Virus record (IMG/VR): IMGVR_UViG_3300008110_000492
Span: 1-45,079 of that record
DNA from: a virus
Reading direction: 5' to 3' (one strand)
DNA: 45,079 bases
Notes under the pieces: generated by a model
What the model was told of the DNA's origin: nothing
The model's input: only the letters and a program-made list of their open reading frames with translations
The model's database searches: none
Program-made: the position numbers and the translations under genes
Shown: piece after piece, positions 1 to 45,079 of the stretch
Layout: every line of letters begins with the position of its first letter
How positions within the stretch are numbered: position 1 is the first letter of the stretch

Positions 1-1
1 C

Positions 2-2608
2 AGTAGCGGCAGTGCAATGGGCGGTGGCGGCGGCGGTGGAGCAGCAGGTGGCGGCGGTGCAATGGGTGGTGGTGGCGGAATGGTCCAAGCGGTTGTTCCG
101 CCGCCACCGATCATTGGAATGGGTGGTGGCGCAGTATCCCGACCGACTGTTCAACCGACGCCGAGCATTGGAATGGGTGGTAGCCGTATGGCCGGAGATG
201 CTGTACAGCAAATCGTAGGAACTGGCAAAATTTCTGGTCAAGATATCCGAGATCTCCGTGATGCAGGGATTAGTAACCAAAGAATTGGAAATTTAATCGA
301 GAATCGTGGGGCTGGTAATAATGCATCTACCGTAGCCAATCAATTTGGAATAAATATTCCAGGTAGTGGAATGGGCGGTGGGATGAGTGGTGGAGCAGCA
401 GGTAGTGGAGCAGCAGGCGGTGGGGCAGCAGGTGGTGGAGGAGGTGGCGGCGGAGCAGCGGGCAGCAACATTGTCACAAATATCCCAACTCAAAGTCTCG
501 ATTTACAAACACTTCTTTCTGCTCTTAACACGCAGCAAAGTCAACAAGATCTTCTTTTTGCATCTCAACTAGATAGACAAAATTCTGAATACTTTACTGG
601 GCAAAGTCTGCGCCAGATTGAGGCGCTTGGCGCAGAGAATCGCCTAACAGAAAGGGTTCAAGGTGAAGAGCAACGTGCTGGGTTTGCCGCACAAGGTGCG
701 CAACAGCGTCTAGGAATCGAAGCCACTGGGGCGCAAGAACGCAAAACACAGCAAGAACGCTTTATTGGTGAGGCAGGCCTTATTGGTGCACGCGGTTTTG
801 AAGAACGCCTAGGAATTGAAACGACAGGAGCTCAGCAGCGCCTCACACAAGCTGATTTATTAGCTGGACAAAGAGAGCAAATTATTGAAACAGGAGCTCA
901 GCAGCGCCTGACACAAGAAGAGCTCCTTGCGGGTCAAGAACGGCAAATTGGATTAACTGGAGCACAAGAACGTCAGACGCAAACAGAACGTTTTGCTGGT
1001 GAAACAGGACTTATTGGTGCACGCGGCATCGAAGAACGTCTTGGGATTGAGACCACTGGAGCACAACAACGTCGAACACAAGAAGAGCTCCTTGCTGGAC
1101 AAGAACGGCAGATTGGTTTAACTGGCCGAGAACAGCGGGCCACTCAAGCTGAACTTCTTGCCGGACAAGAACGACAAATTGATTTAACTGGAGCACAAGA
1201 ACGTCAAACCCAGCAAGAACGTTTTGCGGGTGAGACAGGACTTATCGGTGCACGTGGGATTCAAGAACGTCTTGGGATTGAAACCACTGGGGCGCAACAG
1301 CGCCTAGGAATTGAAGCTACTGGAGCACAGGAACGTCAAACCCAGCAAGAACGTTTTGCTGGCGAAACAGGACTTATTGGCGCACGCGGAATTCAAGAAC
1401 GTCTAGGCATCGAATCCACTGGTTTACAACAGCGTTTAGGTATTGAAGCTGCTGGTTTACAGGAACGTCAGACACAGACAGAGCGTTTTGCAGGTGAAAC
1501 AGGGCTTGCTCGTATTCGCGGTGAAGAAGAGCGGCGTGGGATTGAGACTACCGGAGAACAACAACGCCGGACACAAGCCGATTTACTTACAGGTCAAGAA
1601 CGGCAGATTGGTTTAACCGGCGAACAGCAGCGTCTTGGGATTGCAGCTACAGGCCGTGAAGAAAGAGCTACACAGCAAGAACGTTTTGCAGGTGAAACAG
1701 GTTTAACTCGTGTTCGCGGTGAAGAAGAGCGTGCAGGAATTGCGGCCACTGGCCGAGAGCAACGCGCCACACAGGCAGAACTGCTTGCTGGACAAGAGCG
1801 ACAAATTGGGCTAACCGGACGTGAAGAACGCCTAGGTATTGCAGCACGTGGACTTGAAGAGCGTTTAGGTATCGCTACTACTGGGCAAGAACAACGTGCT
1901 ACTCAAGCCGAACTTCTTGCCGGACAAGAACGGCAGATAGGCTTAACAGGCCGAGAGCAGCGGGCCACTCAAGCTGAACTTCTTGCTGGACAGGAACGGC
2001 AGATTGGTTTAACTGGACGAGAGCAACGTGCTACCCAAGCTGAACTACTTGCCGGACAAGAGCGACAGATCGGTCTAACCGGACAAGAAGAACGTCTGGG
2101 CATTGCAGCACGTGGACTTGAAGAGCGTTTAGGTATTACCACTACAGGCCGAGAGCAGCGGGCCACTCAAGCTGAACTTCTTGCCGGACAAGAACGTCAG
2201 ATTGGTTTAACCGGTGAGCAACAACGACTCGGAATTGCAGCTACTGGAGCACAAGAACGTCAGACGCAAACAGAACGTTTTGCTGGTGAAACAGGACTTA
2301 TTGGTGCACGCGGTGTTGAAGAGCGCCTAGGCATCGAAACTACTGGAGCTCAACAGCGGCAAACACAAGCTGATTTACTTGCCGGACAAGAACGTCAGAT
2401 TGGCTTGACGGGAGAGCAAGAGCGTGCAACACAGCGTGAACGGTTCGCTGGCGAAACAGGTCTCACTCGTGCTCGCGGCGAAGAAGAGCGTGCTGGAATT
2501 CGTGAAACCGGCAGTGAGCAGCGGCAAACCGGCTTGCAGCAAGAGATGTTCAGGCGCTATAAAGAAGAGCGTGATTATGAGCAGGCTCAGCGCCAGTACC
2601 GAGTATGA
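2..2608 (+). CDS. Very long hendecad-repeat protein (5' truncated by window edge)
   Basis: The reading frame is open to the left edge, so the start is outside the window; the first internal ATG is at 17. Counting from that ATG, residues 1-60 and about 115-150 are runs of Gly/Ala/Met, with a small helical patch between them. From about residue 205 to 845 the protein is almost entirely a 22-residue unit made of two 11-residue halves, for example QERQIGLTGRE then QRATQAELLAG, alternating with variants such as QQERFAGETGL and ARGIEERLGIE. An 11-residue period fits a right-handed coiled coil or a surface-lying amphipathic helix as in LEA-type proteins. The stop overlaps the start of the terminase small-subunit candidate by ATGA. 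Role unknown; a virion shaft or internal virion protein is my inference. I recognise no enzyme domain. Confidence 0.8.
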   Translation, partial: SSGSAMGGGGGGGAAGGGGAMGGGGGMVQAVVPPPPIIGMGGGAVSRPTVQPTPSIGMGGSRMAGDAVQQIVGTGKISGQDIRDLRDAGISNQRIGNLIENRGAGNNASTVANQFGINIPGSGMGGGMSGGAAGSGAAGGGAAGGGGGGGGAAGSNIVTNIPTQSLDLQTLLSALNTQQSQQDLLFASQLDRQNSEYFTGQSLRQIEALGAENRLTERVQGEEQRAGFAAQGAQQRLGIEATGAQERKTQQERFIGEAGLIGARGFEERLGIETTGAQQRLTQADLLAGQREQIIETGAQQRLTQEELLAGQERQIGLTGAQERQTQTERFAGETGLIGARGIEERLGIETTGAQQRRTQEELLAGQERQIGLTGREQRATQAELLAGQERQIDLTGAQERQTQQERFAGETGLIGARGIQERLGIETTGAQQRLGIEATGAQERQTQQERFAGETGLIGARGIQERLGIESTGLQQRLGIEAAGLQERQTQTERFAGETGLARIRGEEERRGIETTGEQQRRTQADLLTGQERQIGLTGEQQRLGIAATGREERATQQERFAGETGLTRVRGEEERAGIAATGREQRATQAELLAGQERQIGLTGREERLGIAARGLEERLGIATTGQEQRATQAELLAGQERQIGLTGREQRATQAELLAGQERQIGLTGREQRATQAELLAGQERQIGLTGQEERLGIAARGLEERLGITTTGREQRATQAELLAGQERQIGLTGEQQRLGIAATGAQERQTQTERFAGETGLIGARGVEERLGIETTGAQQRQTQADLLAGQERQIGLTGEQERATQRERFAGETGLTRARGEEERAGIRETGSEQRQTGLQQEMFRRYKEERDYEQAQRQYRV

Positions 2609-3090
2609 TTTCGTGGCTTGAAACCCTAACCGATAAAGATCGGGAGGTTTTTCTTAACTTCTGCAAAAGGACGAACTCACCCGTTCAGATGTACCTGTAT
2701 GCCAGATTTCTTGGTTTTACAGGAGGCATTATTGAGTGCGACGAATGGGCAAATCGCAAGCATAAAAAACGCGATTTCAGTGCTCTATTGGAGGACGAGA
2801 TCGATTCTATGCAACAGGATATTTTAAAATTACGCGAAGCCATTGACATGGGGATGGTTAAGCAAGATATGGGCACTGCTCGAATTGCTATGTTGCAGAA
2901 GGAATTACGCGGAACTATTAAACAACTAAGTGACGAGCGCGTCTTGTTAGATAAACAAGGTTTGATTCTCGCTGGTGCCGATAGAGCTTTGCGTGAAATG
3001 TTATCGATTTTCCGTGATGATCCTATTGAAGGGCCGCTCACTGAAGCCTCTATGGGCGTCTGGACTAAAATCCTACAAGAAGAGTCGTAA
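2605..3090 (+). CDS. terS: Terminase small subunit candidate
   Basis: 161 residues. The start codon overlaps the previous stop (ATGA), indicating translational coupling. The N-terminal 55 residues could form a helix-turn-helix (around SPVQMYLYARFLGF), followed by a long helical, probably coiled-coil region at residues 60-130. This layout, and the position directly before the large terminase gene, fit the DNA-recognition subunit that selects genome ends for packaging. There is no sequence signature that proves it, so the call rests mainly on position and architecture. Confidence 0.55.
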   Translation: MISWLETLTDKDREVFLNFCKRTNSPVQMYLYARFLGFTGGIIECDEWANRKHKKRDFSALLEDEIDSMQQDILKLREAIDMGMVKQDMGTARIAMLQKELRGTIKQLSDERVLLDKQGLILAGADRALREMLSIFRDDPIEGPLTEASMGVWTKILQEES

Positions 3091-3131
3091 GCTGAGTGCG
3101 CTAAGCTACGGCTTAGTGATGTTGAAAGGAC

Positions 3132-4655
3132 GTGGCCGGAACAAGTCTTTATTCAGTTTATAGGCGTACGGCGCGAGCAGCAGCTCAAAAGCGAGTAGTT
3201 AAACAAACTAGTAGCGTCGATATTGCGCGGGCACGTACGGATTTTGCTTATTTTTGTGATGTAGTCGGAGACAAACCGCCGGCAGCCCATCACCTTGAAT
3301 GGCACAAGCACTTATGTACTGATGAAGACTCGGTCTGCCTAAAAGGTATTGCTGGCCCAAACATAGATATTCTTGCCCCACGTGGTAGCGCAAAATCCAG
3401 TGTTTTAGGTTTATTCACTGCCTGGACTATTGGCGTGCACGCGCTGCATAAAATGCCGTTGAAGATTCTTTATATTTCGTACACAATTGATGTTGCACGC
3501 CCAAAAAGTGCAGCGATCAAAAGAATTATTGAAGAGAGTAAAACTTATAACGAAATTTTCCCAATGGTTAAAATTGCCAAAGGGATTAACTCTAACGAGT
3601 ATTGGAGCATTGATTGGAAATTCGCTGGAATTAAATCAACCGGTGAAGAGGAATTTACTGTTTGTTGTGCAGGCTTGAAAGGCGCTGTGACCTCTAAGCG
3701 TTCACATCTTTGTATTATTGACGACATCTGTAAATCTGCTGACGAAATTAAAAATAGAGATATTCGAACAGCAATGGAAGATAACTGGAATTCCGTTATT
3801 GTTCCAACTATGTTCGAAGGTGGTCGCGCTATCTGCTTAGGTACGCGTTTCCGGCATGATGATATGCACGGCACCACCTTTATTCCAGCTAATGATTGGG
3901 TCCAACTGGTGCAGTCGGCGATTGTTGTTGATCAGGAAGGTGAAGAAATCTCCTATTGGCCCGACATGTGGTCTTTAGAGTATCTGCAAGATCGACGACG
4001 ACAAGCGCCAATTGCTTTTAGTTTCCAGTACCAAAACCAAATTGTACAAACTAGTGAGCTGTCGCTCTCACCTGACTTAATTGTGAAGGGCACAATTGCC
4101 ACACAATTTGATGCCATGGGGGTTGGTGTTGATCTTTCTGCTGGTGTTCGAGAGCAGAATGATTACACCGCGTTCGTGATGGGTGGTCGCGTCAAAGATA
4201 AAATTCACATCATCGACTGTAAACGAATCCGTATTATGGGTAACCTAGAAAAGCTGGAAGCCCTTATGGAGATGATGGAGGAGTGGGGCGTCATCCATAA
4301 GGATGGCGGGCGGTATTTCCCCACTGGAAGCAATATCGATATCTGGTCAGAGGCTGTTGCCTACCAAGCCTCGTTAGAAGCTGATTTTAAACGAATCTGT
4401 CTTGGTGACCACGGACTTTATAATATGCACTGGCATGCGGTCAAAGGTTTTCGGGGAGATAAGGTTGCACGCTTCCGTGGAATCATGGGCTTGTTCGAGC
4501 AGCGTAAGTTAATTTTCAATAAATATCGACGGTTCGGGCCGTTAACAGATGAGATCATTAATTTTGGTGTTAGCTCCCATGATGACACAGTCGACGCATT
4601 GGTATGGCTTTGCAACGGTCTGATGACACGTGGCAAATTGGAGCTAGCGTTTTAA
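3132..4655 (+). CDS. terL: Terminase large subunit (packaging ATPase/nuclease)
   Basis: 507 residues. It pumps DNA into the prohead and cuts it. The Walker A-like motif APRGSAKSS lies near residues 82-90, Walker B CIIDDI near 194-199, and the C-terminal RNase H-like nuclease shows the first acidic motif GVDLSAG near 332 and the late motif SHDDTVDAL near 482-490. The length is normal for TerL. The start is a GTG preceded by a GAAAGGA-type ribosome binding site. An earlier start is not available close by, and the first ATG comes far into the ATPase domain. Downstream are a small AbrB-like gene and the portal gene, the usual packaging order. Confidence 0.93.
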   Translation: MAGTSLYSVYRRTARAAAQKRVVKQTSSVDIARARTDFAYFCDVVGDKPPAAHHLEWHKHLCTDEDSVCLKGIAGPNIDILAPRGSAKSSVLGLFTAWTIGVHALHKMPLKILYISYTIDVARPKSAAIKRIIEESKTYNEIFPMVKIAKGINSNEYWSIDWKFAGIKSTGEEEFTVCCAGLKGAVTSKRSHLCIIDDICKSADEIKNRDIRTAMEDNWNSVIVPTMFEGGRAICLGTRFRHDDMHGTTFIPANDWVQLVQSAIVVDQEGEEISYWPDMWSLEYLQDRRRQAPIAFSFQYQNQIVQTSELSLSPDLIVKGTIATQFDAMGVGVDLSAGVREQNDYTAFVMGGRVKDKIHIIDCKRIRIMGNLEKLEALMEMMEEWGVIHKDGGRYFPTGSNIDIWSEAVAYQASLEADFKRICLGDHGLYNMHWHAVKGFRGDKVARFRGIMGLFEQRKLIFNKYRRFGPLTDEIINFGVSSHDDTVDALVWLCNGLMTRGKLELAF

Positions 4656-4714
4656 CTCTGGATATGAACAGAGATAAAGTATTTTGGATCTAAACTAAAA
4701 AGGTCCTATTCCCA

Positions 4715-4897
4715 ATGTCCACCAGCTATTACACCTTAGAGCTTGAGCAGGATGCCTACGGCTCTGCCGTCATTCCTCTGCCAGACGAACTGTGTCACGA
4801 CATGGCGCTCCAACCTAATGAGCGATTTGAAGTCGAAGTGGAGGATGACACCATCACGCTCAAACGCGTTGCTGCTGGCTACGATATTGAACAATAA
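4715..4897 (+). CDS. AbrB/SpoVT-like swapped-hairpin small protein
   Basis: 60 residues. The sequence VIPLPDELCHDMALQPNERF followed by EVEVEDDTITLKRV has the layout of an AbrB/MazE-type swapped-hairpin fold: strand, LP-D-E-L turn, helix cap, then two strands. These usually bind DNA as dimers, as antitoxins or transition-state regulators. No toxin gene is next to it. It sits between terL and the portal gene, so it could regulate late genes or simply be carried there. A second protein of the same type is encoded at 41892-42098 on the other strand. Confidence 0.6.
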   Translation: MSTSYYTLELEQDAYGSAVIPLPDELCHDMALQPNERFEVEVEDDTITLKRVAAGYDIEQ

Positions 4898-4917
4898 GCT
4901 GAATTCCCAGATTGACC

Positions 4918-7176
4918 ATGAGCGATAGTAAAAACGTTCTAGATTCTATGCTCAAGGCGGTCATTTCCCGCGATGGTAGCGATCAAACCGATACCATGCT
5001 GGTAAATGCCCACCTCTCCCAAATGAAGATGTTTGGGGTGCGTCAGGGTGTTGAGTTCTACCCAGCCCAAGATAACTTGGGCACACAGCGATCTGATTTT
5101 ATTCAGCAGGTCATCAAGTTTAATAAACTGGATGCTCGTCTGGACTCGATCTGGGATCGCTTTTTGGCCTATGGTAAAGGTCTTTTTTATATTCGACCGA
5201 CTAAGAAAACATATCGACTCTACTGGTTCGATAAAGATGCGTATCGAACTTACTACTCTACAGAGGGAGATTTAGAAGAAGTCATCATTATTTATCCGTA
5301 CAAAGTAAAGTCTACGAAAGGCTTTCAAGGTGTTGGTTTAAGTACGGATAAACGTTATATGCGTCTTCGTATTACAGCGACTGAAATTGAAGAGTTCCAC
5401 AGCGAACAAGAAATTTCTTTCGACATGCCGTCACTGGAAGCTGGCGCTTTCGAAAAGAAGACCGTTGTCAACAGCATGGAATTTATTCCATGTGTGGAAG
5501 TATTTAACAATCCAGATGCTTTTGGCACCGAAGGTAGCGGTGAATTTGATTGGATGGCTAACCAGATCATCGCTCACGATGAAATGGTTAAAAACATTCG
5601 AGCAAACCTTTCATTTTTCGGCAATCCCACATTACTCTCTTCCAGGCCAAAGCAAGATATTGTCGAGAGTAACGACACCGATGTAGCACAGCGCCCCAGT
5701 ATTTCCAGTCAGTCTGGATTCCAGTCTGAGTTTTTCTTATCCAGTTCAACCTTTAAGCAGGATAACGTCACACGGCAGCCTCCAGGCTATATCGGAAAGC
5801 CTGGCTCCGGCATGCGCGTACCTCGAGTCATCGCGAACCTGGAGCCAACAGATCGTGTCGGTTTTATCACCCCAAACGCAGTTAGCACAGATCAGGCGCG
5901 GTATGCAGAACAGCTTCGTAGTGAAATTCGCTTAGCACTTGGTGGCATTGATGATTTAAGCATCACCAACGTAACTGCAACCGAGATCAAATCGGCTTAT
6001 GGACGTGTCAGTGCTACAGCCAAGAAGAAATGCTTGATGCTCTATACATACGGCATTTGCCGTTGCTTCGAATTAATGATCTTCCAGGAAGAGCAAATCT
6101 TCCGTAAATCATTGGCATACTCACTGGGTATTAAGTATCCAATTCCTCCCGAAGATACAGAGGACGAGGCTGCTGTAACTAAGTACGAAAAACAGTTGGT
6201 AACTTATGAGAAGAAACTTCAAAAAGCTCTAGATGCTGTTATCGAGAACCGCGAGATTCCCAGTGGCGTTTTAGGTCTTGCCCCAGACGGTGATCGTGCT
6301 GTTATGTGGCGCTGGATGGGACCTGTATACGAAGATACGGCACAAGATAAACTTAACCAATCTATCTTCACGAGGAACCTACAGGAATTAGGGGTTGATA
6401 GCATTGAAGCACTGAAGTATTTATTCCCTTCTAAAACGGATGATGAAATCGCGGGGATGCTCTCCGGTTTCCCATTCCGAATGGTAGGGGAAGTACAGAG
6501 GGCCTACTCAGCATTTATTGATCTAATCAATCAAGAAATGCGAACACCACATCCACAGCAACCGAATTTACCGATGGCTGCGGATCCGAGATTAGATCTC
6601 ACTCCCTTCCTTTACCGAACACTCGAAAGCCTACAAAAAGAGGTAACTTATGCAGGCCGATACCGCAATGCCGACCCAATCGGCACCCCAAGCATCCCCG
6701 ATCCAGCCGAGCAGCTACGGGGCTCCGGTGGCGCAGACGGCGGCACAAGCGCCAACGGTTTCAACGACGTCCCAATGGGTGGCGCCCTACCAGCAAGCGG
6801 TGGCCCCAGCCCCGCAAATGCAGGCCCAGATGGGGGTCAATCCGTACCTGTCAACCCCTACAGCGTCATACCCCCAAGCGTACCAGGCAGCCCCACAAGC
6901 GGAGAACCCTTACAAGGAGGCGTTCAACAAGGTAGTGGGGCTCCTGAGTTCGCCCGTCCAATTCCCGTTCCAGGGTCAACAGTACAGTCAGAACCAAGCC
7001 TACGACCAGGCCAATTACGCTTCCCAACAGGGTCTCCAGTACAACAATTTGGCGACGGAGACCTATACGCCTTCGAACAACAGCAGCCAGGCGTATTACA
7101 ACGACTATTCCCAAACTTCTCCGGTAATAACGGAGGAAATGCTGCTGGACAACGGGGTAAGCGAGCAAAGTCTTGA
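4918..7176 (+). CDS. Portal protein with long overprinted C-terminal tail
   Basis: 752 residues from ATG 4918; a TTG six bases upstream is possible. The dodecameric portal forms the DNA gate at one capsid vertex. The assignment rests on position after terL, length, a helix-rich clip/stem region with AVSTDQARYAEQLRSEIRLAL around residues 325-345, and a conserved-looking ATEIKSAYGRVSATAKKK stretch that resembles the stem helix of other portals. From about residue 577 on, the protein becomes Pro/Gly/Ser-rich and disordered, and its DNA is also read in another frame by the next gene for 527 nt. The true stop is at 7176, but how much of the tail is functional is unclear. Confidence 0.8.
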   Translation: MSDSKNVLDSMLKAVISRDGSDQTDTMLVNAHLSQMKMFGVRQGVEFYPAQDNLGTQRSDFIQQVIKFNKLDARLDSIWDRFLAYGKGLFYIRPTKKTYRLYWFDKDAYRTYYSTEGDLEEVIIIYPYKVKSTKGFQGVGLSTDKRYMRLRITATEIEEFHSEQEISFDMPSLEAGAFEKKTVVNSMEFIPCVEVFNNPDAFGTEGSGEFDWMANQIIAHDEMVKNIRANLSFFGNPTLLSSRPKQDIVESNDTDVAQRPSISSQSGFQSEFFLSSSTFKQDNVTRQPPGYIGKPGSGMRVPRVIANLEPTDRVGFITPNAVSTDQARYAEQLRSEIRLALGGIDDLSITNVTATEIKSAYGRVSATAKKKCLMLYTYGICRCFELMIFQEEQIFRKSLAYSLGIKYPIPPEDTEDEAAVTKYEKQLVTYEKKLQKALDAVIENREIPSGVLGLAPDGDRAVMWRWMGPVYEDTAQDKLNQSIFTRNLQELGVDSIEALKYLFPSKTDDEIAGMLSGFPFRMVGEVQRAYSAFIDLINQEMRTPHPQQPNLPMAADPRLDLTPFLYRTLESLQKEVTYAGRYRNADPIGTPSIPDPAEQLRGSGGADGGTSANGFNDVPMGGALPASGGPSPANAGPDGGQSVPVNPYSVIPPSVPGSPTSGEPLQGGVQQGSGAPEFARPIPVPGSTVQSEPSLRPGQLRFPTGSPVQQFGDGDLYAFEQQQPGVLQRLFPNFSGNNGGNAAGQRGKRAKS

Positions 7177-7648
7177 TGTCATCAACCACTTCGGTGCTGA
7201 TGCTCCAGCCCTTCTGAACCAGTACGCTTGTTCTGTAGAAGACACGCTGCTCGCTACCAATGCGCAGCTTCAAGAGGCCATCGGTCTGCTTCAGGAGCTT
7301 TCTCATGAGCACCGCGCTTATGAGGCTATCCTGACGGATCCAGATATCCTGGCCGATTACACCTGCGAATTCTTTGGCGAGAACGGTCCTTATCCAATCC
7401 CCGATTCGGAAATTGGTTACGGCCGTCCCCAGGGGCAGGCAATTGGTACTCAGTATCAGCGCCCCACTGCTCCTGAGCGTCCTCAGATGCCTGTTCCTCC
7501 TCAACCCCAGATGCAAGGCAACCCCGCCGCCTTCTGGAACAATTTTGGAGCCCTGGCTGAGCGTGATCCCGCCAACGCCTGGCGTTATCTGAACTCTGCA
7601 CAACAGAACCCTGACGTGTTCCGCCAGAAAATGCTGGTGATGGAGTGA
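6650..7648 (+). CDS. Scaffold-like protein, 5' half overlaps portal gene in +1 frame
   Basis: 332 residues. It starts at an ATG behind a good ribosome binding site (AAAGAGGTAACTT before ATG). Residues 1-175 are Gln/Pro/Ala/Tyr-rich and disordered. Residues 180-245 form a helical segment (ITEEMLLDNGV through HEHRAYEAIL), followed by a Pro-rich linker and a short C-terminal helix with AFWNNFGALAERDP. Its position between portal and capsid, and its low complexity plus C-terminal helix, fit a capsid scaffolding or core protein; that is inference. Two tandem hairpins follow the stop. Confidence 0.75.
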   Translation: MQADTAMPTQSAPQASPIQPSSYGAPVAQTAAQAPTVSTTSQWVAPYQQAVAPAPQMQAQMGVNPYLSTPTASYPQAYQAAPQAENPYKEAFNKVVGLLSSPVQFPFQGQQYSQNQAYDQANYASQQGLQYNNLATETYTPSNNSSQAYYNDYSQTSPVITEEMLLDNGVSEQSLDVINHFGADAPALLNQYACSVEDTLLATNAQLQEAIGLLQELSHEHRAYEAILTDPDILADYTCEFFGENGPYPIPDSEIGYGRPQGQAIGTQYQRPTAPERPQMPVPPQPQMQGNPAAFWNNFGALAERDPANAWRYLNSAQQNPDVFRQKMLVME

Positions 7649-7657
7649 TACTCGTAA

Positions 7658-7682
7658 TCCTAATAAACGTCGTTTATTAGGA
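7658..7682 (+). terminator. Hairpin after the portal/scaffold genes
   Basis: A perfect 11-bp inverted repeat, TCCTAATAAAC and GTTTATTAGGA, separated by GTC. It lies just past the scaffold stop. There is no T-run directly after it, so it is more likely an RNA-stabilising or pausing hairpin acting together with the second hairpin downstream. Confidence 0.5.
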
Positions 7683-7703
7683 AAATGAGTAATTGTAAAA
7701 TAA

Positions 7704-7730
7704 GGGGTAGCAATGCTACCTCTTTTATTT
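7704..7730 (+). terminator. Rho-independent terminator
   Basis: Stem GGGGTAGC and GCTACCTC (one G-T pair) with an AAT loop, followed by TTTTATTT. It is the second hairpin in the gap between the scaffold gene and the next gene at 7744, and would separate packaging from capsid-region transcription. Confidence 0.65.
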
Positions 7731-7743
7731 AGCGGATTTTATT

Positions 7744-8175
7744 ATGGCAGCCCAAAAGAGTAGTGCTAGAGCACGAGCTGAGCAATTTCTGATTAATGTA
7801 GGAACTGCAGGTGGGCCGGTCGGATCAGCAGCTCTGTATACTTTTGGCGCTGCTAACTTAGCCTCTCAAGCGCAGGCTGGTAGAGTTGACCAGTATGCAG
7901 CAATGCGTGACGCTACTGCCGGTCGTGTGATTGGCACGACAAATGCACCCGCACCTGCGATGCCGCGAGACCTCGATAGTGCTTACTTGAAGTTAAATCT
8001 TCCAGGATCTCCGTTACCGGGCAATGCGTTGCTTTCGGCTCAAAATCAAAGTGCTGCTGAAGTGACGCAGAATAATATCCTCACAAATGAGCAATATGCA
8101 CGTTTGCAGGGAATGCCAGCGCTTGGAATGTTATCTATGGGTTTGTTAGCCGCCAACAACTCTAAAAAAGGTTAA
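7744..8175 (+). CDS. Hypothetical Ala-rich protein before the capsid genes
   Basis: 143 residues, rich in Ala, Gln and Asn. The N-terminus is basic and helical, there is a small hydrophobic Gly/Ala segment near residues 25-45, and a second Met/Leu/Gly-rich segment near the C-terminus (MPALGMLSMGLLAANN). No family recognised. Its place between scaffold and capsid genes suggests a minor virion or internal head protein. Confidence 0.65.
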   Translation: MAAQKSSARARAEQFLINVGTAGGPVGSAALYTFGAANLASQAQAGRVDQYAAMRDATAGRVIGTTNAPAPAMPRDLDSAYLKLNLPGSPLPGNALLSAQNQSAAEVTQNNILTNEQYARLQGMPALGMLSMGLLAANNSKKG

Positions 8176-8180
8176 AAGTA

Positions 8181-8444
8181 ATGAAAAAAGAAAAAGCCGT
8201 TAAGAAAGCTAAGGCGCGTAAACAGCAGGCTGGGGCACGCACTCTTGAGCTTGAGGCTGCTCTTCAGATGGCGCAAGCGCAACTAATTGATCCTGAAATC
8301 CAAGCAGAACGAGTGGATATGCAGCCAGCAGATGGCTACGTCAATCCATATCGTGCACTTGGTTACATGGCTCCAATGGCTTATTCCCCTGGCAACATGA
8401 TCAGTGGCTATAACTTTGGTCAGATGGTGAATCCGGAAGCTTAA
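8181..8444 (+). CDS. Small basic protein, Lys-rich N-terminus
   Basis: 87 residues. The first 15 are nearly all Lys/Ala (MKKEKAVKKAKARKQQ), then comes a helix, then a Tyr/Met/Gly/Pro-rich tail. It starts five bases after the previous stop behind AAAAGTA. The basic N-terminus suggests DNA contact inside the head. Function unknown. Confidence 0.65.
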   Translation: MKKEKAVKKAKARKQQAGARTLELEAALQMAQAQLIDPEIQAERVDMQPADGYVNPYRALGYMAPMAYSPGNMISGYNFGQMVNPEA

Positions 8445-8465
8445 TAATCCGGATTGATAAAGTCT

Positions 8466-8474
8466 TGCTATAAT
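8466..8474 (+). promoter_or_regulatory. Extended -10 promoter upstream of capsid gene
   Basis: TGCTATAAT matches an extended -10 element (TG-N-TATAAT) 100 nt before the major capsid ATG. No good -35 box stands 17 nt upstream, which is usual for extended -10 promoters. The transcript would have a leader of about 95 nt and could drive the capsid and following virion gene to the terminator at 10581. Confidence 0.5.
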
Positions 8475-8574
8475 TTTCTTAATGGAACCAACAGTTCCAG
8501 AGTTAACAGCTTTGGCTGTTGAGTTTGAGGCTTACCGTCTCAGGTATCAGCTTACTCTACGCTGAGAAACCAAC

Positions 8575-9720
8575 ATGTTTATTGATAACGATTTTCCCAA
8601 GCTGTTGGGTGCGGAGCTGTACCGCCCCCATCCAGCTTATATCGTGGAAATGGCTTGCGAGCCTGTTGTTGTCCACGACTTCACCAAACAGCCGGGTCAA
8701 ACCGTTCAACTTGACCGCTATCGTTTCTGGGGTAGCCCTGGAACGAAGACTAGCCGTGAGCGTACCCAGGATCAAACCATCGGTACTGCTAACAGCCGGT
8801 CTATCGTAAAGGACAAGGTGCTGGTGTCTCTGCGTGAGTACACCGGTCCCGCTGACCCGAACAACACCAACCTCCCGAGCACCTTTAAAATTGCTCGTGA
8901 GACTCTGATGACCGCTCAGCGTCTGCTGCTGGACACCGGGAACCTTAACATGTTCCACCAGTCCATCGGTTCGCTGACCCTCCTGGACGACTATCGCCGC
9001 TGGCGCGACCGTGTGTTCCTGGACGAGCTGTTCAAGGCTGAGTCTCGCGGTGCCGCTTCTGATAGCCAGGGTGGTTACTACTACCCCAACGGTAAGACCA
9101 AATCTTCCGCGACTGCTCTCAACAACTACACCGCTACCGAGTACGCTTCTGAGCGGTTCAAGTTCAACGTCAAGACCGACCTTCTTGAGGTTGTGAAGCA
9201 GCTGCGTAAGCGTAACACCCCCGTGTTCGCTGACGGCTACTACCGTTGTATCGCCGATCCCTCTTTCATGAAGGATCTGCGTGCTGACCAGGGCTTCCGC
9301 GAAGTGGCCCGCTATCCTGGCACTGGTGTTCCTAATCCCCTGATGGGAATGATGGCCCCCAACGCTGCTCTGTACGGTGGCGGTCAGTTCGGTCAAGCTC
9401 AGTTCGTGGCTGGTGAACCCGTCATGCCTTCTGGCTTCGTGTTTGAAGGTGTGCGTTTCTTCGAATCCACCAACTTCCCCGACAAGAGTATCTCCGTCGA
9501 CATCGGCAGTGGCGGCGGCTCTGCAACTCGCACTACTCCTGCTGGTCTGTTCTTCGGTCCTCAGGCTGTCGGTGTAGGTATTGGCGGTCCCAATGCTCAG
9601 GTTCTCATCAATAACAATGATGACTTCAGCCGCTTTATCATCCTGATTTGGCAGCTGTACGCCGGTTTTGCTAACCTGAATAAGGACTTCATTACCACTG
9701 CCTTCACCATCGTTGAGTGA
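8575..9720 (+). CDS. Major capsid protein
   Basis: 381 residues. The protein follows the terminase-portal-scaffold order and has the look of an HK97-fold major capsid protein of the N4 gp56-like sort: a short N-terminal arm, a region with PGQTVQLDRYRFWG and SRERTQDQTIG, a long helix (FKIARETLMTAQRLLLDTGN, residues about 104-123), and a beta-rich C-terminal domain. Its codons are strongly biased toward C-ending forms compared with flanking genes, as expected for the most abundant virion protein. The family name is from memory and is less certain than the role. Confidence 0.82.
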   Translation: MFIDNDFPKLLGAELYRPHPAYIVEMACEPVVVHDFTKQPGQTVQLDRYRFWGSPGTKTSRERTQDQTIGTANSRSIVKDKVLVSLREYTGPADPNNTNLPSTFKIARETLMTAQRLLLDTGNLNMFHQSIGSLTLLDDYRRWRDRVFLDELFKAESRGAASDSQGGYYYPNGKTKSSATALNNYTATEYASERFKFNVKTDLLEVVKQLRKRNTPVFADGYYRCIADPSFMKDLRADQGFREVARYPGTGVPNPLMGMMAPNAALYGGGQFGQAQFVAGEPVMPSGFVFEGVRFFESTNFPDKSISVDIGSGGGSATRTTPAGLFFGPQAVGVGIGGPNAQVLINNNDDFSRFIILIWQLYAGFANLNKDFITTAFTIVE

Positions 9721-9739
9721 TAAAGGAGGTACTTAACCA

Positions 9740-10558
9740 ATGGCTGCTTACAAAGAAGAAGCCGGTGCAATCCTGCAACCCGGTAACCAAATCAACCGCC
9801 TGTCCTCCTATAACACCGAAGGTGTATACGGCTGGCCTGGCGTAGAAGCTTTCGAGCTGATTGGCTACGTCAAGATTGATAACCTTGCCGCAGACAAAGC
9901 TTCGTTTAAGAGCTTCGATATTATTGTTCCCTCGCCTGATCGTCGTCCTGATGACCGGGTGCGCGACAATCGCACCTCCCTGGTGGTGCAAGCCTCCTCT
10001 GCTCGTCCTGCTTATGTTTACGGCGCTTCTATCGCCGTGGCTCAGGACCTGCCCGCTGGTGGTCTGGCTGGTTTCCCTGCCTCCCCTGTGACCGCTGACA
10101 TCGGTGGTACTTCTACCGAAGGTCTGCTGCTTGGTCCTAACAACGCTGGCGCTCCTTTCGGCGTGCCTTCGACTCAAGCCAACGGTCTTGCTGCTGCTAG
10201 CGCCATTGTGAGCGCTACTAGCTCGCTGTTTGCTCAGGGTCTGAGTGATACTGCCGTTGCTGACCTGCCCTTCACCTCTAGTGTGACCACTGGTGGTATT
10301 GTGGCGGCCGACTTCGCCAACGCGATGTTCTACCGCGTCACTGCGGACACCACCTTCAAGGTGTTCAACGTGAACGGCGTGACCTCCACCTCCGCGGATG
10401 GCGACGGTGTGTTCATTAGCTCTACCGATAAGGATGCCGGCAAGGCTGGCTACCTGGTGTGCCGTGTGAACTACCTCCGTCCCGCCGCTGCGGCCACTTG
10501 GGAGTCCATCAACGAGTACATCGACTTCGTCTCGCAGGTGGGCGGAGACGACATCTGA
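9740..10558 (+). CDS. Second abundant virion protein (capsid-associated or decoration)
   Basis: 272 residues. It starts behind AAAGGAGG, a near-perfect Shine-Dalgarno sequence 9-15 nt before the ATG, and shares the capsid gene's C-rich codon usage, so high expression is likely. It is rich in Ala, Ser, Thr, Val and Gly, without long helices: a beta-type protein. It sits in the same transcript as the major capsid protein and ends at a strong terminator. A capsid decoration or tail-tube role fits; I cannot separate the two from sequence. Confidence 0.7.
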   Translation: MAAYKEEAGAILQPGNQINRLSSYNTEGVYGWPGVEAFELIGYVKIDNLAADKASFKSFDIIVPSPDRRPDDRVRDNRTSLVVQASSARPAYVYGASIAVAQDLPAGGLAGFPASPVTADIGGTSTEGLLLGPNNAGAPFGVPSTQANGLAAASAIVSATSSLFAQGLSDTAVADLPFTSSVTTGGIVAADFANAMFYRVTADTTFKVFNVNGVTSTSADGDGVFISSTDKDAGKAGYLVCRVNYLRPAAAATWESINEYIDFVSQVGGDDI

Positions 10559-10580
10559 TCGTAACTCCAAGATGCAACGA

Positions 10581-10605
10581 ACGGACCTTTCGGGGTCCGT
10601 TTTTT
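10581..10605 (+). terminator. Strong rho-independent terminator after capsid operon
   Basis: Perfect 7-bp stem ACGGACC and GGTCCGT with a TTTCGG loop, followed directly by TTTTTG. It closes the capsid transcription unit. Confidence 0.9.
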
Positions 10606-10662
10606 GTGTCTAGGCATCTAGGATTTATTTTGATAAGCTAAGCGAAGGTTCAACTAACAAAA

Positions 10663-11103
10663 ATGCTGTATCAATACCGCCTGACTGGGGGTCTTGTAGA
10701 GATGATCTCCAAACATGGTGAAGACATTGTGATGTGCATCGACTCGCAAGATGAGGTTCTATACGTCAATGAAGCCGATTTGACACCACATCTGGAGGCT
10801 ACCAATGAAAAAATTCGCACCGAAGAGCGCCTGACCGTTCAACTTGAATCGGAAGGAGTCAAGCCGCCGAAACCCACTCAACGGGAAACGTTCCCTCTTG
10901 ATACGCGTATCAATATCAATACTGCAAGCGCTCGACAGATTGCTGATGCCCTTCCAGGTGTTGGACTTAAAACAGCGCGTGATATTAAAGATTTACAGCT
11001 TTCTCTCCCTGGTGAGAAATTCACTCGATTGGATCAACTGAAATCGATCAAGCGAATTGACTGGGACGAGATGTTCAAAGATAGTCTTGTTCGCGTTGAG
11101 TGA
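10663..11103 (+). CDS. Helix-hairpin-helix (ComEA-like) protein in the virion gene block
   Basis: 146 residues. Residues 1-60 form a small beta domain with EVLYVNEADL. The C-terminal half has INTASARQIADALPGVGLKT near residues 87-106, a clear ComEA-like helix-hairpin-helix: the N-T-A-S entry, P-G-V-G hairpin, and A-R-D-I second helix. HhH motifs bind the DNA backbone without sequence preference. Lying between capsid and connector genes, it may hold the DNA end at the portal or connector. That role is inference. Confidence 0.7.
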   Translation: MLYQYRLTGGLVEMISKHGEDIVMCIDSQDEVLYVNEADLTPHLEATNEKIRTEERLTVQLESEGVKPPKPTQRETFPLDTRININTASARQIADALPGVGLKTARDIKDLQLSLPGEKFTRLDQLKSIKRIDWDEMFKDSLVRVE

Positions 11104-11123
11104 TAATTTGCGCGTGCTAGTGT

Positions 11124-11170
11124 GTTATTGGGTATAACTAGAGAGTTGTATCCAATAACGCATTTCTTTT
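11124..11170 (+). terminator. Long hairpin with T-rich tail
   Basis: A 15-bp stem, GTTATTGGGTATAAC and GTTGTATCCAATAAC (two G-T pairs), with loop TAGAGA, then GCATTTCTTTTG. It fills the gap between the HhH gene and the next ATG at 11176. It could act as a terminator, an attenuator or an RNA processing site. Confidence 0.6.
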
Positions 11171-11175
11171 GAGTA

Positions 11176-11655
11176 ATGCAACTCGATAACTTCCTCAAGT
11201 CTAAAGTTCGCTGGCACCTTGGTTATAACACCACGTCTATTCCGGCAGGTGACTTAGCGCGTCTTGAAGAAGCTGTCAACAACATCCCAGATTCGTTCTG
11301 GTATTCGAAAATTGTCGAACAAGTCAGTCGGTGCGACGAAGCTGAAAAGCGCACTGACATGACTGGAAGTGTGAACAACAATACTGTTCCCAGGAGTCGT
11401 ATCGAAAGCATAGCCGGTGACGTCGATCGTACGATTGCAACCTCTGATTTTAGAGACACGCTGAAAACCTGGACGGCAATTTACCTATACGAGACGGATC
11501 GATTAGCCCTACATTTGTATGTTCCGAATTACCGAAACCCCGAGCAAGCCCGGTATCGGTTTAATCGCGAAGGTGCTGAATTTATTCAAGCCCTTCCAGG
11601 CCCTGCCGACGTCGCTGTTGGCACTCGCCTTATGCTCTCAAACGATTTCCGTTAA
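11176..11655 (+). CDS. Putative head-tail connector protein
   Basis: 159 residues, mixed helix and strand. N-terminal helices (LDNFLKSKVRWHLGY, residues 3-17) resemble the start of small gp6-type head-completion proteins, but no diagnostic motif is present. Its position after capsid genes and before tail-associated hydrolases supports a connector or neck role. The 3' end overlaps the upstream part of the next frame but not its likely start at 11678. Confidence 0.5.
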   Translation: MQLDNFLKSKVRWHLGYNTTSIPAGDLARLEEAVNNIPDSFWYSKIVEQVSRCDEAEKRTDMTGSVNNNTVPRSRIESIAGDVDRTIATSDFRDTLKTWTAIYLYETDRLALHLYVPNYRNPEQARYRFNREGAEFIQALPGPADVAVGTRLMLSNDFR

Positions 11656-11677
11656 CGCCAAGCAGTCTAGTTCTGTC

Positions 11678-12274
11678 ATGTCGCAGTTAAATCCACAGCA
11701 AATTGCGGACCTGTTAAAACAACAAGGATTCCCGCAGGACAAGATACCGACGATGACTGCCATTGCAATGGCGGAATCAGGAGGACGCACGCAGGCATTC
11801 AATCCCGAAGGACTTGACAAATCTTATGGATTGTTTCAAGTCAACATGCACGGTGGACTTGGACCTGCACGGATGAAGCAGTTTGGCCTTCAAAAAGAGA
11901 GCCAGTTATTTGACCCAACAACTAACGTCAAGGCTGCTAAACAAATTTTAGGTAGTCAGGGTCTTGGCGCTTGGTCAGTTTATAAAAGCGGCAAGTACAA
12001 AGAATTTTTACCCCAAGCACAGCAAGCCGCACAGGCTACACAAGCTACGCCGCAGCAACCACAGCAACAACCACAAGATGTAGCAGCTGTACCAGGTGGC
12101 CGCACTTTTATTTTGTTTGGAGGCGTGCAACCACAGGTCGACCCCAAAGAGAATTTAGATCGATTCATTTTAAAGACTATTCTTAATCCAGATACACCAA
12201 AAATAGATGCAGGTCTGAATTCTCTTGCTCTGCTAACTAAAGCTTTTGGTTTAGACCAAGCACCGCAGTATTAA
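11678..12274 (+). CDS. Virion-associated lytic transglycosylase with Gln linker and shared tail
   Basis: 198 residues from ATG 11678; the frame is open further upstream inside the previous gene, but this ATG begins a complete domain. Residues 20-115 form a lysozyme-like SLT domain: MTAIAMAESGGRTQAFNP with probable catalytic Glu33, then SYGLFQVN and a C-terminal helix. A linker of Gln/Ala/Pro (residues about 117-140) leads to a C-terminal tail of about 60 residues starting TFILFGGV. The same kind of tail ends the next protein. It would cut peptidoglycan locally during DNA entry. Confidence 0.75.
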   Translation: MSQLNPQQIADLLKQQGFPQDKIPTMTAIAMAESGGRTQAFNPEGLDKSYGLFQVNMHGGLGPARMKQFGLQKESQLFDPTTNVKAAKQILGSQGLGAWSVYKSGKYKEFLPQAQQAAQATQATPQQPQQQPQDVAAVPGGRTFILFGGVQPQVDPKENLDRFILKTILNPDTPKIDAGLNSLALLTKAFGLDQAPQY

Positions 12275-12283
12275 CTACGTACT

Positions 12284-12970
12284 ATGGCGAAAACAGCAGC
12301 ACAAGACTACTTGGACGTCGGCCGTATTGCCACCACTGCGGAAGATATTTATCCGACTACAGGAGCGCACCTAGATGTGCGGGTTCTGAAAGACGGACAA
12401 TATATTGACCCAGGTACAATCCGCTCGCTTTTAACTCGCCTAAAAGTAGATAAAGACCGTAAAGCTTTGTGGCAACAACAAGGCGAACAATGGAATCCTG
12501 CATATCCAATCACTTCTGGTTATGGTAAACGTGTCGCACCCACCAAGGGTGCATCGACTTTTCACTTGGGCCAGGATTATGGTATTGGCGCAGGAGTACC
12601 TTTAGCCTGGGAAGGTCCAGGAACATTCACTCCTGGTCGTGGTTACGGCAGCATCAAAACAACTGATGCTCAGGGCACTCCATATGAGATTCGTCTTCTT
12701 CATACGGTCGGGGGTAAGCAAGGGGAACAGGCTGCAATGCAGCCACAAGCTGTGCAACCTCCCACACAACAACAACAACAACCAAAACAGGGAGACACTT
12801 ATATCATTCTCCCTGGCATTGGAGAAACTCAAAAACAAGGTGGTGATGATTTTCTGGCCGCGTATGCAAAACAGCTAATGTCTGGAGAAACATCGCAAAT
12901 TAAATCGTCAATTAATCCATTGCAGCTTTTAATGGGTGCATTTAACCAGACTCCAAACTATTTAGCGTAA
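12284..12970 (+). CDS. Virion-associated M23-like peptidase with Gln linker and shared tail
   Basis: 228 residues. Residues 72-145 match a LytM/M23 zinc endopeptidase: PITSGYGKRVAP, then HLGQDYGIGAGVPL with His94 and Asp98 as metal ligands, and RLLHTV with His140. The second histidine pair of classic M23 enzymes is not clear, so activity should be tested. A poly-Gln linker (residues about 155-170) joins to a tail beginning TYIILPGIGE and ending in INPLQLLMGAFNQTPNY, which resembles the end of the previous protein. It starts ten bases after that gene's stop. Confidence 0.7.
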   Translation: MAKTAAQDYLDVGRIATTAEDIYPTTGAHLDVRVLKDGQYIDPGTIRSLLTRLKVDKDRKALWQQQGEQWNPAYPITSGYGKRVAPTKGASTFHLGQDYGIGAGVPLAWEGPGTFTPGRGYGSIKTTDAQGTPYEIRLLHTVGGKQGEQAAMQPQAVQPPTQQQQQPKQGDTYIILPGIGETQKQGGDDFLAAYAKQLMSGETSQIKSSINPLQLLMGAFNQTPNYLA

Positions 12971-13248
12971 TGCGTTTTGCCGCTGTTCCTGGTTATTCGC
13001 CCTCTTTCCCTGTTACATACGAAAATATGTATCGGGATTATAGCTTGACGACTTCAAGTTTTAGCGACCCTTTCAATAGTAAACGTAAGGAGCAGCATAG
13101 CAAGTGTGATTTTGTTGTTGCGTATAATGGAGAAGATGATCCTAGGTTCCAGTTGAACAATCCTGCTTACATGCGCGAGGTGGTGCGTAGTAGAGCAGAT
13201 AATATTCCACCTGTTATTTTAAATAAACAGCCTTCGCAAGGTTTCTAA
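12970..13248 (+). CDS. Small hypothetical virion-block protein
   Basis: 92 residues, rich in Tyr, Ser, Pro and Asn, without membrane segments or known motifs. Start and stop overlap both neighbours (TAATG junctions), so it is translated with the peptidase gene before it and the next gene after it. Confidence 0.65.
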   Translation: MRFAAVPGYSPSFPVTYENMYRDYSLTTSSFSDPFNSKRKEQHSKCDFVVAYNGEDDPRFQLNNPAYMREVVRSRADNIPPVILNKQPSQGF

Positions 13249-13481
13249 TGAGCTACACCAAACCAGAATTACGCGAAAATCTTAAAGATCGGATTATGGC
13301 TGGCTCAAAAGGAGGTAAGCCTGGCCAGTGGTCTGCTCGCAAGGCCCAGCTTTTAGCACAAGCTTACAAAAATAAAGGTGGTGGTTATTCTGGCGGTAAG
13401 ACGGAGTCACAAAAATCTTTGGATCGCTGGGGAGAACAGAAATGGATGACTCGTAAAGAATATGAGAAAGGTAAAGGTTAG
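13248..13481 (+). CDS. Small basic protein, DUF5872-like
   Basis: 77 residues. It carries KPELRENLKDRIMAGSKGGK, then GQWSARKAQLLAQAYK, a Gly-rich turn and a final RWGEQKW-type helix. From memory this pattern (K-G-G-K-P-G-Q-W-S-A-R-K-A-Q-L-L) recurs in small proteins of phages and large DNA viruses grouped as DUF5872. Function unknown. The basic charge suggests nucleic-acid contact. Confidence 0.65.
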   Translation: MSYTKPELRENLKDRIMAGSKGGKPGQWSARKAQLLAQAYKNKGGGYSGGKTESQKSLDRWGEQKWMTRKEYEKGKG

Positions 13482-13506
13482 ACTGTTTTTATAGATAGGT
13501 GACACT

Positions 13507-13851
13507 ATGGCATTAACTTACGTGCAGGATACAATCTTTGATACCAGTCCGACGCTATCCGCGCCTGGTAATGGAAACCTGCTTCAGGTAGCTGTAAATG
13601 ATCTATTTCGTACACGAGATTATACGGTAATCGTTACAGTATCAAATATCAACACCAATGTTGTGGTGCGTTTAGATGGAAGCATTGATGGCACTAATTT
13701 TGCGGAAATTATCGCAGCGCAGACGATTTCTGGTAACGGGACGTTTGTGTACAGTGTAAGTGGGCGTCCGGTTAAATGGATCCGCCCCGTATTTGTTAGC
13801 GAATCAGGCGGCACTGCTGCTCTGGTTACTTTTAATGTGGCTGCAGCATGA
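13507..13851 (+). CDS. Small beta-sandwich structural protein
   Basis: 114 residues with alternating hydrophobic strands throughout (TVIVTVSNINTNVVVRLDGS, then GTFVYSVSGRPVKWIRPVFV). It looks like a single beta-sandwich domain, typical of virion decoration or tail proteins. A GTGAC-rich leader precedes the ATG. The stop overlaps the next gene's start by four bases. Confidence 0.6.
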   Translation: MALTYVQDTIFDTSPTLSAPGNGNLLQVAVNDLFRTRDYTVIVTVSNINTNVVVRLDGSIDGTNFAEIIAAQTISGNGTFVYSVSGRPVKWIRPVFVSESGGTAALVTFNVAAA

Positions 13852-14267
13852 TGGATCCCAAAGTCACCATTCTTCTCAATAAGAAAGTAGCAGAAGTTGG
13901 AGACTCTTGTCCGCGTGCTACAACTGATATCAAAGAAAATATCAAAAATCGCAATTGGACTATTAAGAACTTTGGCTATGGTCCATTAAATCCTGATGCG
14001 CCAGATCCAGGCTTCTGGGAAAAGAAGGCTGAACTTTGGAGTAGTGATCTCGATACTGTACAAACAGCTCTTTGTTGTAATTGTGCGGCTTTTGATCAGT
14101 CCGATAAAATTTTATCTTGCATTATTGAAGGTATAAATGAGCAAGGCGCAGCAGATCCTTACGATGTACAATGCCGAGCTGATTTAGGATACTGTCAGCT
14201 ATTTAAATTCAAGTGTGCAGGCTCCCGCACCTGCGATGCTTGGCTACATGGCGGACCGATTCAGTAG
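13848..14267 (+). CDS. Cysteine-rich protein, metal or Fe-S binding candidate
   Basis: 139 residues with nine Cys. The C-terminal part has CCNCAAFDQSDKILSC near residues 76-91 and then CRADLGYCQLFKFKCAGSRT with a final CDAW. The spacing C-x2-C ... C-x(6)-C ... C-x(4)-C recalls a high-potential iron-sulfur or zinc-knuckle arrangement; HiPIP-like is a suggestion only. It lies among virion genes. I recall similar Cys-rich proteins in marine cyanophages but cannot name a function. Confidence 0.65.
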   Translation: MMDPKVTILLNKKVAEVGDSCPRATTDIKENIKNRNWTIKNFGYGPLNPDAPDPGFWEKKAELWSSDLDTVQTALCCNCAAFDQSDKILSCIIEGINEQGAADPYDVQCRADLGYCQLFKFKCAGSRTCDAWLHGGPIQ

Positions 14268-14271
14268 TCCG

Positions 14272-14487
14272 ATGAGCGACAAAGCAATCGAGCCTGGACA
14301 AAAAAGTACCGAACGTTACTTACCAAAAGAAGCGTGGGCGCGGTTGAGTCCCGAGGAACGTAAGCGTACAGATGAGAAGAAGCAACGGGCTTCTCGAGCA
14401 GGTCGTCAGTTTGTACCGAATACAGAACGTGCAAGCAAAGCTCGCCGTGCCGTCGAATTAGCTTCGAGGAGAAAGAACAATGGCTAG
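14272..14487 (+). CDS. Small basic protein with QFVPNTE motif
   Basis: 71 residues if started at ATG 14272; in-frame starts at 14248 and 14215 overlap the previous gene. Strongly helical and basic: PKEAWARLSPEERKRTDEKK and QFVPNTERASKARRAVELA. This pattern is familiar from small cyanophage proteins. It overlaps the next gene by eight bases. Confidence 0.6.
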   Translation: MSDKAIEPGQKSTERYLPKEAWARLSPEERKRTDEKKQRASRAGRQFVPNTERASKARRAVELASRRKNNG

Positions 14488-14770
14488 ACGCGCTGGAGAA
14501 AGAATGGGATATACGCTTGGTATCACCACCAGGCGCGAACCCCATGAGTTCCCTCTCCGGACCAATGCTGGCGATTTTCAGGCGATGCTTGCTACCGAAG
14601 GCGGTTACTACGCGATAGGTAGTCGACTACCACGCAGAGATTCAGGACGTTCCCGCCTTGCTGGAGAAGCGTTTAATGTGGATTTAAATAACCTTGCTGA
14701 GGAACCAATTCTTGAAGATCCCTACGCAGCTGGTGGTGAGGTAAGCGATCTCGAAGAAAGCTTGTATTAG
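14480..14770 (+). CDS. Small hypothetical protein, acidic C-terminus
   Basis: 96 residues. The N-terminal half is basic (RRAGERMGYTLGITTRREPH); the C-terminal half is acidic. It starts inside the previous gene's end, indicating coupled translation. No family recognised. Confidence 0.6.
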   Translation: MARRAGERMGYTLGITTRREPHEFPLRTNAGDFQAMLATEGGYYAIGSRLPRRDSGRSRLAGEAFNVDLNNLAEEPILEDPYAAGGEVSDLEESLY

Positions 14771-14824
14771 ATAGCTTAGGCACGTATTAGAATATGCCTA
14801 TACGTGTTTTCAGTACTCAATACG

Positions 14825-15001
14825 ATGCCTGCTAAAGGTAAGATGCCTCCCGAGCTGCTGGCCCATTTTAAGAAAAAAGGCGGTCAGGAGTCTGAAAAGG
14901 AATCTGATAAGAAGTCAGATAAGGAACCTACTGACAAAGAGCGTCGTAAAGAGGCTGTGAAAAAAGCGCGGATGCGGATGGAGAAAAAGAAGGCATCCTG
15001 A
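14825..15001 (+). CDS. Tiny Lys/Glu-rich protein
   Basis: 58 residues from ATG 14825. MPAKGKMPPELLAHFKKKGG is followed by a run of Lys, Glu, Asp and Ser and a basic helix at the end. Highly charged and probably disordered. An upstream in-frame start at 14804 exists, but the MPAKGKMP start is more protein-like. Small proteins of this composition are common in cyanophages. Confidence 0.55.
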   Translation: MPAKGKMPPELLAHFKKKGGQESEKESDKKSDKEPTDKERRKEAVKKARMRMEKKKAS

Positions 15002-15063
15002 TTAAGGTTGTCTGCATTAGAATTTACCCAACAAAACGCATCGTACAGGGAGAGTAGCGTCAA

Positions 15064-15852
15064 TTGTCATCGTCTAGCTCAAACAAGCAGCCGCTTCTCG
15101 TTGATCGCCCGGCGACTACTTCTAGCTTAGTTACTGTGGCGTCAGGCCAGGCGTTTTCAACCAGTTTGGTGCCGACTGCGGTTGGAAATGCGACCAAAAT
15201 TTTTGACGTGGATTCTGCACAGACAGATACGTCGATTAGTGGTGCTTATATTGATGAGATTTGGTTTCAGTATTCGAAACGTAATACCGAATTTATTGAT
15301 GCGACTTCTGCTGTTGTTGGTACTTACTCAGCCAACGGCACAAATGTTGTAGTCACTATTAGTGGTGGCCATAATGTGCAGGTTGGACAGCAAGTCTATT
15401 TGAACTTCACTTCGTACAGTAGTGGAACCACTCCAATTGACCAGGCCGTTAACATCACTGCGGTAACACCAACCACGTTTACTGGCACTATTCCAAGCAT
15501 CTCTGGACCGATTACAGGTAACGTTGAGTGCAGACTGCCTTTGGATTTCTGTGTCTACCTTGTTGAAGCTGGGGCAGTTACAAACACTAACCAATTTTTT
15601 CCCTTATTTACAGTCAGTATTCCAGCTACTTACGAACACCAGTATTACAGTCTTACTGAATATAATGTTCTTCCTTTGATTAATCACCCAACCGTACAGG
15701 CGGGTTCAAATTTTTACACAGCTAACAGCGCAACTGCACCTAAAATTCGTGGCATGATGTTGAAGCGTGGACAGGCTTTATACGCTGCTTATAGCGGGAC
15801 AACTGCACTTACTAACGGATTTTATGTCACTGCGCAAGGCGGTTACTATTGA
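15064..15852 (+). CDS. Structural protein with one HGL-type beta insert
   Basis: 262 residues, TTG start behind AGGGAGAG. It is a beta-rich virion protein. Residues about 86-155 (YSANGTNVVVTISGGHNVQV through the SGPITGNV end) form a domain that occurs three more times in the next protein. The flanking parts (EIWFQYSKRNTEF; LDFCVYLVEAG; MMLKRGQALYAAYSG) form a separate core. Tail or tail-tip role inferred from neighbours. Confidence 0.65.
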   Translation: MSSSSSNKQPLLVDRPATTSSLVTVASGQAFSTSLVPTAVGNATKIFDVDSAQTDTSISGAYIDEIWFQYSKRNTEFIDATSAVVGTYSANGTNVVVTISGGHNVQVGQQVYLNFTSYSSGTTPIDQAVNITAVTPTTFTGTIPSISGPITGNVECRLPLDFCVYLVEAGAVTNTNQFFPLFTVSIPATYEHQYYSLTEYNVLPLINHPTVQAGSNFYTANSATAPKIRGMMLKRGQALYAAYSGTTALTNGFYVTAQGGYY

Positions 15853-15861
15853 TTATTAAAG

Positions 15862-18159
15862 ATGCCCTTTGGTGTAGGCGGATTCTCTAAATCAAAGGGC
15901 AGCCCTTTTAGTGGGAAGCTCGATAAGAAATTTTCTAGTCTCACAAAATTTAACGGAACAGATAAAAGAGCGGAAATTGAAAATCCGTTTGACCCGTCAC
16001 TTTCTCCAGATATTGAGAGTGAAGTGCGGTTTTACAACCATGATTCATTGTGGGCTCGCTGGCGGCGCGGTTACGAGCTTTATTCAATCACACAAAGTGC
16101 TTTGGGTTCAAGTGATGTTGAGCGGCCTGTTAGAGGCGACTATCGACTTTATTTCTCTTTTCAGCAATATCCAGGAGTTTTTGTTCCAGCACGTTTATTC
16201 ACCTATCCGTCAACAAATCAAGACATTGGAGAGCAACTTGTTGGTATGCGCGATACCAATTCGTTCACTTTCTATGATTATGGGCTTCCAATTCTTAGTG
16301 TACGTTATTTAGGCGTCGCAGCACAAGCAACATACGTTCAGAGCGGTACTACAATCACTGTTACCAGTCCTGATCATGGCCTGTTCCCAGGAGATGACGT
16401 TTATTTAGCATTTTTATCAGGCACTTCCGTAAACGATACGCTTACAATCACCGAAAGAACACAAAATACCTTCACGATCACTGCTGTAGCTTCGCTGACA
16501 ACAAGTGGAAACGTTGCTTATGCCATTTCGACAGCATTTACAGACACACGCTGGCGCTTTATTCGAGTTGCATTAAGGTTTTTACCTGCTGAAACAGCAT
16601 TATTGCCTGGTGAACGAATGACAGATCGTGTAATTGAGCGCGATCTAGGTATTACAGCTACTTACAGCCGTACAGGGTCAACTGTAACCATTACCTGCGC
16701 CGAAAATCACGGTCTTTCCACTGGCAATACAATTTATTTAGACATTGAGACAGGACTTGTTTCCTCTGGACGCTACGAAGTCACTGTTATTAGCGCGACC
16801 GTACTCGAAATTACAACAATTACGAGTGGCTCAACTTCAGGTGCTGCTACAGTCAGCCGTCTTCTCCGTGGATTCAATTATTTAGATTATGTTGGCTATA
16901 CCGTCACTGGATCGGACGCTACTACAAATGAATTAATTTTTCAAAGAGACGATAGTTACGCAGCAAAAACTACAGATGGAATTACAGCAACAGTTGTCCC
17001 TGCACACAGAGGATTTCAAGTCGGCAGGTATCTGACAACTGAATTACGTTGGCAGTGTTCTTGTGAAGATTTCAGTAAGCGAGATAATTACAACTTATAT
17101 AGTCAACTTAGGCAGCGTAGGTTCCCTCAGACACAACTAGCAAATTTAAAGCCAGGGCGCATCTTAAATCCTGATGGTACTTTTACAGAGACTCGCGATT
17201 CTCCCGGCGTTTTTCAAGATATTGGCTATACGACAATAAATAACTTTTACCAGCTGCCTGAATATGAAGATGTCGAGCGGTTTTCATTCCAAAACTTGCT
17301 TTACTACCAGATGCGCTGGTGTAAGCACATTTACGCTTCAATGTGGGCATTGATCCATGACGAAGGTGGCGGGACCATCTCAATTAACGCACGCTACGAA
17401 CAATCCGGGCCAAATATTACTGTTACTGCGCCTAATCACGGACTTTTGGCTAATAGGCGTATTCAGATCGACTTTACAAGCGGCAATGCAATTGAGGGAG
17501 AGTACACGATAACAAGTGTGCCATCTAAAGATACATTTACAATTGTCTATCCATTTGCCGATACAACATCAGGGTACTGCACGGTATCTAATTTAAAACC
17601 ACACGAATATGTAAACACTTGGTTGTTAGAACCTAGTGACCAACCTGTAGGAACTGGATTAGAAACGTTCTATAAAAATTTTGATCGTGAGAGTCAACGT
17701 TTGAAAGAAGTGACCGAGCGTTATGTTTTTGATTCGCAAAATTTAGGCTGGGCTGGAAGTCAAGTAGTTATCGGTGCGGGCAATAATCCAGAACAGGCTG
17801 CAAACTTTGGTCCAGCACTGACAACAATGGTCTTAACTGACAATATTCGACGCGATGGGGAAGGTAAATTAAGTCGGATAGGTATTGTAGCAAATAGTAC
17901 AAACCGTTTTACAGGTTTAGTCAATAAGTTATTTAATCTAGATCCTAAAATTATTCAGGGAGCTAAATTCGGTTTTCTTGATAAGCCGTTAAGTGAATAT
18001 ACTAGTGAATTTGAGTTTGGATTTGTTGACGGTGGGGAGTACCGTAACGGCGTTCCGCTCGAGAATGTAGATACACTTGTCCAAATCGAGGCAGAAACGT
18101 ACAGTCCTGTAACAGTCTTGGATACAATAGTCGATGCGAGCCTTTACATTAATAGTTAA
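15862..18159 (+). CDS. Large tail structural protein with three HGL-type beta inserts
   Basis: 765 residues. The core contains aromatic-rich stretches (LWARWRRGYELYSITQSA, about residues 54-71; SFQNLLYYQMRWCKHIYASM, about 475-494). Three copies of a roughly 68-residue beta domain are inserted near residues 156-223, 266-332 and 509-577. Each starts with a Tyr-x-x-Ser/Thr-Gly strand, has a HGL-x-x-G/N turn (DHGLFPGD, NHGLSTGN, NHGLLANR) and ends with TSG-type strands. A baseplate, tail-tube or tail-tip function fits. No enzymatic motif is seen. Confidence 0.7.
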   Translation: MPFGVGGFSKSKGSPFSGKLDKKFSSLTKFNGTDKRAEIENPFDPSLSPDIESEVRFYNHDSLWARWRRGYELYSITQSALGSSDVERPVRGDYRLYFSFQQYPGVFVPARLFTYPSTNQDIGEQLVGMRDTNSFTFYDYGLPILSVRYLGVAAQATYVQSGTTITVTSPDHGLFPGDDVYLAFLSGTSVNDTLTITERTQNTFTITAVASLTTSGNVAYAISTAFTDTRWRFIRVALRFLPAETALLPGERMTDRVIERDLGITATYSRTGSTVTITCAENHGLSTGNTIYLDIETGLVSSGRYEVTVISATVLEITTITSGSTSGAATVSRLLRGFNYLDYVGYTVTGSDATTNELIFQRDDSYAAKTTDGITATVVPAHRGFQVGRYLTTELRWQCSCEDFSKRDNYNLYSQLRQRRFPQTQLANLKPGRILNPDGTFTETRDSPGVFQDIGYTTINNFYQLPEYEDVERFSFQNLLYYQMRWCKHIYASMWALIHDEGGGTISINARYEQSGPNITVTAPNHGLLANRRIQIDFTSGNAIEGEYTITSVPSKDTFTIVYPFADTTSGYCTVSNLKPHEYVNTWLLEPSDQPVGTGLETFYKNFDRESQRLKEVTERYVFDSQNLGWAGSQVVIGAGNNPEQAANFGPALTTMVLTDNIRRDGEGKLSRIGIVANSTNRFTGLVNKLFNLDPKIIQGAKFGFLDKPLSEYTSEFEFGFVDGGEYRNGVPLENVDTLVQIEAETYSPVTVLDTIVDASLYINS

Positions 18160-18161
18160 CG

Positions 18162-18587
18162 ATGGCTGTTCAGATTCTTTCAAGACGTTCATCTATTGCC
18201 TTTGACAGGCCTTTTCCGATTCGCCTAGGTAATGCAGAACTAGCAATTAATTTCAATTCTGCTGATCCTGGCCTTTATTTTGCGGATAACGTAGCGGCAC
18301 CTTCCACAAATTTAATAAAAGTTGGGCCTACTTTTATCGGTGCTACAGCGCCCAATACTCCAGCTACTGGCTTTAGCTTATTCAGTAAAGGCGAATCTTG
18401 GCTAGATACATCAAGTACACACATTCAAAAACTGTATGATGGGAGTACGTGGCAAACGCCAAAAGCTGTTTCTTCTATTGGTGACGGTAAACCGGTTAAC
18501 CCTGTTGACGGGCAACTTCATTACGACAAACTAATTCCTGGACTTTTCATATACGACTTAACGACGGCTTCTTGGATTGCTACTTAA
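18162..18587 (+). CDS. Fibre/tail adaptor-like protein
   Basis: 141 residues, starting three bases after the large structural gene. LGNAELAINFNSADPGLYFA and LIKVGPTFIGATAPNTPATG, then GESWLDTSSTHIQKLYDG, are the pattern seen at the N-terminus of cyanophage fibre or tail-attachment proteins (a G-E-x-A-I-N / E-P-G-L-Y-F module followed by a W-L-D-T module). It probably mounts a fibre or is a short fibre itself. It ends exactly against the stop of the opposite-strand gene. Confidence 0.65.
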   Translation: MAVQILSRRSSIAFDRPFPIRLGNAELAINFNSADPGLYFADNVAAPSTNLIKVGPTFIGATAPNTPATGFSLFSKGESWLDTSSTHIQKLYDGSTWQTPKAVSSIGDGKPVNPVDGQLHYDKLIPGLFIYDLTTASWIAT

Positions 18588-18836
18588 TTAGCGGCCGTGA
18601 TTTAAGATGTGATCTAATATACGATCTAATTTTAAATGGACAGCTTGGACCTCGCGCAGAAAATCTTCCTTCAGTACATAGTTTTGTATTACACGGTCTT
18701 GCAAACTGTCAATCTCTCTTTCTAAATTGCCAAAACGTGTTTCTATCTTTTTATTGAAGTTTGACAACGCTCTCGAAAGGCCAGCAAAAGCGCCTGCGCT
18801 TCCGGATAATACAGCTACAATCAGTTCTGGAGTCAC
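18588..18836 (-). CDS. Small membrane/coiled-coil protein, holin-like candidate
   Basis: 82 residues, GTG start. One hydrophobic Gly/Ala segment at residues 4-20 (ELIVAVLSGSAGAFAGL) is followed by a coiled coil (IETRFGNLEREIDSLQDRV) and a helical tail (LREVQAVHLKLDRILDHIL). It resembles small cyanophage proteins of one membrane helix plus coiled coil, some of which are suspected holins or spanin-like proteins. It is alone on the minus strand inside the virion block, tail-to-tail with the previous gene. Confidence 0.6.
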   Translation of the reverse strand: MTPELIVAVLSGSAGAFAGLSRALSNFNKKIETRFGNLEREIDSLQDRVIQNYVLKEDFLREVQAVHLKLDRILDHILNHGR

Positions 18837-18840
18837 TGGC

Positions 18841-19109
18841 GCATTTTAACTTCTTCTTCTATTTTAAGGTAAAAAAGCACTACAATTCAAACTTGTTCTG
18901 TTTGATGCTGCTGAAATTAGTACACGCAGTAGGCACCTAACGCAGTAAGTGTGGGCAGTGGGACCCGGTCAGTCATCACGATGGCGAATTTGGTGGAACA
19001 GCCTAGGCTTTTTTAGGGCGAAGCACCTAATGGATAGGAAAAGTATGCAGTGCAGCCTAAAAATTCAGTGAGGGTTTAGGCGTAGAATATGTAAATAGTT
19101 AAAGCAGTT
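18841..19109 (+). other. Intergenic leader before the fibre gene, structured
   Basis: About 270 nt without a coding frame I can support. It holds the direct repeat GCACCTAA (twice), a 10-base palindrome AGCCTAGGCT followed by TTTTTT, and a 7-bp hairpin GCCTAAA / TTTAGGC roughly 30 nt before the fibre ATG. It must also hold the promoter for the minus-strand gene ending the previous block. It could be a structured 5' untranslated region or a small RNA. No tRNA fold was found. Confidence 0.45.
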
Positions 19110-21455
19110 ATGGCTACACAAGTACAGTTTCGCCGTGGTACTACAGCTGACATCTCCACATTTATAGGTGCTGATGGAGAAGTTGTTGTTGACACTACAA
19201 AAAAAACTTGCGTTGTTCATGACGGTGTTAAGATAGCTGGTTATCCACTGCTGCGTGAAGATGGGTCTAACAGCGCTCTGAATGTGGGTAGTCTATCCAG
19301 CTGCGCGTTAAAATTTATTAATGATCCAAATACCGGCATCATTAGCCCCGGAGCAGATCAGATTGCGTTAGTTACAGGAGGAGCTTCTCGGCTTAGTGTT
19401 GATTCTTCGGGTTCTGTAACAATCCCTGGCAACTTGCTGGTCGCTGGCGCTTTTACTGGTACCATTACTTTGGATAATGGTAGTGCTGCAGTTCCAGCGC
19501 TCCGTTTTACTAATGATCCAGACACAGGAATATACTTAGCCGGTACAAACGAAGTAGCCATCAGCACTGGCGGCACGCAACGGCTGACTACAACCACAAC
19601 AGAAGTCACATCAACGTTACCTGTACTTCATCCGCTTGGAGCCGCAGCTACTCCAAGTCTTACTTTTACCGGCGATACAAACACCGGCGTCTACTCCCCC
19701 GGTGCAGACCAGTTAGCTATCTCTACGGCAGCGACCGAGCGCGCGCGGTTCGACGAGTCAGGCAGGTTGCTGGTCGGAACATCTAGCGCCATTGCCGCCG
19801 CGCCTTTACTGCAGATTGAACAAATCGCAGGTGCTGAAATTGTACTGGGGCGCCAAGATACTTCTGTCGTTGCTGATGACCTCATTGGCAGTATCAGTTT
19901 TTGGGGCCGTGACACGTCTGGGGTTGCTTACACCGAGCAAGGGTCGGTTAAGTGTTTTGCAGATGGCACTCACGATCCCGGTACGAATCCAACAAGGCTA
20001 GTGTTTTCTACCACCGCTGACGGAGCCGCAAGTCCGACGGAGCGGATGCGCATCGATAGCGCAGGTCAAATCGAAGCAGGTTCTCTTGGTACCGCCGCAG
20101 CACCTGTTTGGTCTTTCCTTGCTGATCCCAACACCGGCATTTACGCCCCTGGCGCAGACCAAGTAGCCATCAGCACTGGCGGCACACAACGGCTGACTAC
20201 AACCACAACAGAAGTCACATCAACGTTACCTGTACTTCATCCGCTTGGAGCCGCAGCTACTCCAAGTCTTACTTTTACAGGCGATACAAACACCGGCCTG
20301 TACTCCCCCGGCGCAGACCAAGTAGCCATCTCGACTAATGGCACTGGGCGGTTGTTTGTTGATGCGAGTGGGAATGTTGGAGTAGGATCAGTATCTACAT
20401 CCTCATTCCAGTCTGCATCGTCTACAGTATTGTCTTTAAGAGATACTGCCAGTAGCAATATTGCTTCATTGAAAGTACTCGGTGGCGCAGGCGCAGGCGC
20501 TATTGCAGAGTACGGAGCAACAAACGGCATTGGTTTTTGTGGCACTAGCGGCGCTCACGACTTTGTTTTTTATACAAACTCCAGCGAGCGGATGCGCCTG
20601 GACTCCAGTGGCCGCTTGGGGCTGGGGACTTCTGCGCCTGGAGCAGTATTAGAGTCCAAGACGGCAAACGTACAATCGGGCGATGCGGCGTACGCCAAAA
20701 AGGCCGTCATAACTAACATTCCTTATTCAACCAGCAACGTCACTTCTTCGGCGTTAGCAATTTACGACGGAACTATTCATGCCGCAGACATTGGCTATTC
20801 CTACGATGGCACTGGTTATTATTTAACGTTCGGCACTAACGACAACACGATTGGCGCTCCGATTGAAAGTCTGCGTATTGACCGCTCAGGGCGAGTAGGG
20901 GTGGGCACTGCGAGCCCTGGGACTGCACTTGATGTAAATGGTGTTATTACATCGAGGAGTGATTCATTTGCTGCTGTTCGTTTTAGAAGTTCTACCGGTA
21001 CTGACAAAGCTTTCTTGAGCTACGAAGATGGAAGCACATCCGTATTCCTAAACAACTATGGATCTGGTCCCATTGTTTTCAAAACTGCCGATGCTGAACG
21101 CGTCCGCATCGACAGCTCAGGGCGTGTAGGCATAGGGACCAGTAGCCCACAGGCTCTTCTTGATATTACAGATACAGGTAATCAACCCAAGCTGCGGCTA
21201 AGTACTAACACAGCTTCAAATTTTCTTGAAATTAGCCGATCCTCCAGTACAGGTCATTACACTTTTGCGTCCGAAGAAAATGGATCCAGCATTATTTTTG
21301 CCACTGATCCCGATGGGACAGGTGCACAAAACAGGGTCACGATAGATCGCTACGGGAAAGTAGGGATTGGCAACAATTCTTGGCTCAACGGCAAACACAA
21401 ACATCAAGATGGGCGGGAACATGACTGTTTCTGCCGGTGGAGTTCTTGGTTTTAA
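19110..21455 (+). CDS. Tail fibre, N-terminal part (frame breaks near 21.37 kb)
   Basis: 781 residues, of which roughly the first 755 look genuine. The N-terminus (VQFRRGTTADISTFIGADGE) matches fibre or appendage proteins that begin with a Gln-Phe-Arg-Arg-Gly-Thr strand. The rest is built from repeats of FTNDPDTGIYLAGTNEVAIS and MRIDSSGRVGIGT types, the usual shaft units of phage fibres with a self-cleaving chaperone. The last residues after KVGIG turn into basic, His/Trp-rich sequence unlike the shaft, which marks a frame change. The natural continuation is in the next reading frame (21367-22320). Confidence 0.8.
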   Translation: MATQVQFRRGTTADISTFIGADGEVVVDTTKKTCVVHDGVKIAGYPLLREDGSNSALNVGSLSSCALKFINDPNTGIISPGADQIALVTGGASRLSVDSSGSVTIPGNLLVAGAFTGTITLDNGSAAVPALRFTNDPDTGIYLAGTNEVAISTGGTQRLTTTTTEVTSTLPVLHPLGAAATPSLTFTGDTNTGVYSPGADQLAISTAATERARFDESGRLLVGTSSAIAAAPLLQIEQIAGAEIVLGRQDTSVVADDLIGSISFWGRDTSGVAYTEQGSVKCFADGTHDPGTNPTRLVFSTTADGAASPTERMRIDSAGQIEAGSLGTAAAPVWSFLADPNTGIYAPGADQVAISTGGTQRLTTTTTEVTSTLPVLHPLGAAATPSLTFTGDTNTGLYSPGADQVAISTNGTGRLFVDASGNVGVGSVSTSSFQSASSTVLSLRDTASSNIASLKVLGGAGAGAIAEYGATNGIGFCGTSGAHDFVFYTNSSERMRLDSSGRLGLGTSAPGAVLESKTANVQSGDAAYAKKAVITNIPYSTSNVTSSALAIYDGTIHAADIGYSYDGTGYYLTFGTNDNTIGAPIESLRIDRSGRVGVGTASPGTALDVNGVITSRSDSFAAVRFRSSTGTDKAFLSYEDGSTSVFLNNYGSGPIVFKTADAERVRIDSSGRVGIGTSSPQALLDITDTGNQPKLRLSTNTASNFLEISRSSSTGHYTFASEENGSSIIFATDPDGTGAQNRVTIDRYGKVGIGNNSWLNGKHKHQDGREHDCFCRWSSWF
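19552..19711 (+). repeat. 160-nt direct repeat, copy 1 (in fibre gene)
   Basis: Nearly identical to 20161-20320, with about six mismatches. The two copies are 609 nt apart, a multiple of three, so recombination between them would delete or duplicate 203 residues in frame. Confidence 0.85.
20161..20320 (+). repeat. 160-nt direct repeat, copy 2 (in fibre gene)
   Basis: Second copy of the repeat at 19552-19711. Both encode the EVAIS/QVAIS-TGGTQRLTTTTTEVTS unit and the following FTGDTNTG unit of the fibre shaft. Confidence 0.85.
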
Positions 21456-22320
21456 TACAAACGGCTCCGAACGTGCCCGCATTGACAGCTCGGGACGCCT
21501 GTTAGTTGGCACGTCTACGAGCCCCACGGTTGGCGATGCTCAGTACGGCTTGCTGAGAACCCAGGGCAACACAAGTACTAGCTCAGGATTTGGTCTTCTT
21601 TCTATTGCAAGAGGACTTGCCCCAGCATCAATTACTTCTGGCGCGGAAATTGGATACATCCATTTTACTGCCAATGATGGATCTCCATTTGCAAGGATCG
21701 AGTGCAGTGCTGATGCAAACGCTGGAGTAAATGACTACCCAGGCCGCCTAGTGTTCTCCACTACCGCCGACGGAGCGAGCAGCCCGACGGAGCGGATGAG
21801 GATTGAATCAACTGGGCGTACTGGTACTTATGCTTCAGCAGCGGACGGTTTTCAAGTCAGCTCTAATGCTGCCGCTGGCACTACCTACGCCAACTTTGTT
21901 GGCAGATTTGATGGTGGGGCACCGTTTGGTGGAACTATTTCGGTTACAATCTGGAATAACGGCAACATCCAGAATACCAATAATTCTTACACAGCTATTT
22001 CCGACATTAAACTGAAGGAGAACATTGTCAATGCCAACTCTCAGTGGGATGACATCAAAGCTCTTCAGGTCCGCAACTACAATCTCAAAGAAGGCCAAAC
22101 CCACCGGCAAATCGGCCTAATCGCCCAAGAGGTTGAGCCAATTAGCCCTGGATTGGTTTACGAATCCCCTGACCGCGACCCCGAAGGCAACGACCTTGGC
22201 ACCGTCACCAAGAGCGTCAACTACTCCGTGCTCTACATGAAGGCTGTCAAGGCGCTGCAGGAAGCAATGGATCGCATCGAAGTTCTAGAGCAGCGTCTCA
22301 CGGATGCTGGTATCGCCTAG
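21367..22320 (+). CDS. Tail fibre C-terminal part with S74 intramolecular chaperone
   Basis: 317 residues, opening at a TTG inside the end of the upstream fibre frame. It continues the same shaft repeats (SERARIDSSGRLLVGTS). From about residue 205 it has an intramolecular chaperone/peptidase S74 domain: SDIKLKENIVNANSQWDDIK, then RQIGLIAQEVEPISPGLV, and a final coiled coil (MKAVKALQEAMDRIEVLEQR). These domains trimerise the fibre and cut themselves off at the Ser-Asp start. There is no ribosome binding site before the TTG. I read it as the second half of one fibre of about 1070 residues. Confidence 0.8.
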   Translation: MATILGSTANTNIKMGGNMTVSAGGVLGFNTNGSERARIDSSGRLLVGTSTSPTVGDAQYGLLRTQGNTSTSSGFGLLSIARGLAPASITSGAEIGYIHFTANDGSPFARIECSADANAGVNDYPGRLVFSTTADGASSPTERMRIESTGRTGTYASAADGFQVSSNAAAGTTYANFVGRFDGGAPFGGTISVTIWNNGNIQNTNNSYTAISDIKLKENIVNANSQWDDIKALQVRNYNLKEGQTHRQIGLIAQEVEPISPGLVYESPDRDPEGNDLGTVTKSVNYSVLYMKAVKALQEAMDRIEVLEQRLTDAGIA

Positions 22321-22389
22321 AGCGTTTAGCCCTACTCACTAGACCATTTTGTTGATGTCACCAATATGGTCTGATCGCCCGCGTCAAGC

Positions 22390-22449
22390 GTATAGTGGTT
22401 GGGCAGCGAGTTTGCACCTCCTGCCCCTGGCCACGATCCCCTAGAGACC
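22390..22449 (+). promoter_or_regulatory. Repeated 60-nt leader, copy 1
   Basis: Runs from GTATAGTGG to GAGACC, directly against the ATG at 22450. It contains a -10-like TATAGT, a 6-bp hairpin GGGCAG / CTGCCC, then TGGCCAC and TCCCCTAGAGACC. The same arrangement at the same distance from an ATG recurs at 23425-23484. The GGAGACC/AGAGACC end probably serves as ribosome binding site. Confidence 0.65.
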
Positions 22450-22608
22450 ATGACCCTAAAAGATTACAAGCTTGAGCTGCTCGCAGCAATCGAAAGCAGC
22501 AAAGATAAAGACGCCCTCACTGTGACTCGTGAGTTCATGGCGCAAAAGGCATTGGATGATCTATACGAAAACAATGCCGAGGGCATGAAGCGCCTCGCTG
22601 ACTCGTAA
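22450..22608 (+). CDS. Small hypothetical protein behind leader copy 1
   Basis: 52 residues from ATG 22450, chosen because the conserved leader ends exactly there; a TTG upstream would put the leader inside the gene. Helical and charged (MTLKDYKLELLAAIESSKDK, then ALDDLYENNAEGMKRLADS). No family recognised. Confidence 0.6.
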   Translation: MTLKDYKLELLAAIESSKDKDALTVTREFMAQKALDDLYENNAEGMKRLADS

Positions 22609-22627
22609 CCATTACCACTAATCACCC

Positions 22628-22990
22628 ATGACACAACAACAACAACATCCCATCACCCCGCCGCCGGAGCTAGTGCAAGAGTGGGGACACGACGCCAACT
22701 TGTCAGGTGTGCCTTACAAAGATGAAACTGGGTATTGGGCATACGAACTACACATTGCCACCCGCGCCGCCCAGTGGGGCGCAGACCAAGAGCTGGAGGC
22801 GTGCTATGCGCTGATGGAACTGTCGGACAGCAATGCACGCGATTTCCTGCAGTCCGCTCGCCGCCCCAAGCCGCCGAGCTTGAAGCAGCAGGCGCTGGAG
22901 GCATTACAAGCACTGCAACAGCGGACCACAGACCCCGGCATCGTCGAACCACTTCGCCGCGCCCTTGAACAACTCCCCGATCACGAGTAG
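22628..22990 (+). CDS. Cyanobacterial/cyanophage small protein, PPPELV type
   Basis: 120 residues. TPPPELVQEWGHDANLSG, then AAQWGADQELEACYALMEL and RRPKPPSLKQQALEALQALQ. I recall this mosaic (PPPELV ... AAQWGADQELEAC ... RRPKPPSLK) in many marine Synechococcus genomes and cyanophages. Function unknown. The higher GC and Cyanobacteria-like codons suggest exchange with the host. Confidence 0.7.
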   Translation: MTQQQQHPITPPPELVQEWGHDANLSGVPYKDETGYWAYELHIATRAAQWGADQELEACYALMELSDSNARDFLQSARRPKPPSLKQQALEALQALQQRTTDPGIVEPLRRALEQLPDHE

Positions 22991-23004
22991 TCGCTTCCAC
23001 TTTT

Positions 23005-23226
23005 ATGTCTGAACTTTCACCTACTGCACAAGCTGTGCTGGATGCCTTTACTGAGGACAATTCTTTGCATGACTGGAAACACAATCATTACAACATTGAA
23101 GCTTTAGCCGCCGCCCTGCGTGCCGCTGCGGATCAGTTAACTCCGTACACAGTTTCAGAAATGACAGGCGCTGCTTTTGCAAGGAACAAACTTCTTGACA
23201 TTGCTTACGAGCTTGAAGCCCAGTAG
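23005..23226 (+). CDS. Cyanobacterial/cyanophage small helical protein
   Basis: 73 residues. LSPTAQAVLDAFTEDN and IEALAAALRAAADQLTP, with a C-terminal helix ending AYELEAQ. Short proteins of this pattern recur in marine Synechococcus and their phages beside the PPPELV type. Function unknown. A terminator follows 16 nt after the stop. Confidence 0.65.
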   Translation: MSELSPTAQAVLDAFTEDNSLHDWKHNHYNIEALAAALRAAADQLTPYTVSEMTGAAFARNKLLDIAYELEAQ

Positions 23227-23242
23227 TCACCTTCGTTAAGAG

Positions 23243-23276
23243 GCGTGGCTTTTGCTAACACAAACCACGCTTTTTG
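23243..23276 (+). terminator. Rho-independent terminator
   Basis: Stem GCGTGG / CCACGC, extended inward by TTTG / CAAA around a single bulged C, followed by TTTTTG. It ends the small-gene transcript. Confidence 0.85.
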
Positions 23277-23355
23277 TTAATAAAGGCGGCTATTGTTAAC
23301 ACAACACCCCCTAAGCCTCTCAACGATGCTCAAACCTGGGGGTCACTATTTCCCA

Positions 23356-23388
23356 TTAAAAAGCGGCAGGATGTCACCCCAGCCGCTT
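23356..23388 (-). terminator. Terminator-like hairpin facing the minus strand
   Basis: Stem AAGCGGC / GCCGCTT. Read on the minus strand it is followed by TTTTTAAT. No minus-strand gene ends here, so it may guard against read-through from the tRNA/HNH cluster, or act as a structured element in the plus-strand leader. Confidence 0.45.
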
Positions 23389-23424
23389 GCTGCTTTCTGG
23401 TCAGCCGCAGCACTCTAGCACATG

Positions 23425-23484
23425 GTATGGTGGGTGGGCAGGCGTGCGTCAACACCCTGCCCTGGCCACAGTTCCCTGGAGACC
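23425..23484 (+). promoter_or_regulatory. Repeated 60-nt leader, copy 2
   Basis: GTATGGTGG to GAGACC, against the ATG at 23485. It shares with copy 1 the TATRGT box, the GGGCAG / CTGCCC hairpin, the TGGCCAC block and the final GAGACC, while the hairpin loop differs. Retention of the stem with a changed loop supports a functional RNA structure. Confidence 0.65.
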
Positions 23485-23664
23485 ATGCCTCAACAAGATT
23501 ACACGACACCTTCTGACGCAGAACTAAAGACATTCGCCTGTGAATGGTGGAAAAAGTTTGGCTTTGTAAAAGATAAAGCTACATGCACTTGGGCGATTGA
23601 AGAAATCGACCCAGAACACTTTGTTGATTTTTCTCGTGATCTTCTTGCCCGCTGGGGTAAGTAG
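23485..23664 (+). CDS. Small hypothetical protein behind leader copy 2
   Basis: 59 residues from ATG 23485. MPQQDYTTPSDAELKTFACE, WWKKFGFVKDKATCTWAIEE and a short tail. The Trp-Trp-Lys-Lys helix is distinctive. Not clearly homologous to the protein behind leader copy 1. Function unknown. Confidence 0.6.
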   Translation: MPQQDYTTPSDAELKTFACEWWKKFGFVKDKATCTWAIEEIDPEHFVDFSRDLLARWGK

Positions 23665-23669
23665 TTATT

Positions 23670-23852
23670 ATGAACGCCGAAAACAAACGCTTTATTAAGC
23701 AGTTCGTAATGGGTCGCCTCTGGAGCGACACCGACAAACTTCGTCTTGATCTCAGCAACTACGCCATTACCCGTGGCATCAACGAACTCGAAGCCATGGA
23801 AGAGTACGAGTATCAAGTGGAACGCATCCAAAAGATGCTTGCCTGTTACTAA
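23670..23852 (+). CDS. Small hypothetical helical protein
   Basis: 60 residues, starting five bases after the previous stop. All-helical and charged (NKRFIKQFVMGRLWSDTDKL; ELEAMEEYEYQVERIQKML). No family recognised. Confidence 0.6.
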   Translation: MNAENKRFIKQFVMGRLWSDTDKLRLDLSNYAITRGINELEAMEEYEYQVERIQKMLACY

Positions 23853-23859
23853 GTAATCA

Positions 23860-23888
23860 TTGCTAATCAACTTGCAGACACCTATAAT
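23860..23888 (+). promoter_or_regulatory. Sigma-70 promoter of the lysis cassette
   Basis: TTGCTA, a 17-nt spacer, then a perfect TATAAT. Transcription would start near 23895, about 30 nt before the holin-like gene. It is the best host-type promoter in the left half of the window. Confidence 0.7.
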
Positions 23889-23924
23889 TTACTAACACTG
23901 GCAACTATCGCCAATTAACTAATT

Positions 23925-24179
23925 ATGACAAATTGGCTGTGGCGATCTATTGTGGGCACTGCTGCGGCCATTTTATTGGTTTCGGCGGTACAATGGGGAG
24001 CTTGCCGTTTTTATGTATTGCCAACTATATGGCCTTGGTATGCTAAATATTCCGGCACACCAGAAAGAGAAAAAATTGATCCTGCTCCAATGGGATGCGC
24101 AGATGTAGATGCACGTACTATTACTGTAATGATGGGCGTATTAACAACATTAATCAGTCTTTCCCGTAACGCAGAGTAG
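23925..24179 (+). CDS. Holin-like membrane protein
   Basis: 84 residues. A strong membrane helix at residues 9-26 (IVGTAAAILLVSAVQWGA), a Trp/Tyr-rich loop, and a second weaker hydrophobic helix at residues 67-80 (TVMMGVLTTLISLS). It is placed directly before the endolysin gene and behind its own promoter. Two-helix topology plus neighbour supports a class II holin that releases the endolysin. No sequence motif proves it. Confidence 0.65.
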   Translation: MTNWLWRSIVGTAAAILLVSAVQWGACRFYVLPTIWPWYAKYSGTPEREKIDPAPMGCADVDARTITVMMGVLTTLISLSRNAE

Positions 24180-24216
24180 TTTTTTATGTACAATACACAG
24201 AGCTTTAAACACAGAC

Positions 24217-25470
24217 ATGAAAACAACTGATCCTGGTATAAACCTTATTAAAACATTCGAGGGTTTTAGTGTAAATAGCTATTTATGTCCAGCAAATGTT
24301 TGGACTATAGGTTATGGACACACCGGACCTGAAGTAAAAGAGGGAATGCGTATTACAGAAGCCGAAAGTCAAGCAGTATTAAAAAAAGATCTAGCACGCT
24401 TCGAAAAAATTGTAGAGGACAACGTCAAAGTTGAACTAAACCAGAACCAATTTGATGCTTTAGTTAGTTTTGTTTTTAACGTCGGTGGTGACGCTTTCAA
24501 AAAATCGACATTATTAAAGAGGCTTAATAGCAAAGAGGATCTAAATACTGTTGCAAAAGAAGAGCTGCCACGCTGGAATAAGGGAGACGGCCGTGTATTA
24601 GAAGGTTTAAAGCGTCGTCGCAACGCTGAAGTTGATCTATTTACGGCGCCAGCACCTGAATTGAAAACGGGCGCTGTTGACCTTACCTCAAAACAATTGA
24701 CTTTTGTCAAGAAGTTGATAAAACCTTCGGCCGAACTTTTGGCTGACGAAAAAGCTAAGATCAATGCTAATCGACGTATCCCACAATGCCGGATTTTAGA
24801 GCGTAAAGATAAACATACGCTTGTAGAGCTTGGTTATGGAATGGGAACATGGTGGTTATTTGATGATCACTGGAGTGGCTTGAAAACAGATACAAGCGTA
24901 AAAGTATATGCTACTGATGGTGATTTACGGTATTTGAGGAACTTTCCTTATTTCTACCAACGTGATAATGGCCCTGAAGGCTGGCGCCAGTGCCAAACCA
25001 GTGCCATCGCCATGTGTTTAAAATACATCGATGTGCCTGGAATTAAAGATGATCTGGACTACTTGAAGATTGTCAGCAAACACGGCGATACGATCTACCA
25101 GCAGACTCATATCGATTCTCTCGAAGAGTTGGATGTTTACGCTAAATTTACAAAATCAGCAAATGCAGATGACATCAAACAGCAAATCGACAAAGGACTC
25201 CCTGTTGTTGCCGGCGTTCTTCATCATGGAGCTGTCTCTCGTCCTTCTGGCGGCGGCCACTACATCGTTATTACTGGATATAGCAAAGATTATTGGCTAG
25301 TTCAGGACCCATACGGAGAGATTGATCTTGTTAATGGCGGTTGGACACGTCAAGGACCGACCGCTGGTAAAAATCAAAAGTACAGTTTTAAAAACCTAAA
25401 TCCGCGACTTTTTGTCAGTGGTGGCGCAGATGGATGGTGCTGGCTAAACTTTAGGATCAAAGCGAATTGA
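24217..25470 (+). CDS. Two-domain endolysin: GH24 lysozyme plus C39-like peptidase
   Basis: 417 residues. Residues 5-145 form a T4-type GH24 muramidase with the triad Glu15, Cys24, Thr30 in the usual E-8-C/D-5-T spacing (IKTFEGF and WTIGYGHT). Residues about 185-230 look like a small SH3-like wall-binding segment. Residues 245-400 match a C39-like papain-fold peptidase: Cys259 in WRQCQTSAIAM, His348 in GGHYIVITGY, Asp364 in VQDPYGEIDLV. The protein has no signal peptide, so a holin is needed. A muramidase fused to a C39-type cysteine peptidase would cut both glycan and peptide bonds. Confidence 0.88.
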   Translation: MKTTDPGINLIKTFEGFSVNSYLCPANVWTIGYGHTGPEVKEGMRITEAESQAVLKKDLARFEKIVEDNVKVELNQNQFDALVSFVFNVGGDAFKKSTLLKRLNSKEDLNTVAKEELPRWNKGDGRVLEGLKRRRNAEVDLFTAPAPELKTGAVDLTSKQLTFVKKLIKPSAELLADEKAKINANRRIPQCRILERKDKHTLVELGYGMGTWWLFDDHWSGLKTDTSVKVYATDGDLRYLRNFPYFYQRDNGPEGWRQCQTSAIAMCLKYIDVPGIKDDLDYLKIVSKHGDTIYQQTHIDSLEELDVYAKFTKSANADDIKQQIDKGLPVVAGVLHHGAVSRPSGGGHYIVITGYSKDYWLVQDPYGEIDLVNGGWTRQGPTAGKNQKYSFKNLNPRLFVSGGADGWCWLNFRIKAN

Positions 25471-25475
25471 TGCCT

Positions 25476-25481
25476 TATAAT
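25476..25481 (+). promoter_or_regulatory. -10 box upstream of small coiled-coil gene
   Basis: A perfect TATAAT 20 nt before the ATG at 25501. No convincing -35 box at the right distance, so weak. Confidence 0.35.
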
Positions 25482-25500
25482 TTGTGTAAAAAGTTTAACC

Positions 25501-25713
25501 ATGACACTGGAGTCTATTCTCGAACTCGAAACAGGCCTCAAAACACAGCTTGAGGCCCTTGCTAAGGACATCCGCTCCTCAGAGGCAGCTCTCATGTCTT
25601 TGAAAGAAGGTTATCTAAAAGTTCAAGGCGCCTTAGAGATAATTGCAATCATCAAGCAGAATTCTGCAACTGAAGACGGAGTGGACGCGGCAACTTTGGT
25701 TGCTTTGGAGTGA
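25501..25713 (+). CDS. Small coiled-coil protein
   Basis: 70 residues, nearly all one helix with heptad-like spacing (LESILELETGLKTQLEALAK, then ALMSLKEGYLKVQGALEIIA). Similar short coiled-coil proteins occur in cyanophages. Function unknown. Confidence 0.6.
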   Translation: MTLESILELETGLKTQLEALAKDIRSSEAALMSLKEGYLKVQGALEIIAIIKQNSATEDGVDAATLVALE

Positions 25714-25714
25714 C

Positions 25715-25936
25715 GTGCTAAGCGAACTTACGCCTAAACGCTACCGAGCTCTTGAGTTGATTGCGGATTTTATTCGCGAACCTTCTCGAGAGCTCCGCTT
25801 AAATGCTATTGTCTGCGATGTGAGCGACGAGGATCTACGCTGGGTAACTGATCGTCTTCACCACTACATTCTGAAACTTCTTGAGGACGTGGAATACGAT
25901 CCAAGCGAGGACGATGCTCTCGGATTGACTGATTAA
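25715..25936 (+). CDS. Small helical acidic protein
   Basis: 73 residues from GTG 25715, which lies two bases after the previous stop; the frame is open further upstream within the previous gene but that part looks like a shadow. Helices YRALELIADFIREPSRELR and DEDLRWVTDRLHHYILKLLE, then an acidic tail. No family recognised. The stop abuts the tRNA-Pro-like element. Confidence 0.55.
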   Translation: MLSELTPKRYRALELIADFIREPSRELRLNAIVCDVSDEDLRWVTDRLHHYILKLLEDVEYDPSEDDALGLTD

Positions 25937-26007
25937 TCGGAGCGGAAGGTACTGCCCCTTCTCCTCTGCTTCCCAAAAGCAGTGTGATACTTTTCTACTA
26001 CGCTCCG
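25937..26007 (-). tRNA. tRNA-Pro(UGG)-like, degenerate arms
   Basis: On the minus strand a perfect 7-bp acceptor CGGAGCG / CGCTCCG encloses an anticodon arm CTGCT-TTTGGGA-AGCAG with anticodon TGG and a 5-bp T stem GAAGG / CCTTC. The T loop is GGCAGTA rather than TTCRANY, and the D stem is poorly paired. It may be a diverged tRNA, a tRNA mimic or a decaying copy. Its 5' end overlaps the last ten bases of the HNH gene. Confidence 0.5.
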
Positions 26008-26315
26008 ATGCGCAGATCACGGTGCACTTTTCTGTGGCAGTTAGCGCACAGGCACTGACACTTGGCGATCTCGTTCAGTATAGCCTGCTTTCCGCAAGAC
26101 TTGTACATATTAGAGACGTTGTGTTTTTTCTCGGTAGGATCTTTGTGATGCCAATCAAGAGTGATTGGATCATCCTCACCACAGTTCTCACAGCTCCTTC
26201 CGCTGAGCAGGTTAAGGCACCACTGGCGCCGAGACTCGCGTGCCTTTTTATTAGATTGTTTAGCAGCCTCGGAGTACACCCAACAAGAGAATAAGCTTGG
26301 GGCAATGTACTCCAA
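25998..26315 (-). CDS. HNH endonuclease in the tRNA cluster
   Basis: 105 residues. CENCGEDDPITLDWHHKDPT (near residues 42-61) and CLCANCHRKVHRDL (near 88-101) form a ββα-metal HNH core with two CxxC zinc pairs, the catalytic-type His-His and the final His. Free-standing HNH enzymes of this size are typical mobile genes of phages. It sits between two minus-strand tRNAs and the tRNA-Pro-like element, whose 5' end it overlaps. Confidence 0.8.
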   Translation of the reverse strand: MEYIAPSLFSCWVYSEAAKQSNKKARESRRQWCLNLLSGRSCENCGEDDPITLDWHHKDPTEKKHNVSNMYKSCGKQAILNEIAKCQCLCANCHRKVHRDLRIGA

Positions 26316-26327
26316 CTGAATTTACAA

Positions 26328-26399
26328 AGCGGATGATCGGGGTCGAACCGACGACAGTCTGCTTGGAAGGCAGGAGCTCTACCACTGAGCTACATCCGC
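26328..26399 (-). tRNA. tRNA-Gly(UCC)
   Basis: Full cloverleaf on the minus strand: acceptor GCGGATG / CATCCGC, D arm with AGCTCAGTGGTAGAGCT, anticodon loop CTTCCAA (anticodon TCC), T arm with GGTTCGACCCC, discriminator U. No CCA is encoded. It reads GGA, a codon favoured by A/T-richer phage genes over GC-richer hosts. Confidence 0.95.
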
Positions 26400-26401
26400 A
26401 A

Positions 26402-26475
26402 TACCCGAGGGCGGATTCGAACCGCCGACTGCCTCATTTTAAGTGAGGTACCTCGTTCCGCTGGGTCACTCGGGC
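26402..26475 (-). tRNA. tRNA with anticodon UAA (Leu) and short variable loop
   Basis: Acceptor GCCCGAG / CTCGGGT (first pair G-U), three-pair D stem, anticodon arm CCTCA-CTTAAAA-TGAGG with anticodon TAA, T arm GGCGG-TTCGAAT-CCGCC, discriminator A. It should read UUA. The variable loop is only CAGTC, whereas normal bacterial leucine tRNAs have a long variable arm. Confidence 0.88.
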
Positions 26476-26483
26476 ATTTCACC

Positions 26484-26489
26484 AGTATA
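26484..26489 (-). promoter_or_regulatory. -10 box for the tRNA cluster
   Basis: On the minus strand TATACT stands nine bases before the tRNA-Leu 5' end, placing a start just upstream of the tRNA. No clear -35 box, so moderate to low confidence. Confidence 0.35.
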
Positions 26490-26586
26490 GCGAGATTTGG
26501 TTTCCCGCCACGCCCCCATCCGTCCTACAGTAGCAGAAATACAGGTGTGTGCACCATACATTTTTGTCATGGGCACATGACCAACC

Positions 26587-26997
26587 ATGTTCCACTGCGA
26601 AAACGACCTCCTTGTTAACCTTGTTGTACTCACTCCAAAACTTGCTCGACGTAAGTTTCGTGAACACATTTTTGAAGCCTGGGATTGGAAATGCGCTTAC
26701 TGTGATAAACAGTTAACAGCACATACAGCAACGATTGATCACATCGTGCCTAAGCATAAGGGCGGTCAAAATGTAAGGTCGAATTTAGCGTGTGCGTGCG
26801 GTCCTTGTAATCGAAATAAAGCCAGTCAATCTTTAAGTGATTGGTTTATCCCGCAGCAAACATTTTTTTGCGAGGAGAGACTTGATAAACTAAGAAGGTG
26901 GTTAGAACAGAAACCACAATCAATAAAGTTACCATCTGCGGGCCACGCTGTACCGTATTTAGCAAATGATTTCTACATCGGATGGGTCGCGACCTAG
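26587..26997 (+). CDS. HNH endonuclease
   Basis: 136 residues. TPKLARRKFREHIFEAW leads into CAYCDKQLTAHTATIDHIVP, KHKGGQNVRSNLACACGPCN and RNKASQSL: a classical HNH nuclease with Cys-x2-Cys, Asp-His, Gly-Gly, Asn-Leu, Cys-x2-Cys-Asn. It diverges from the tRNA cluster. I recall this form as a frequent free-standing HNH gene of T4-like cyanophages. Confidence 0.88.
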   Translation: MFHCENDLLVNLVVLTPKLARRKFREHIFEAWDWKCAYCDKQLTAHTATIDHIVPKHKGGQNVRSNLACACGPCNRNKASQSLSDWFIPQQTFFCEERLDKLRRWLEQKPQSIKLPSAGHAVPYLANDFYIGWVAT

Positions 26998-27151
26998 TGC
27001 AGAAGAGTTTCTTCAGGGCAAACTGAGGCAGTATGACCTGACAGAGGACATGATTGCCCGTTTACAGCGGAATAGAATGCCTACTCTTTACCAAGAGGTT
27101 GCTGCTGGTCAGGTGCCCCAGGATGTCCGTTCTCAGAATATTGTGATCTAA
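26966..27151 (+). CDS. Small hypothetical protein
   Basis: 61 residues, starting inside the HNH gene end. PSAEEFLQGKLRQYDLTEDM and ARLQRNRMPTLYQEV. Helical. No family recognised. Stop and next start share a base (TAATG). Confidence 0.55.
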   Translation: MISTSDGSRPSAEEFLQGKLRQYDLTEDMIARLQRNRMPTLYQEVAAGQVPQDVRSQNIVI

Positions 27152-27423
27152 TGGCTGACAGAGCAAAAGCCAAGCGATTAGCAAAAGAACACATGAAGTG
27201 TAATAAGCCGCAGAGAGCACCTGCTGGTGATACACATAAATTTGTTGTAAAATCTTGTCACGAAGGCGAAGAAAAAATTGTAAGGTATGGTCATCGCGAT
27301 TACCAAGACTATACACAGCACAAAGATCCTGAGCGGAGAAAAAATTTCCGCTCGCGAATGAACTGTGACGAAGCCATGGATAAAAACACACCCCGCTATT
27401 GGGCGTGTAGCCGACTTTGGTGA
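27151..27423 (+). CDS. Small basic protein of a marine-phage family
   Basis: 90 residues. KCNKPQRAPAGDTHKFVVKS, CHEGEEKIVRYGHRDYQDY, PERRKNFRSRMNCDEAMDKN and YWACSRLW. The pattern V-V-K-S/A-C-x-x-G-x-E-K-I-V-R-x-G followed by E-R-R-K-x-F-R-x-R-x and a final Y-W-A ... W is familiar from small proteins of marine phages and viruses. Function unknown. The basic charge and conserved Cys suggest nucleic-acid contact. Confidence 0.7.
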   Translation: MADRAKAKRLAKEHMKCNKPQRAPAGDTHKFVVKSCHEGEEKIVRYGHRDYQDYTQHKDPERRKNFRSRMNCDEAMDKNTPRYWACSRLW

Positions 27424-27472
27424 AATCAAAAGTCGAATACACTAAGATGATAAGAGTACCAAAATAGTGCCA

Positions 27473-27637
27473 ATGGTGCTCCTGGTTTTAACATTTAGTA
27501 CTGTATTTGGCTGCATTTACGGACTAAGTACAGCCTTTTTAGGTCACAATTTAAGCCATGCAACCACCGACAGCAAGCGAGTTCTTAAGAGATTTCCAAA
27601 AGGAACGCCCATACCTCCTAGTACCTGGAAATTTTGA
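27473..27637 (+). CDS. Tiny single-pass membrane protein overlapping the next gene
   Basis: 54 residues from ATG 27473. MVLLVLTFSTVFGCIYGLST forms a membrane helix, followed by a basic tail. The last 80 nt overlap the start of the next gene in another frame. It fills what would otherwise be an empty 130-nt gap. No clear ribosome binding site, so moderate confidence. Confidence 0.4.
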   Translation: MVLLVLTFSTVFGCIYGLSTAFLGHNLSHATTDSKRVLKRFPKGTPIPPSTWKF

Positions 27638-27743
27638 AGATGTTCCAGATGAGCCGTCTTTCACCGTGGATCAACGGGCCATCCCACTGGTACAGCCTCC
27701 CTACACGAAAGCGTCGACAAACAATTCAGCGCTGTTAGGATAG
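27558..27743 (+). CDS. Small hypothetical protein
   Basis: 61 residues. TASEFLRDFQKERPYLLVPG, then a Pro-rich acidic stretch. The first ATG is inside the tiny membrane-protein frame. No family recognised. Confidence 0.5.
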   Translation: MQPPTASEFLRDFQKERPYLLVPGNFEDVPDEPSFTVDQRAIPLVQPPYTKASTNNSALLG

Positions 27744-27763
27744 GTGTAAGGTTTGGATCAACC

Positions 27764-27979
27764 ATGGATGCAGTAGATCTTCCAATGGACGTGGAGTTCT
27801 CCATTCACGCCGCCGCCTTTGCCATTCAAGGTTTTGACCGCGACGAACTGGAAGAAGCATTCATTGAGGTGCTTCACCAAAAAGCCCAAGATCGCCAAAT
27901 GTTCCTGGGAATCCTAAAAGACCACGGTATCGACGCCGATATCAATTTCAACTACTCAACGCTCGGACAGATCTCGTAA
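27764..27979 (+). CDS. nblA: NblA-like phycobilisome degradation adaptor
   Basis: 71 residues. LPMDVEFSIHAAAFAIQGFD, then RDELEEAFIEVLHQKAQDRQ and MFLGILKDHGID follow the NblA layout: a short acidic lead with x-x-E-F-S, a first helix, a D/S-R-D/E-E-L/Q turn, and a second helix ending in a K-D/H-x box. NblA links phycobilisome antennae to the Clp protease so that they are dismantled. Phage copies would free amino acids during infection. Length and pattern agree; there are no absolutely diagnostic residues. Some marine cyanophages are known to carry active nblA. Confidence 0.6.
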   Translation: MDAVDLPMDVEFSIHAAAFAIQGFDRDELEEAFIEVLHQKAQDRQMFLGILKDHGIDADINFNYSTLGQIS

Positions 27980-27984
27980 CCGCC

Positions 27985-28371
27985 ATGGCACTCCGCACAA
28001 TTAAGGGCACCCTTGACACCTTTCAGGTTGACGCTGGCTCTGAAATTACTTATCTTGGTAACACCACAGCTAGCAATACTGGCGGCACCAATATTCGTGG
28101 TTTCCGCGTAAATCCAACCAGTACTGGTGACATTGTTGTAAAAATCGTTAGTAGCAGCGGGATTAGCACAGTCCAGATTTTTCAAGAAGACGACTACTCA
28201 GCGGGTTCCGCTCCTACCGGCTACAAAAAGTTCTCGAATATCGCTAAGGACGGCAAAAATAAGGGTGCTGTTGCCGTGACGGTTACCAATGCGGCTAAGA
28301 ACTATGTTGTGCTGCTAGCCATTGACGGGTACTCTGAGGTCAGCTACACCGGTTCGGTTGACGTCCCGTAA
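27985..28371 (+). CDS. Small beta-rich protein, possible virion protein
   Basis: 128 residues, alternating strands (RGFRVNPTSTGDIVVKIVSS, then GISTVQIFQEDDYSAG and AKNYVVLLAIDGYSEVSY). It resembles a pre-peptidase C-terminal type beta-sandwich. It sits between the nblA-like gene and the lysozyme-like gene. Function unknown. Confidence 0.55.
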   Translation: MALRTIKGTLDTFQVDAGSEITYLGNTTASNTGGTNIRGFRVNPTSTGDIVVKIVSSSGISTVQIFQEDDYSAGSAPTGYKKFSNIAKDGKNKGAVAVTVTNAAKNYVVLLAIDGYSEVSYTGSVDVP

Positions 28372-29098
28372 AAAACAAGTTGAGGATTGGAGTGAATACC
28401 CACTCCTCACTCAAAAAGGCATTGATCTCATCAAGTGGTATTTTCCGCCTAGGGTGTGCCTCACTCCTGGGCGATACGGTTCGTATAAAGACTACGGTGA
28501 AAGCACTTGGCGCATCGGCTACGGAAGTAAAACGCTAGGTAAACACACCGTAAGTAGAACAGAAATAGCTACACAGGAGGAAATAGATCGACAGCTAATT
28601 GAAGATTTGAAAGTGTTTTCGAACGCATTGCGTGATTATATTCATGTGCCGTTAAATGACAGCAAAAAAGCTGCTTTGCTCAGTTTTGCGCACGATTTAG
28701 GATTGGCCTCATTTAAAAAGTGTCGACTATTGGAACTAATTAACCGATTAGCTTCAAAAACAGAAATCATTAGCGAATGGAGTCCTTATATCAATCAGAT
28801 CTGGTTTTCAGGCGGAAATAGAACAGTCGATAGACGTAGAACTGAACTGAATATGTTCTATGCAGCAGATAAAGAGATCCCAACACAACTAAAACATAGC
28901 TGCAATGTTGAATTCTGTCTTCTTAACCTGCCGGAAACTTACAACGGTGCTTCAAACCAAATTAAAGCCATTGAATACCTGGAATCTAAGATTCTTGAGT
29001 GGGATCCAGATGGCCGCAGCCTGAGGCATTTTTATCGTCTCTGGAGTCAGAAGCCAGCTGGTCTAGGTTCGCCTCCGCGTCCTCTGAATGTCGACTAA
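28358..29098 (+). CDS. Lysozyme-fold (GH24-like) protein lacking catalytic residues
   Basis: 246 residues from TTG 28358, which overlaps the previous stop; another TTG lies at 28322. Residues 18-170 follow the GH24 fold: LLTQKGIDLIKWYFPPR, STWRIGYGSKTLGKHTVSRT, ATQEEIDRQLIEDLKVFSNA, and SKKAALLSFAHDLGLASFKK. At the catalytic places the Glu of x-x-F-E-G is Phe (IKWYF) and the Thr of W-T-I-G-Y-G is Arg (TWRIGYG). It should therefore not cut glycan in the normal way. It may bind peptidoglycan, be structural, or regulate the true endolysin. The C-terminal 113 nt are also read on the opposite strand. Confidence 0.7.
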   Translation: MTSRKKQVEDWSEYPLLTQKGIDLIKWYFPPRVCLTPGRYGSYKDYGESTWRIGYGSKTLGKHTVSRTEIATQEEIDRQLIEDLKVFSNALRDYIHVPLNDSKKAALLSFAHDLGLASFKKCRLLELINRLASKTEIISEWSPYINQIWFSGGNRTVDRRRTELNMFYAADKEIPTQLKHSCNVEFCLLNLPETYNGASNQIKAIEYLESKILEWDPDGRSLRHFYRLWSQKPAGLGSPPRPLNVD

Positions 29099-29165
29099 GC
29101 GTATCAAGAGCGTCTAATAATTGCAGCTCTAATGAATAATTTTTCAGAAAATCTTCGTATTTCAT
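28986..29165 (-). CDS. Small protein overlapping the lysozyme-like gene antisense
   Basis: 59 residues. MKYEDFLKNYSLELQLLDAL, then DTLSRHSEDAEANLDQLA. The ATG overlaps the stop of the gene before it by ATGA, the same coupling used elsewhere here. The first 20 codons lie in the gap, the rest runs antisense to the 3' end of the lysozyme-like gene. Helical and acidic. Function unknown. Confidence 0.5.
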   Translation of the reverse strand: MKYEDFLKNYSLELQLLDALDTLSRHSEDAEANLDQLASDSRDDKNASGCGHLDPTQES

Positions 29166-29449
29166 TTTTGTTGAACATTACGGGACAGTGAAATTTTCAG
29201 TAGCACCAGGTAGCCAATTAAATCGTTGATTACATCTTCGTCATTTGCTAACAGGCCGGCGCCTTTTTGAATGCGATTTAGTTTGTCGTCAATCCGAACT
29301 AGAAGCTGCTCAGTAGCGTCTGCCTTACTAAAAATACGAGCCGGAGTAAGAGCAGAGTCACCATATTTGTGATTTTTTTCTAGCAAAAGCTCTTTGATTT
29401 GATCACAAATCACAGAGATATGTAGTTGTGTATCGAGATGCTGCGTCAT
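29162..29449 (-). CDS. DUF1599/Nmad1-like small protein
   Basis: 95 residues. LLLEKNHKYGDSALTPARIF, then LLVRIDDKLNRIQKG and DVINDLIGYLVLLKISL. The K-N-H/x-x-Y-G-D-S and final D-x-x-x-D-L-I-G-Y-x-x-L match the all-alpha DUF1599 (nucleotide modification associated domain 1) family, related in shape to MazG-type nucleotide-binding helices. A nucleotide-pool role is inferred. Confidence 0.7.
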   Translation of the reverse strand: MTQHLDTQLHISVICDQIKELLLEKNHKYGDSALTPARIFSKADATEQLLVRIDDKLNRIQKGAGLLANDEDVINDLIGYLVLLKISLSRNVQQK

Positions 29450-29474
29450 TGTTAGGCTCTGTCACAATAGTAGT

Positions 29475-29702
29475 ATGAACCCACAGCTTAGCCAAGACTA
29501 CAAGGTCGATGCCAGATATAAAGGTGGCAGAGGCGCCATAGACAACACAGCGGCCGACCGGTTTTTACGTGGCTATTTGGATTTGATGCGCGTTGCCGGG
29601 TCTCCAAACCAAGATGCAGAATTGGCCTCTGAGGACCGCTTTATTGTGAGCGGGCCAGGAGACAGTAAGTATAGCTTTAGGAATGATTTCAAGGCTAAAT
29701 AA
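29475..29702 (+). CDS. Small hypothetical protein
   Basis: 75 residues, Gly/Asp-rich, with DARYKGGRGAIDNTAADRFL and SEDRFIVSGPGDSKYSF. It diverges from the DUF1599-like gene with 25 nt between starts, and its stop overlaps the end of the methyltransferase-like gene. Function unknown. Confidence 0.55.
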   Translation: MNPQLSQDYKVDARYKGGRGAIDNTAADRFLRGYLDLMRVAGSPNQDAELASEDRFIVSGPGDSKYSFRNDFKAK

Positions 29703-30321
29703 CTACTTTTCCTACGTGTGAAAAGATATCGTTGAAGCGATTAATCGCTTCATTTCCAAGTGAAGGAGGCGGCAAGTAAACAAAATAGCCCCAATAGATA
29801 GGGACTTGTAGCCGATAAAAGGTGCCTCCTTGGATTAGGTTAGCGCGGTCTTTGGGAATGCACATTGGTAAATCCCACACATCTTGACATGTGCGCAGCA
29901 TTTCAGGGTACGTGGTGTAGAACAGAGCTTCAGGAATGTTCCTTAATTTCCACTCTTTATACAGGCGTTCAAACCAAGCCGTAGCAGGTGCTTTGGACTT
30001 AAGCCCAGCACGCATGCTCCAGCGCCAGCTTCCTCTGGCTTTGCTGTACGTACAACGTCCGTACGTCGGTGGGAATAGGTAGGTCGTGCCCTTCCACGAC
30101 TCCTGTACATTTAAACCATCGTCTTCAAGAGTGTAGATTTTCTTTGCGCGAAGGTATTCCGCATTCGCTTTGTGGGTCGAACACGGATCTAACTCGATAT
30201 CACCTAATAATGCATCGATGTACGGTAAATACTCAACGGGCGTAAGCCAGTCATCTCGTATATGGTAAATCCGTGAAAGTTTACTTTGCTTGATCCACCA
30301 GTTGCGTTGACTCCTATTCAT
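29695..30321 (-). CDS. Phage DNA N6-adenine methyltransferase-like protein
   Basis: 208 residues. RDDWLTPVEYLPYIDALLGD, IELDPCSTHKANAEYLRAKK, DDGLNVQESWKGTTYLFPPT match the phage Dam-type (PF05869-like) family: the W-x-T-P entry, LDPC, the D-G-L turn, and the catalytic motif. In place of N-P-P-Y/D-P-P-Y the sequence is F-P-P-T-Y-G, so the usual Asn/Asp is lost and the Tyr displaced. I recall the FPPTYGRC form in cyanophage homologues. Methylation activity is thus uncertain. The end overlaps the next plus-strand stop. Confidence 0.7.
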   Translation of the reverse strand: MNRSQRNWWIKQSKLSRIYHIRDDWLTPVEYLPYIDALLGDIELDPCSTHKANAEYLRAKKIYTLEDDGLNVQESWKGTTYLFPPTYGRCTYSKARGSWRWSMRAGLKSKAPATAWFERLYKEWKLRNIPEALFYTTYPEMLRTCQDVWDLPMCIPKDRANLIQGGTFYRLQVPIYWGYFVYLPPPSLGNEAINRFNDIFSHVGKVVI

Positions 30322-30725
30322 ATACGCATAAAAGCGTCGTTGTGATTGTCAAATTTGTAGTGAACTAAAGACATCTGATCTTTATCCTGAATGATGAATA
30401 AAGCAGCAGAATTTGGATCAATAGACTCTGCTAATGCGATTGCTTTTCGCATTACCTCAGCAGGACCTTCTTGTTCTTCAGCGTTAAAATCTTTAAGCGC
30501 ATTCATTAATGCTTGACTCGGTAAATAGTACATCGAATCGTCAACATTTTTCGCATCAGGAATGTATACAACCGCCCCAGGGCCTTCCAGGTTGTAAAAC
30601 TTCTGGAAAAAGTCACACATATCTACGCAGATGCGCTCCATGACAAGCTTCATCATTACCTGCTCCTCTTCGCTTGGAGCAGCGAAGATCATGTTGGAGA
30701 GCATCTTTTTGCGACGTTCAGACAT
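30318..30725 (-). CDS. Conserved-looking hypothetical protein
   Basis: 135 residues, coupled by ATGA to the methyltransferase-like gene. N-terminal helix with MKLVMERICVDMCDFFQKFY, middle GAVVYIPDAKNVDD, and an end with AALFIIQDKDQMSLVHYKFD. The mixed fold has alternating strands. No family recognised. Confidence 0.6.
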   Translation of the reverse strand: MSERRKKMLSNMIFAAPSEEEQVMMKLVMERICVDMCDFFQKFYNLEGPGAVVYIPDAKNVDDSMYYLPSQALMNALKDFNAEEQEGPAEVMRKAIALAESIDPNSAALFIIQDKDQMSLVHYKFDNHNDAFMRI

Positions 30726-30751
30726 TGGATAAAAGCGAATAGTTTAGTTTA

Positions 30752-31348
30752 TCAATTAGCCTGTACTTGGTCTAGTACGGGCGTTGGCTGGGTTTTGATG
30801 AGATGCCCCAAGCCTGATCGCTTCAGAGTTTCTAGCAGCTTTGGTAAAGGCCTGTAAAGCACCACTGCTTTTTGCATGTTTCCAATTTTTTTAATGAGCT
30901 TACCGTTGTCGTCGCGCAGTTTCGTCAGTTCCCCTTGGCGAATCAAATACTCAGCAACACAGCGATAGCGTCTTTTTTCAGCTAATCCGATATCTGGATA
31001 CCGATCACAGATCGTACTAGTCTTCATGTCACTGAACGCTAGTCGAATCTGATCGGCCAGGGACAACCCCATAATAATGTCGGTTGTGCTAGTTTCATAA
31101 CTGCACACGAGTTCGAGATAACGTCTGAGATCGAGAGTCTCGAAACTGCCTATGGGAGGGATAAAGACCTCTACCTGCTGAGCAAGCGACTCTACCAGCT
31201 TATCTTTGTAGTTGCTTACGGTTACCTCGTTAATGTCTAAGTTAACAAAGCGATAGCTCTGGTAGGTGTTTAACTTGTCCTGTGTCGGTTCAAATTCAGT
31301 GATGTCGAGGACGTCTAGCCAGTCCTCAAATGTCTTGCTGCTCATCAC
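30752..31348 (-). CDS. Hypothetical protein, possible DNA-binding C-terminus
   Basis: 198 residues. N-terminal acidic part, a helical middle (DLRRYLELVCSYETSTTDII), and a C-terminal region resembling a winged-helix (RYRCVAEYLIRQGELTKLRD followed by KLIKKIGNMQKAVVLYRPLP). It overlaps the upstream gene by 23 nt. Regulator role is speculative. Confidence 0.55.
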   Translation of the reverse strand: MMSSKTFEDWLDVLDITEFEPTQDKLNTYQSYRFVNLDINEVTVSNYKDKLVESLAQQVEVFIPPIGSFETLDLRRYLELVCSYETSTTDIIMGLSLADQIRLAFSDMKTSTICDRYPDIGLAEKRRYRCVAEYLIRQGELTKLRDDNGKLIKKIGNMQKAVVLYRPLPKLLETLKRSGLGHLIKTQPTPVLDQVQAN

Positions 31349-31589
31349 TCTGTAGGTTTTGCTGCAGTTTAGCCAATTTTTGTCGGTTGTCCCACTGTTT
31401 CATGTGATCGAGTTTGAGGGCATACTCGCAGTATTCGCGTTCGTCCGTAAAATGCTCTTCAATACTCGTAAGTCGATGCCAGAAATCACCATAAATCTCT
31501 TTAAGGTGTGCTCTGCACTTCGAAAGCGACCCACCATAATTCTCTGCTTCCCATAAAGACTTAGCAAAAAGCCTCTGCTGATGGGTCAT
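31326..31589 (-). CDS. Small helical hypothetical protein
   Basis: 87 residues from ATG 31589. Longer frame extensions upstream are open but run into the divergent gene region and look non-coding. MTHQQRLFAKSLWEAENYGG, then GDFWHRLTSIEEHFTDEREY and a basic helix. No family recognised. Confidence 0.55.
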   Translation of the reverse strand: MTHQQRLFAKSLWEAENYGGSLSKCRAHLKEIYGDFWHRLTSIEEHFTDEREYCEYALKLDHMKQWDNRQKLAKLQQNLQSDEQQDI

Positions 31590-31667
31590 TAACTTAAATT
31601 TAAGGCTGTGGGTAGACACAGAAGCGAGAAACTCGCTAAACTCCTCAATAAACGGGTATTTTTGACC

Positions 31668-31796
31668 ATGCGCAGACCCATTACCTACGCCGAGCTGATC
31701 CTGATCCTCATTCTGGTGCCCGCAACCTTTGTCGGGGTTCATAAGCTGCACGGGTTTATCGCAGATAGAATCAGTATAGAAGTTAAATGGAAGTAG
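31668..31796 (+). CDS. Tiny single-pass membrane protein
   Basis: 42 residues from ATG 31668. ITYAELILILILVPATFVGV is a strong membrane helix, with a basic N-terminus and a short C-terminal tail. The frame is open further upstream, but that part overlaps the divergent gene. Next gene starts five bases after the stop. A lysis or envelope role is possible. Confidence 0.5.
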   Translation: MRRPITYAELILILILVPATFVGVHKLHGFIADRISIEVKWK

Positions 31797-31800
31797 TAAA

Positions 31801-32385
31801 TTGGGCGCTTCAAAGCCACAGACTGTAGAGTACGCGCTGCCTTCCTCTAAGGAAATCGCAAAGGCTGGGCTGGCCCCGAAACAATTTCTACAGGTTACCC
31901 CAAAAGAATCTTTTCAACTAGGAGGTGAATACGGTAAATACTTAACCGATGAGGTAAACCGGTTAAGCCAATTAAATGCGCAAGCATTTGGTTCACCAAG
32001 CGAACTTGGCGCTTTGTCTCGTGAGCGGGACGCTATGCGGACGGCTGCTTACGCAGCTTCCATGCCTCGTGGAGATGCGTACATCTCAGGACCTTCTTAT
32101 GGCAACTCTTATGACACCGAAGAGAGTAATCCATTTGAACAAATTCGAGATTTGACGCAGACTACATATGCCCGTGCTTTAGAGGATGCGGCAGAAAAAC
32201 GCGCTTTTGCTGATTCTGGCGCTGAAGCTGCTTTATTACGTCAACCTTATAATCCTATATTTGAGAAATTTGCAAGCGGTGACTACGAAGGCCCGTATCC
32301 AGTTTCACAATCAAGAGTTGACACCTTAAAAGCTCAGCGACGTCGTCGGCGCCGCGAGCGAGAGCGTCGTAGTGCAATGGCTTAA
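31801..32385 (+). CDS. Hypothetical basic-tailed protein, possible virion protein
   Basis: 194 residues, TTG start behind GGAAGTAG. Mostly helical/disordered with repeated Ala, Tyr, Pro and Ser; the C-terminus is a run of Arg (about residues 177-190) that could bind DNA. Stop is followed by the next ATG within two bases. Composition resembles the protein at 35338; both may be internal virion proteins. Confidence 0.55.
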   Translation: MGASKPQTVEYALPSSKEIAKAGLAPKQFLQVTPKESFQLGGEYGKYLTDEVNRLSQLNAQAFGSPSELGALSRERDAMRTAAYAASMPRGDAYISGPSYGNSYDTEESNPFEQIRDLTQTTYARALEDAAEKRAFADSGAEAALLRQPYNPIFEKFASGDYEGPYPVSQSRVDTLKAQRRRRRRERERRSAMA

Positions 32386-32386
32386 A

Positions 32387-32560
32387 ATGGCGTCACCTTA
32401 TGATCCTGTTGAACGCTCCCAGGAGCGCACCAACTGGGAGCTAGCGGTACAAATGGCTAACAACTGGCGCCGAATGCTGGATGTGCCAGAAGTCAATTAT
32501 CCTTATCCGGGGAGCCCTCGAGATCCGCTGCGCATGTTACCTCCTGTGGTCTCGGGTTAA
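32387..32560 (+). CDS. Small hypothetical protein
   Basis: 57 residues from ATG 32387. MASPYDPVERSQERTNWELA, then NNWRRMLDVPEVNYPYPGSP. Helix plus Pro-rich tail. Its end overlaps the opposite-strand Phd/YefM-like gene by 68 nt. A GTG at 32372 is less likely. Confidence 0.5.
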   Translation: MASPYDPVERSQERTNWELAVQMANNWRRMLDVPEVNYPYPGSPRDPLRMLPPVVSG

Positions 32561-32792
32561 GATCTCCAGGTTGAGCCTCGCCTACGTACTCAACTGGTAG
32601 TGGGAAGGGGTTCATAGCTGGTTCATCAACCCACTCTTGATACGTGTCCGCGAGCACGGAATATTCCTCATAAGGAATTAACATGAAATCTCCGTGCTCG
32701 GTCTGCAGCTTGTAAAACGCCTTGTTATCACTGATATCAGCCATGACGGCATCAAAATCGCTTTCTAGCTGTTGGAGCGTAATGACCTTCAT
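32493..32792 (-). CDS. Phd/YefM-like antitoxin-type protein
   Basis: 99 residues. MKVITLQQLESDFDAVMADI, then FYKLQTEHGDFMLIPYEEYS and DTYQEWV follow the Phd/YefM antitoxin N-terminal fold: a beta hairpin and two helices that bind operator DNA, ending in I/L-I-P-x-x-E-Y. The C-terminus is a Pro-rich acidic tail. No toxin partner is adjacent, so it is an orphan, possibly a host-toxin neutraliser or a repressor. Confidence 0.65.
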   Translation of the reverse strand: MKVITLQQLESDFDAVMADISDNKAFYKLQTEHGDFMLIPYEEYSVLADTYQEWVDEPAMNPFPLPVEYVGEAQPGDLNPRPQEVTCAADLEGSPDKDN

Positions 32793-32832
32793 GAATAAGA
32801 AGACGGTTCCACCAAGCTTAACAGCTTTTATA

Positions 32833-33507
32833 TCAGCGGTTTGACACAGAGCCGAAATCTGAAAAGTCTAACGCAATATCCATAACACTTCCAAAATCAA
32901 GAGCCTGATCAACCGTCTCTGTTACAAACCTCCAATCGGTCGTACCTACAAGTATTGAAATAGAATACGTTGTTTCTAAGTATCGAATGTCGTTAGTTAT
33001 CAGGAAGAGATATGTACCTGGCGCTAACTCAGTGTTCGGATAGTCCGAAGACGGTTCGTCAACGTTTTCATAATCAATGGCCCCTGACGTGTAAACATAA
33101 CCCTGATTATTAATAGGAAGCTCTTCTCGCCGACTAACGTCTTCTAACCTATAAAAAGCCAGCAGAGTATTCTTGTTTGTGTTATTTTCGTAACTAAATT
33201 GACTAAAGTTTTGTGTGAATTGGATAGATTTTGGACTTAATAAACGAATTTTATAAAAGGTGGTCTGTCGTCTACTCAGGCCACCGTGTGTATTGTTTAG
33301 CGTGACCGTTCTAAATACAGTAGAGAAGTCGCCAAGATCAATAGGGTTATACAGGGAGTCGCCAGGAGAACTGGGAAGTGGGTCAGAACCATAATATGAA
33401 GTTGGTCCATAAGCTGTCGGCCCAGTTCCCCCGGTCGGATATGACTCAACAGAGCCTAAATTAAAAAACCCAAGATTATTCGGGATTGTCGTTAGAAATC
33501 TCGCCAT
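32833..33507 (-). CDS. PPC-like beta-sandwich protein
   Basis: 224 residues. N-terminal Gly/Pro/Tyr/Ser-rich leader (residues 20-50), then YNPIDLGDFSTVFRTVTLNN, FYKIRLLSPKSIQFTQNFSQ, LLAFYRLEDV and ELAPGTYLFLITNDIRYLET, matching a bacterial pre-peptidase C-terminal type sandwich (N-x-I-D-L-G ... Y-x-I/F-x-L ... L-A-P-G-T-Y). Such domains bind sugars or surfaces. A virion-surface role is possible. Confidence 0.55.
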   Translation of the reverse strand: MARFLTTIPNNLGFFNLGSVESYPTGGTGPTAYGPTSYYGSDPLPSSPGDSLYNPIDLGDFSTVFRTVTLNNTHGGLSRRQTTFYKIRLLSPKSIQFTQNFSQFSYENNTNKNTLLAFYRLEDVSRREELPINNQGYVYTSGAIDYENVDEPSSDYPNTELAPGTYLFLITNDIRYLETTYSISILVGTTDWRFVTETVDQALDFGSVMDIALDFSDFGSVSNR

Positions 33508-33841
33508 CTTGCATATTTAAGCCCGTATACAACCCATTGGTTCTACCGGATTCTTGATACTTTTCTTCCATTATAATAGCTCGGTGCGGATAAAAACCTT
33601 CACCTTCCATGGTTTTAATAAGTTCATAGTTGATGCGCTTTTCAAGGCAGCGTAACTCTAAAGAAGCCTCCATGATGTCATCGTAATAGGAGGTGTAGTA
33701 GCACTTGTCTCCTACTTGGATGCAGCCGAAATACTGCTTCTCAGGAAGATGGTAATTGGTTGGAAGGACTTGACTCCGCTTGTGCGTGGGTTTCTCGGTA
33801 GTGCTGGAAGATGTTGCCATGGTTGAGCTTGATTTCTCCAA
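33476..33841 (-). CDS. Hypothetical protein
   Basis: 121 residues from ATG 33841, or 114 from ATG 33820. Both overlap the upstream HNH-type gene by 80-100 nt in another frame. Core YFGCIQVGDKCYYTSYYDDI, then LELRCLEKRINYELIKTMEG. The first 20 residues are Ser/Thr-rich and may be non-native. No family recognised. Confidence 0.5.
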   Translation of the reverse strand: MEKSSSTMATSSSTTEKPTHKRSQVLPTNYHLPEKQYFGCIQVGDKCYYTSYYDDIMEASLELRCLEKRINYELIKTMEGEGFYPHRAIIMEEKYQESGRTNGLYTGLNMQDGEISNDNPE

Positions 33842-34541
33842 TTCTAAGAGGTTCTAGATGATCCGTGAACTCACGGATGTGTAAATGGCGCGGATTGCAA
33901 CAAAATTTTTCGCAAGTCGGATTGGCAAAGACGCGGTACTTACCTGTATAGCCACGGCTCAGCCAGAAGGCAACCCGTGAAGCTGACTGGGTTTTACCCG
34001 TGTGGAACGGCGATGGGAAGTAAGCGGTCGACTCAGTCTGGTTTTTACGCGTAGAACCTGTCCAGGGCCAGCACTCGTCCTCCCCACGGATCTCAACCTG
34101 CTCCCAGAAGCGTTTAACCTGCCAATACCAAGCTACGTCAAAATTCGTGACGTCGATGGAGCAGCGACCATTTTTAATCTCCTCCACACAGTCCAGGCAT
34201 TCTCCCATGATGCCAAAGTTTCCCTTGTGCCCTGGGGAGTCGCGGCGGTGCCACGGACATTCAATTTGATTTGCCACGTGGACTGCTAGGTTGTACTCGC
34301 GTGCTTCTTCAGGATAGCGGGAAGAGAGGCGTTTGCAAACCTCAAGGACGGTAGCCCAGAAGAGGTCGGAATCGATCGTCTGCTTTGTCTCATCTATATC
34401 CTTGTAAGTCTCACCCGCACAGATCCGCCTTGACGTGTGGTAGGGGACTTTGTATTTGCGGGATAGGTCCAGGACCCGCTGCCCCTCCTGCCGCCCCTCC
34501 TGGCGCCGGGGTTTAGGCAGTAAGGAGAGGTACAGAGCGAC
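33741..34541 (-). CDS. HNH-type endonuclease, downstream part (frame-shifted)
   Basis: The minus-strand frame is open from 34541 with no ATG/GTG/TTG start until a GTG at 34277, yet reads sensible protein before that (RVLDLSRKYKVPYHTSRRIC, then TIDSDLFWATVLEVCKRLSS). It carries one CW-x(n)-C-C-N-P-R-H-L-H nuclease module: CWPWTGSTRKNQTESTAYFP through KFCCNPRHLH. The upstream part of the same gene is in the adjacent frame (34394-34801) and the change falls between about 34490 and 34520. Taken together they make one protein of about 350 residues with two such modules. Confidence 0.65.
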   Translation of the reverse strand, partial: VALYLSLLPKPRRQEGRQEGQRVLDLSRKYKVPYHTSRRICAGETYKDIDETKQTIDSDLFWATVLEVCKRLSSRYPEEAREYNLAVHVANQIECPWHRRDSPGHKGNFGIMGECLDCVEEIKNGRCSIDVTNFDVAWYWQVKRFWEQVEIRGEDECWPWTGSTRKNQTESTAYFPSPFHTGKTQSASRVAFWLSRGYTGKYRVFANPTCEKFCCNPRHLHIREFTDHLEPLRIGEIKLNHGNIFQHYRETHAQAESSPSNQLPSS

Positions 34542-34801
34542 TTACGGATCGCAACACAAGACTCATCTGGGCGGAACTGACCGGACATTCCCAGAAGGAG
34601 GGGCCTGACGTCTGCCCCCTTGTACCGGAGCGTCTGGGGCTGATTCGTGCTGAAACCACTGAAAGCACGGTGCTTTGACCGGTCCAGGCGCCAGCATTTT
34701 TCCTTCCCGTAGAGGCGTAAGCAGACCTCGATGCTCTTGGCGAACGAGATCTGGTCCTCCGCAGTGAGATCCGCGTCCCTGAACAAGGCGAAGAGCGTCA
34801 T
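34394..34801 (-). CDS. HNH-type endonuclease, upstream part (frame-shifted)
   Basis: 135 residues as read, genuine up to about residue 100. LTAEDQISFAKSIEVCLRLY, CWRLDRSKHRAFSGFSTNQP, and SLCTSPYCLNP form the first HNH-like module: Cys-Trp, a central helix, then C-x3-Y-C-x-N-P. After that the reading turns into Arg/Gly-rich low-complexity, while the other frame continues the protein. A clear sigma-70 promoter stands just upstream. Confidence 0.65.
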   Translation of the reverse strand: MTLFALFRDADLTAEDQISFAKSIEVCLRLYGKEKCWRLDRSKHRAFSGFSTNQPQTLRYKGADVRPLLLGMSGQFRPDESCVAIRKSLCTSPYCLNPGARRGGRRGSGSWTYPANTKSPTTRQGGSVRVRLTRI

Positions 34802-34822
34802 GAGGCGTTGAGATTCAGATCG

Positions 34823-34851
34823 AGCTTAGCCCTGGATCCCTGTGTTGTCAA
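34823..34851 (-). promoter_or_regulatory. Sigma-70 promoter for the frame-shifted HNH gene
   Basis: On the minus strand a perfect TTGACA, a 17-nt spacer, and TAAGCT. The transcript would begin about 15 nt before the ATG at 34801. Confidence 0.6.
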
Positions 34852-34916
34852 GCGTCTTCATGTACAGCCAAATATAACAGCGCATCCCTCTCTTTAATTA
34901 TTTCTTTGAGAGTTGT

Positions 34917-34961
34917 GGTTAGAAGATGGGTGTATATTTTATGTACACCCAAACTCTAACC
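34917..34961 (-). other. Long inverted repeat in an otherwise empty 300-nt gap
   Basis: The gap 34802-35097 holds no gene I can support. In it, GGTTAGA / TCTAACC (7 bp) and TGGGTGTA / TACACCCA (8 bp) stack around a 3x3 internal loop, with a 9-nt A/T-rich loop. There is no T-run on either strand, so it is not a standard terminator. It could be a protein-binding site, an RNA hairpin, or part of a replication origin. Confidence 0.55.
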
Positions 34962-35097
34962 TCATCGCACTAGCTCCGATACGCAAGGGGGTAAACGCGG
35001 TTAATAAAACGTGTCGACGAGATCCCTTGCAGCGCAGTTAGTTACAGGGCTATAGCACTGAATCTCTCATAACCCTCACTCAGACCCATGAGTCTCA

Positions 35098-35283
35098 TTA
35101 CGACTCCGGCCTGATGCGGTAGCAATCCTCGTACTGATCGGCGTACGTAATGGCGACGTGATACGGCTCGACATACCGGCACATCGAGCCCCCTGGGGTG
35201 CACACGCGGTGGACTTGATTACCGTGCAGATCTTCCCCAAATTCAATAGTCGTACCATTCTCCAAGGTTTGAATGACTTGCAT
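35098..35283 (-). CDS. Small hypothetical protein
   Basis: 61 residues. MQVIQTLENGTTIEFGEDLH, then YVEPYHVAITYADQYEDCYR. Beta-type with conserved-looking aromatic and Cys positions. It diverges from the gene at 35338. I recall similar small proteins in cyanophages. Function unknown. Confidence 0.6.
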   Translation of the reverse strand: MQVIQTLENGTTIEFGEDLHGNQVHRVCTPGGSMCRYVEPYHVAITYADQYEDCYRIRPES

Positions 35284-35337
35284 TGATACATTTTATTTGC
35301 CAGTGTTACTATTGTAAAAGAGGATTGTTGTAATTAA

Positions 35338-36294
35338 ATGGCCGGATTTAATCCGCACGGTGGAACAAAAGGGCCGAGCACTGGTGTACTCGGGCAGTTT
35401 CTCCAAAATCTTGCCAGGGGTGCAAAAGCAATGGTTACCCCATCCACCGGCTACGAAGGCTGGCTAAATGCCCCAGTCCTGCCACGCAAGCCCTCGGACA
35501 TGGGTCCAAAACAAGACATCTACGAGCAGCCTGGAGTTGGATTTTTCAACCGAACAACAGGGGATTTCCTTGGAAGAGGTTCACGCCCAGCCGCACCTGG
35601 CGCCACCACCCCATTAGTTTCTGGTCTTGATCGCTCTGGAGCAGTAGATCGGACAAAATCTGATCTTTATAAGCAGTACGCACAAACTCCAGAAGGTCAG
35701 TTTGAGCGCTACTTCCAAACTCAAGAGATGGCGCCATACTTTGGCAGCAGTTTCCAAGGTAAGGGTGCACCTACTTCCACTCAAGCCATGCTTGATCTGG
35801 CAGCACAAGCAACCGCGCCGACCACAGCACCGCTCGCCTCTTTCTATGCGGCTCAGAGCGCTGCCGGTCGCGGTAGCATGGATGAGATCATCTCCGCGAT
35901 GGGCTACAAAGGCACGCCGATGGAGCAGTGGGCAAAAGCCAATCCAATGCTGGCTTTCCGTGAATTCAATGCGAAGTTCCCGGCCGGACAACTTACTCAG
36001 GGGCCTACACCTGCCTTACCAGGTACTCCGATGGGCGAGGGTGATACCGCTGGGCAACGCGCTTTAGAGGCTGCACAGTACCAGCTTTCTGGTGATGAGC
36101 CTGCGTCGGTTCGTCAACGTGCAGACAACTTCGTTGCCGGTATCGGCAATCCTGTTACGCCAACCGAAGCCTTAAATCAAGGTGCAGCGATTGATGCCAA
36201 CCGTGGTGCTGAGTATCTTCGCGAAGCACAGAAAATGAAAACACAAGGTTATCAGCAATTCCTTCCTACAAGTCAGTCTCTTTTCGGATCATGA
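35338..36294 (+). CDS. Putative internal virion protein
   Basis: 318 residues, rich in Ala, Gly, Pro, Gln and Thr; mostly helical segments joined by disordered loops (LGQFLQNLARGAKAM; DLYKQYAQTPEGQFERYFQT; SMDEIISAMGYKGTPMEQWA). No enzyme motif. Composition is like phage internal or injected proteins. Its stop overlaps the next start (ATGA). Confidence 0.55.
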   Translation: MAGFNPHGGTKGPSTGVLGQFLQNLARGAKAMVTPSTGYEGWLNAPVLPRKPSDMGPKQDIYEQPGVGFFNRTTGDFLGRGSRPAAPGATTPLVSGLDRSGAVDRTKSDLYKQYAQTPEGQFERYFQTQEMAPYFGSSFQGKGAPTSTQAMLDLAAQATAPTTAPLASFYAAQSAAGRGSMDEIISAMGYKGTPMEQWAKANPMLAFREFNAKFPAGQLTQGPTPALPGTPMGEGDTAGQRALEAAQYQLSGDEPASVRQRADNFVAGIGNPVTPTEALNQGAAIDANRGAEYLREAQKMKTQGYQQFLPTSQSLFGS

Positions 36295-36617
36295 TGATTG
36301 ACAACGCTTTTCCAGTGCAGATGGGTGGGAATGGTGACACTATTGGTTTTTTACGCGAGTATCTAGGAGGATTTCAAAATTATCAACAAGAAGGAACAGA
36401 TATTCCCTCTCAGGCATTCAGTACTGAATATGGTCAAGAGCAAGGGGGGCCTTTAATTTCACGCACTATTCGCTATTCTCCGCCAAACGCAATACTTAAA
36501 ACCCCGCATCTTGATTCTCCCTACATGGATCAATTGCTTGAACGAGGTTTTAAACCACTCAAGCCTCCGACTTCAGCTCCAGCACCCAAAGGCCCTCAAC
36601 TACCTTATTTTCTTTGA
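36291..36617 (+). CDS. Hypothetical protein coupled to the internal-protein gene
   Basis: 108 residues, Pro/Gln/Gly-rich with few helices (MMIDNAFPVQMGGNGDTIGF, then LISRTIRYSPPNAILKTPHL and a Pro-rich C-terminus). Translated together with the gene before it. No family recognised. Confidence 0.55.
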   Translation: MMIDNAFPVQMGGNGDTIGFLREYLGGFQNYQQEGTDIPSQAFSTEYGQEQGGPLISRTIRYSPPNAILKTPHLDSPYMDQLLERGFKPLKPPTSAPAPKGPQLPYFL

Positions 36618-36619
36618 TC

Positions 36620-36775
36620 GTGCCAACACAGCTCATCAAAAAATACACTGAAGAGTTTGCCAAGTGGCTGCGCAATCAAGAGTCATACGATGACTTTCCA
36701 TACGGAACTGAGCCAATCCCTGGCGACAAAACCTGGTGTAAGAAGTGTAAGGTCTGCAAGAAAACTAAAGACTAA
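36620..36775 (+). CDS. Tiny Cys-cluster protein
   Basis: 51 residues from GTG 36620. The N-terminal helix (VPTQLIKKYTEEFAKWLRNQ) is followed by an end with WCKKCKVCKKTK: three Cys in C-x2-C-x2-C spacing among Lys, a possible single-zinc binder. It starts two bases after the previous stop and ends overlapping the opposite-strand primase stop by three bases. Too short for routine gene calling. Confidence 0.5.
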   Translation: MPTQLIKKYTEEFAKWLRNQESYDDFPYGTEPIPGDKTWCKKCKVCKKTKD

Positions 36776-39366
36776 TATTGATTCTTCGATTCAGGAAGAA
36801 TTGTCGGGTGTGCACTGTACTTCTTGTCAGATTCACGGATCGCTAAACCTTTGATAAAAGGTTTTCCACCTTGACTGAATGTACGAACTTCCTGCAGTTG
36901 TAACTGGTTTTTACAGCAGTCCAACAGAAGAGCGATAAACCGTTTCTGGCCAACCGGCTTCGAACCCGTGTCTTCACAGTGGGACGCGTAACTTGCGTAG
37001 AGGTGGTATTTGCTGTTGCAGTAACGTTCTCCAGCATCTTTAGCTGCGGGAATTTTTTTCCCGACAGGTGTCGTTGCTTTCTCGTCAATAACAATCTCTG
37101 ACTGAAGCCACTCAACTAAGTTATTACTGTTCAGCAAGATCTCGTTACGAACACGGCGTAGTGCTGGCACCATCTCGTACGTATCGAGCAGATACTGTCG
37201 CATCTCCTCTTCACTCATCGCGAGCACCCAGTTCACCAAGCCAGGTAAATAATGCTTCCATAAGCCCTTTACGATGCCCTGATCGAGCTTGATCATCTCT
37301 TTAGCTTCAGAGCTCTTGTCGTATAGAGGACGATTGAACTCAACAGTGAGACGGCGGCGGCTAAGACCAGAGGTGTTGTCGGTGGTTTGAATCGGTTCGT
37401 TGGCCACCACCATTACCATGCCGGTATAGATGAAAGGCTCACCTACATTTTTATTTTTCTCCTCAAAACGGAGATTGTCACCACCTGTCAGAGCCTTAAA
37501 AATTTGAGCAGAACCGCCATAACGCTCCGAATCGTTGATCAGCGTCATGCGCTTACCTTTGATTGAAGCAACCTCAAACCGACTTTGCTCTAATTGGTTG
37601 AGGGTTGTGCTGGCGTAGTTTCCGCTGCCAACCATGGCGCAACAAAGGTTGGCGAAGGTGGATTTACCACGTCCCCCTGGGCCAATCACTTCAAGGAATC
37701 GCTGTAGCTCTTGGCCCTGTGCTGCCAAACATGCACGCAGCCAGGCACGCAACACCTGAACGCGATCTTCGTCACCATACTGAGTCCGCTTCAACCAATC
37801 AATAATTGGACCTGGATCAGCACTTGGATCGTACTCAAAATCCAAGCCCCAGGTCATATAGTTTTCGCGGTCGTGTTCGAAGAACTCACCGGTACTGACT
37901 TCTAAGACACCGTTTTTAAAAGCGAGACGATCGGGATCATCATCCCAATAATCGTGCAGCAGGTAGGCTTTCGTCAGATTGGCGACGTCAGCCAAAAGAT
38001 GAGAGGTGAAACCACCTGGCACCTGAACTCCGCGCTCGGTCAAGAACAGATCTTGAATGGCGTACTTATATTCATTTTGATGCGATTCCCGACGCCATGT
38101 ACCACGGTCACGCTGGTAGAACATAAACGTGTCAAAACACGGGTCATAAAGCCATCCGATTTGTTTCATCATCACGGTGACAGTTTCTGCCAACTCTGAA
38201 GCAGGTGGTGTCTTTGGCTTTCCTTTTGTTTTTACGCGCTGATTAATTTCAAATTGATCTTCCTCACTCAGCTCTCCCATGATTTCACCGACCATTTGAC
38301 TGAAGTCGATGCCTGCGATTGTCATCGCGTTCCCTTCGTCATTAGCAAAAAGCTCAGCCGCTTTACTGGCTAGAACTTCAGGCGATTCGACGACAAAACC
38401 GCCTAGGTCAATAAAGCCGTCTTCTTTTGCTTTAGCCCGTAAAGTCTGTAAACCCCTTGCGCCTTCAGGGCTTGGACCACCTGGTAGACGTTCAAAAGAA
38501 CGCCATTTCTCTTCGCAAACTCCTTCCTGAAAATTATCAGCATGCGAAGACCATTCAACCCAGTCTGCAAGAAGTTCTTCGGAGACCTGATGAAGTGCCA
38601 TACCAACAGCAAGCCACTCCTCGTAGTCAATCGTACGAGTGAAATGGAGGTGCTCTAGGTAGATACGAGCTTCGTTTTCTGCAGCTTCAATCTGAAACTT
38701 AGAACCTTCTTCGTATGTGAGGTTAACTTGCTGTGTTATTACACCACTTTTGACTGGCTTACGGTACTTATTTGTTGGGAATGCCTTAGCAATTGCACCA
38801 TACAACCACTCTGGAACCTCAGGTGGATTCTTGGCGTACTCAAAACCACCGTGTGGTGTCGTAAAATATCCGGCTGTTTCCGGATGAGCACCCATGACCG
38901 CACCTTGCCTGGAGCGGAATAAGATCTCAAACGACGGAATACCGATTTTGATGGTTGCCTTATCAGGCAGCAACGCTATTTTTGGCCCCGGCACGGAATA
39001 CAACATCCGTAGACGTCCTTCCTTGCCAGAAGAAATCGTCAGTGTCGGCGGGAAAATAACATCGAGTGGCCCACCTGCTAACTCTTCAAGAGCAGGGATC
39101 GCTTCAGGACCATCAATGTCGACCCAAATCAGGCCACCTTCATTAGACCATTCACCAGTCAGTAGGCCAACGCCAGTTGCCCGACCTTGATCTAATTCTT
39201 CTCGAATCTTTTCGACAGAATATGGAGTTTGAGTCCATCCAGGGACGTAGGCGCGTTTCCCGTTGAGCGGTGTCAGAGCCCAGTCTGCCGGGAGCAAGTC
39301 CAGATTGATCTGCCCTGGCTGGAGGTGCTTGCGGGGGCGTTGGGGTTCTGAGGTAGCGGTCGTCAC
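36772..39366 (-). CDS. Prim-pol / SF3 helicase replication protein
   Basis: 864 residues, GTG start. Residues 20-190 form an archaeo-eukaryotic type prim-pol domain with VDIDGPE (Asp83 and Asp85), SSGKEGRLRMLYSV near 117-130 and a following His-containing stretch. Residues 230-300 look like a primase C-terminal helical domain. A D5-N type linker follows. From about 555 the SF3 helicase shows Walker A GPGGRGKSTF (near 562), Walker B/B' with KRMTLINDSERYG, and motif C MVMVVANEP with RRRLTVEFNRPL. It unwinds and primes phage DNA. There is no separate helicase loader gene in view. Confidence 0.88.
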   Translation of the reverse strand: MTTATSEPQRPRKHLQPGQINLDLLPADWALTPLNGKRAYVPGWTQTPYSVEKIREELDQGRATGVGLLTGEWSNEGGLIWVDIDGPEAIPALEELAGGPLDVIFPPTLTISSGKEGRLRMLYSVPGPKIALLPDKATIKIGIPSFEILFRSRQGAVMGAHPETAGYFTTPHGGFEYAKNPPEVPEWLYGAIAKAFPTNKYRKPVKSGVITQQVNLTYEEGSKFQIEAAENEARIYLEHLHFTRTIDYEEWLAVGMALHQVSEELLADWVEWSSHADNFQEGVCEEKWRSFERLPGGPSPEGARGLQTLRAKAKEDGFIDLGGFVVESPEVLASKAAELFANDEGNAMTIAGIDFSQMVGEIMGELSEEDQFEINQRVKTKGKPKTPPASELAETVTVMMKQIGWLYDPCFDTFMFYQRDRGTWRRESHQNEYKYAIQDLFLTERGVQVPGGFTSHLLADVANLTKAYLLHDYWDDDPDRLAFKNGVLEVSTGEFFEHDRENYMTWGLDFEYDPSADPGPIIDWLKRTQYGDEDRVQVLRAWLRACLAAQGQELQRFLEVIGPGGRGKSTFANLCCAMVGSGNYASTTLNQLEQSRFEVASIKGKRMTLINDSERYGGSAQIFKALTGGDNLRFEEKNKNVGEPFIYTGMVMVVANEPIQTTDNTSGLSRRRLTVEFNRPLYDKSSEAKEMIKLDQGIVKGLWKHYLPGLVNWVLAMSEEEMRQYLLDTYEMVPALRRVRNEILLNSNNLVEWLQSEIVIDEKATTPVGKKIPAAKDAGERYCNSKYHLYASYASHCEDTGSKPVGQKRFIALLLDCCKNQLQLQEVRTFSQGGKPFIKGLAIRESDKKYSAHPTILPESKNQY

Positions 39367-39496
39367 AGTTGTTGTATGGCAAGCGTTTCAGGACGCCGGG
39401 ACCAAGTTAGCGGGCATTTGCTGACCTGTACAGCCCTAATCCTGTAGTTTTCCTGTCTTTCCAACGTAGGGTGGATACATCTGCGCTAAACACGTC

Positions 39497-40300
39497 TCAG
39501 TCTGAGTCTTTTGAGTCAGCTTCCAGTCCCGGCAGGATCTCGCTGTAATACTTCTCGACTGCGTCCAACCACTTCTGCTTGTATTTCTCGATGGTGTTGC
39601 CCTGCACAGCAAAAACTTGCGAGCGCTCCCGAGTTGCAACAAAAATCATCAGGATTTCAGGCACGATGCCGACTGTATGCTCGAGCCCCATGGCGTAAGC
39701 ACCCATCTGCATCATGCATTTTTGATATTTCATGAAACCAGCACGCCGCATTCCATACTCATTTTTCGGACAATCAGGACCGGGCCATTTGGCGTAATAC
39801 GGACCATTCGATGTCTTTAAATCCCCGAGAACAATCTTATTCTTGTACTCGGCCACAATATCAGGTGCTCCAGCCCAGCCCCAGTTAGCGTCTTCTTTTA
39901 CGCCTGGGTGCCAAACCCGACTAATACCGTCACTGCCCATAGTCCACGGGAAAGCATCACCCGCCGGGTTCTCTGCCCAGATCACACGACCGAGTTTATC
40001 TAGGTTCTCAGGCAAACCACTCCAAAACGATGCGATCTCCTCATCTTCAATTACCGGGTTCTTATTGATCCCAAGTAGATACTCCTCCATCAAGGAGTGA
40101 ACCTTAGTGCCTCTTGCTGCTGCAGCCTCACGTCCACCTGGATTTTTCTTTGCCCAACGTTCGAGAGCTGCTTTATTTCCACCAGTTGCTGACAGAATTG
40201 TCGTCACAGAAGGGAGCGCACCATACGGCGTCTTGTAATGACGAGAACCGTTAATGGTAAGTCGCGTATCTCCATCTGAGCGATAATTCACAAACTGCAT
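39497..40300 (-). CDS. PD-(D/E)XK nuclease, RecB/Cas4-like
   Basis: 267 residues from ATG 40300; the frame stays open to 40519, but that segment reads poorly and would take up the whole speD leader. PSVTTILSATGGNKAALERW, REAAAARGTKVHSLMEEYLL (the typical R-G-T-x-x-H helix), AGAPDIVAEYKNKIVLGDLK with Asp and the E/D-x-K core, and MMQMGAYAMGLE (Q-x-x-x-Y motif) are standard RecB-family elements. There is no clear Cys cluster for Fe-S. It likely acts in DNA recombination, repair or host-DNA breakdown. Confidence 0.85.
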   Translation of the reverse strand: MQFVNYRSDGDTRLTINGSRHYKTPYGALPSVTTILSATGGNKAALERWAKKNPGGREAAAARGTKVHSLMEEYLLGINKNPVIEDEEIASFWSGLPENLDKLGRVIWAENPAGDAFPWTMGSDGISRVWHPGVKEDANWGWAGAPDIVAEYKNKIVLGDLKTSNGPYYAKWPGPDCPKNEYGMRRAGFMKYQKCMMQMGAYAMGLEHTVGIVPEILMIFVATRERSQVFAVQGNTIEKYKQKWLDAVEKYYSEILPGLEADSKDSD

Positions 40301-40503
40301 ATACGAAGCAGTTCGAGAATACTCTGCATGAATTTTGCGCAGCAGTTCGTCTCTTACCGAAATTTCTACGCGTTTTTCATCCAGTACTAGGGACACTAGG
40401 GGGAGACCAGCTCCGAGCAAGTTACCAGATTTTCCAGTGACGAGCCAGCTTATGAGACGGTATAGCGGGTTTAAAATGGGTCCAAAACTTTGGATTACGA
40501 CTA

Positions 40504-40899
40504 GTGTATGCAGCTCCAAGCGTTGTAGGGAAGCATTGGATTTATGATCTACAGGGCGGGAATCGCGACCTGCTCAACGATGAAGACTTTATAAAGGACG
40601 CGATGACCAAAGCTGCGGAAGCTGCTAATGCCACGCTGCTCAGCATCTCATCAAAAAAATTCGATCCGCAAGGCGTGACTGCAGTGGTCCTGCTGTCCGA
40701 ATCTCACCTGTCCATCCACACCTGGCCTGAATACGGATACGCCGCTATCGATGCGTTTACTTGCGGAGACCGTACGGATCCGGAAAAAGCTTGCGATTTT
40801 TTACGGAAGGCATTTGATGCGACACACGGCTCCATTCAAATTCTGAAGCGCGTGTGCCCCAGTCCTAGTCTCCTTCAACTTCAGGGTGTGGTTCCGTGA
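40504..40899 (+). CDS. speD: S-adenosylmethionine decarboxylase proenzyme
   Basis: 131 residues, GTG start. GKHWIYDLQGGNRDLLNDED, then LLSESHLSIHTWPEYGYAAI and DAFTCGDR are class I AdoMetDC hallmarks: cleavage between Glu and Ser in S-E-S-H gives the pyruvoyl cofactor, His in S-I-H-T-W and Cys in F-T-C-G complete the site. The enzyme supplies decarboxylated AdoMet for spermidine synthesis. Cyanophages carry it as a metabolic gene. It stands alone on the plus strand between replication and regulatory genes. Confidence 0.92.
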   Translation: MYAAPSVVGKHWIYDLQGGNRDLLNDEDFIKDAMTKAAEAANATLLSISSKKFDPQGVTAVVLLSESHLSIHTWPEYGYAAIDAFTCGDRTDPEKACDFLRKAFDATHGSIQILKRVCPSPSLLQLQGVVP

Positions 40900-41167
40900 A
40901 GCAGTTCTCAATATTTGCTGCGAACTGCATCGACTGATACTGCCCTACGTGCTTTTGGATCCTGGCGTGGATATCAAATGCAGAGCGGACGGCATCTTCA
41001 GGATTGATCATGACCTTGGAGTTAGCCAAAAGGCCAGCGGTTATGATCGTGATCGCGAGTTCCTGCGGGTTCGTCGTGAATGCCCTGAGAGATCTTCCAT
41101 TGTCTGTGAAGGACGATAGGAGAAAGGAGAGTACTTCCAAGTTTCGGGCGGCGTTATCTTCAGTCAT
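40865..41167 (-). CDS. Small hypothetical protein
   Basis: 100 residues, helical. EDNAARNLEVLSFLLSSFTD, TTNPQELAITIITAGLLANS and VRSAFDIHARIQKHV. Start overlaps the upstream gene by ATGA; the end overlaps the 3' end of speD by 35 nt in antisense. Function unknown. Confidence 0.6.
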   Translation of the reverse strand: MTEDNAARNLEVLSFLLSSFTDNGRSLRAFTTNPQELAITIITAGLLANSKVMINPEDAVRSAFDIHARIQKHVGQYQSMQFAANIENCFTEPHPEVEGD

Positions 41168-41430
41168 GGCTGATCTTCTTGTTCCACAACTCTATACATG
41201 GTGATCGTATTCTTCTTAATGACGGGCGTGATAAGGCCGGCTTCTTTTAGGGCAGAAATACGACGTTGAATTGTCCTGTGATTGCGCTCAAACTTCTTCA
41301 CCACTTCGGTAATTGGGATTAGCACAAACTTCAGACCTTCGTATTCTGTGGCAATCTCCAGAAGGTAGTCGTGGATGTCCATTGCCAGGTCATCCATCAA
41401 GTCGGAGTGGGTAAAAGTTGGCCGTACCAC
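41164..41430 (-). CDS. Winged-helix DNA-binding regulator
   Basis: 88 residues, GTG start. ITEVVKKFERNHRTIQRRIS, then ALKEAGLITPVIKKNTITMY forms a winged helix with recognition helix RNHRTIQRRISALKEAGLI. It resembles small phage transcription factors or DnaD-type modules. It heads a run of minus-strand genes. Confidence 0.65.
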   Translation of the reverse strand: MVRPTFTHSDLMDDLAMDIHDYLLEIATEYEGLKFVLIPITEVVKKFERNHRTIQRRISALKEAGLITPVIKKNTITMYRVVEQEDQP

Positions 41431-41472
41431 GCTTACGCCTTAAATTAATACAACGTTGATTCTACGGGTACC

Positions 41473-41712
41473 TCACCCTGGTACAGAACTCAATTCAGAG
41501 AGGTGTTTTTTATACTTCGTGACACCATTTTTAGCGGTTTGTAGGTCCATCGTCCAACAGCCTTCCCACTCGTGAGCAGCACTGGGGAAGTAGTAGAGCG
41601 TATGGCCTGTATTGCCGTGCTTGAGGCTTTTGATCTCGTAATCGTCAAATAAAATGGGCTCCAAGATCTCAGACTTGGAACCCTTGTACTTAACCTGTTT
41701 ACGGGTCTTCAT
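41473..41712 (-). CDS. Small hypothetical protein
   Basis: 79 residues, basic N-terminus (MKTRKQVKYKGSKSEILEPI), beta-type middle (HTLYYFPSAAHEWEGCWTMD), basic helix at the end (AKNGVTKYKKHLSELS). No family recognised. Confidence 0.55.
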   Translation of the reverse strand: MKTRKQVKYKGSKSEILEPILFDDYEIKSLKHGNTGHTLYYFPSAAHEWEGCWTMDLQTAKNGVTKYKKHLSELSSVPG

Positions 41713-41725
41713 TTTGAAGATGTAA

Positions 41726-41899
41726 CTACTCGTCTAGCTTATCCGCCTCATCCTGAGACTTCAACCATTCTTGACGCTCAGCTTCTGTCTTCTGCAGTTC
41801 TTGTAGACGCTTTTGATACAGATTACCGATCCAACTCAACTCCTGCTCCTGCTGTTCTGCAGCTGCATGAATCAAGTTGTCCAGCTTCTCCTTATCCAT
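41726..41899 (-). CDS. Small coiled-coil protein, 57 residues
   Basis: MDKEKLDNLIHAAAEQQEQE, then LSWIGNLYQKRLQELQKTEA and a charged end. One long helix. It overlaps the next upstream gene by eight bases, matching the tight packing of this block. Just below the common 60-residue cutoff. Function unknown. Confidence 0.55.
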   Translation of the reverse strand: MDKEKLDNLIHAAAEQQEQELSWIGNLYQKRLQELQKTEAERQEWLKSQDEADKLDE

Positions 41900-42098
41900 C
41901 GACGACTTCCTCCGCGTCTACATCGATTTCTTGTTGGTCAGCCTTAATGAGGAGAAAAGAGCCATCGTCCTGCTCAATAAATTCAATATTATCCCCTTCA
42001 CCCCAATCGAGGGCCTCCCACAACTCATCCGGGAGGGTGAGAACACCCTCCTCATCAACATATAAAGTCCAGGACTGACCTTCATTTAGCTGATTCAT
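41892..42098 (-). CDS. AbrB/SpoVT-like swapped-hairpin protein
   Basis: 68 residues from ATG 42098; the frame is open further upstream in the antisense of other genes. SWTLYVDEEGVLTLPDELWE, then ALDWGEGDNIEFIEQDDGSF and LLIKA. It is a DNA-binding AbrB-type hairpin (x-L-P-D-E-L-W then G-D-x-I-E-F). Small proteins of this form are common in cyanophages. A distant relative is encoded at 4715-4897. Confidence 0.7.
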   Translation of the reverse strand: MNQLNEGQSWTLYVDEEGVLTLPDELWEALDWGEGDNIEFIEQDDGSFLLIKADQQEIDVDAEEVVDG

Positions 42099-42423
42099 CT
42101 CGTCCACCAAAGTAGTTTTGTACTTCCTCCCGGAGCAGTGTTCGCATCTCAGCGAATAGATCGTCTTTGTCATAGCTGTACGCTGATGTGGGAAATGTAA
42201 TGTCCTGGATGCCTTTTTTGTTTTTGTAAGTGCGGTCGGCATAGTAAGTGAGTTCACTGACGATGTCGTGCAGCTCTTTGACGCTGGGGCAGCGGAACTC
42301 TGCAATCATTGGCTCACTTTGAAACCCCTCTAGTGTGATCCGCATCAACTCAGCCATGATCAACACTTCCTTAGAGAAGACTTCACTGTACTCTTTGAAG
42401 TCTTTATACGCAGCTTCGTGCAT
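42082..42423 (-). CDS. Hypothetical protein
   Basis: 113 residues, helical. AYKDFKEYSEVFSKEVLIMA, then CPSVKELHDIVSELTYYADR and DLFAEMRTLLREEVQNYFGG. Overlaps the AbrB-like gene by 17 nt. No family recognised. Confidence 0.55.
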   Translation of the reverse strand: MHEAAYKDFKEYSEVFSKEVLIMAELMRITLEGFQSEPMIAEFRCPSVKELHDIVSELTYYADRTYKNKKGIQDITFPTSAYSYDKDDLFAEMRTLLREEVQNYFGGRDESAK

Positions 42424-42425
42424 GA

Positions 42426-42566
42426 TCAGCCCCTCCCCTGACCACGGTTTGGCTTCTCGCTGTGTGCCTTGAAGGAACCGCGCTTACGCAGGCCGTGACC
42501 GATCGAAGTCCGCTTCTTAACGGATTCTTTGTGCAGGGTGCCCGTTAGGGATTTTTTGGCAGCCAT
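42426..42566 (-). CDS. Tiny very basic protein
   Basis: 46 residues from ATG 42566. MAAKKSLTGTLHKESVKKRT, then IGHGLRKRGSFKAHSEKPNR. Over a third Lys/Arg/His. Probably nucleic-acid binding; similar tiny basic proteins occur in cyanophages. The longer upstream frame is unlikely. Confidence 0.55.
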   Translation of the reverse strand: MAAKKSLTGTLHKESVKKRTSIGHGLRKRGSFKAHSEKPNRGQGRG

Positions 42567-42603
42567 CGAAAAGTACTGGCGACGCCTAGAGCATAGCCGG
42601 ATT

Positions 42604-42705
42604 TCACCACTTGTCAATCCCTTCAGGCTTAACCATCTCTTTGTATTCGGTGCTACCAATCCAAAACTTGTTCTCGTTAGACTGAAAATTATGCTCACCA
42701 CTCAT
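42604..42705 (-). CDS. Tiny protein, 33 residues
   Basis: MSGEHNFQSNENKFWIGSTE, then YKEMVKPEGIDKW. The start codon overlaps the start codon of the plus-strand gene at 42704 (shared CATG), so the two genes have no room for promoters between them. Accepted because it fills an otherwise empty stretch; it is short, so tentative. Confidence 0.4.
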   Translation of the reverse strand: MSGEHNFQSNENKFWIGSTEYKEMVKPEGIDKW

Positions 42706-42949
42706 GTCCAAGTTTGAGCTGATTGAGTTTCAGTTTGATCCTGATGATTTTTCTCTGTCTTTAGAGGACGAGTTTCAAATCACACGACTTGCTGCAGAGA
42801 TCGATAAGACTGAATGCATCAACAGTGTTAAGGACGGAGCTAAGAAGCTTTTACAATTGGCTGTACACCGTCAAGCCGTTATCCGAAACTTGATCCGTCG
42901 CCTAGCCGATCTTGAATCTGGGGCCATTCGGAAGATGTACACCGAATAA
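42704..42949 (+). CDS. Small acidic/helical protein
   Basis: 81 residues. FELIEFQFDPDDFSLSLEDE, then FQITRLAAEIDKTECINSVK and LAVHRQAVIRNLIRRLADLE. Pattern recalls a conserved small cyanophage protein. Alone on the plus strand among minus-strand genes. Its stop overlaps the T-run of the minus-strand terminator. Confidence 0.6.
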   Translation: MSKFELIEFQFDPDDFSLSLEDEFQITRLAAEIDKTECINSVKDGAKKLLQLAVHRQAVIRNLIRRLADLESGAIRKMYTE

Positions 42950-42972
42950 AAAACCGCCCCCGAAGGAGCGGT
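42946..42972 (-). terminator. Rho-independent terminator after the 320-residue gene
   Basis: On the minus strand ACCGCTCC-TTCG-GGGGGCGGT, an 8-bp stem (one G-T pair) with a stable TTCG loop, followed by TTTTTTATT. It lies 20 nt after the stop at 42994. Confidence 0.85.
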
Positions 42973-42993
42973 CATACAACTCAGACCACCAAC

Positions 42994-43956
42994 TCAATCG
43001 AGGGTGATCTCGCCAGTTTCTGTGTCCCTGGCACCGAACAGAGCCTTAGTACCGCGACCACCGTCGACAGGGGGAAGAGTGAAGTCGAGACCAGGCTTGA
43101 TGGCATGGAATCCGATCTCCTTTTCACACTGCTTAAAGAAGTTGGCGGCATAAACGGTGGGCGGGCATGTCTCCCACACGCTCTCGACAAAATCGATGTC
43201 CTCAGCGGCTTTAGGGAAGAAGTCTTCTACGGTGTCTGCGGTCGGCACCACCCACTTCTCCGGATACGCAATCCAGCTCTTAGCCTTCTCACCGCCGTAC
43301 AGTTGGGCGCCAAATGTCGGGGTGAAGATCGCGGCGGCAGCCTGCTTGGGGTCGAATCCAGCAGCAGATTTGAGACCCATACGATCAGCAAAGGCCGACT
43401 CGAGCTGTTCCATGAAGGTTGCGTACGCATCGCAGAACAGGTTTGATGCGCCACCGTGGATCGAGAGGATCAACGGTTTCTTATGCACGGCCACACCATC
43501 TGCGTCCACGAGGAACATCAGCATCAGACGACGACGCTTGTAAGGTGAGGGCTTACCAGGGTTAGCAGCCTCAAAATCGTCATACAGGAACGAGTCCCTG
43601 GGATAGATCCCATCGATGCCACCCTTTTCAGAGTTTTCGATGAAGGTGACGTCCTTACGGAAACCGCAGTGGAGGATGACCATACGCGGGGTCTTGAAGA
43701 AGATGCCCTCGTTTTTGTCACCATTGTTATAGGTGTGGATGTACTCCTCCGCTTTGGGGAACATCTTTGGAGTACCTGACCAACCAATACGGGCCAGTGC
43801 GGTATCCTTCAAAAAGAGGCCGCATTGAGATTTGTCGTTCAGAATCTGGGCGTTCACCAGCTCCCGCATTTCGCCTTGATATTTTTCTGTGTTTAGGTAA
43901 CGGTCTAAAACGGACATTTCAGTCATTGCAACGGGTTTGAGCGCTTTGGGGCGCAT
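42994..43956 (-). CDS. Conserved-looking protein beside SSB, DUF5895-like
   Basis: 320 residues. Mixed fold: FFKTPRMVILHCGFRKDVTF, GGIDGIYPRDSFLYDDFEAA, KRRRLMLMFLVDADGVAVHK, LILSIHGGASNLFCDAYATF and WIAYPEKWVVPTADTVEDFF. It has the general look of cyanobacterial plasmid/phage proteins I remember as DUF5895, but I am not sure. Being paired with SSB, a DNA-metabolism role is likely. A hairpin separates the two genes. Confidence 0.6.
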   Translation of the reverse strand: MRPKALKPVAMTEMSVLDRYLNTEKYQGEMRELVNAQILNDKSQCGLFLKDTALARIGWSGTPKMFPKAEEYIHTYNNGDKNEGIFFKTPRMVILHCGFRKDVTFIENSEKGGIDGIYPRDSFLYDDFEAANPGKPSPYKRRRLMLMFLVDADGVAVHKKPLILSIHGGASNLFCDAYATFMEQLESAFADRMGLKSAAGFDPKQAAAAIFTPTFGAQLYGGEKAKSWIAYPEKWVVPTADTVEDFFPKAAEDIDFVESVWETCPPTVYAANFFKQCEKEIGFHAIKPGLDFTLPPVDGGRGTKALFGARDTETGEITLD

Positions 43957-43967
43957 CTAAAAGGATA

Positions 43968-43995
43968 GCCCCCTTCCACCGAAATGAAAGGGGGC
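43968..43995 (-). terminator. Hairpin between SSB and the 320-residue gene
   Basis: Perfect 8-bp stem GCCCCCTT / AAGGGGGC with a 12-nt loop. On the minus strand it is followed by TATCCTTTTAG, a weak T-run, so it may attenuate rather than stop transcription. Confidence 0.55.
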
Positions 43996-44024
43996 GCCTT
44001 TACTGATTAGAATTGCTTATCAGA

Positions 44025-44741
44025 TCAGAAGGGGATTTCGTCGTGCTCTAGGGAACTAGGGGAAAGGTCCTGCTGTTGCAGAGGTAGCTTCGGCACAGCA
44101 GCGGCAGCCTTGACAACGCTGGTGTCCCCAGCTTCTGCCTCGGTTTTCGGTTGGTTTTTGCCGAAGACAGAGTATTGTGACGCCCGTACCCGAACCTGGT
44201 AGGTGCCGCGTTGGGAGCCGTCCTGAGAAGTCCACGTGTTGTAGCGAAGGCTGCCTGTCAATGCCATTTGGCGACCGACATACAACAAGGTTTCCAACCG
44301 CTTGGCATCTTCACCCCAGCTTTCGATGCGGAAGCCCATCGAATCTTGCCAGGTGTGCCCCAGGAGCTGCTGGCTCGGGGCTTTGCACATCATGCTAAAA
44401 GCAAACAGCTCTTCAATTTTTTTCTCCTGGATAAAACCGACACCGCCTGCAAGATTTACTTGATTCAGGTTAAGGTCTTTCGAGACCACCTGCAGCGGCT
44501 GTGTTGGCACGATATACATCTTGTAGTCATTACGGTTCGGATACAGCCGACCGCTAACCAGAAGCTGACATCCTGGCGTGAACGCATCGAAGCTATCCCC
44601 TGCAGCCTTGTTAGGAACGAGGTAAAGGGGGACAGGGGCATTGTTTTTGCCGCCCGCTGGGATGGTCAGCTGCATGAAGCGGAGACCACTGTCGGTAAAA
44701 ATTTCACCGACGTAGCTGGCGGAGGCGCTGATCAGGTTCAT
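44025..44741 (-). CDS. ssb: Single-stranded DNA-binding protein, two OB folds
   Basis: 238 residues. Two beta-rich OB-type halves: residues 1-90 (PVPLYLVPNKAAGDSFDAFT; GCQLLVSGRLYPNRNDYKMY) and 95-200 (MGFRIESWGEDAKRLETLLY; RQMALTGSLRYNTWTSQDGS). A disordered Gln/Ala/Pro linker and the acidic tip SLEHDEIPF follow, the classic SSB tail that recruits partner proteins. It coats ssDNA during replication. The start overlaps the dCMP deaminase stop (ATGA). Confidence 0.82.
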   Translation of the reverse strand: MNLISASASYVGEIFTDSGLRFMQLTIPAGGKNNAPVPLYLVPNKAAGDSFDAFTPGCQLLVSGRLYPNRNDYKMYIVPTQPLQVVSKDLNLNQVNLAGGVGFIQEKKIEELFAFSMMCKAPSQQLLGHTWQDSMGFRIESWGEDAKRLETLLYVGRQMALTGSLRYNTWTSQDGSQRGTYQVRVRASQYSVFGKNQPKTEAEAGDTSVVKAAAAVPKLPLQQQDLSPSSLEHDEIPF

Positions 44742-45079
44742 TCTTGGGGGGTTGGTTCTAGGACTTGGTAGAGGACGCCAGCCTCTGCGAGCAGTCTACT
44801 GGCTAGGAGGAAATTGTCGAGCCAGCGCTCGGGGACTTTTTTACCACCGAGCACGTATACTTCTTTGATCCCTGCATTAATCAGGACAGAAGCACACCTA
44901 CTGCAAGGGCTAAATGTTACGTAAGCAGTGCAACCTTCTGTGCTGAGGCCATGAAGAGCTGCAGTTGTAACACTATTTACTTCTGCGTGGACTGTGATTT
45001 CGTACTTTTGTTCACGATCCAGGAGTCGGTTTAGGTCGTCACTGATGCCACGTGGAAATCCGTTATAGCCAACACTGAC
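44738..45079 (-). CDS. Deoxycytidylate deaminase (start cut by window edge)
   Basis: The frame is open to the right edge; the visible C-terminal 113 residues include VGYNGFPRGISDD, then VHAEVNSVTTAALHG with the catalytic His-Ala-Glu, and YVTFSPCSRCASVLINAGIK with the Pro-Cys-x2-Cys zinc site. This is the dCMP deaminase signature. The enzyme turns dCMP into dUMP for dTMP synthesis, common in phages. Its stop overlaps the ssb start, so they are co-translated. Confidence 0.9.
   Translation of the reverse strand, partial: VSVGYNGFPRGISDDLNRLLDREQKYEITVHAEVNSVTTAALHGLSTEGCTAYVTFSPCSRCASVLINAGIKEVYVLGGKKVPERWLDNFLLASRLLAEAGVLYQVLEPTPQE

Follow-up and report, generated by a model that had tools for sequence, protein, structure and literature searches.

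Repeats of 11 residues occur in LEA proteins, alpha-synuclein and apolipoproteins, where they form amphipathic helices, and 11 and 15 residues correspond to three and four turns of a helix. These two periods are the pair that has been described for right-handed coiled coils (PMC6131620). Among phage proteins, the DNA pilot protein H of phiX174 forms a helical tube from hendecads followed by heptads (PMC7354561), and the ejection proteins of podoviruses are virion-internal, helical and quick to diverge in size (PMC8954989). Synechococcus phage S-EIV1, which is classified as a podovirus (PMC9382816), is the one isolate of the lineage described here.

We analyzed a window of 45,079 nucleotides, bases 1–45,079 of an uncultured virus record that is 59,817 bases long; the window opens with a gene for a large hendecad-repeat protein. 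The gene is a single uninterrupted frame, and its 5′ end is absent because the record itself begins there. Its parts and the genes that follow are:

2..2608, + strand: repeat-protein gene, 5′-truncated at the record start, 868 aa plus stop; complete in relative L004, with 902 aa
2..181, + strand: Gly/Pro-rich low-complexity N-terminal part, variable among relatives
182..355, + strand: small helical domain (GGSRMAGDAVQQIVGTGKISGQDIRDLRDAGISNQRIGNLIENRG...), predicted helices at residues 64–71, 79–87, 92–102 and 108–114
356..475, + strand: Gly-rich linker
476..592, + strand: conserved entry segment (PTQSLDLQTLLSALNTQQSQQDLLFASQLDRQNSEY), which aligns with the family sequence PTQSLQTQxALNExSxAQQRLNMELGAQLDRTNAEFF
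593..2539, + strand: array of 59 in-phase hendecads (residues 198–846) of unit types T, B, C and G
2540..2605, + strand: conserved C-terminal segment QEMFRRYKEERDYEQAQRQYRV, recognizable also in AHV82216 of S-EIV1
2605..2608, + strand: ATGA overlap (4 nt) of the repeat-gene stop and the terS start
2605..3090, + strand: putative small terminase subunit (TerS), from position, size and synteny; 48% identical to its S-EIV1 counterpart
3132..4655, + strand: large terminase subunit (TerL; PHROG 38, Pfam Terminase_6C)
4912..7176, + strand: virion structural protein resembling a portal (PHROG 20475, with a weak match to the portal family PHROG 64)

Complete relatives were found in IMG/VR (L004, L005, L006, L007 and L008). 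The L004 protein is identical to the window protein over the common part, and L005 is longer than L004 by 66 aa, so that L004, L005 and L006 span 902–968 aa from the ATG; the L008 version has 990 aa. The identical array is present in L003 and L004, which stem from separate metagenome samples, and an assembly artefact is therefore ruled out. The small helical domain was found in the closest relatives only. The N-termini are mosaic: L007, L008 and L130/L139 have runs of the tetrapeptide (QEAR)n or MAKGGGGKGG starts instead of the MGGG of the window's relatives, and in L007 (from 2864 on) and L008 (from 4791 on) the array is still homologous despite the swapped N-terminus.

The periodicity of the array is strict. 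The 59 hendecads are consecutive, with zero insertions or deletions and with conserved Gly, Arg, Gln and Glu, and the 22-residue conserved end segment that follows them (motif QEMFRRYKE.RDY.QAQ.QYR) is still in phase. The self-identity of the window protein is 0.24 at a lag of 11 residues, 0.33 at a lag of 22 and 0.40 at a lag of 44, compared to a maximum over all lags that averaged 0.15, and reached at most 0.18, in 1,000 shuffles. These values corroborate the claim of a first-pass annotation, made from the letters of the window, that more than 600 residues follow an 11-residue period with these four conserved residues. Four unit types can be distinguished, that is, T (TGxxxRxTQxx), B (LLAGQERQIGL), C (RFAGETGLxxx) and G (TGxxxRLGIxx). 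Of the 20 T units, 19 directly precede a B or C unit, a count matched by none of 20,000 permutations, and G units are single 11-mers. The 22-residue unit named in the annotation is therefore the T+B or T+C pair; such pairs are real, but the basic unit is 11 residues, and array lengths differ by single 11-residue steps.

The likeness of the units resides at the protein level and is maintained by selection. The 11 B-type units are encoded by 11 distinct DNA versions (dS 1.23, dN 0.10, omega 0.08), omega across units is 0.08–0.16, indicative of purifying selection, and long DNA matches inside the array are 77–87% identical. The near-identical DNA units that had been described at first sight thus do not exist. 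Because synonymous change is near saturation, recent tandem expansion is ruled out for the bulk of the array, which is old. In the single close pair examined, L004 and L005, the length difference of 198 nt (6 × 33) lies among copies that are about 82% alike, and therefore does not represent a fresh perfect duplication.

Across the family, the repeat core, from the entry segment to the C-terminal segment, ranges from 72 to 776 residues in 11-residue steps, so that the expected length change between related phages was indeed found; members with 98–100% identical TerS differ by up to 165 residues. Core length is 6 mod 11 in 50 of the 56 full-length members, and the distance between a second pair of anchors is 4 mod 11 in all 41 cases. 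The six exceptions to the former rule (L071, L075, L077, L082, L089 and L091) all belong to one subgroup, which also has 15-residue spacings. Family-wide, the spacings of the G-x-[EQ]-x-R motif are multiples of 11 (11, 22, 33 and upward); in 23 cases the spacing is 15, possibly the trace of a single ancient event that was copied repeatedly. The rare spacings of 10 and 12 are adjacent-Gly pairs summing to 22, a single value of 1 is a GG overlap, and spacings of 7 or 18 did not occur anywhere in the family. The period is thus a hendecad and not a heptad, as had been proposed.

AlphaFold2 predictions, which were made for monomers, yielded one helix for a 162-aa member (residues 29–161, mean pLDDT 86.6). 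For the window protein, helices were predicted at residues 164–712 and 717–867, in effect one long alpha helix, in addition to the small helical domain at 64–114, with a mean pLDDT of 55. The pTM was low in both predictions, which is to be expected of a rod. The local hydrophobic moment at 98–103 degrees was lower than in shuffled sequences (z −3.2 to −3.9, values that draw heavily on a few positions copied many times and indicate a direction rather than an exact significance). This result speaks against the amphipathic, LEA-like helix that the annotation had offered as one option: the 11-residue period and the charged and small residues are common to the array and to LEA proteins, alpha-synuclein and apolipoproteins, whereas the amphipathicity is not. 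The other option, a right-handed coiled coil, agrees with the 11- and 15-residue spacings and with the helix predicted throughout, but no clearly hydrophobic a-d-e-h register was found, the best mean being 0.33 versus −0.02 for the rest, at positions 9, 1, 2 and 5 (Thr, Gly, Gln and Glu). Accordingly, the array resembles the right-handed coiled coils of rotary ATPase stalks (PMC6131620) in its 11/15 periods and in helices rich in Ala, Leu, Glu and Arg, but differs from them in showing no hydrophobic a-d-e-h core and in containing 15% Gly. A spectral peak near 164 degrees (p 0.36 when positions were permuted) could reflect a helix that is hydrophobic on two of its faces, or else beta structure. 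A beta reading, including a beta-solenoid, is conceivable but not favored, because 164 degrees is twice 98 degrees (mod 360, mirrored), the peak is not significant and AlphaFold gives a helix. Given the low moment, the lack of a hydrophobic a-d-e-h register and the non-significant peak, neither a coiled coil nor an LEA-like helix is established, and our best guess from the predictions is some form of helix.

The phiX174 H protein is likewise a helical, Gln-rich phage protein with hendecads, and no sequence relation to it was found. However, its hendecads are amphipathic, with a moment of 0.33 versus 0.05 for the window array (98.2 degrees, computed the same way), and the lumen of its tube has N, Q or R at 18 of 23 positions, compared to 39% N/Q/R on the best face of the window array. 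An H-type tube was thus rejected, as both features tested, the N/Q/R-lined face and the amphipathic hendecads, failed.

The TerL, the portal and the putative TerS of the window all point to one cultured relative, S-EIV1, to which the TerL is 62–64% identical. The TerS itself had no family match and was assigned from position and size. Two scans that started from the small-terminase homologue yielded 160 viral contigs, and the locus counts include near-identical contigs. Of these terS-bearing contigs, 156 could be judged, and every one of them has the repeat family immediately before terS. In the first set this was observed in 79 of 80 loci; L055 begins within the gene itself, and two others show just the last 7–8 residues. 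In the second set, 72 loci were matched by a profile of the C-terminal segment, the RDY motif was recognized by eye in five more (L117, L130, L133, L139 and L140), and L125, L131 and L155 have too little upstream sequence for a judgement. The overlap between the repeat-gene stop and the terS start is 4 nt in 74 of 74 loci with a clear start in the window's subgroup. The S-EIV1 subgroup has short forms, mostly of 80–130 aa, at a spacing of +1 or +13 nt from terS. The profile, built from 39 C-termini, had a single match among 483 S-EIV1 ORFs in the 41 kb searched, namely the 82-aa hypothetical protein AHV82216 (E 5.4e-11). AHV82216 shares with the window protein the position before the terS homologue and the C-terminal segment with RDY.QAQ..YR, but it has only one or two hendecad-like units in place of the array, a different N-terminus, and a 1-nt gap instead of the 4-nt overlap.

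Altogether, these proteins form a lineage-wide syntenic family. Its members begin with an N-terminal part that varies, continue with the entry segment and a hendecad array that is phase-locked and very variable in length, and end in the conserved C-terminal segment. The location directly before the terminase genes, as read in the first-pass annotation, is confirmed by the overlap at 2605–2608 and by terL as the next gene; the accompanying remark that such a neighbor of terS is unusual holds in comparison with annotated phages, whereas this arrangement is standard within the S-EIV1 lineage. Family members were also seen on two contigs, L095 and L096, of a Bacteroidetes-labelled MAG (isolate IN_BCD_1), which are probably phage contigs binned with the MAG.

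Searches of Pfam, PHROG and PDB revealed no relatives of the repeat protein, in agreement with the early verdict that it has no enzyme domain, and no significant match to an annotated tail-fiber or tape-measure family was found. PHROG 13568, of unknown function, weakly matched 5 of 24 members (best E 0.00023), which is uninformative on function. Foldseek against BFVD and PDB gave nothing significant. The PDB phmmer matches fall on Gly linkers, and a tblastn match in S-CBWM1 (28%) falls on collagen-like GPxG tandem repeats annotated as tail fiber and is compositional; both were rejected. Some relatives in the phage collection may have been masked by the low-complexity filter that tblastn applies.

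The repeat gene is preceded by a conserved series of genes for small proteins, some of them Gly/Ala-rich and some with membrane segments (for example, 129 aa with a maximal KD of 2.0, and 239 aa with 41% Gly+Ala+Ser). No tape-measure-like gene was found among the head and tail genes examined, and the tail-fiber genes, which match fiber PHROGs, are located at 15862–22320. Two of them, at 19110–21455 and 21367–22320, are overlapping frames, with fiber matches running from one into the other, and a frameshift near 21,400 (from sequencing, decay or programmed) is possible. In L004, a gene at 4385–4786 directly upstream of the repeat gene encodes a SET domain (protein methyltransferase-like, Pfam E 3.7e-11), and the ORF list of the corresponding stretch of L008 has no SET-domain ORF.

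The upstream run of small Gly/Ala-rich or membrane-like proteins, the lack of a tape measure among the head and tail genes examined and the location of the fibers elsewhere fit a short-tailed phage that encodes its internal proteins ahead of terS, and therefore we tentatively favor, at roughly 40%, a virion protein that is internal or ejected and has the array as a helical spacer of tunable length. The protein would be a structural virion component, most likely an internal (ejection or pilot) protein of the kind that a short-tailed phage would need to carry DNA across the host envelope. Its conserved C-terminal segment would bind a partner that stays constant, such as the portal or its neighbors, and the N-terminal part, which varies, would bind one that varies as well. 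Between them, the array would act as a helical spacer that can gain or lose 11-residue (three-turn) steps with no rotation of one end relative to the other, and a thin helix, or an oligomer of helices, could pass the portal channel. This reading is supported by the phase of 6 mod 11 in most members, with the exceptions confined to the subgroup with 15-residue spacings, by the predicted helix, by the purifying selection on the units, by the constant place before terS after the small-protein run, and by the classification of S-EIV1 as a podovirus. Like T7 gp14/15/16 and P22 gp7/16/20, the protein would belong to a short-tailed phage and to an operon with small Gly/Ala-rich proteins, and is size-variable and predicted to be helical. 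However, there is no sequence match to those proteins, tandem hendecads were not found described for them, and neither the repeat protein nor the upstream genes scanned matched a PHROG of gp14/gp15/gp16-like ejection proteins, which counts against ejection. The ten-fold size range also exceeds the spread of 120–138% reported for gp15/gp16-type proteins (PMC8954989). Furthermore, at 1.5 Å per residue the longest helices would reach about 100 nm, more than envelope crossing needs, the 15% Gly and the missing hydrophobic stripe argue against a stable tube, and the pLDDT of just 55 for the window protein weighs against a helical spacer. It is conceivable, if rather doubtful, that the protein is an evolvable spacer, probably a DNA-delivery part, whose helix length is reset by 11-residue quanta over the ten-fold range and tuned to the host, while the relative rotation of the ends stays constant.

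The main rival to an internal or ejected virion protein is a packaging accessory that acts with TerS and, as a helical adaptor, connects TerS/DNA, TerL and the portal, the array being a flexible arm. We consider this possible but not likely: the C-terminal segment, encoded next to terS, is the conserved part and may serve packaging instead, every informative locus in both subclades has the gene immediately before terS, and the invariant 4-nt overlap in one of the subclades probably couples translation, but overlapping genes are commonplace in phage operons, the gap in the S-EIV1 clade is +1 or +13 nt, and packaging motors are conserved in size whereas the repeat protein is not. We know of no comparable TerS partner. 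The helix prediction, the polar composition and the position in the head module would also suit a scaffold or internal core protein, that is, helical rods that organize the procapsid or a portal-associated core and may stay in the head; as scaffold genes usually lie between the portal and capsid genes, where this virus has small unassigned proteins (7744–8444), and as phages whose TerS proteins are almost the same differ strongly in the length of the repeat protein, we regard it as unlikely.

Quick change of length and of the N-terminal part is usual in host-facing proteins, and the array could set the reach of a surface fiber or appendage whose C-terminal segment is fixed to the capsid or tail. 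This is improbable, as the genes with fiber matches are elsewhere, the repeat gene lies before terS, and its product has neither a beta-structured tip nor a receptor-binding domain. A tape measure that sets tail length is very improbable: the protein is a long helical repeat protein and weak Foldseek matches name tape measures, but their E values (5 and 9.9) are not significant, the gene is outside the tail module, the podovirus S-EIV1 has the 82-aa version only, and the closest relatives differ in length as described above.

The repeat family is seemingly carried by all members of a cyanophage lineage that is widespread in fresh water and in the sea, and yet it is absent, save for one weak match, from the profile libraries searched, and its only isolated relative is an unremarkable hypothetical protein. 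If the protein is part of the virion, the combination of a strict 11-residue beat and labile length would be a natural experiment on the helix length permitted in a phage, and a way to ask whether helix length tracks the thickness of the host envelope or is neutral.

Several further features of these genomes were observed. The TerL of S-EIV1 (L013, 16081–18621) is about 340 aa longer than that of the window, and the extra part looks intein-like by eye. The window contains three peptidoglycan-hydrolase genes, at 11519–12274, 24217–25470 and 28322–29098, with an SLT-type enzyme, a Phage_lysozyme joined to a Peptidase_C39-like domain, and a second Phage_lysozyme. Adjacent genes for tRNA-Gly(tcc) and tRNA-Leu(taa) are located on the minus strand at 26328–26476.

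Follow-up and report, generated by a model that had tools for sequence, protein, structure and literature searches.

A divergent NblA-like gene beside the lysozyme gene in Synechococcus phages of the S-EIV1 lineage

Results

The stretch of DNA analyzed here, referred to as the window, comprises 45,079 nucleotides and corresponds to positions 1 to 45,079 of the viral record IMGVR_UViG_3300008110_000492, which is 59,817 bases in total. An ORF of 71 codons lies on the + strand at 27764-27979, with an ATG at 27764 and a stop codon ending at 27979, precisely where the earlier note, made from the letters alone, had placed a 71-residue protein. We annotate the product as a putative divergent NblA homolog on the basis of a PDB profile search, an NCBIfam model, an hhalign comparison, and predicted helices. 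A gene with no assigned function (27985-28371, + strand) starts 5 bases past the stop of the nblA-like gene, an offset that is identical in 84 of 86 loci, and encodes a 128-aa protein with no significant Pfam or PHROG match; the two genes are probably cotranscribed. It is followed by a phage lysozyme gene (28322-29098, + strand; PF00959, 1.1e-14), which is present downstream of the nblA-like gene in 81 of the 86 loci. The TTG start listed for this lysozyme overlaps the 128-aa gene, and the true start may lie further inside. Upstream are an HNH gene (26587-26997), with homologs in relatives of Synechococcus phage S-EIV1, and a small gene (27151-27423, + strand), found in 63 of the 86 loci; by blastp, its homolog borders the block of lysozyme and NblA-like genes in S-EIV1 and relatives. 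The window contains one other phage lysozyme gene (24217-25470, + strand), which carries a fused C39-like peptidase domain.

The ORF codes for a protein and has evolved under strong purifying selection. Its relatives are encoded on 244 IMG/VR contigs, an alignment of 28 family members contains 32 invariant columns, and family comparisons with the window copy as the reference gave pN of 0.04-0.13 versus pS of 0.42-0.88; because of these values and the fixed offset to the next gene, a chance ORF can be excluded. Among 46 distinct sequences, the members are 71-74 aa long, which falls within the size range of NblA (about 55-80). The sole relative in cellular genomes, a gene at 83% identity on a contig of a Bacteroidetes MAG (L043; QQUU01000116.1), probably reflects a stray cyanophage contig in that bin.

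The record encodes a terminase with 64% identity to that of S-EIV1, the nearest isolate by this gene, and an S-EIV1-type 754-aa structural protein with 51.5% identity, both at coverage of at least 97%; for the structural protein, S-EIV1 was the sole match in the phage collection. With homologs of both of the proteins that define the lineage, the window virus is, as judged from sequence, a member of the S-EIV1 lineage of Synechococcus phages. The short nucleotide matches of the window, which lie chiefly in tail fibers, were to Synechococcus phages in 17 of 17 records, and together with the terminase these bear out the Synechococcus host that had been proposed earlier. The tail-fiber segments at 20319-21806 are 84-96% identical to those of the podoviruses S-CBP1, S-CBP3, S-CBP4, S-CBP42, and S-RIP1, a likeness with otherwise unrelated phages that would be a sign of recombination in the receptor-binding parts. 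Adjacent tRNA-Gly (TCC) and tRNA-Leu (TAA) genes are found at 26328-26476 (- strand), the former with 96% identity to a tRNA of Synechococcus phage S-CBWM1. Searches of the window's record for the psbA, hli-type, and CpeT families gave no match, although the record may be incomplete.

Since neither Pfam nor PHROGs returned anything for the single 27764 ORF, family profiles were employed. Against the PDB, the lone ORF sequence had two matches at E ≤ 10, both to NblA (E = 0.0046 and 0.64), and a 28-sequence profile recovered the same two entries at 5.1e-5 and 0.012. A 57-sequence profile, which includes a second form of the lysis-block gene described below as form E, matched two NblA entries only at E ≤ 1 (4.9e-7 and 6.4e-6) among 177,635 PDB sequences. 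The NCBIfam NblA equivalog model (NF045916) gives an E value of 2.5e-4 for the ORF on its own and also matches 16 of the 20 sequences aligned, counting known NblAs, but the 21.1 bits scored by the ORF are below the equivalog cut-off of 100 bits. The Pfam NblA model (PF04485) matches 6 of 28 family members, at best with an E value of 0.003 and under the curated cut-off (25 bits), and the ORF alone has no Pfam match. Because the scores fall under the curated cut-offs, the protein is classed as an NblA-like divergent homolog rather than an NblA equivalog. In an hhalign comparison with a small reference alignment of seven NblAs, the family aligned over 58 columns with a probability of 92 and a score of 37.2, versus a maximum of 19.7 across 100 column shuffles, which do not keep helix periodicity. 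The family HMM, applied to 50 kb of the phage Ma-LMM01, ranked the annotated nblA first (E = 0.0069, with the next ORF at 4.3), and an NblA HMM run over the 513 ORFs of the window ranked a gene at 42704-42949 first (2.2e-5) and the 27764 ORF second (0.057). By tblastn, none of 50,697 phage records gave the 27764 ORF a match above noise, and Anabaena NblA as the query against phages gave noise only.

An AlphaFold model of the protein (mean pLDDT, 79.9) has helices at residues 8-21 and 26-53 followed by a low-confidence tail, which is the predicted NblA layout of a short helix, a loop, and a long helix. Foldseek searches of the PDB and BFVD with this model found neither NblA nor any other credible match, an outcome that we count as neutral because a monomer of two helices offers such a search little to match. 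The lack of an NblA match in Foldseek would also suit a small protein with a virion, assembly, or lysis role that resembles NblA by chance through its short amphipathic helices, as would the fixed place beside the 128-aa gene and the lysozyme and a degree of conservation resembling that of a core gene. However, this explanation is very improbable given that NblA is the sole PDB family at E ≤ 1, that the NCBIfam, Pfam, and Ma-LMM01 tests all agree on NblA, and that the hhalign score is far above the shuffles, albeit with helix periodicity lost in the latter. The earlier note had claimed both a resemblance to NblA and its two-helix layout and had proposed a profile search as a check; that search does find NblA, the resemblance is significant at the profile level in the PDB, NCBIfam, and hhalign comparisons, and the layout is reproduced in the model. 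We conclude that the 27764 protein is very probably a distant homolog of NblA.

The residues at which NblA is reported to contact its partners are conserved in part. In Anabaena NblA, L51 and K53 are presumably the phycobiliprotein-binding residues, and the C-terminal I50-L51-K52 of the 27764 protein fits this L-x-K region. From the N-terminal NblA motif L-x-L-E-x-E-F-x-L-R, L6, E11, and F12 are retained, the Arg (R16 of Anabaena NblA) is replaced by His, and the C-terminal Trp (W56) is absent. E11, F12, L51, and K52 are invariant among the 46 distinct sequences. A review describes ClpC as bound by a motif near the N-terminus of NblA and phycobiliproteins by one near the C-terminus (PMC4103541). 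The partial alteration of these motifs is consistent with the main rival explanation, in which the protein descends from NblA and has kept the fold, and perhaps the contact with ClpC, but no longer targets phycobilisomes and instead redirects ClpC toward a different protein of the host, or blocks host NblA or ClpC by competition. Strong conservation within the family despite only about 20% identity to NblA points in the same direction, as does a C-terminal extension that is common to the 27764 family and form E and absent from NblA. Nevertheless, the residues reported to bind phycobiliproteins (for the C-terminal motif, PMC4103541) are retained, and those phage NblAs that were assayed do cause phycobilin loss (PMC9602691), so that we regard such a repurposed adaptor as unlikely.

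The second NblA-like gene (42704-42949, + strand) encodes an 81-aa protein and lies in the replication region on the strand opposite to that of its neighbors. Across the whole record, the Pfam NblA model has its sole match at 42755-42898, within this ORF (PF04485, E = 0.002). The best PDB matches of the 42704 family profile are to NblA (2q8v, 0.0013; 2qdo, 0.028), 7 of 10 family members match Pfam NblA (best, 4.7e-4), and the predicted helices span residues 20-35 (short) and 39-80 (long). Foldseek with the 42704 model did not find NblA, and tblastn against phages with this gene as the query gave noise only. As far as these comparisons go, the evidence for NblA identity is weaker for this gene than for the 27764 gene. 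A direct profile comparison of the two families scored 15.5, versus a shuffle maximum of 19.8, and because it is not significant, the families are connected via NblA only. Nearby, a 137-aa ORF (41892-42305, - strand) has a weak match to an antitoxin-annotated PHROG (1.7e-4) and matches phrog_661 at 1.6e-8.

A lysis-block NblA-like gene, of either the 27764 form or form E, was present in 24 of 24 S-EIV1-lineage records checked, a count that holds partly by construction because most records were fetched through this gene; independent of it are S-EIV1, which was found by way of the terminase, and the records G044 and G049, found by way of the second gene. The 42704-type gene occurs in 20 of the 24 records, with one copy carrying an internal stop, and in 16 of the 20 fetched via the lysis-block gene (G005 was reached via both). 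One 88-kb record (G012; IMGVR_UViG_3300011113_000581) contains form E (6011-6298), the replication-region form (39673-39843), and the 27764 form (87598-87813) together. In S-EIV1 itself (KJ410740), hypothetical proteins at 73902-74222 and 27768-27986 are homologous to the two NblA-like families; the former is the form-E gene, which matches PF04485 at 5.9e-4, below the curated cut-off, and adjoins a lysozyme homolog. Form E is similar to the 27764 gene in its lysozyme neighborhood, its reciprocal profile matches, and its C-terminal extension, but differs in having about 20% identity, an acidic C-terminal tail, and a position after the lysozyme rather than before it. Relatives of S-EIV1 have the HNH gene first, then a long gene, the 27151 homolog, lysozyme, and the form-E gene, followed by homologs of 29695-31348. 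The nblA-like gene of the window therefore shares this neighborhood, but on the opposite side of the lysozyme. For the genus-level group of S-EIV1, a 2017 survey lists hli and ptoX but not nblA (PMC5332604). No homolog was found by any profile in the cyanopodovirus S-CBP42, where the best form-E match was attributable to chance.

Discussion

The reading that we favor, with a probability of about 0.72, is that the 27764 protein acts as a ClpC adaptor sending phycobilisomes to degradation. By analogy with NblA, the protein would form a helix-loop-helix dimer in which the C-terminal end, with the invariant L51-K52, binds phycobiliproteins, while the N-terminal motif (L6, E11-F12) binds the host ClpC chaperone. 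The Clp protease would then dismantle the phycobilisomes during infection, with bleaching as the expected outcome, and this breakdown would release amino acids and lower light absorption. Synechococcus is phycobilisome bearing, so an NblA would find its target in the host. The main contextual caution is the late-looking position of the gene, as its place beside the lysozyme suggests late expression, a stage at which the supply of amino acids would be of lower value.

The 42704 protein may act with the 27764 protein or at another stage of infection. One conceivable extension is that a two-part NblA system, made up of the lysis-block 27764 gene and the replication-region 42704 gene, forms part of the lineage core, with the two proteins either pairing as a heterodimer or differing in their timing or in the parts of the antenna on which they act; we put this forward tentatively and consider it doubtful. 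For Synechocystis, an NblA1/NblA2 heterodimer has been proposed, going by a title cited in PMC7966870. If the two-part system is real, antenna dismantling would be obligatory rather than accessory in the S-EIV1 lineage, and if the paired adaptor is real, antenna loss would be expected in infections by these phages. Phage nblA is usually seen as an occasional auxiliary gene, but in this widespread lineage, it looks like a core gene, one that has been missed so far because its scores fall under annotation cut-offs. The occurrence of two divergent NblA-like proteins per phage makes paired-adaptor dismantling of picocyanobacterial antennae directly testable, and the isolate S-EIV1 holds homologs of both families, so culture work is possible.

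In comparison with cyanobacterial NblA (PF04485, NF045916; PDB 1ojh, 3cs5), the 27764 protein is alike in length and predicted helix-loop-helix, its family aligns over 58 columns with no internal gaps until the C-terminal end, and the L, E-F, and L-K positions are conserved in both. It differs in having about 20% identity, an extra tail of about 12 residues, His in place of the N-terminal-motif Arg, no C-terminal Trp, and scores under the curated cut-offs. NblA is known in phages from Ma-LMM01, PaV-LD, podoviruses, S-TIM5, S-SCSM1, and marine metagenomes (PMC9602691). The NblA of Ma-LMM01 (BAF36096.1) is likewise phage borne, but it is near-canonical (110 bits with an NblA HMM that includes it), unlike the 27764 protein, and belongs to an unrelated phage in which nblA adjoins nrdA, whereas that of the window adjoins lysozyme. 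Ma-LMM01 carries nblA, while the usual marine cyanophage auxiliary genes are all absent (PMC5780444); the record of the window resembles it in having an NblA-like gene without psbA, hli-type, or CpeT matches, a parallel to be read with caution because the record may be incomplete. The NblAs of marine podoviruses, S-TIM5, S-SCSM1, and metagenomes (Nadel 2019), compared here by description, are marine-phage-borne like the 27764 gene; the marine phage genes have been termed distant NblA homologs, and some are active in S. elongatus PCC 7942 (PMC9602691). Phage NblA as such is therefore already known, while the divergent subfamily, its near-universality in the S-EIV1 lineage, and the presence of two NblA-like genes per genome appear to be new.
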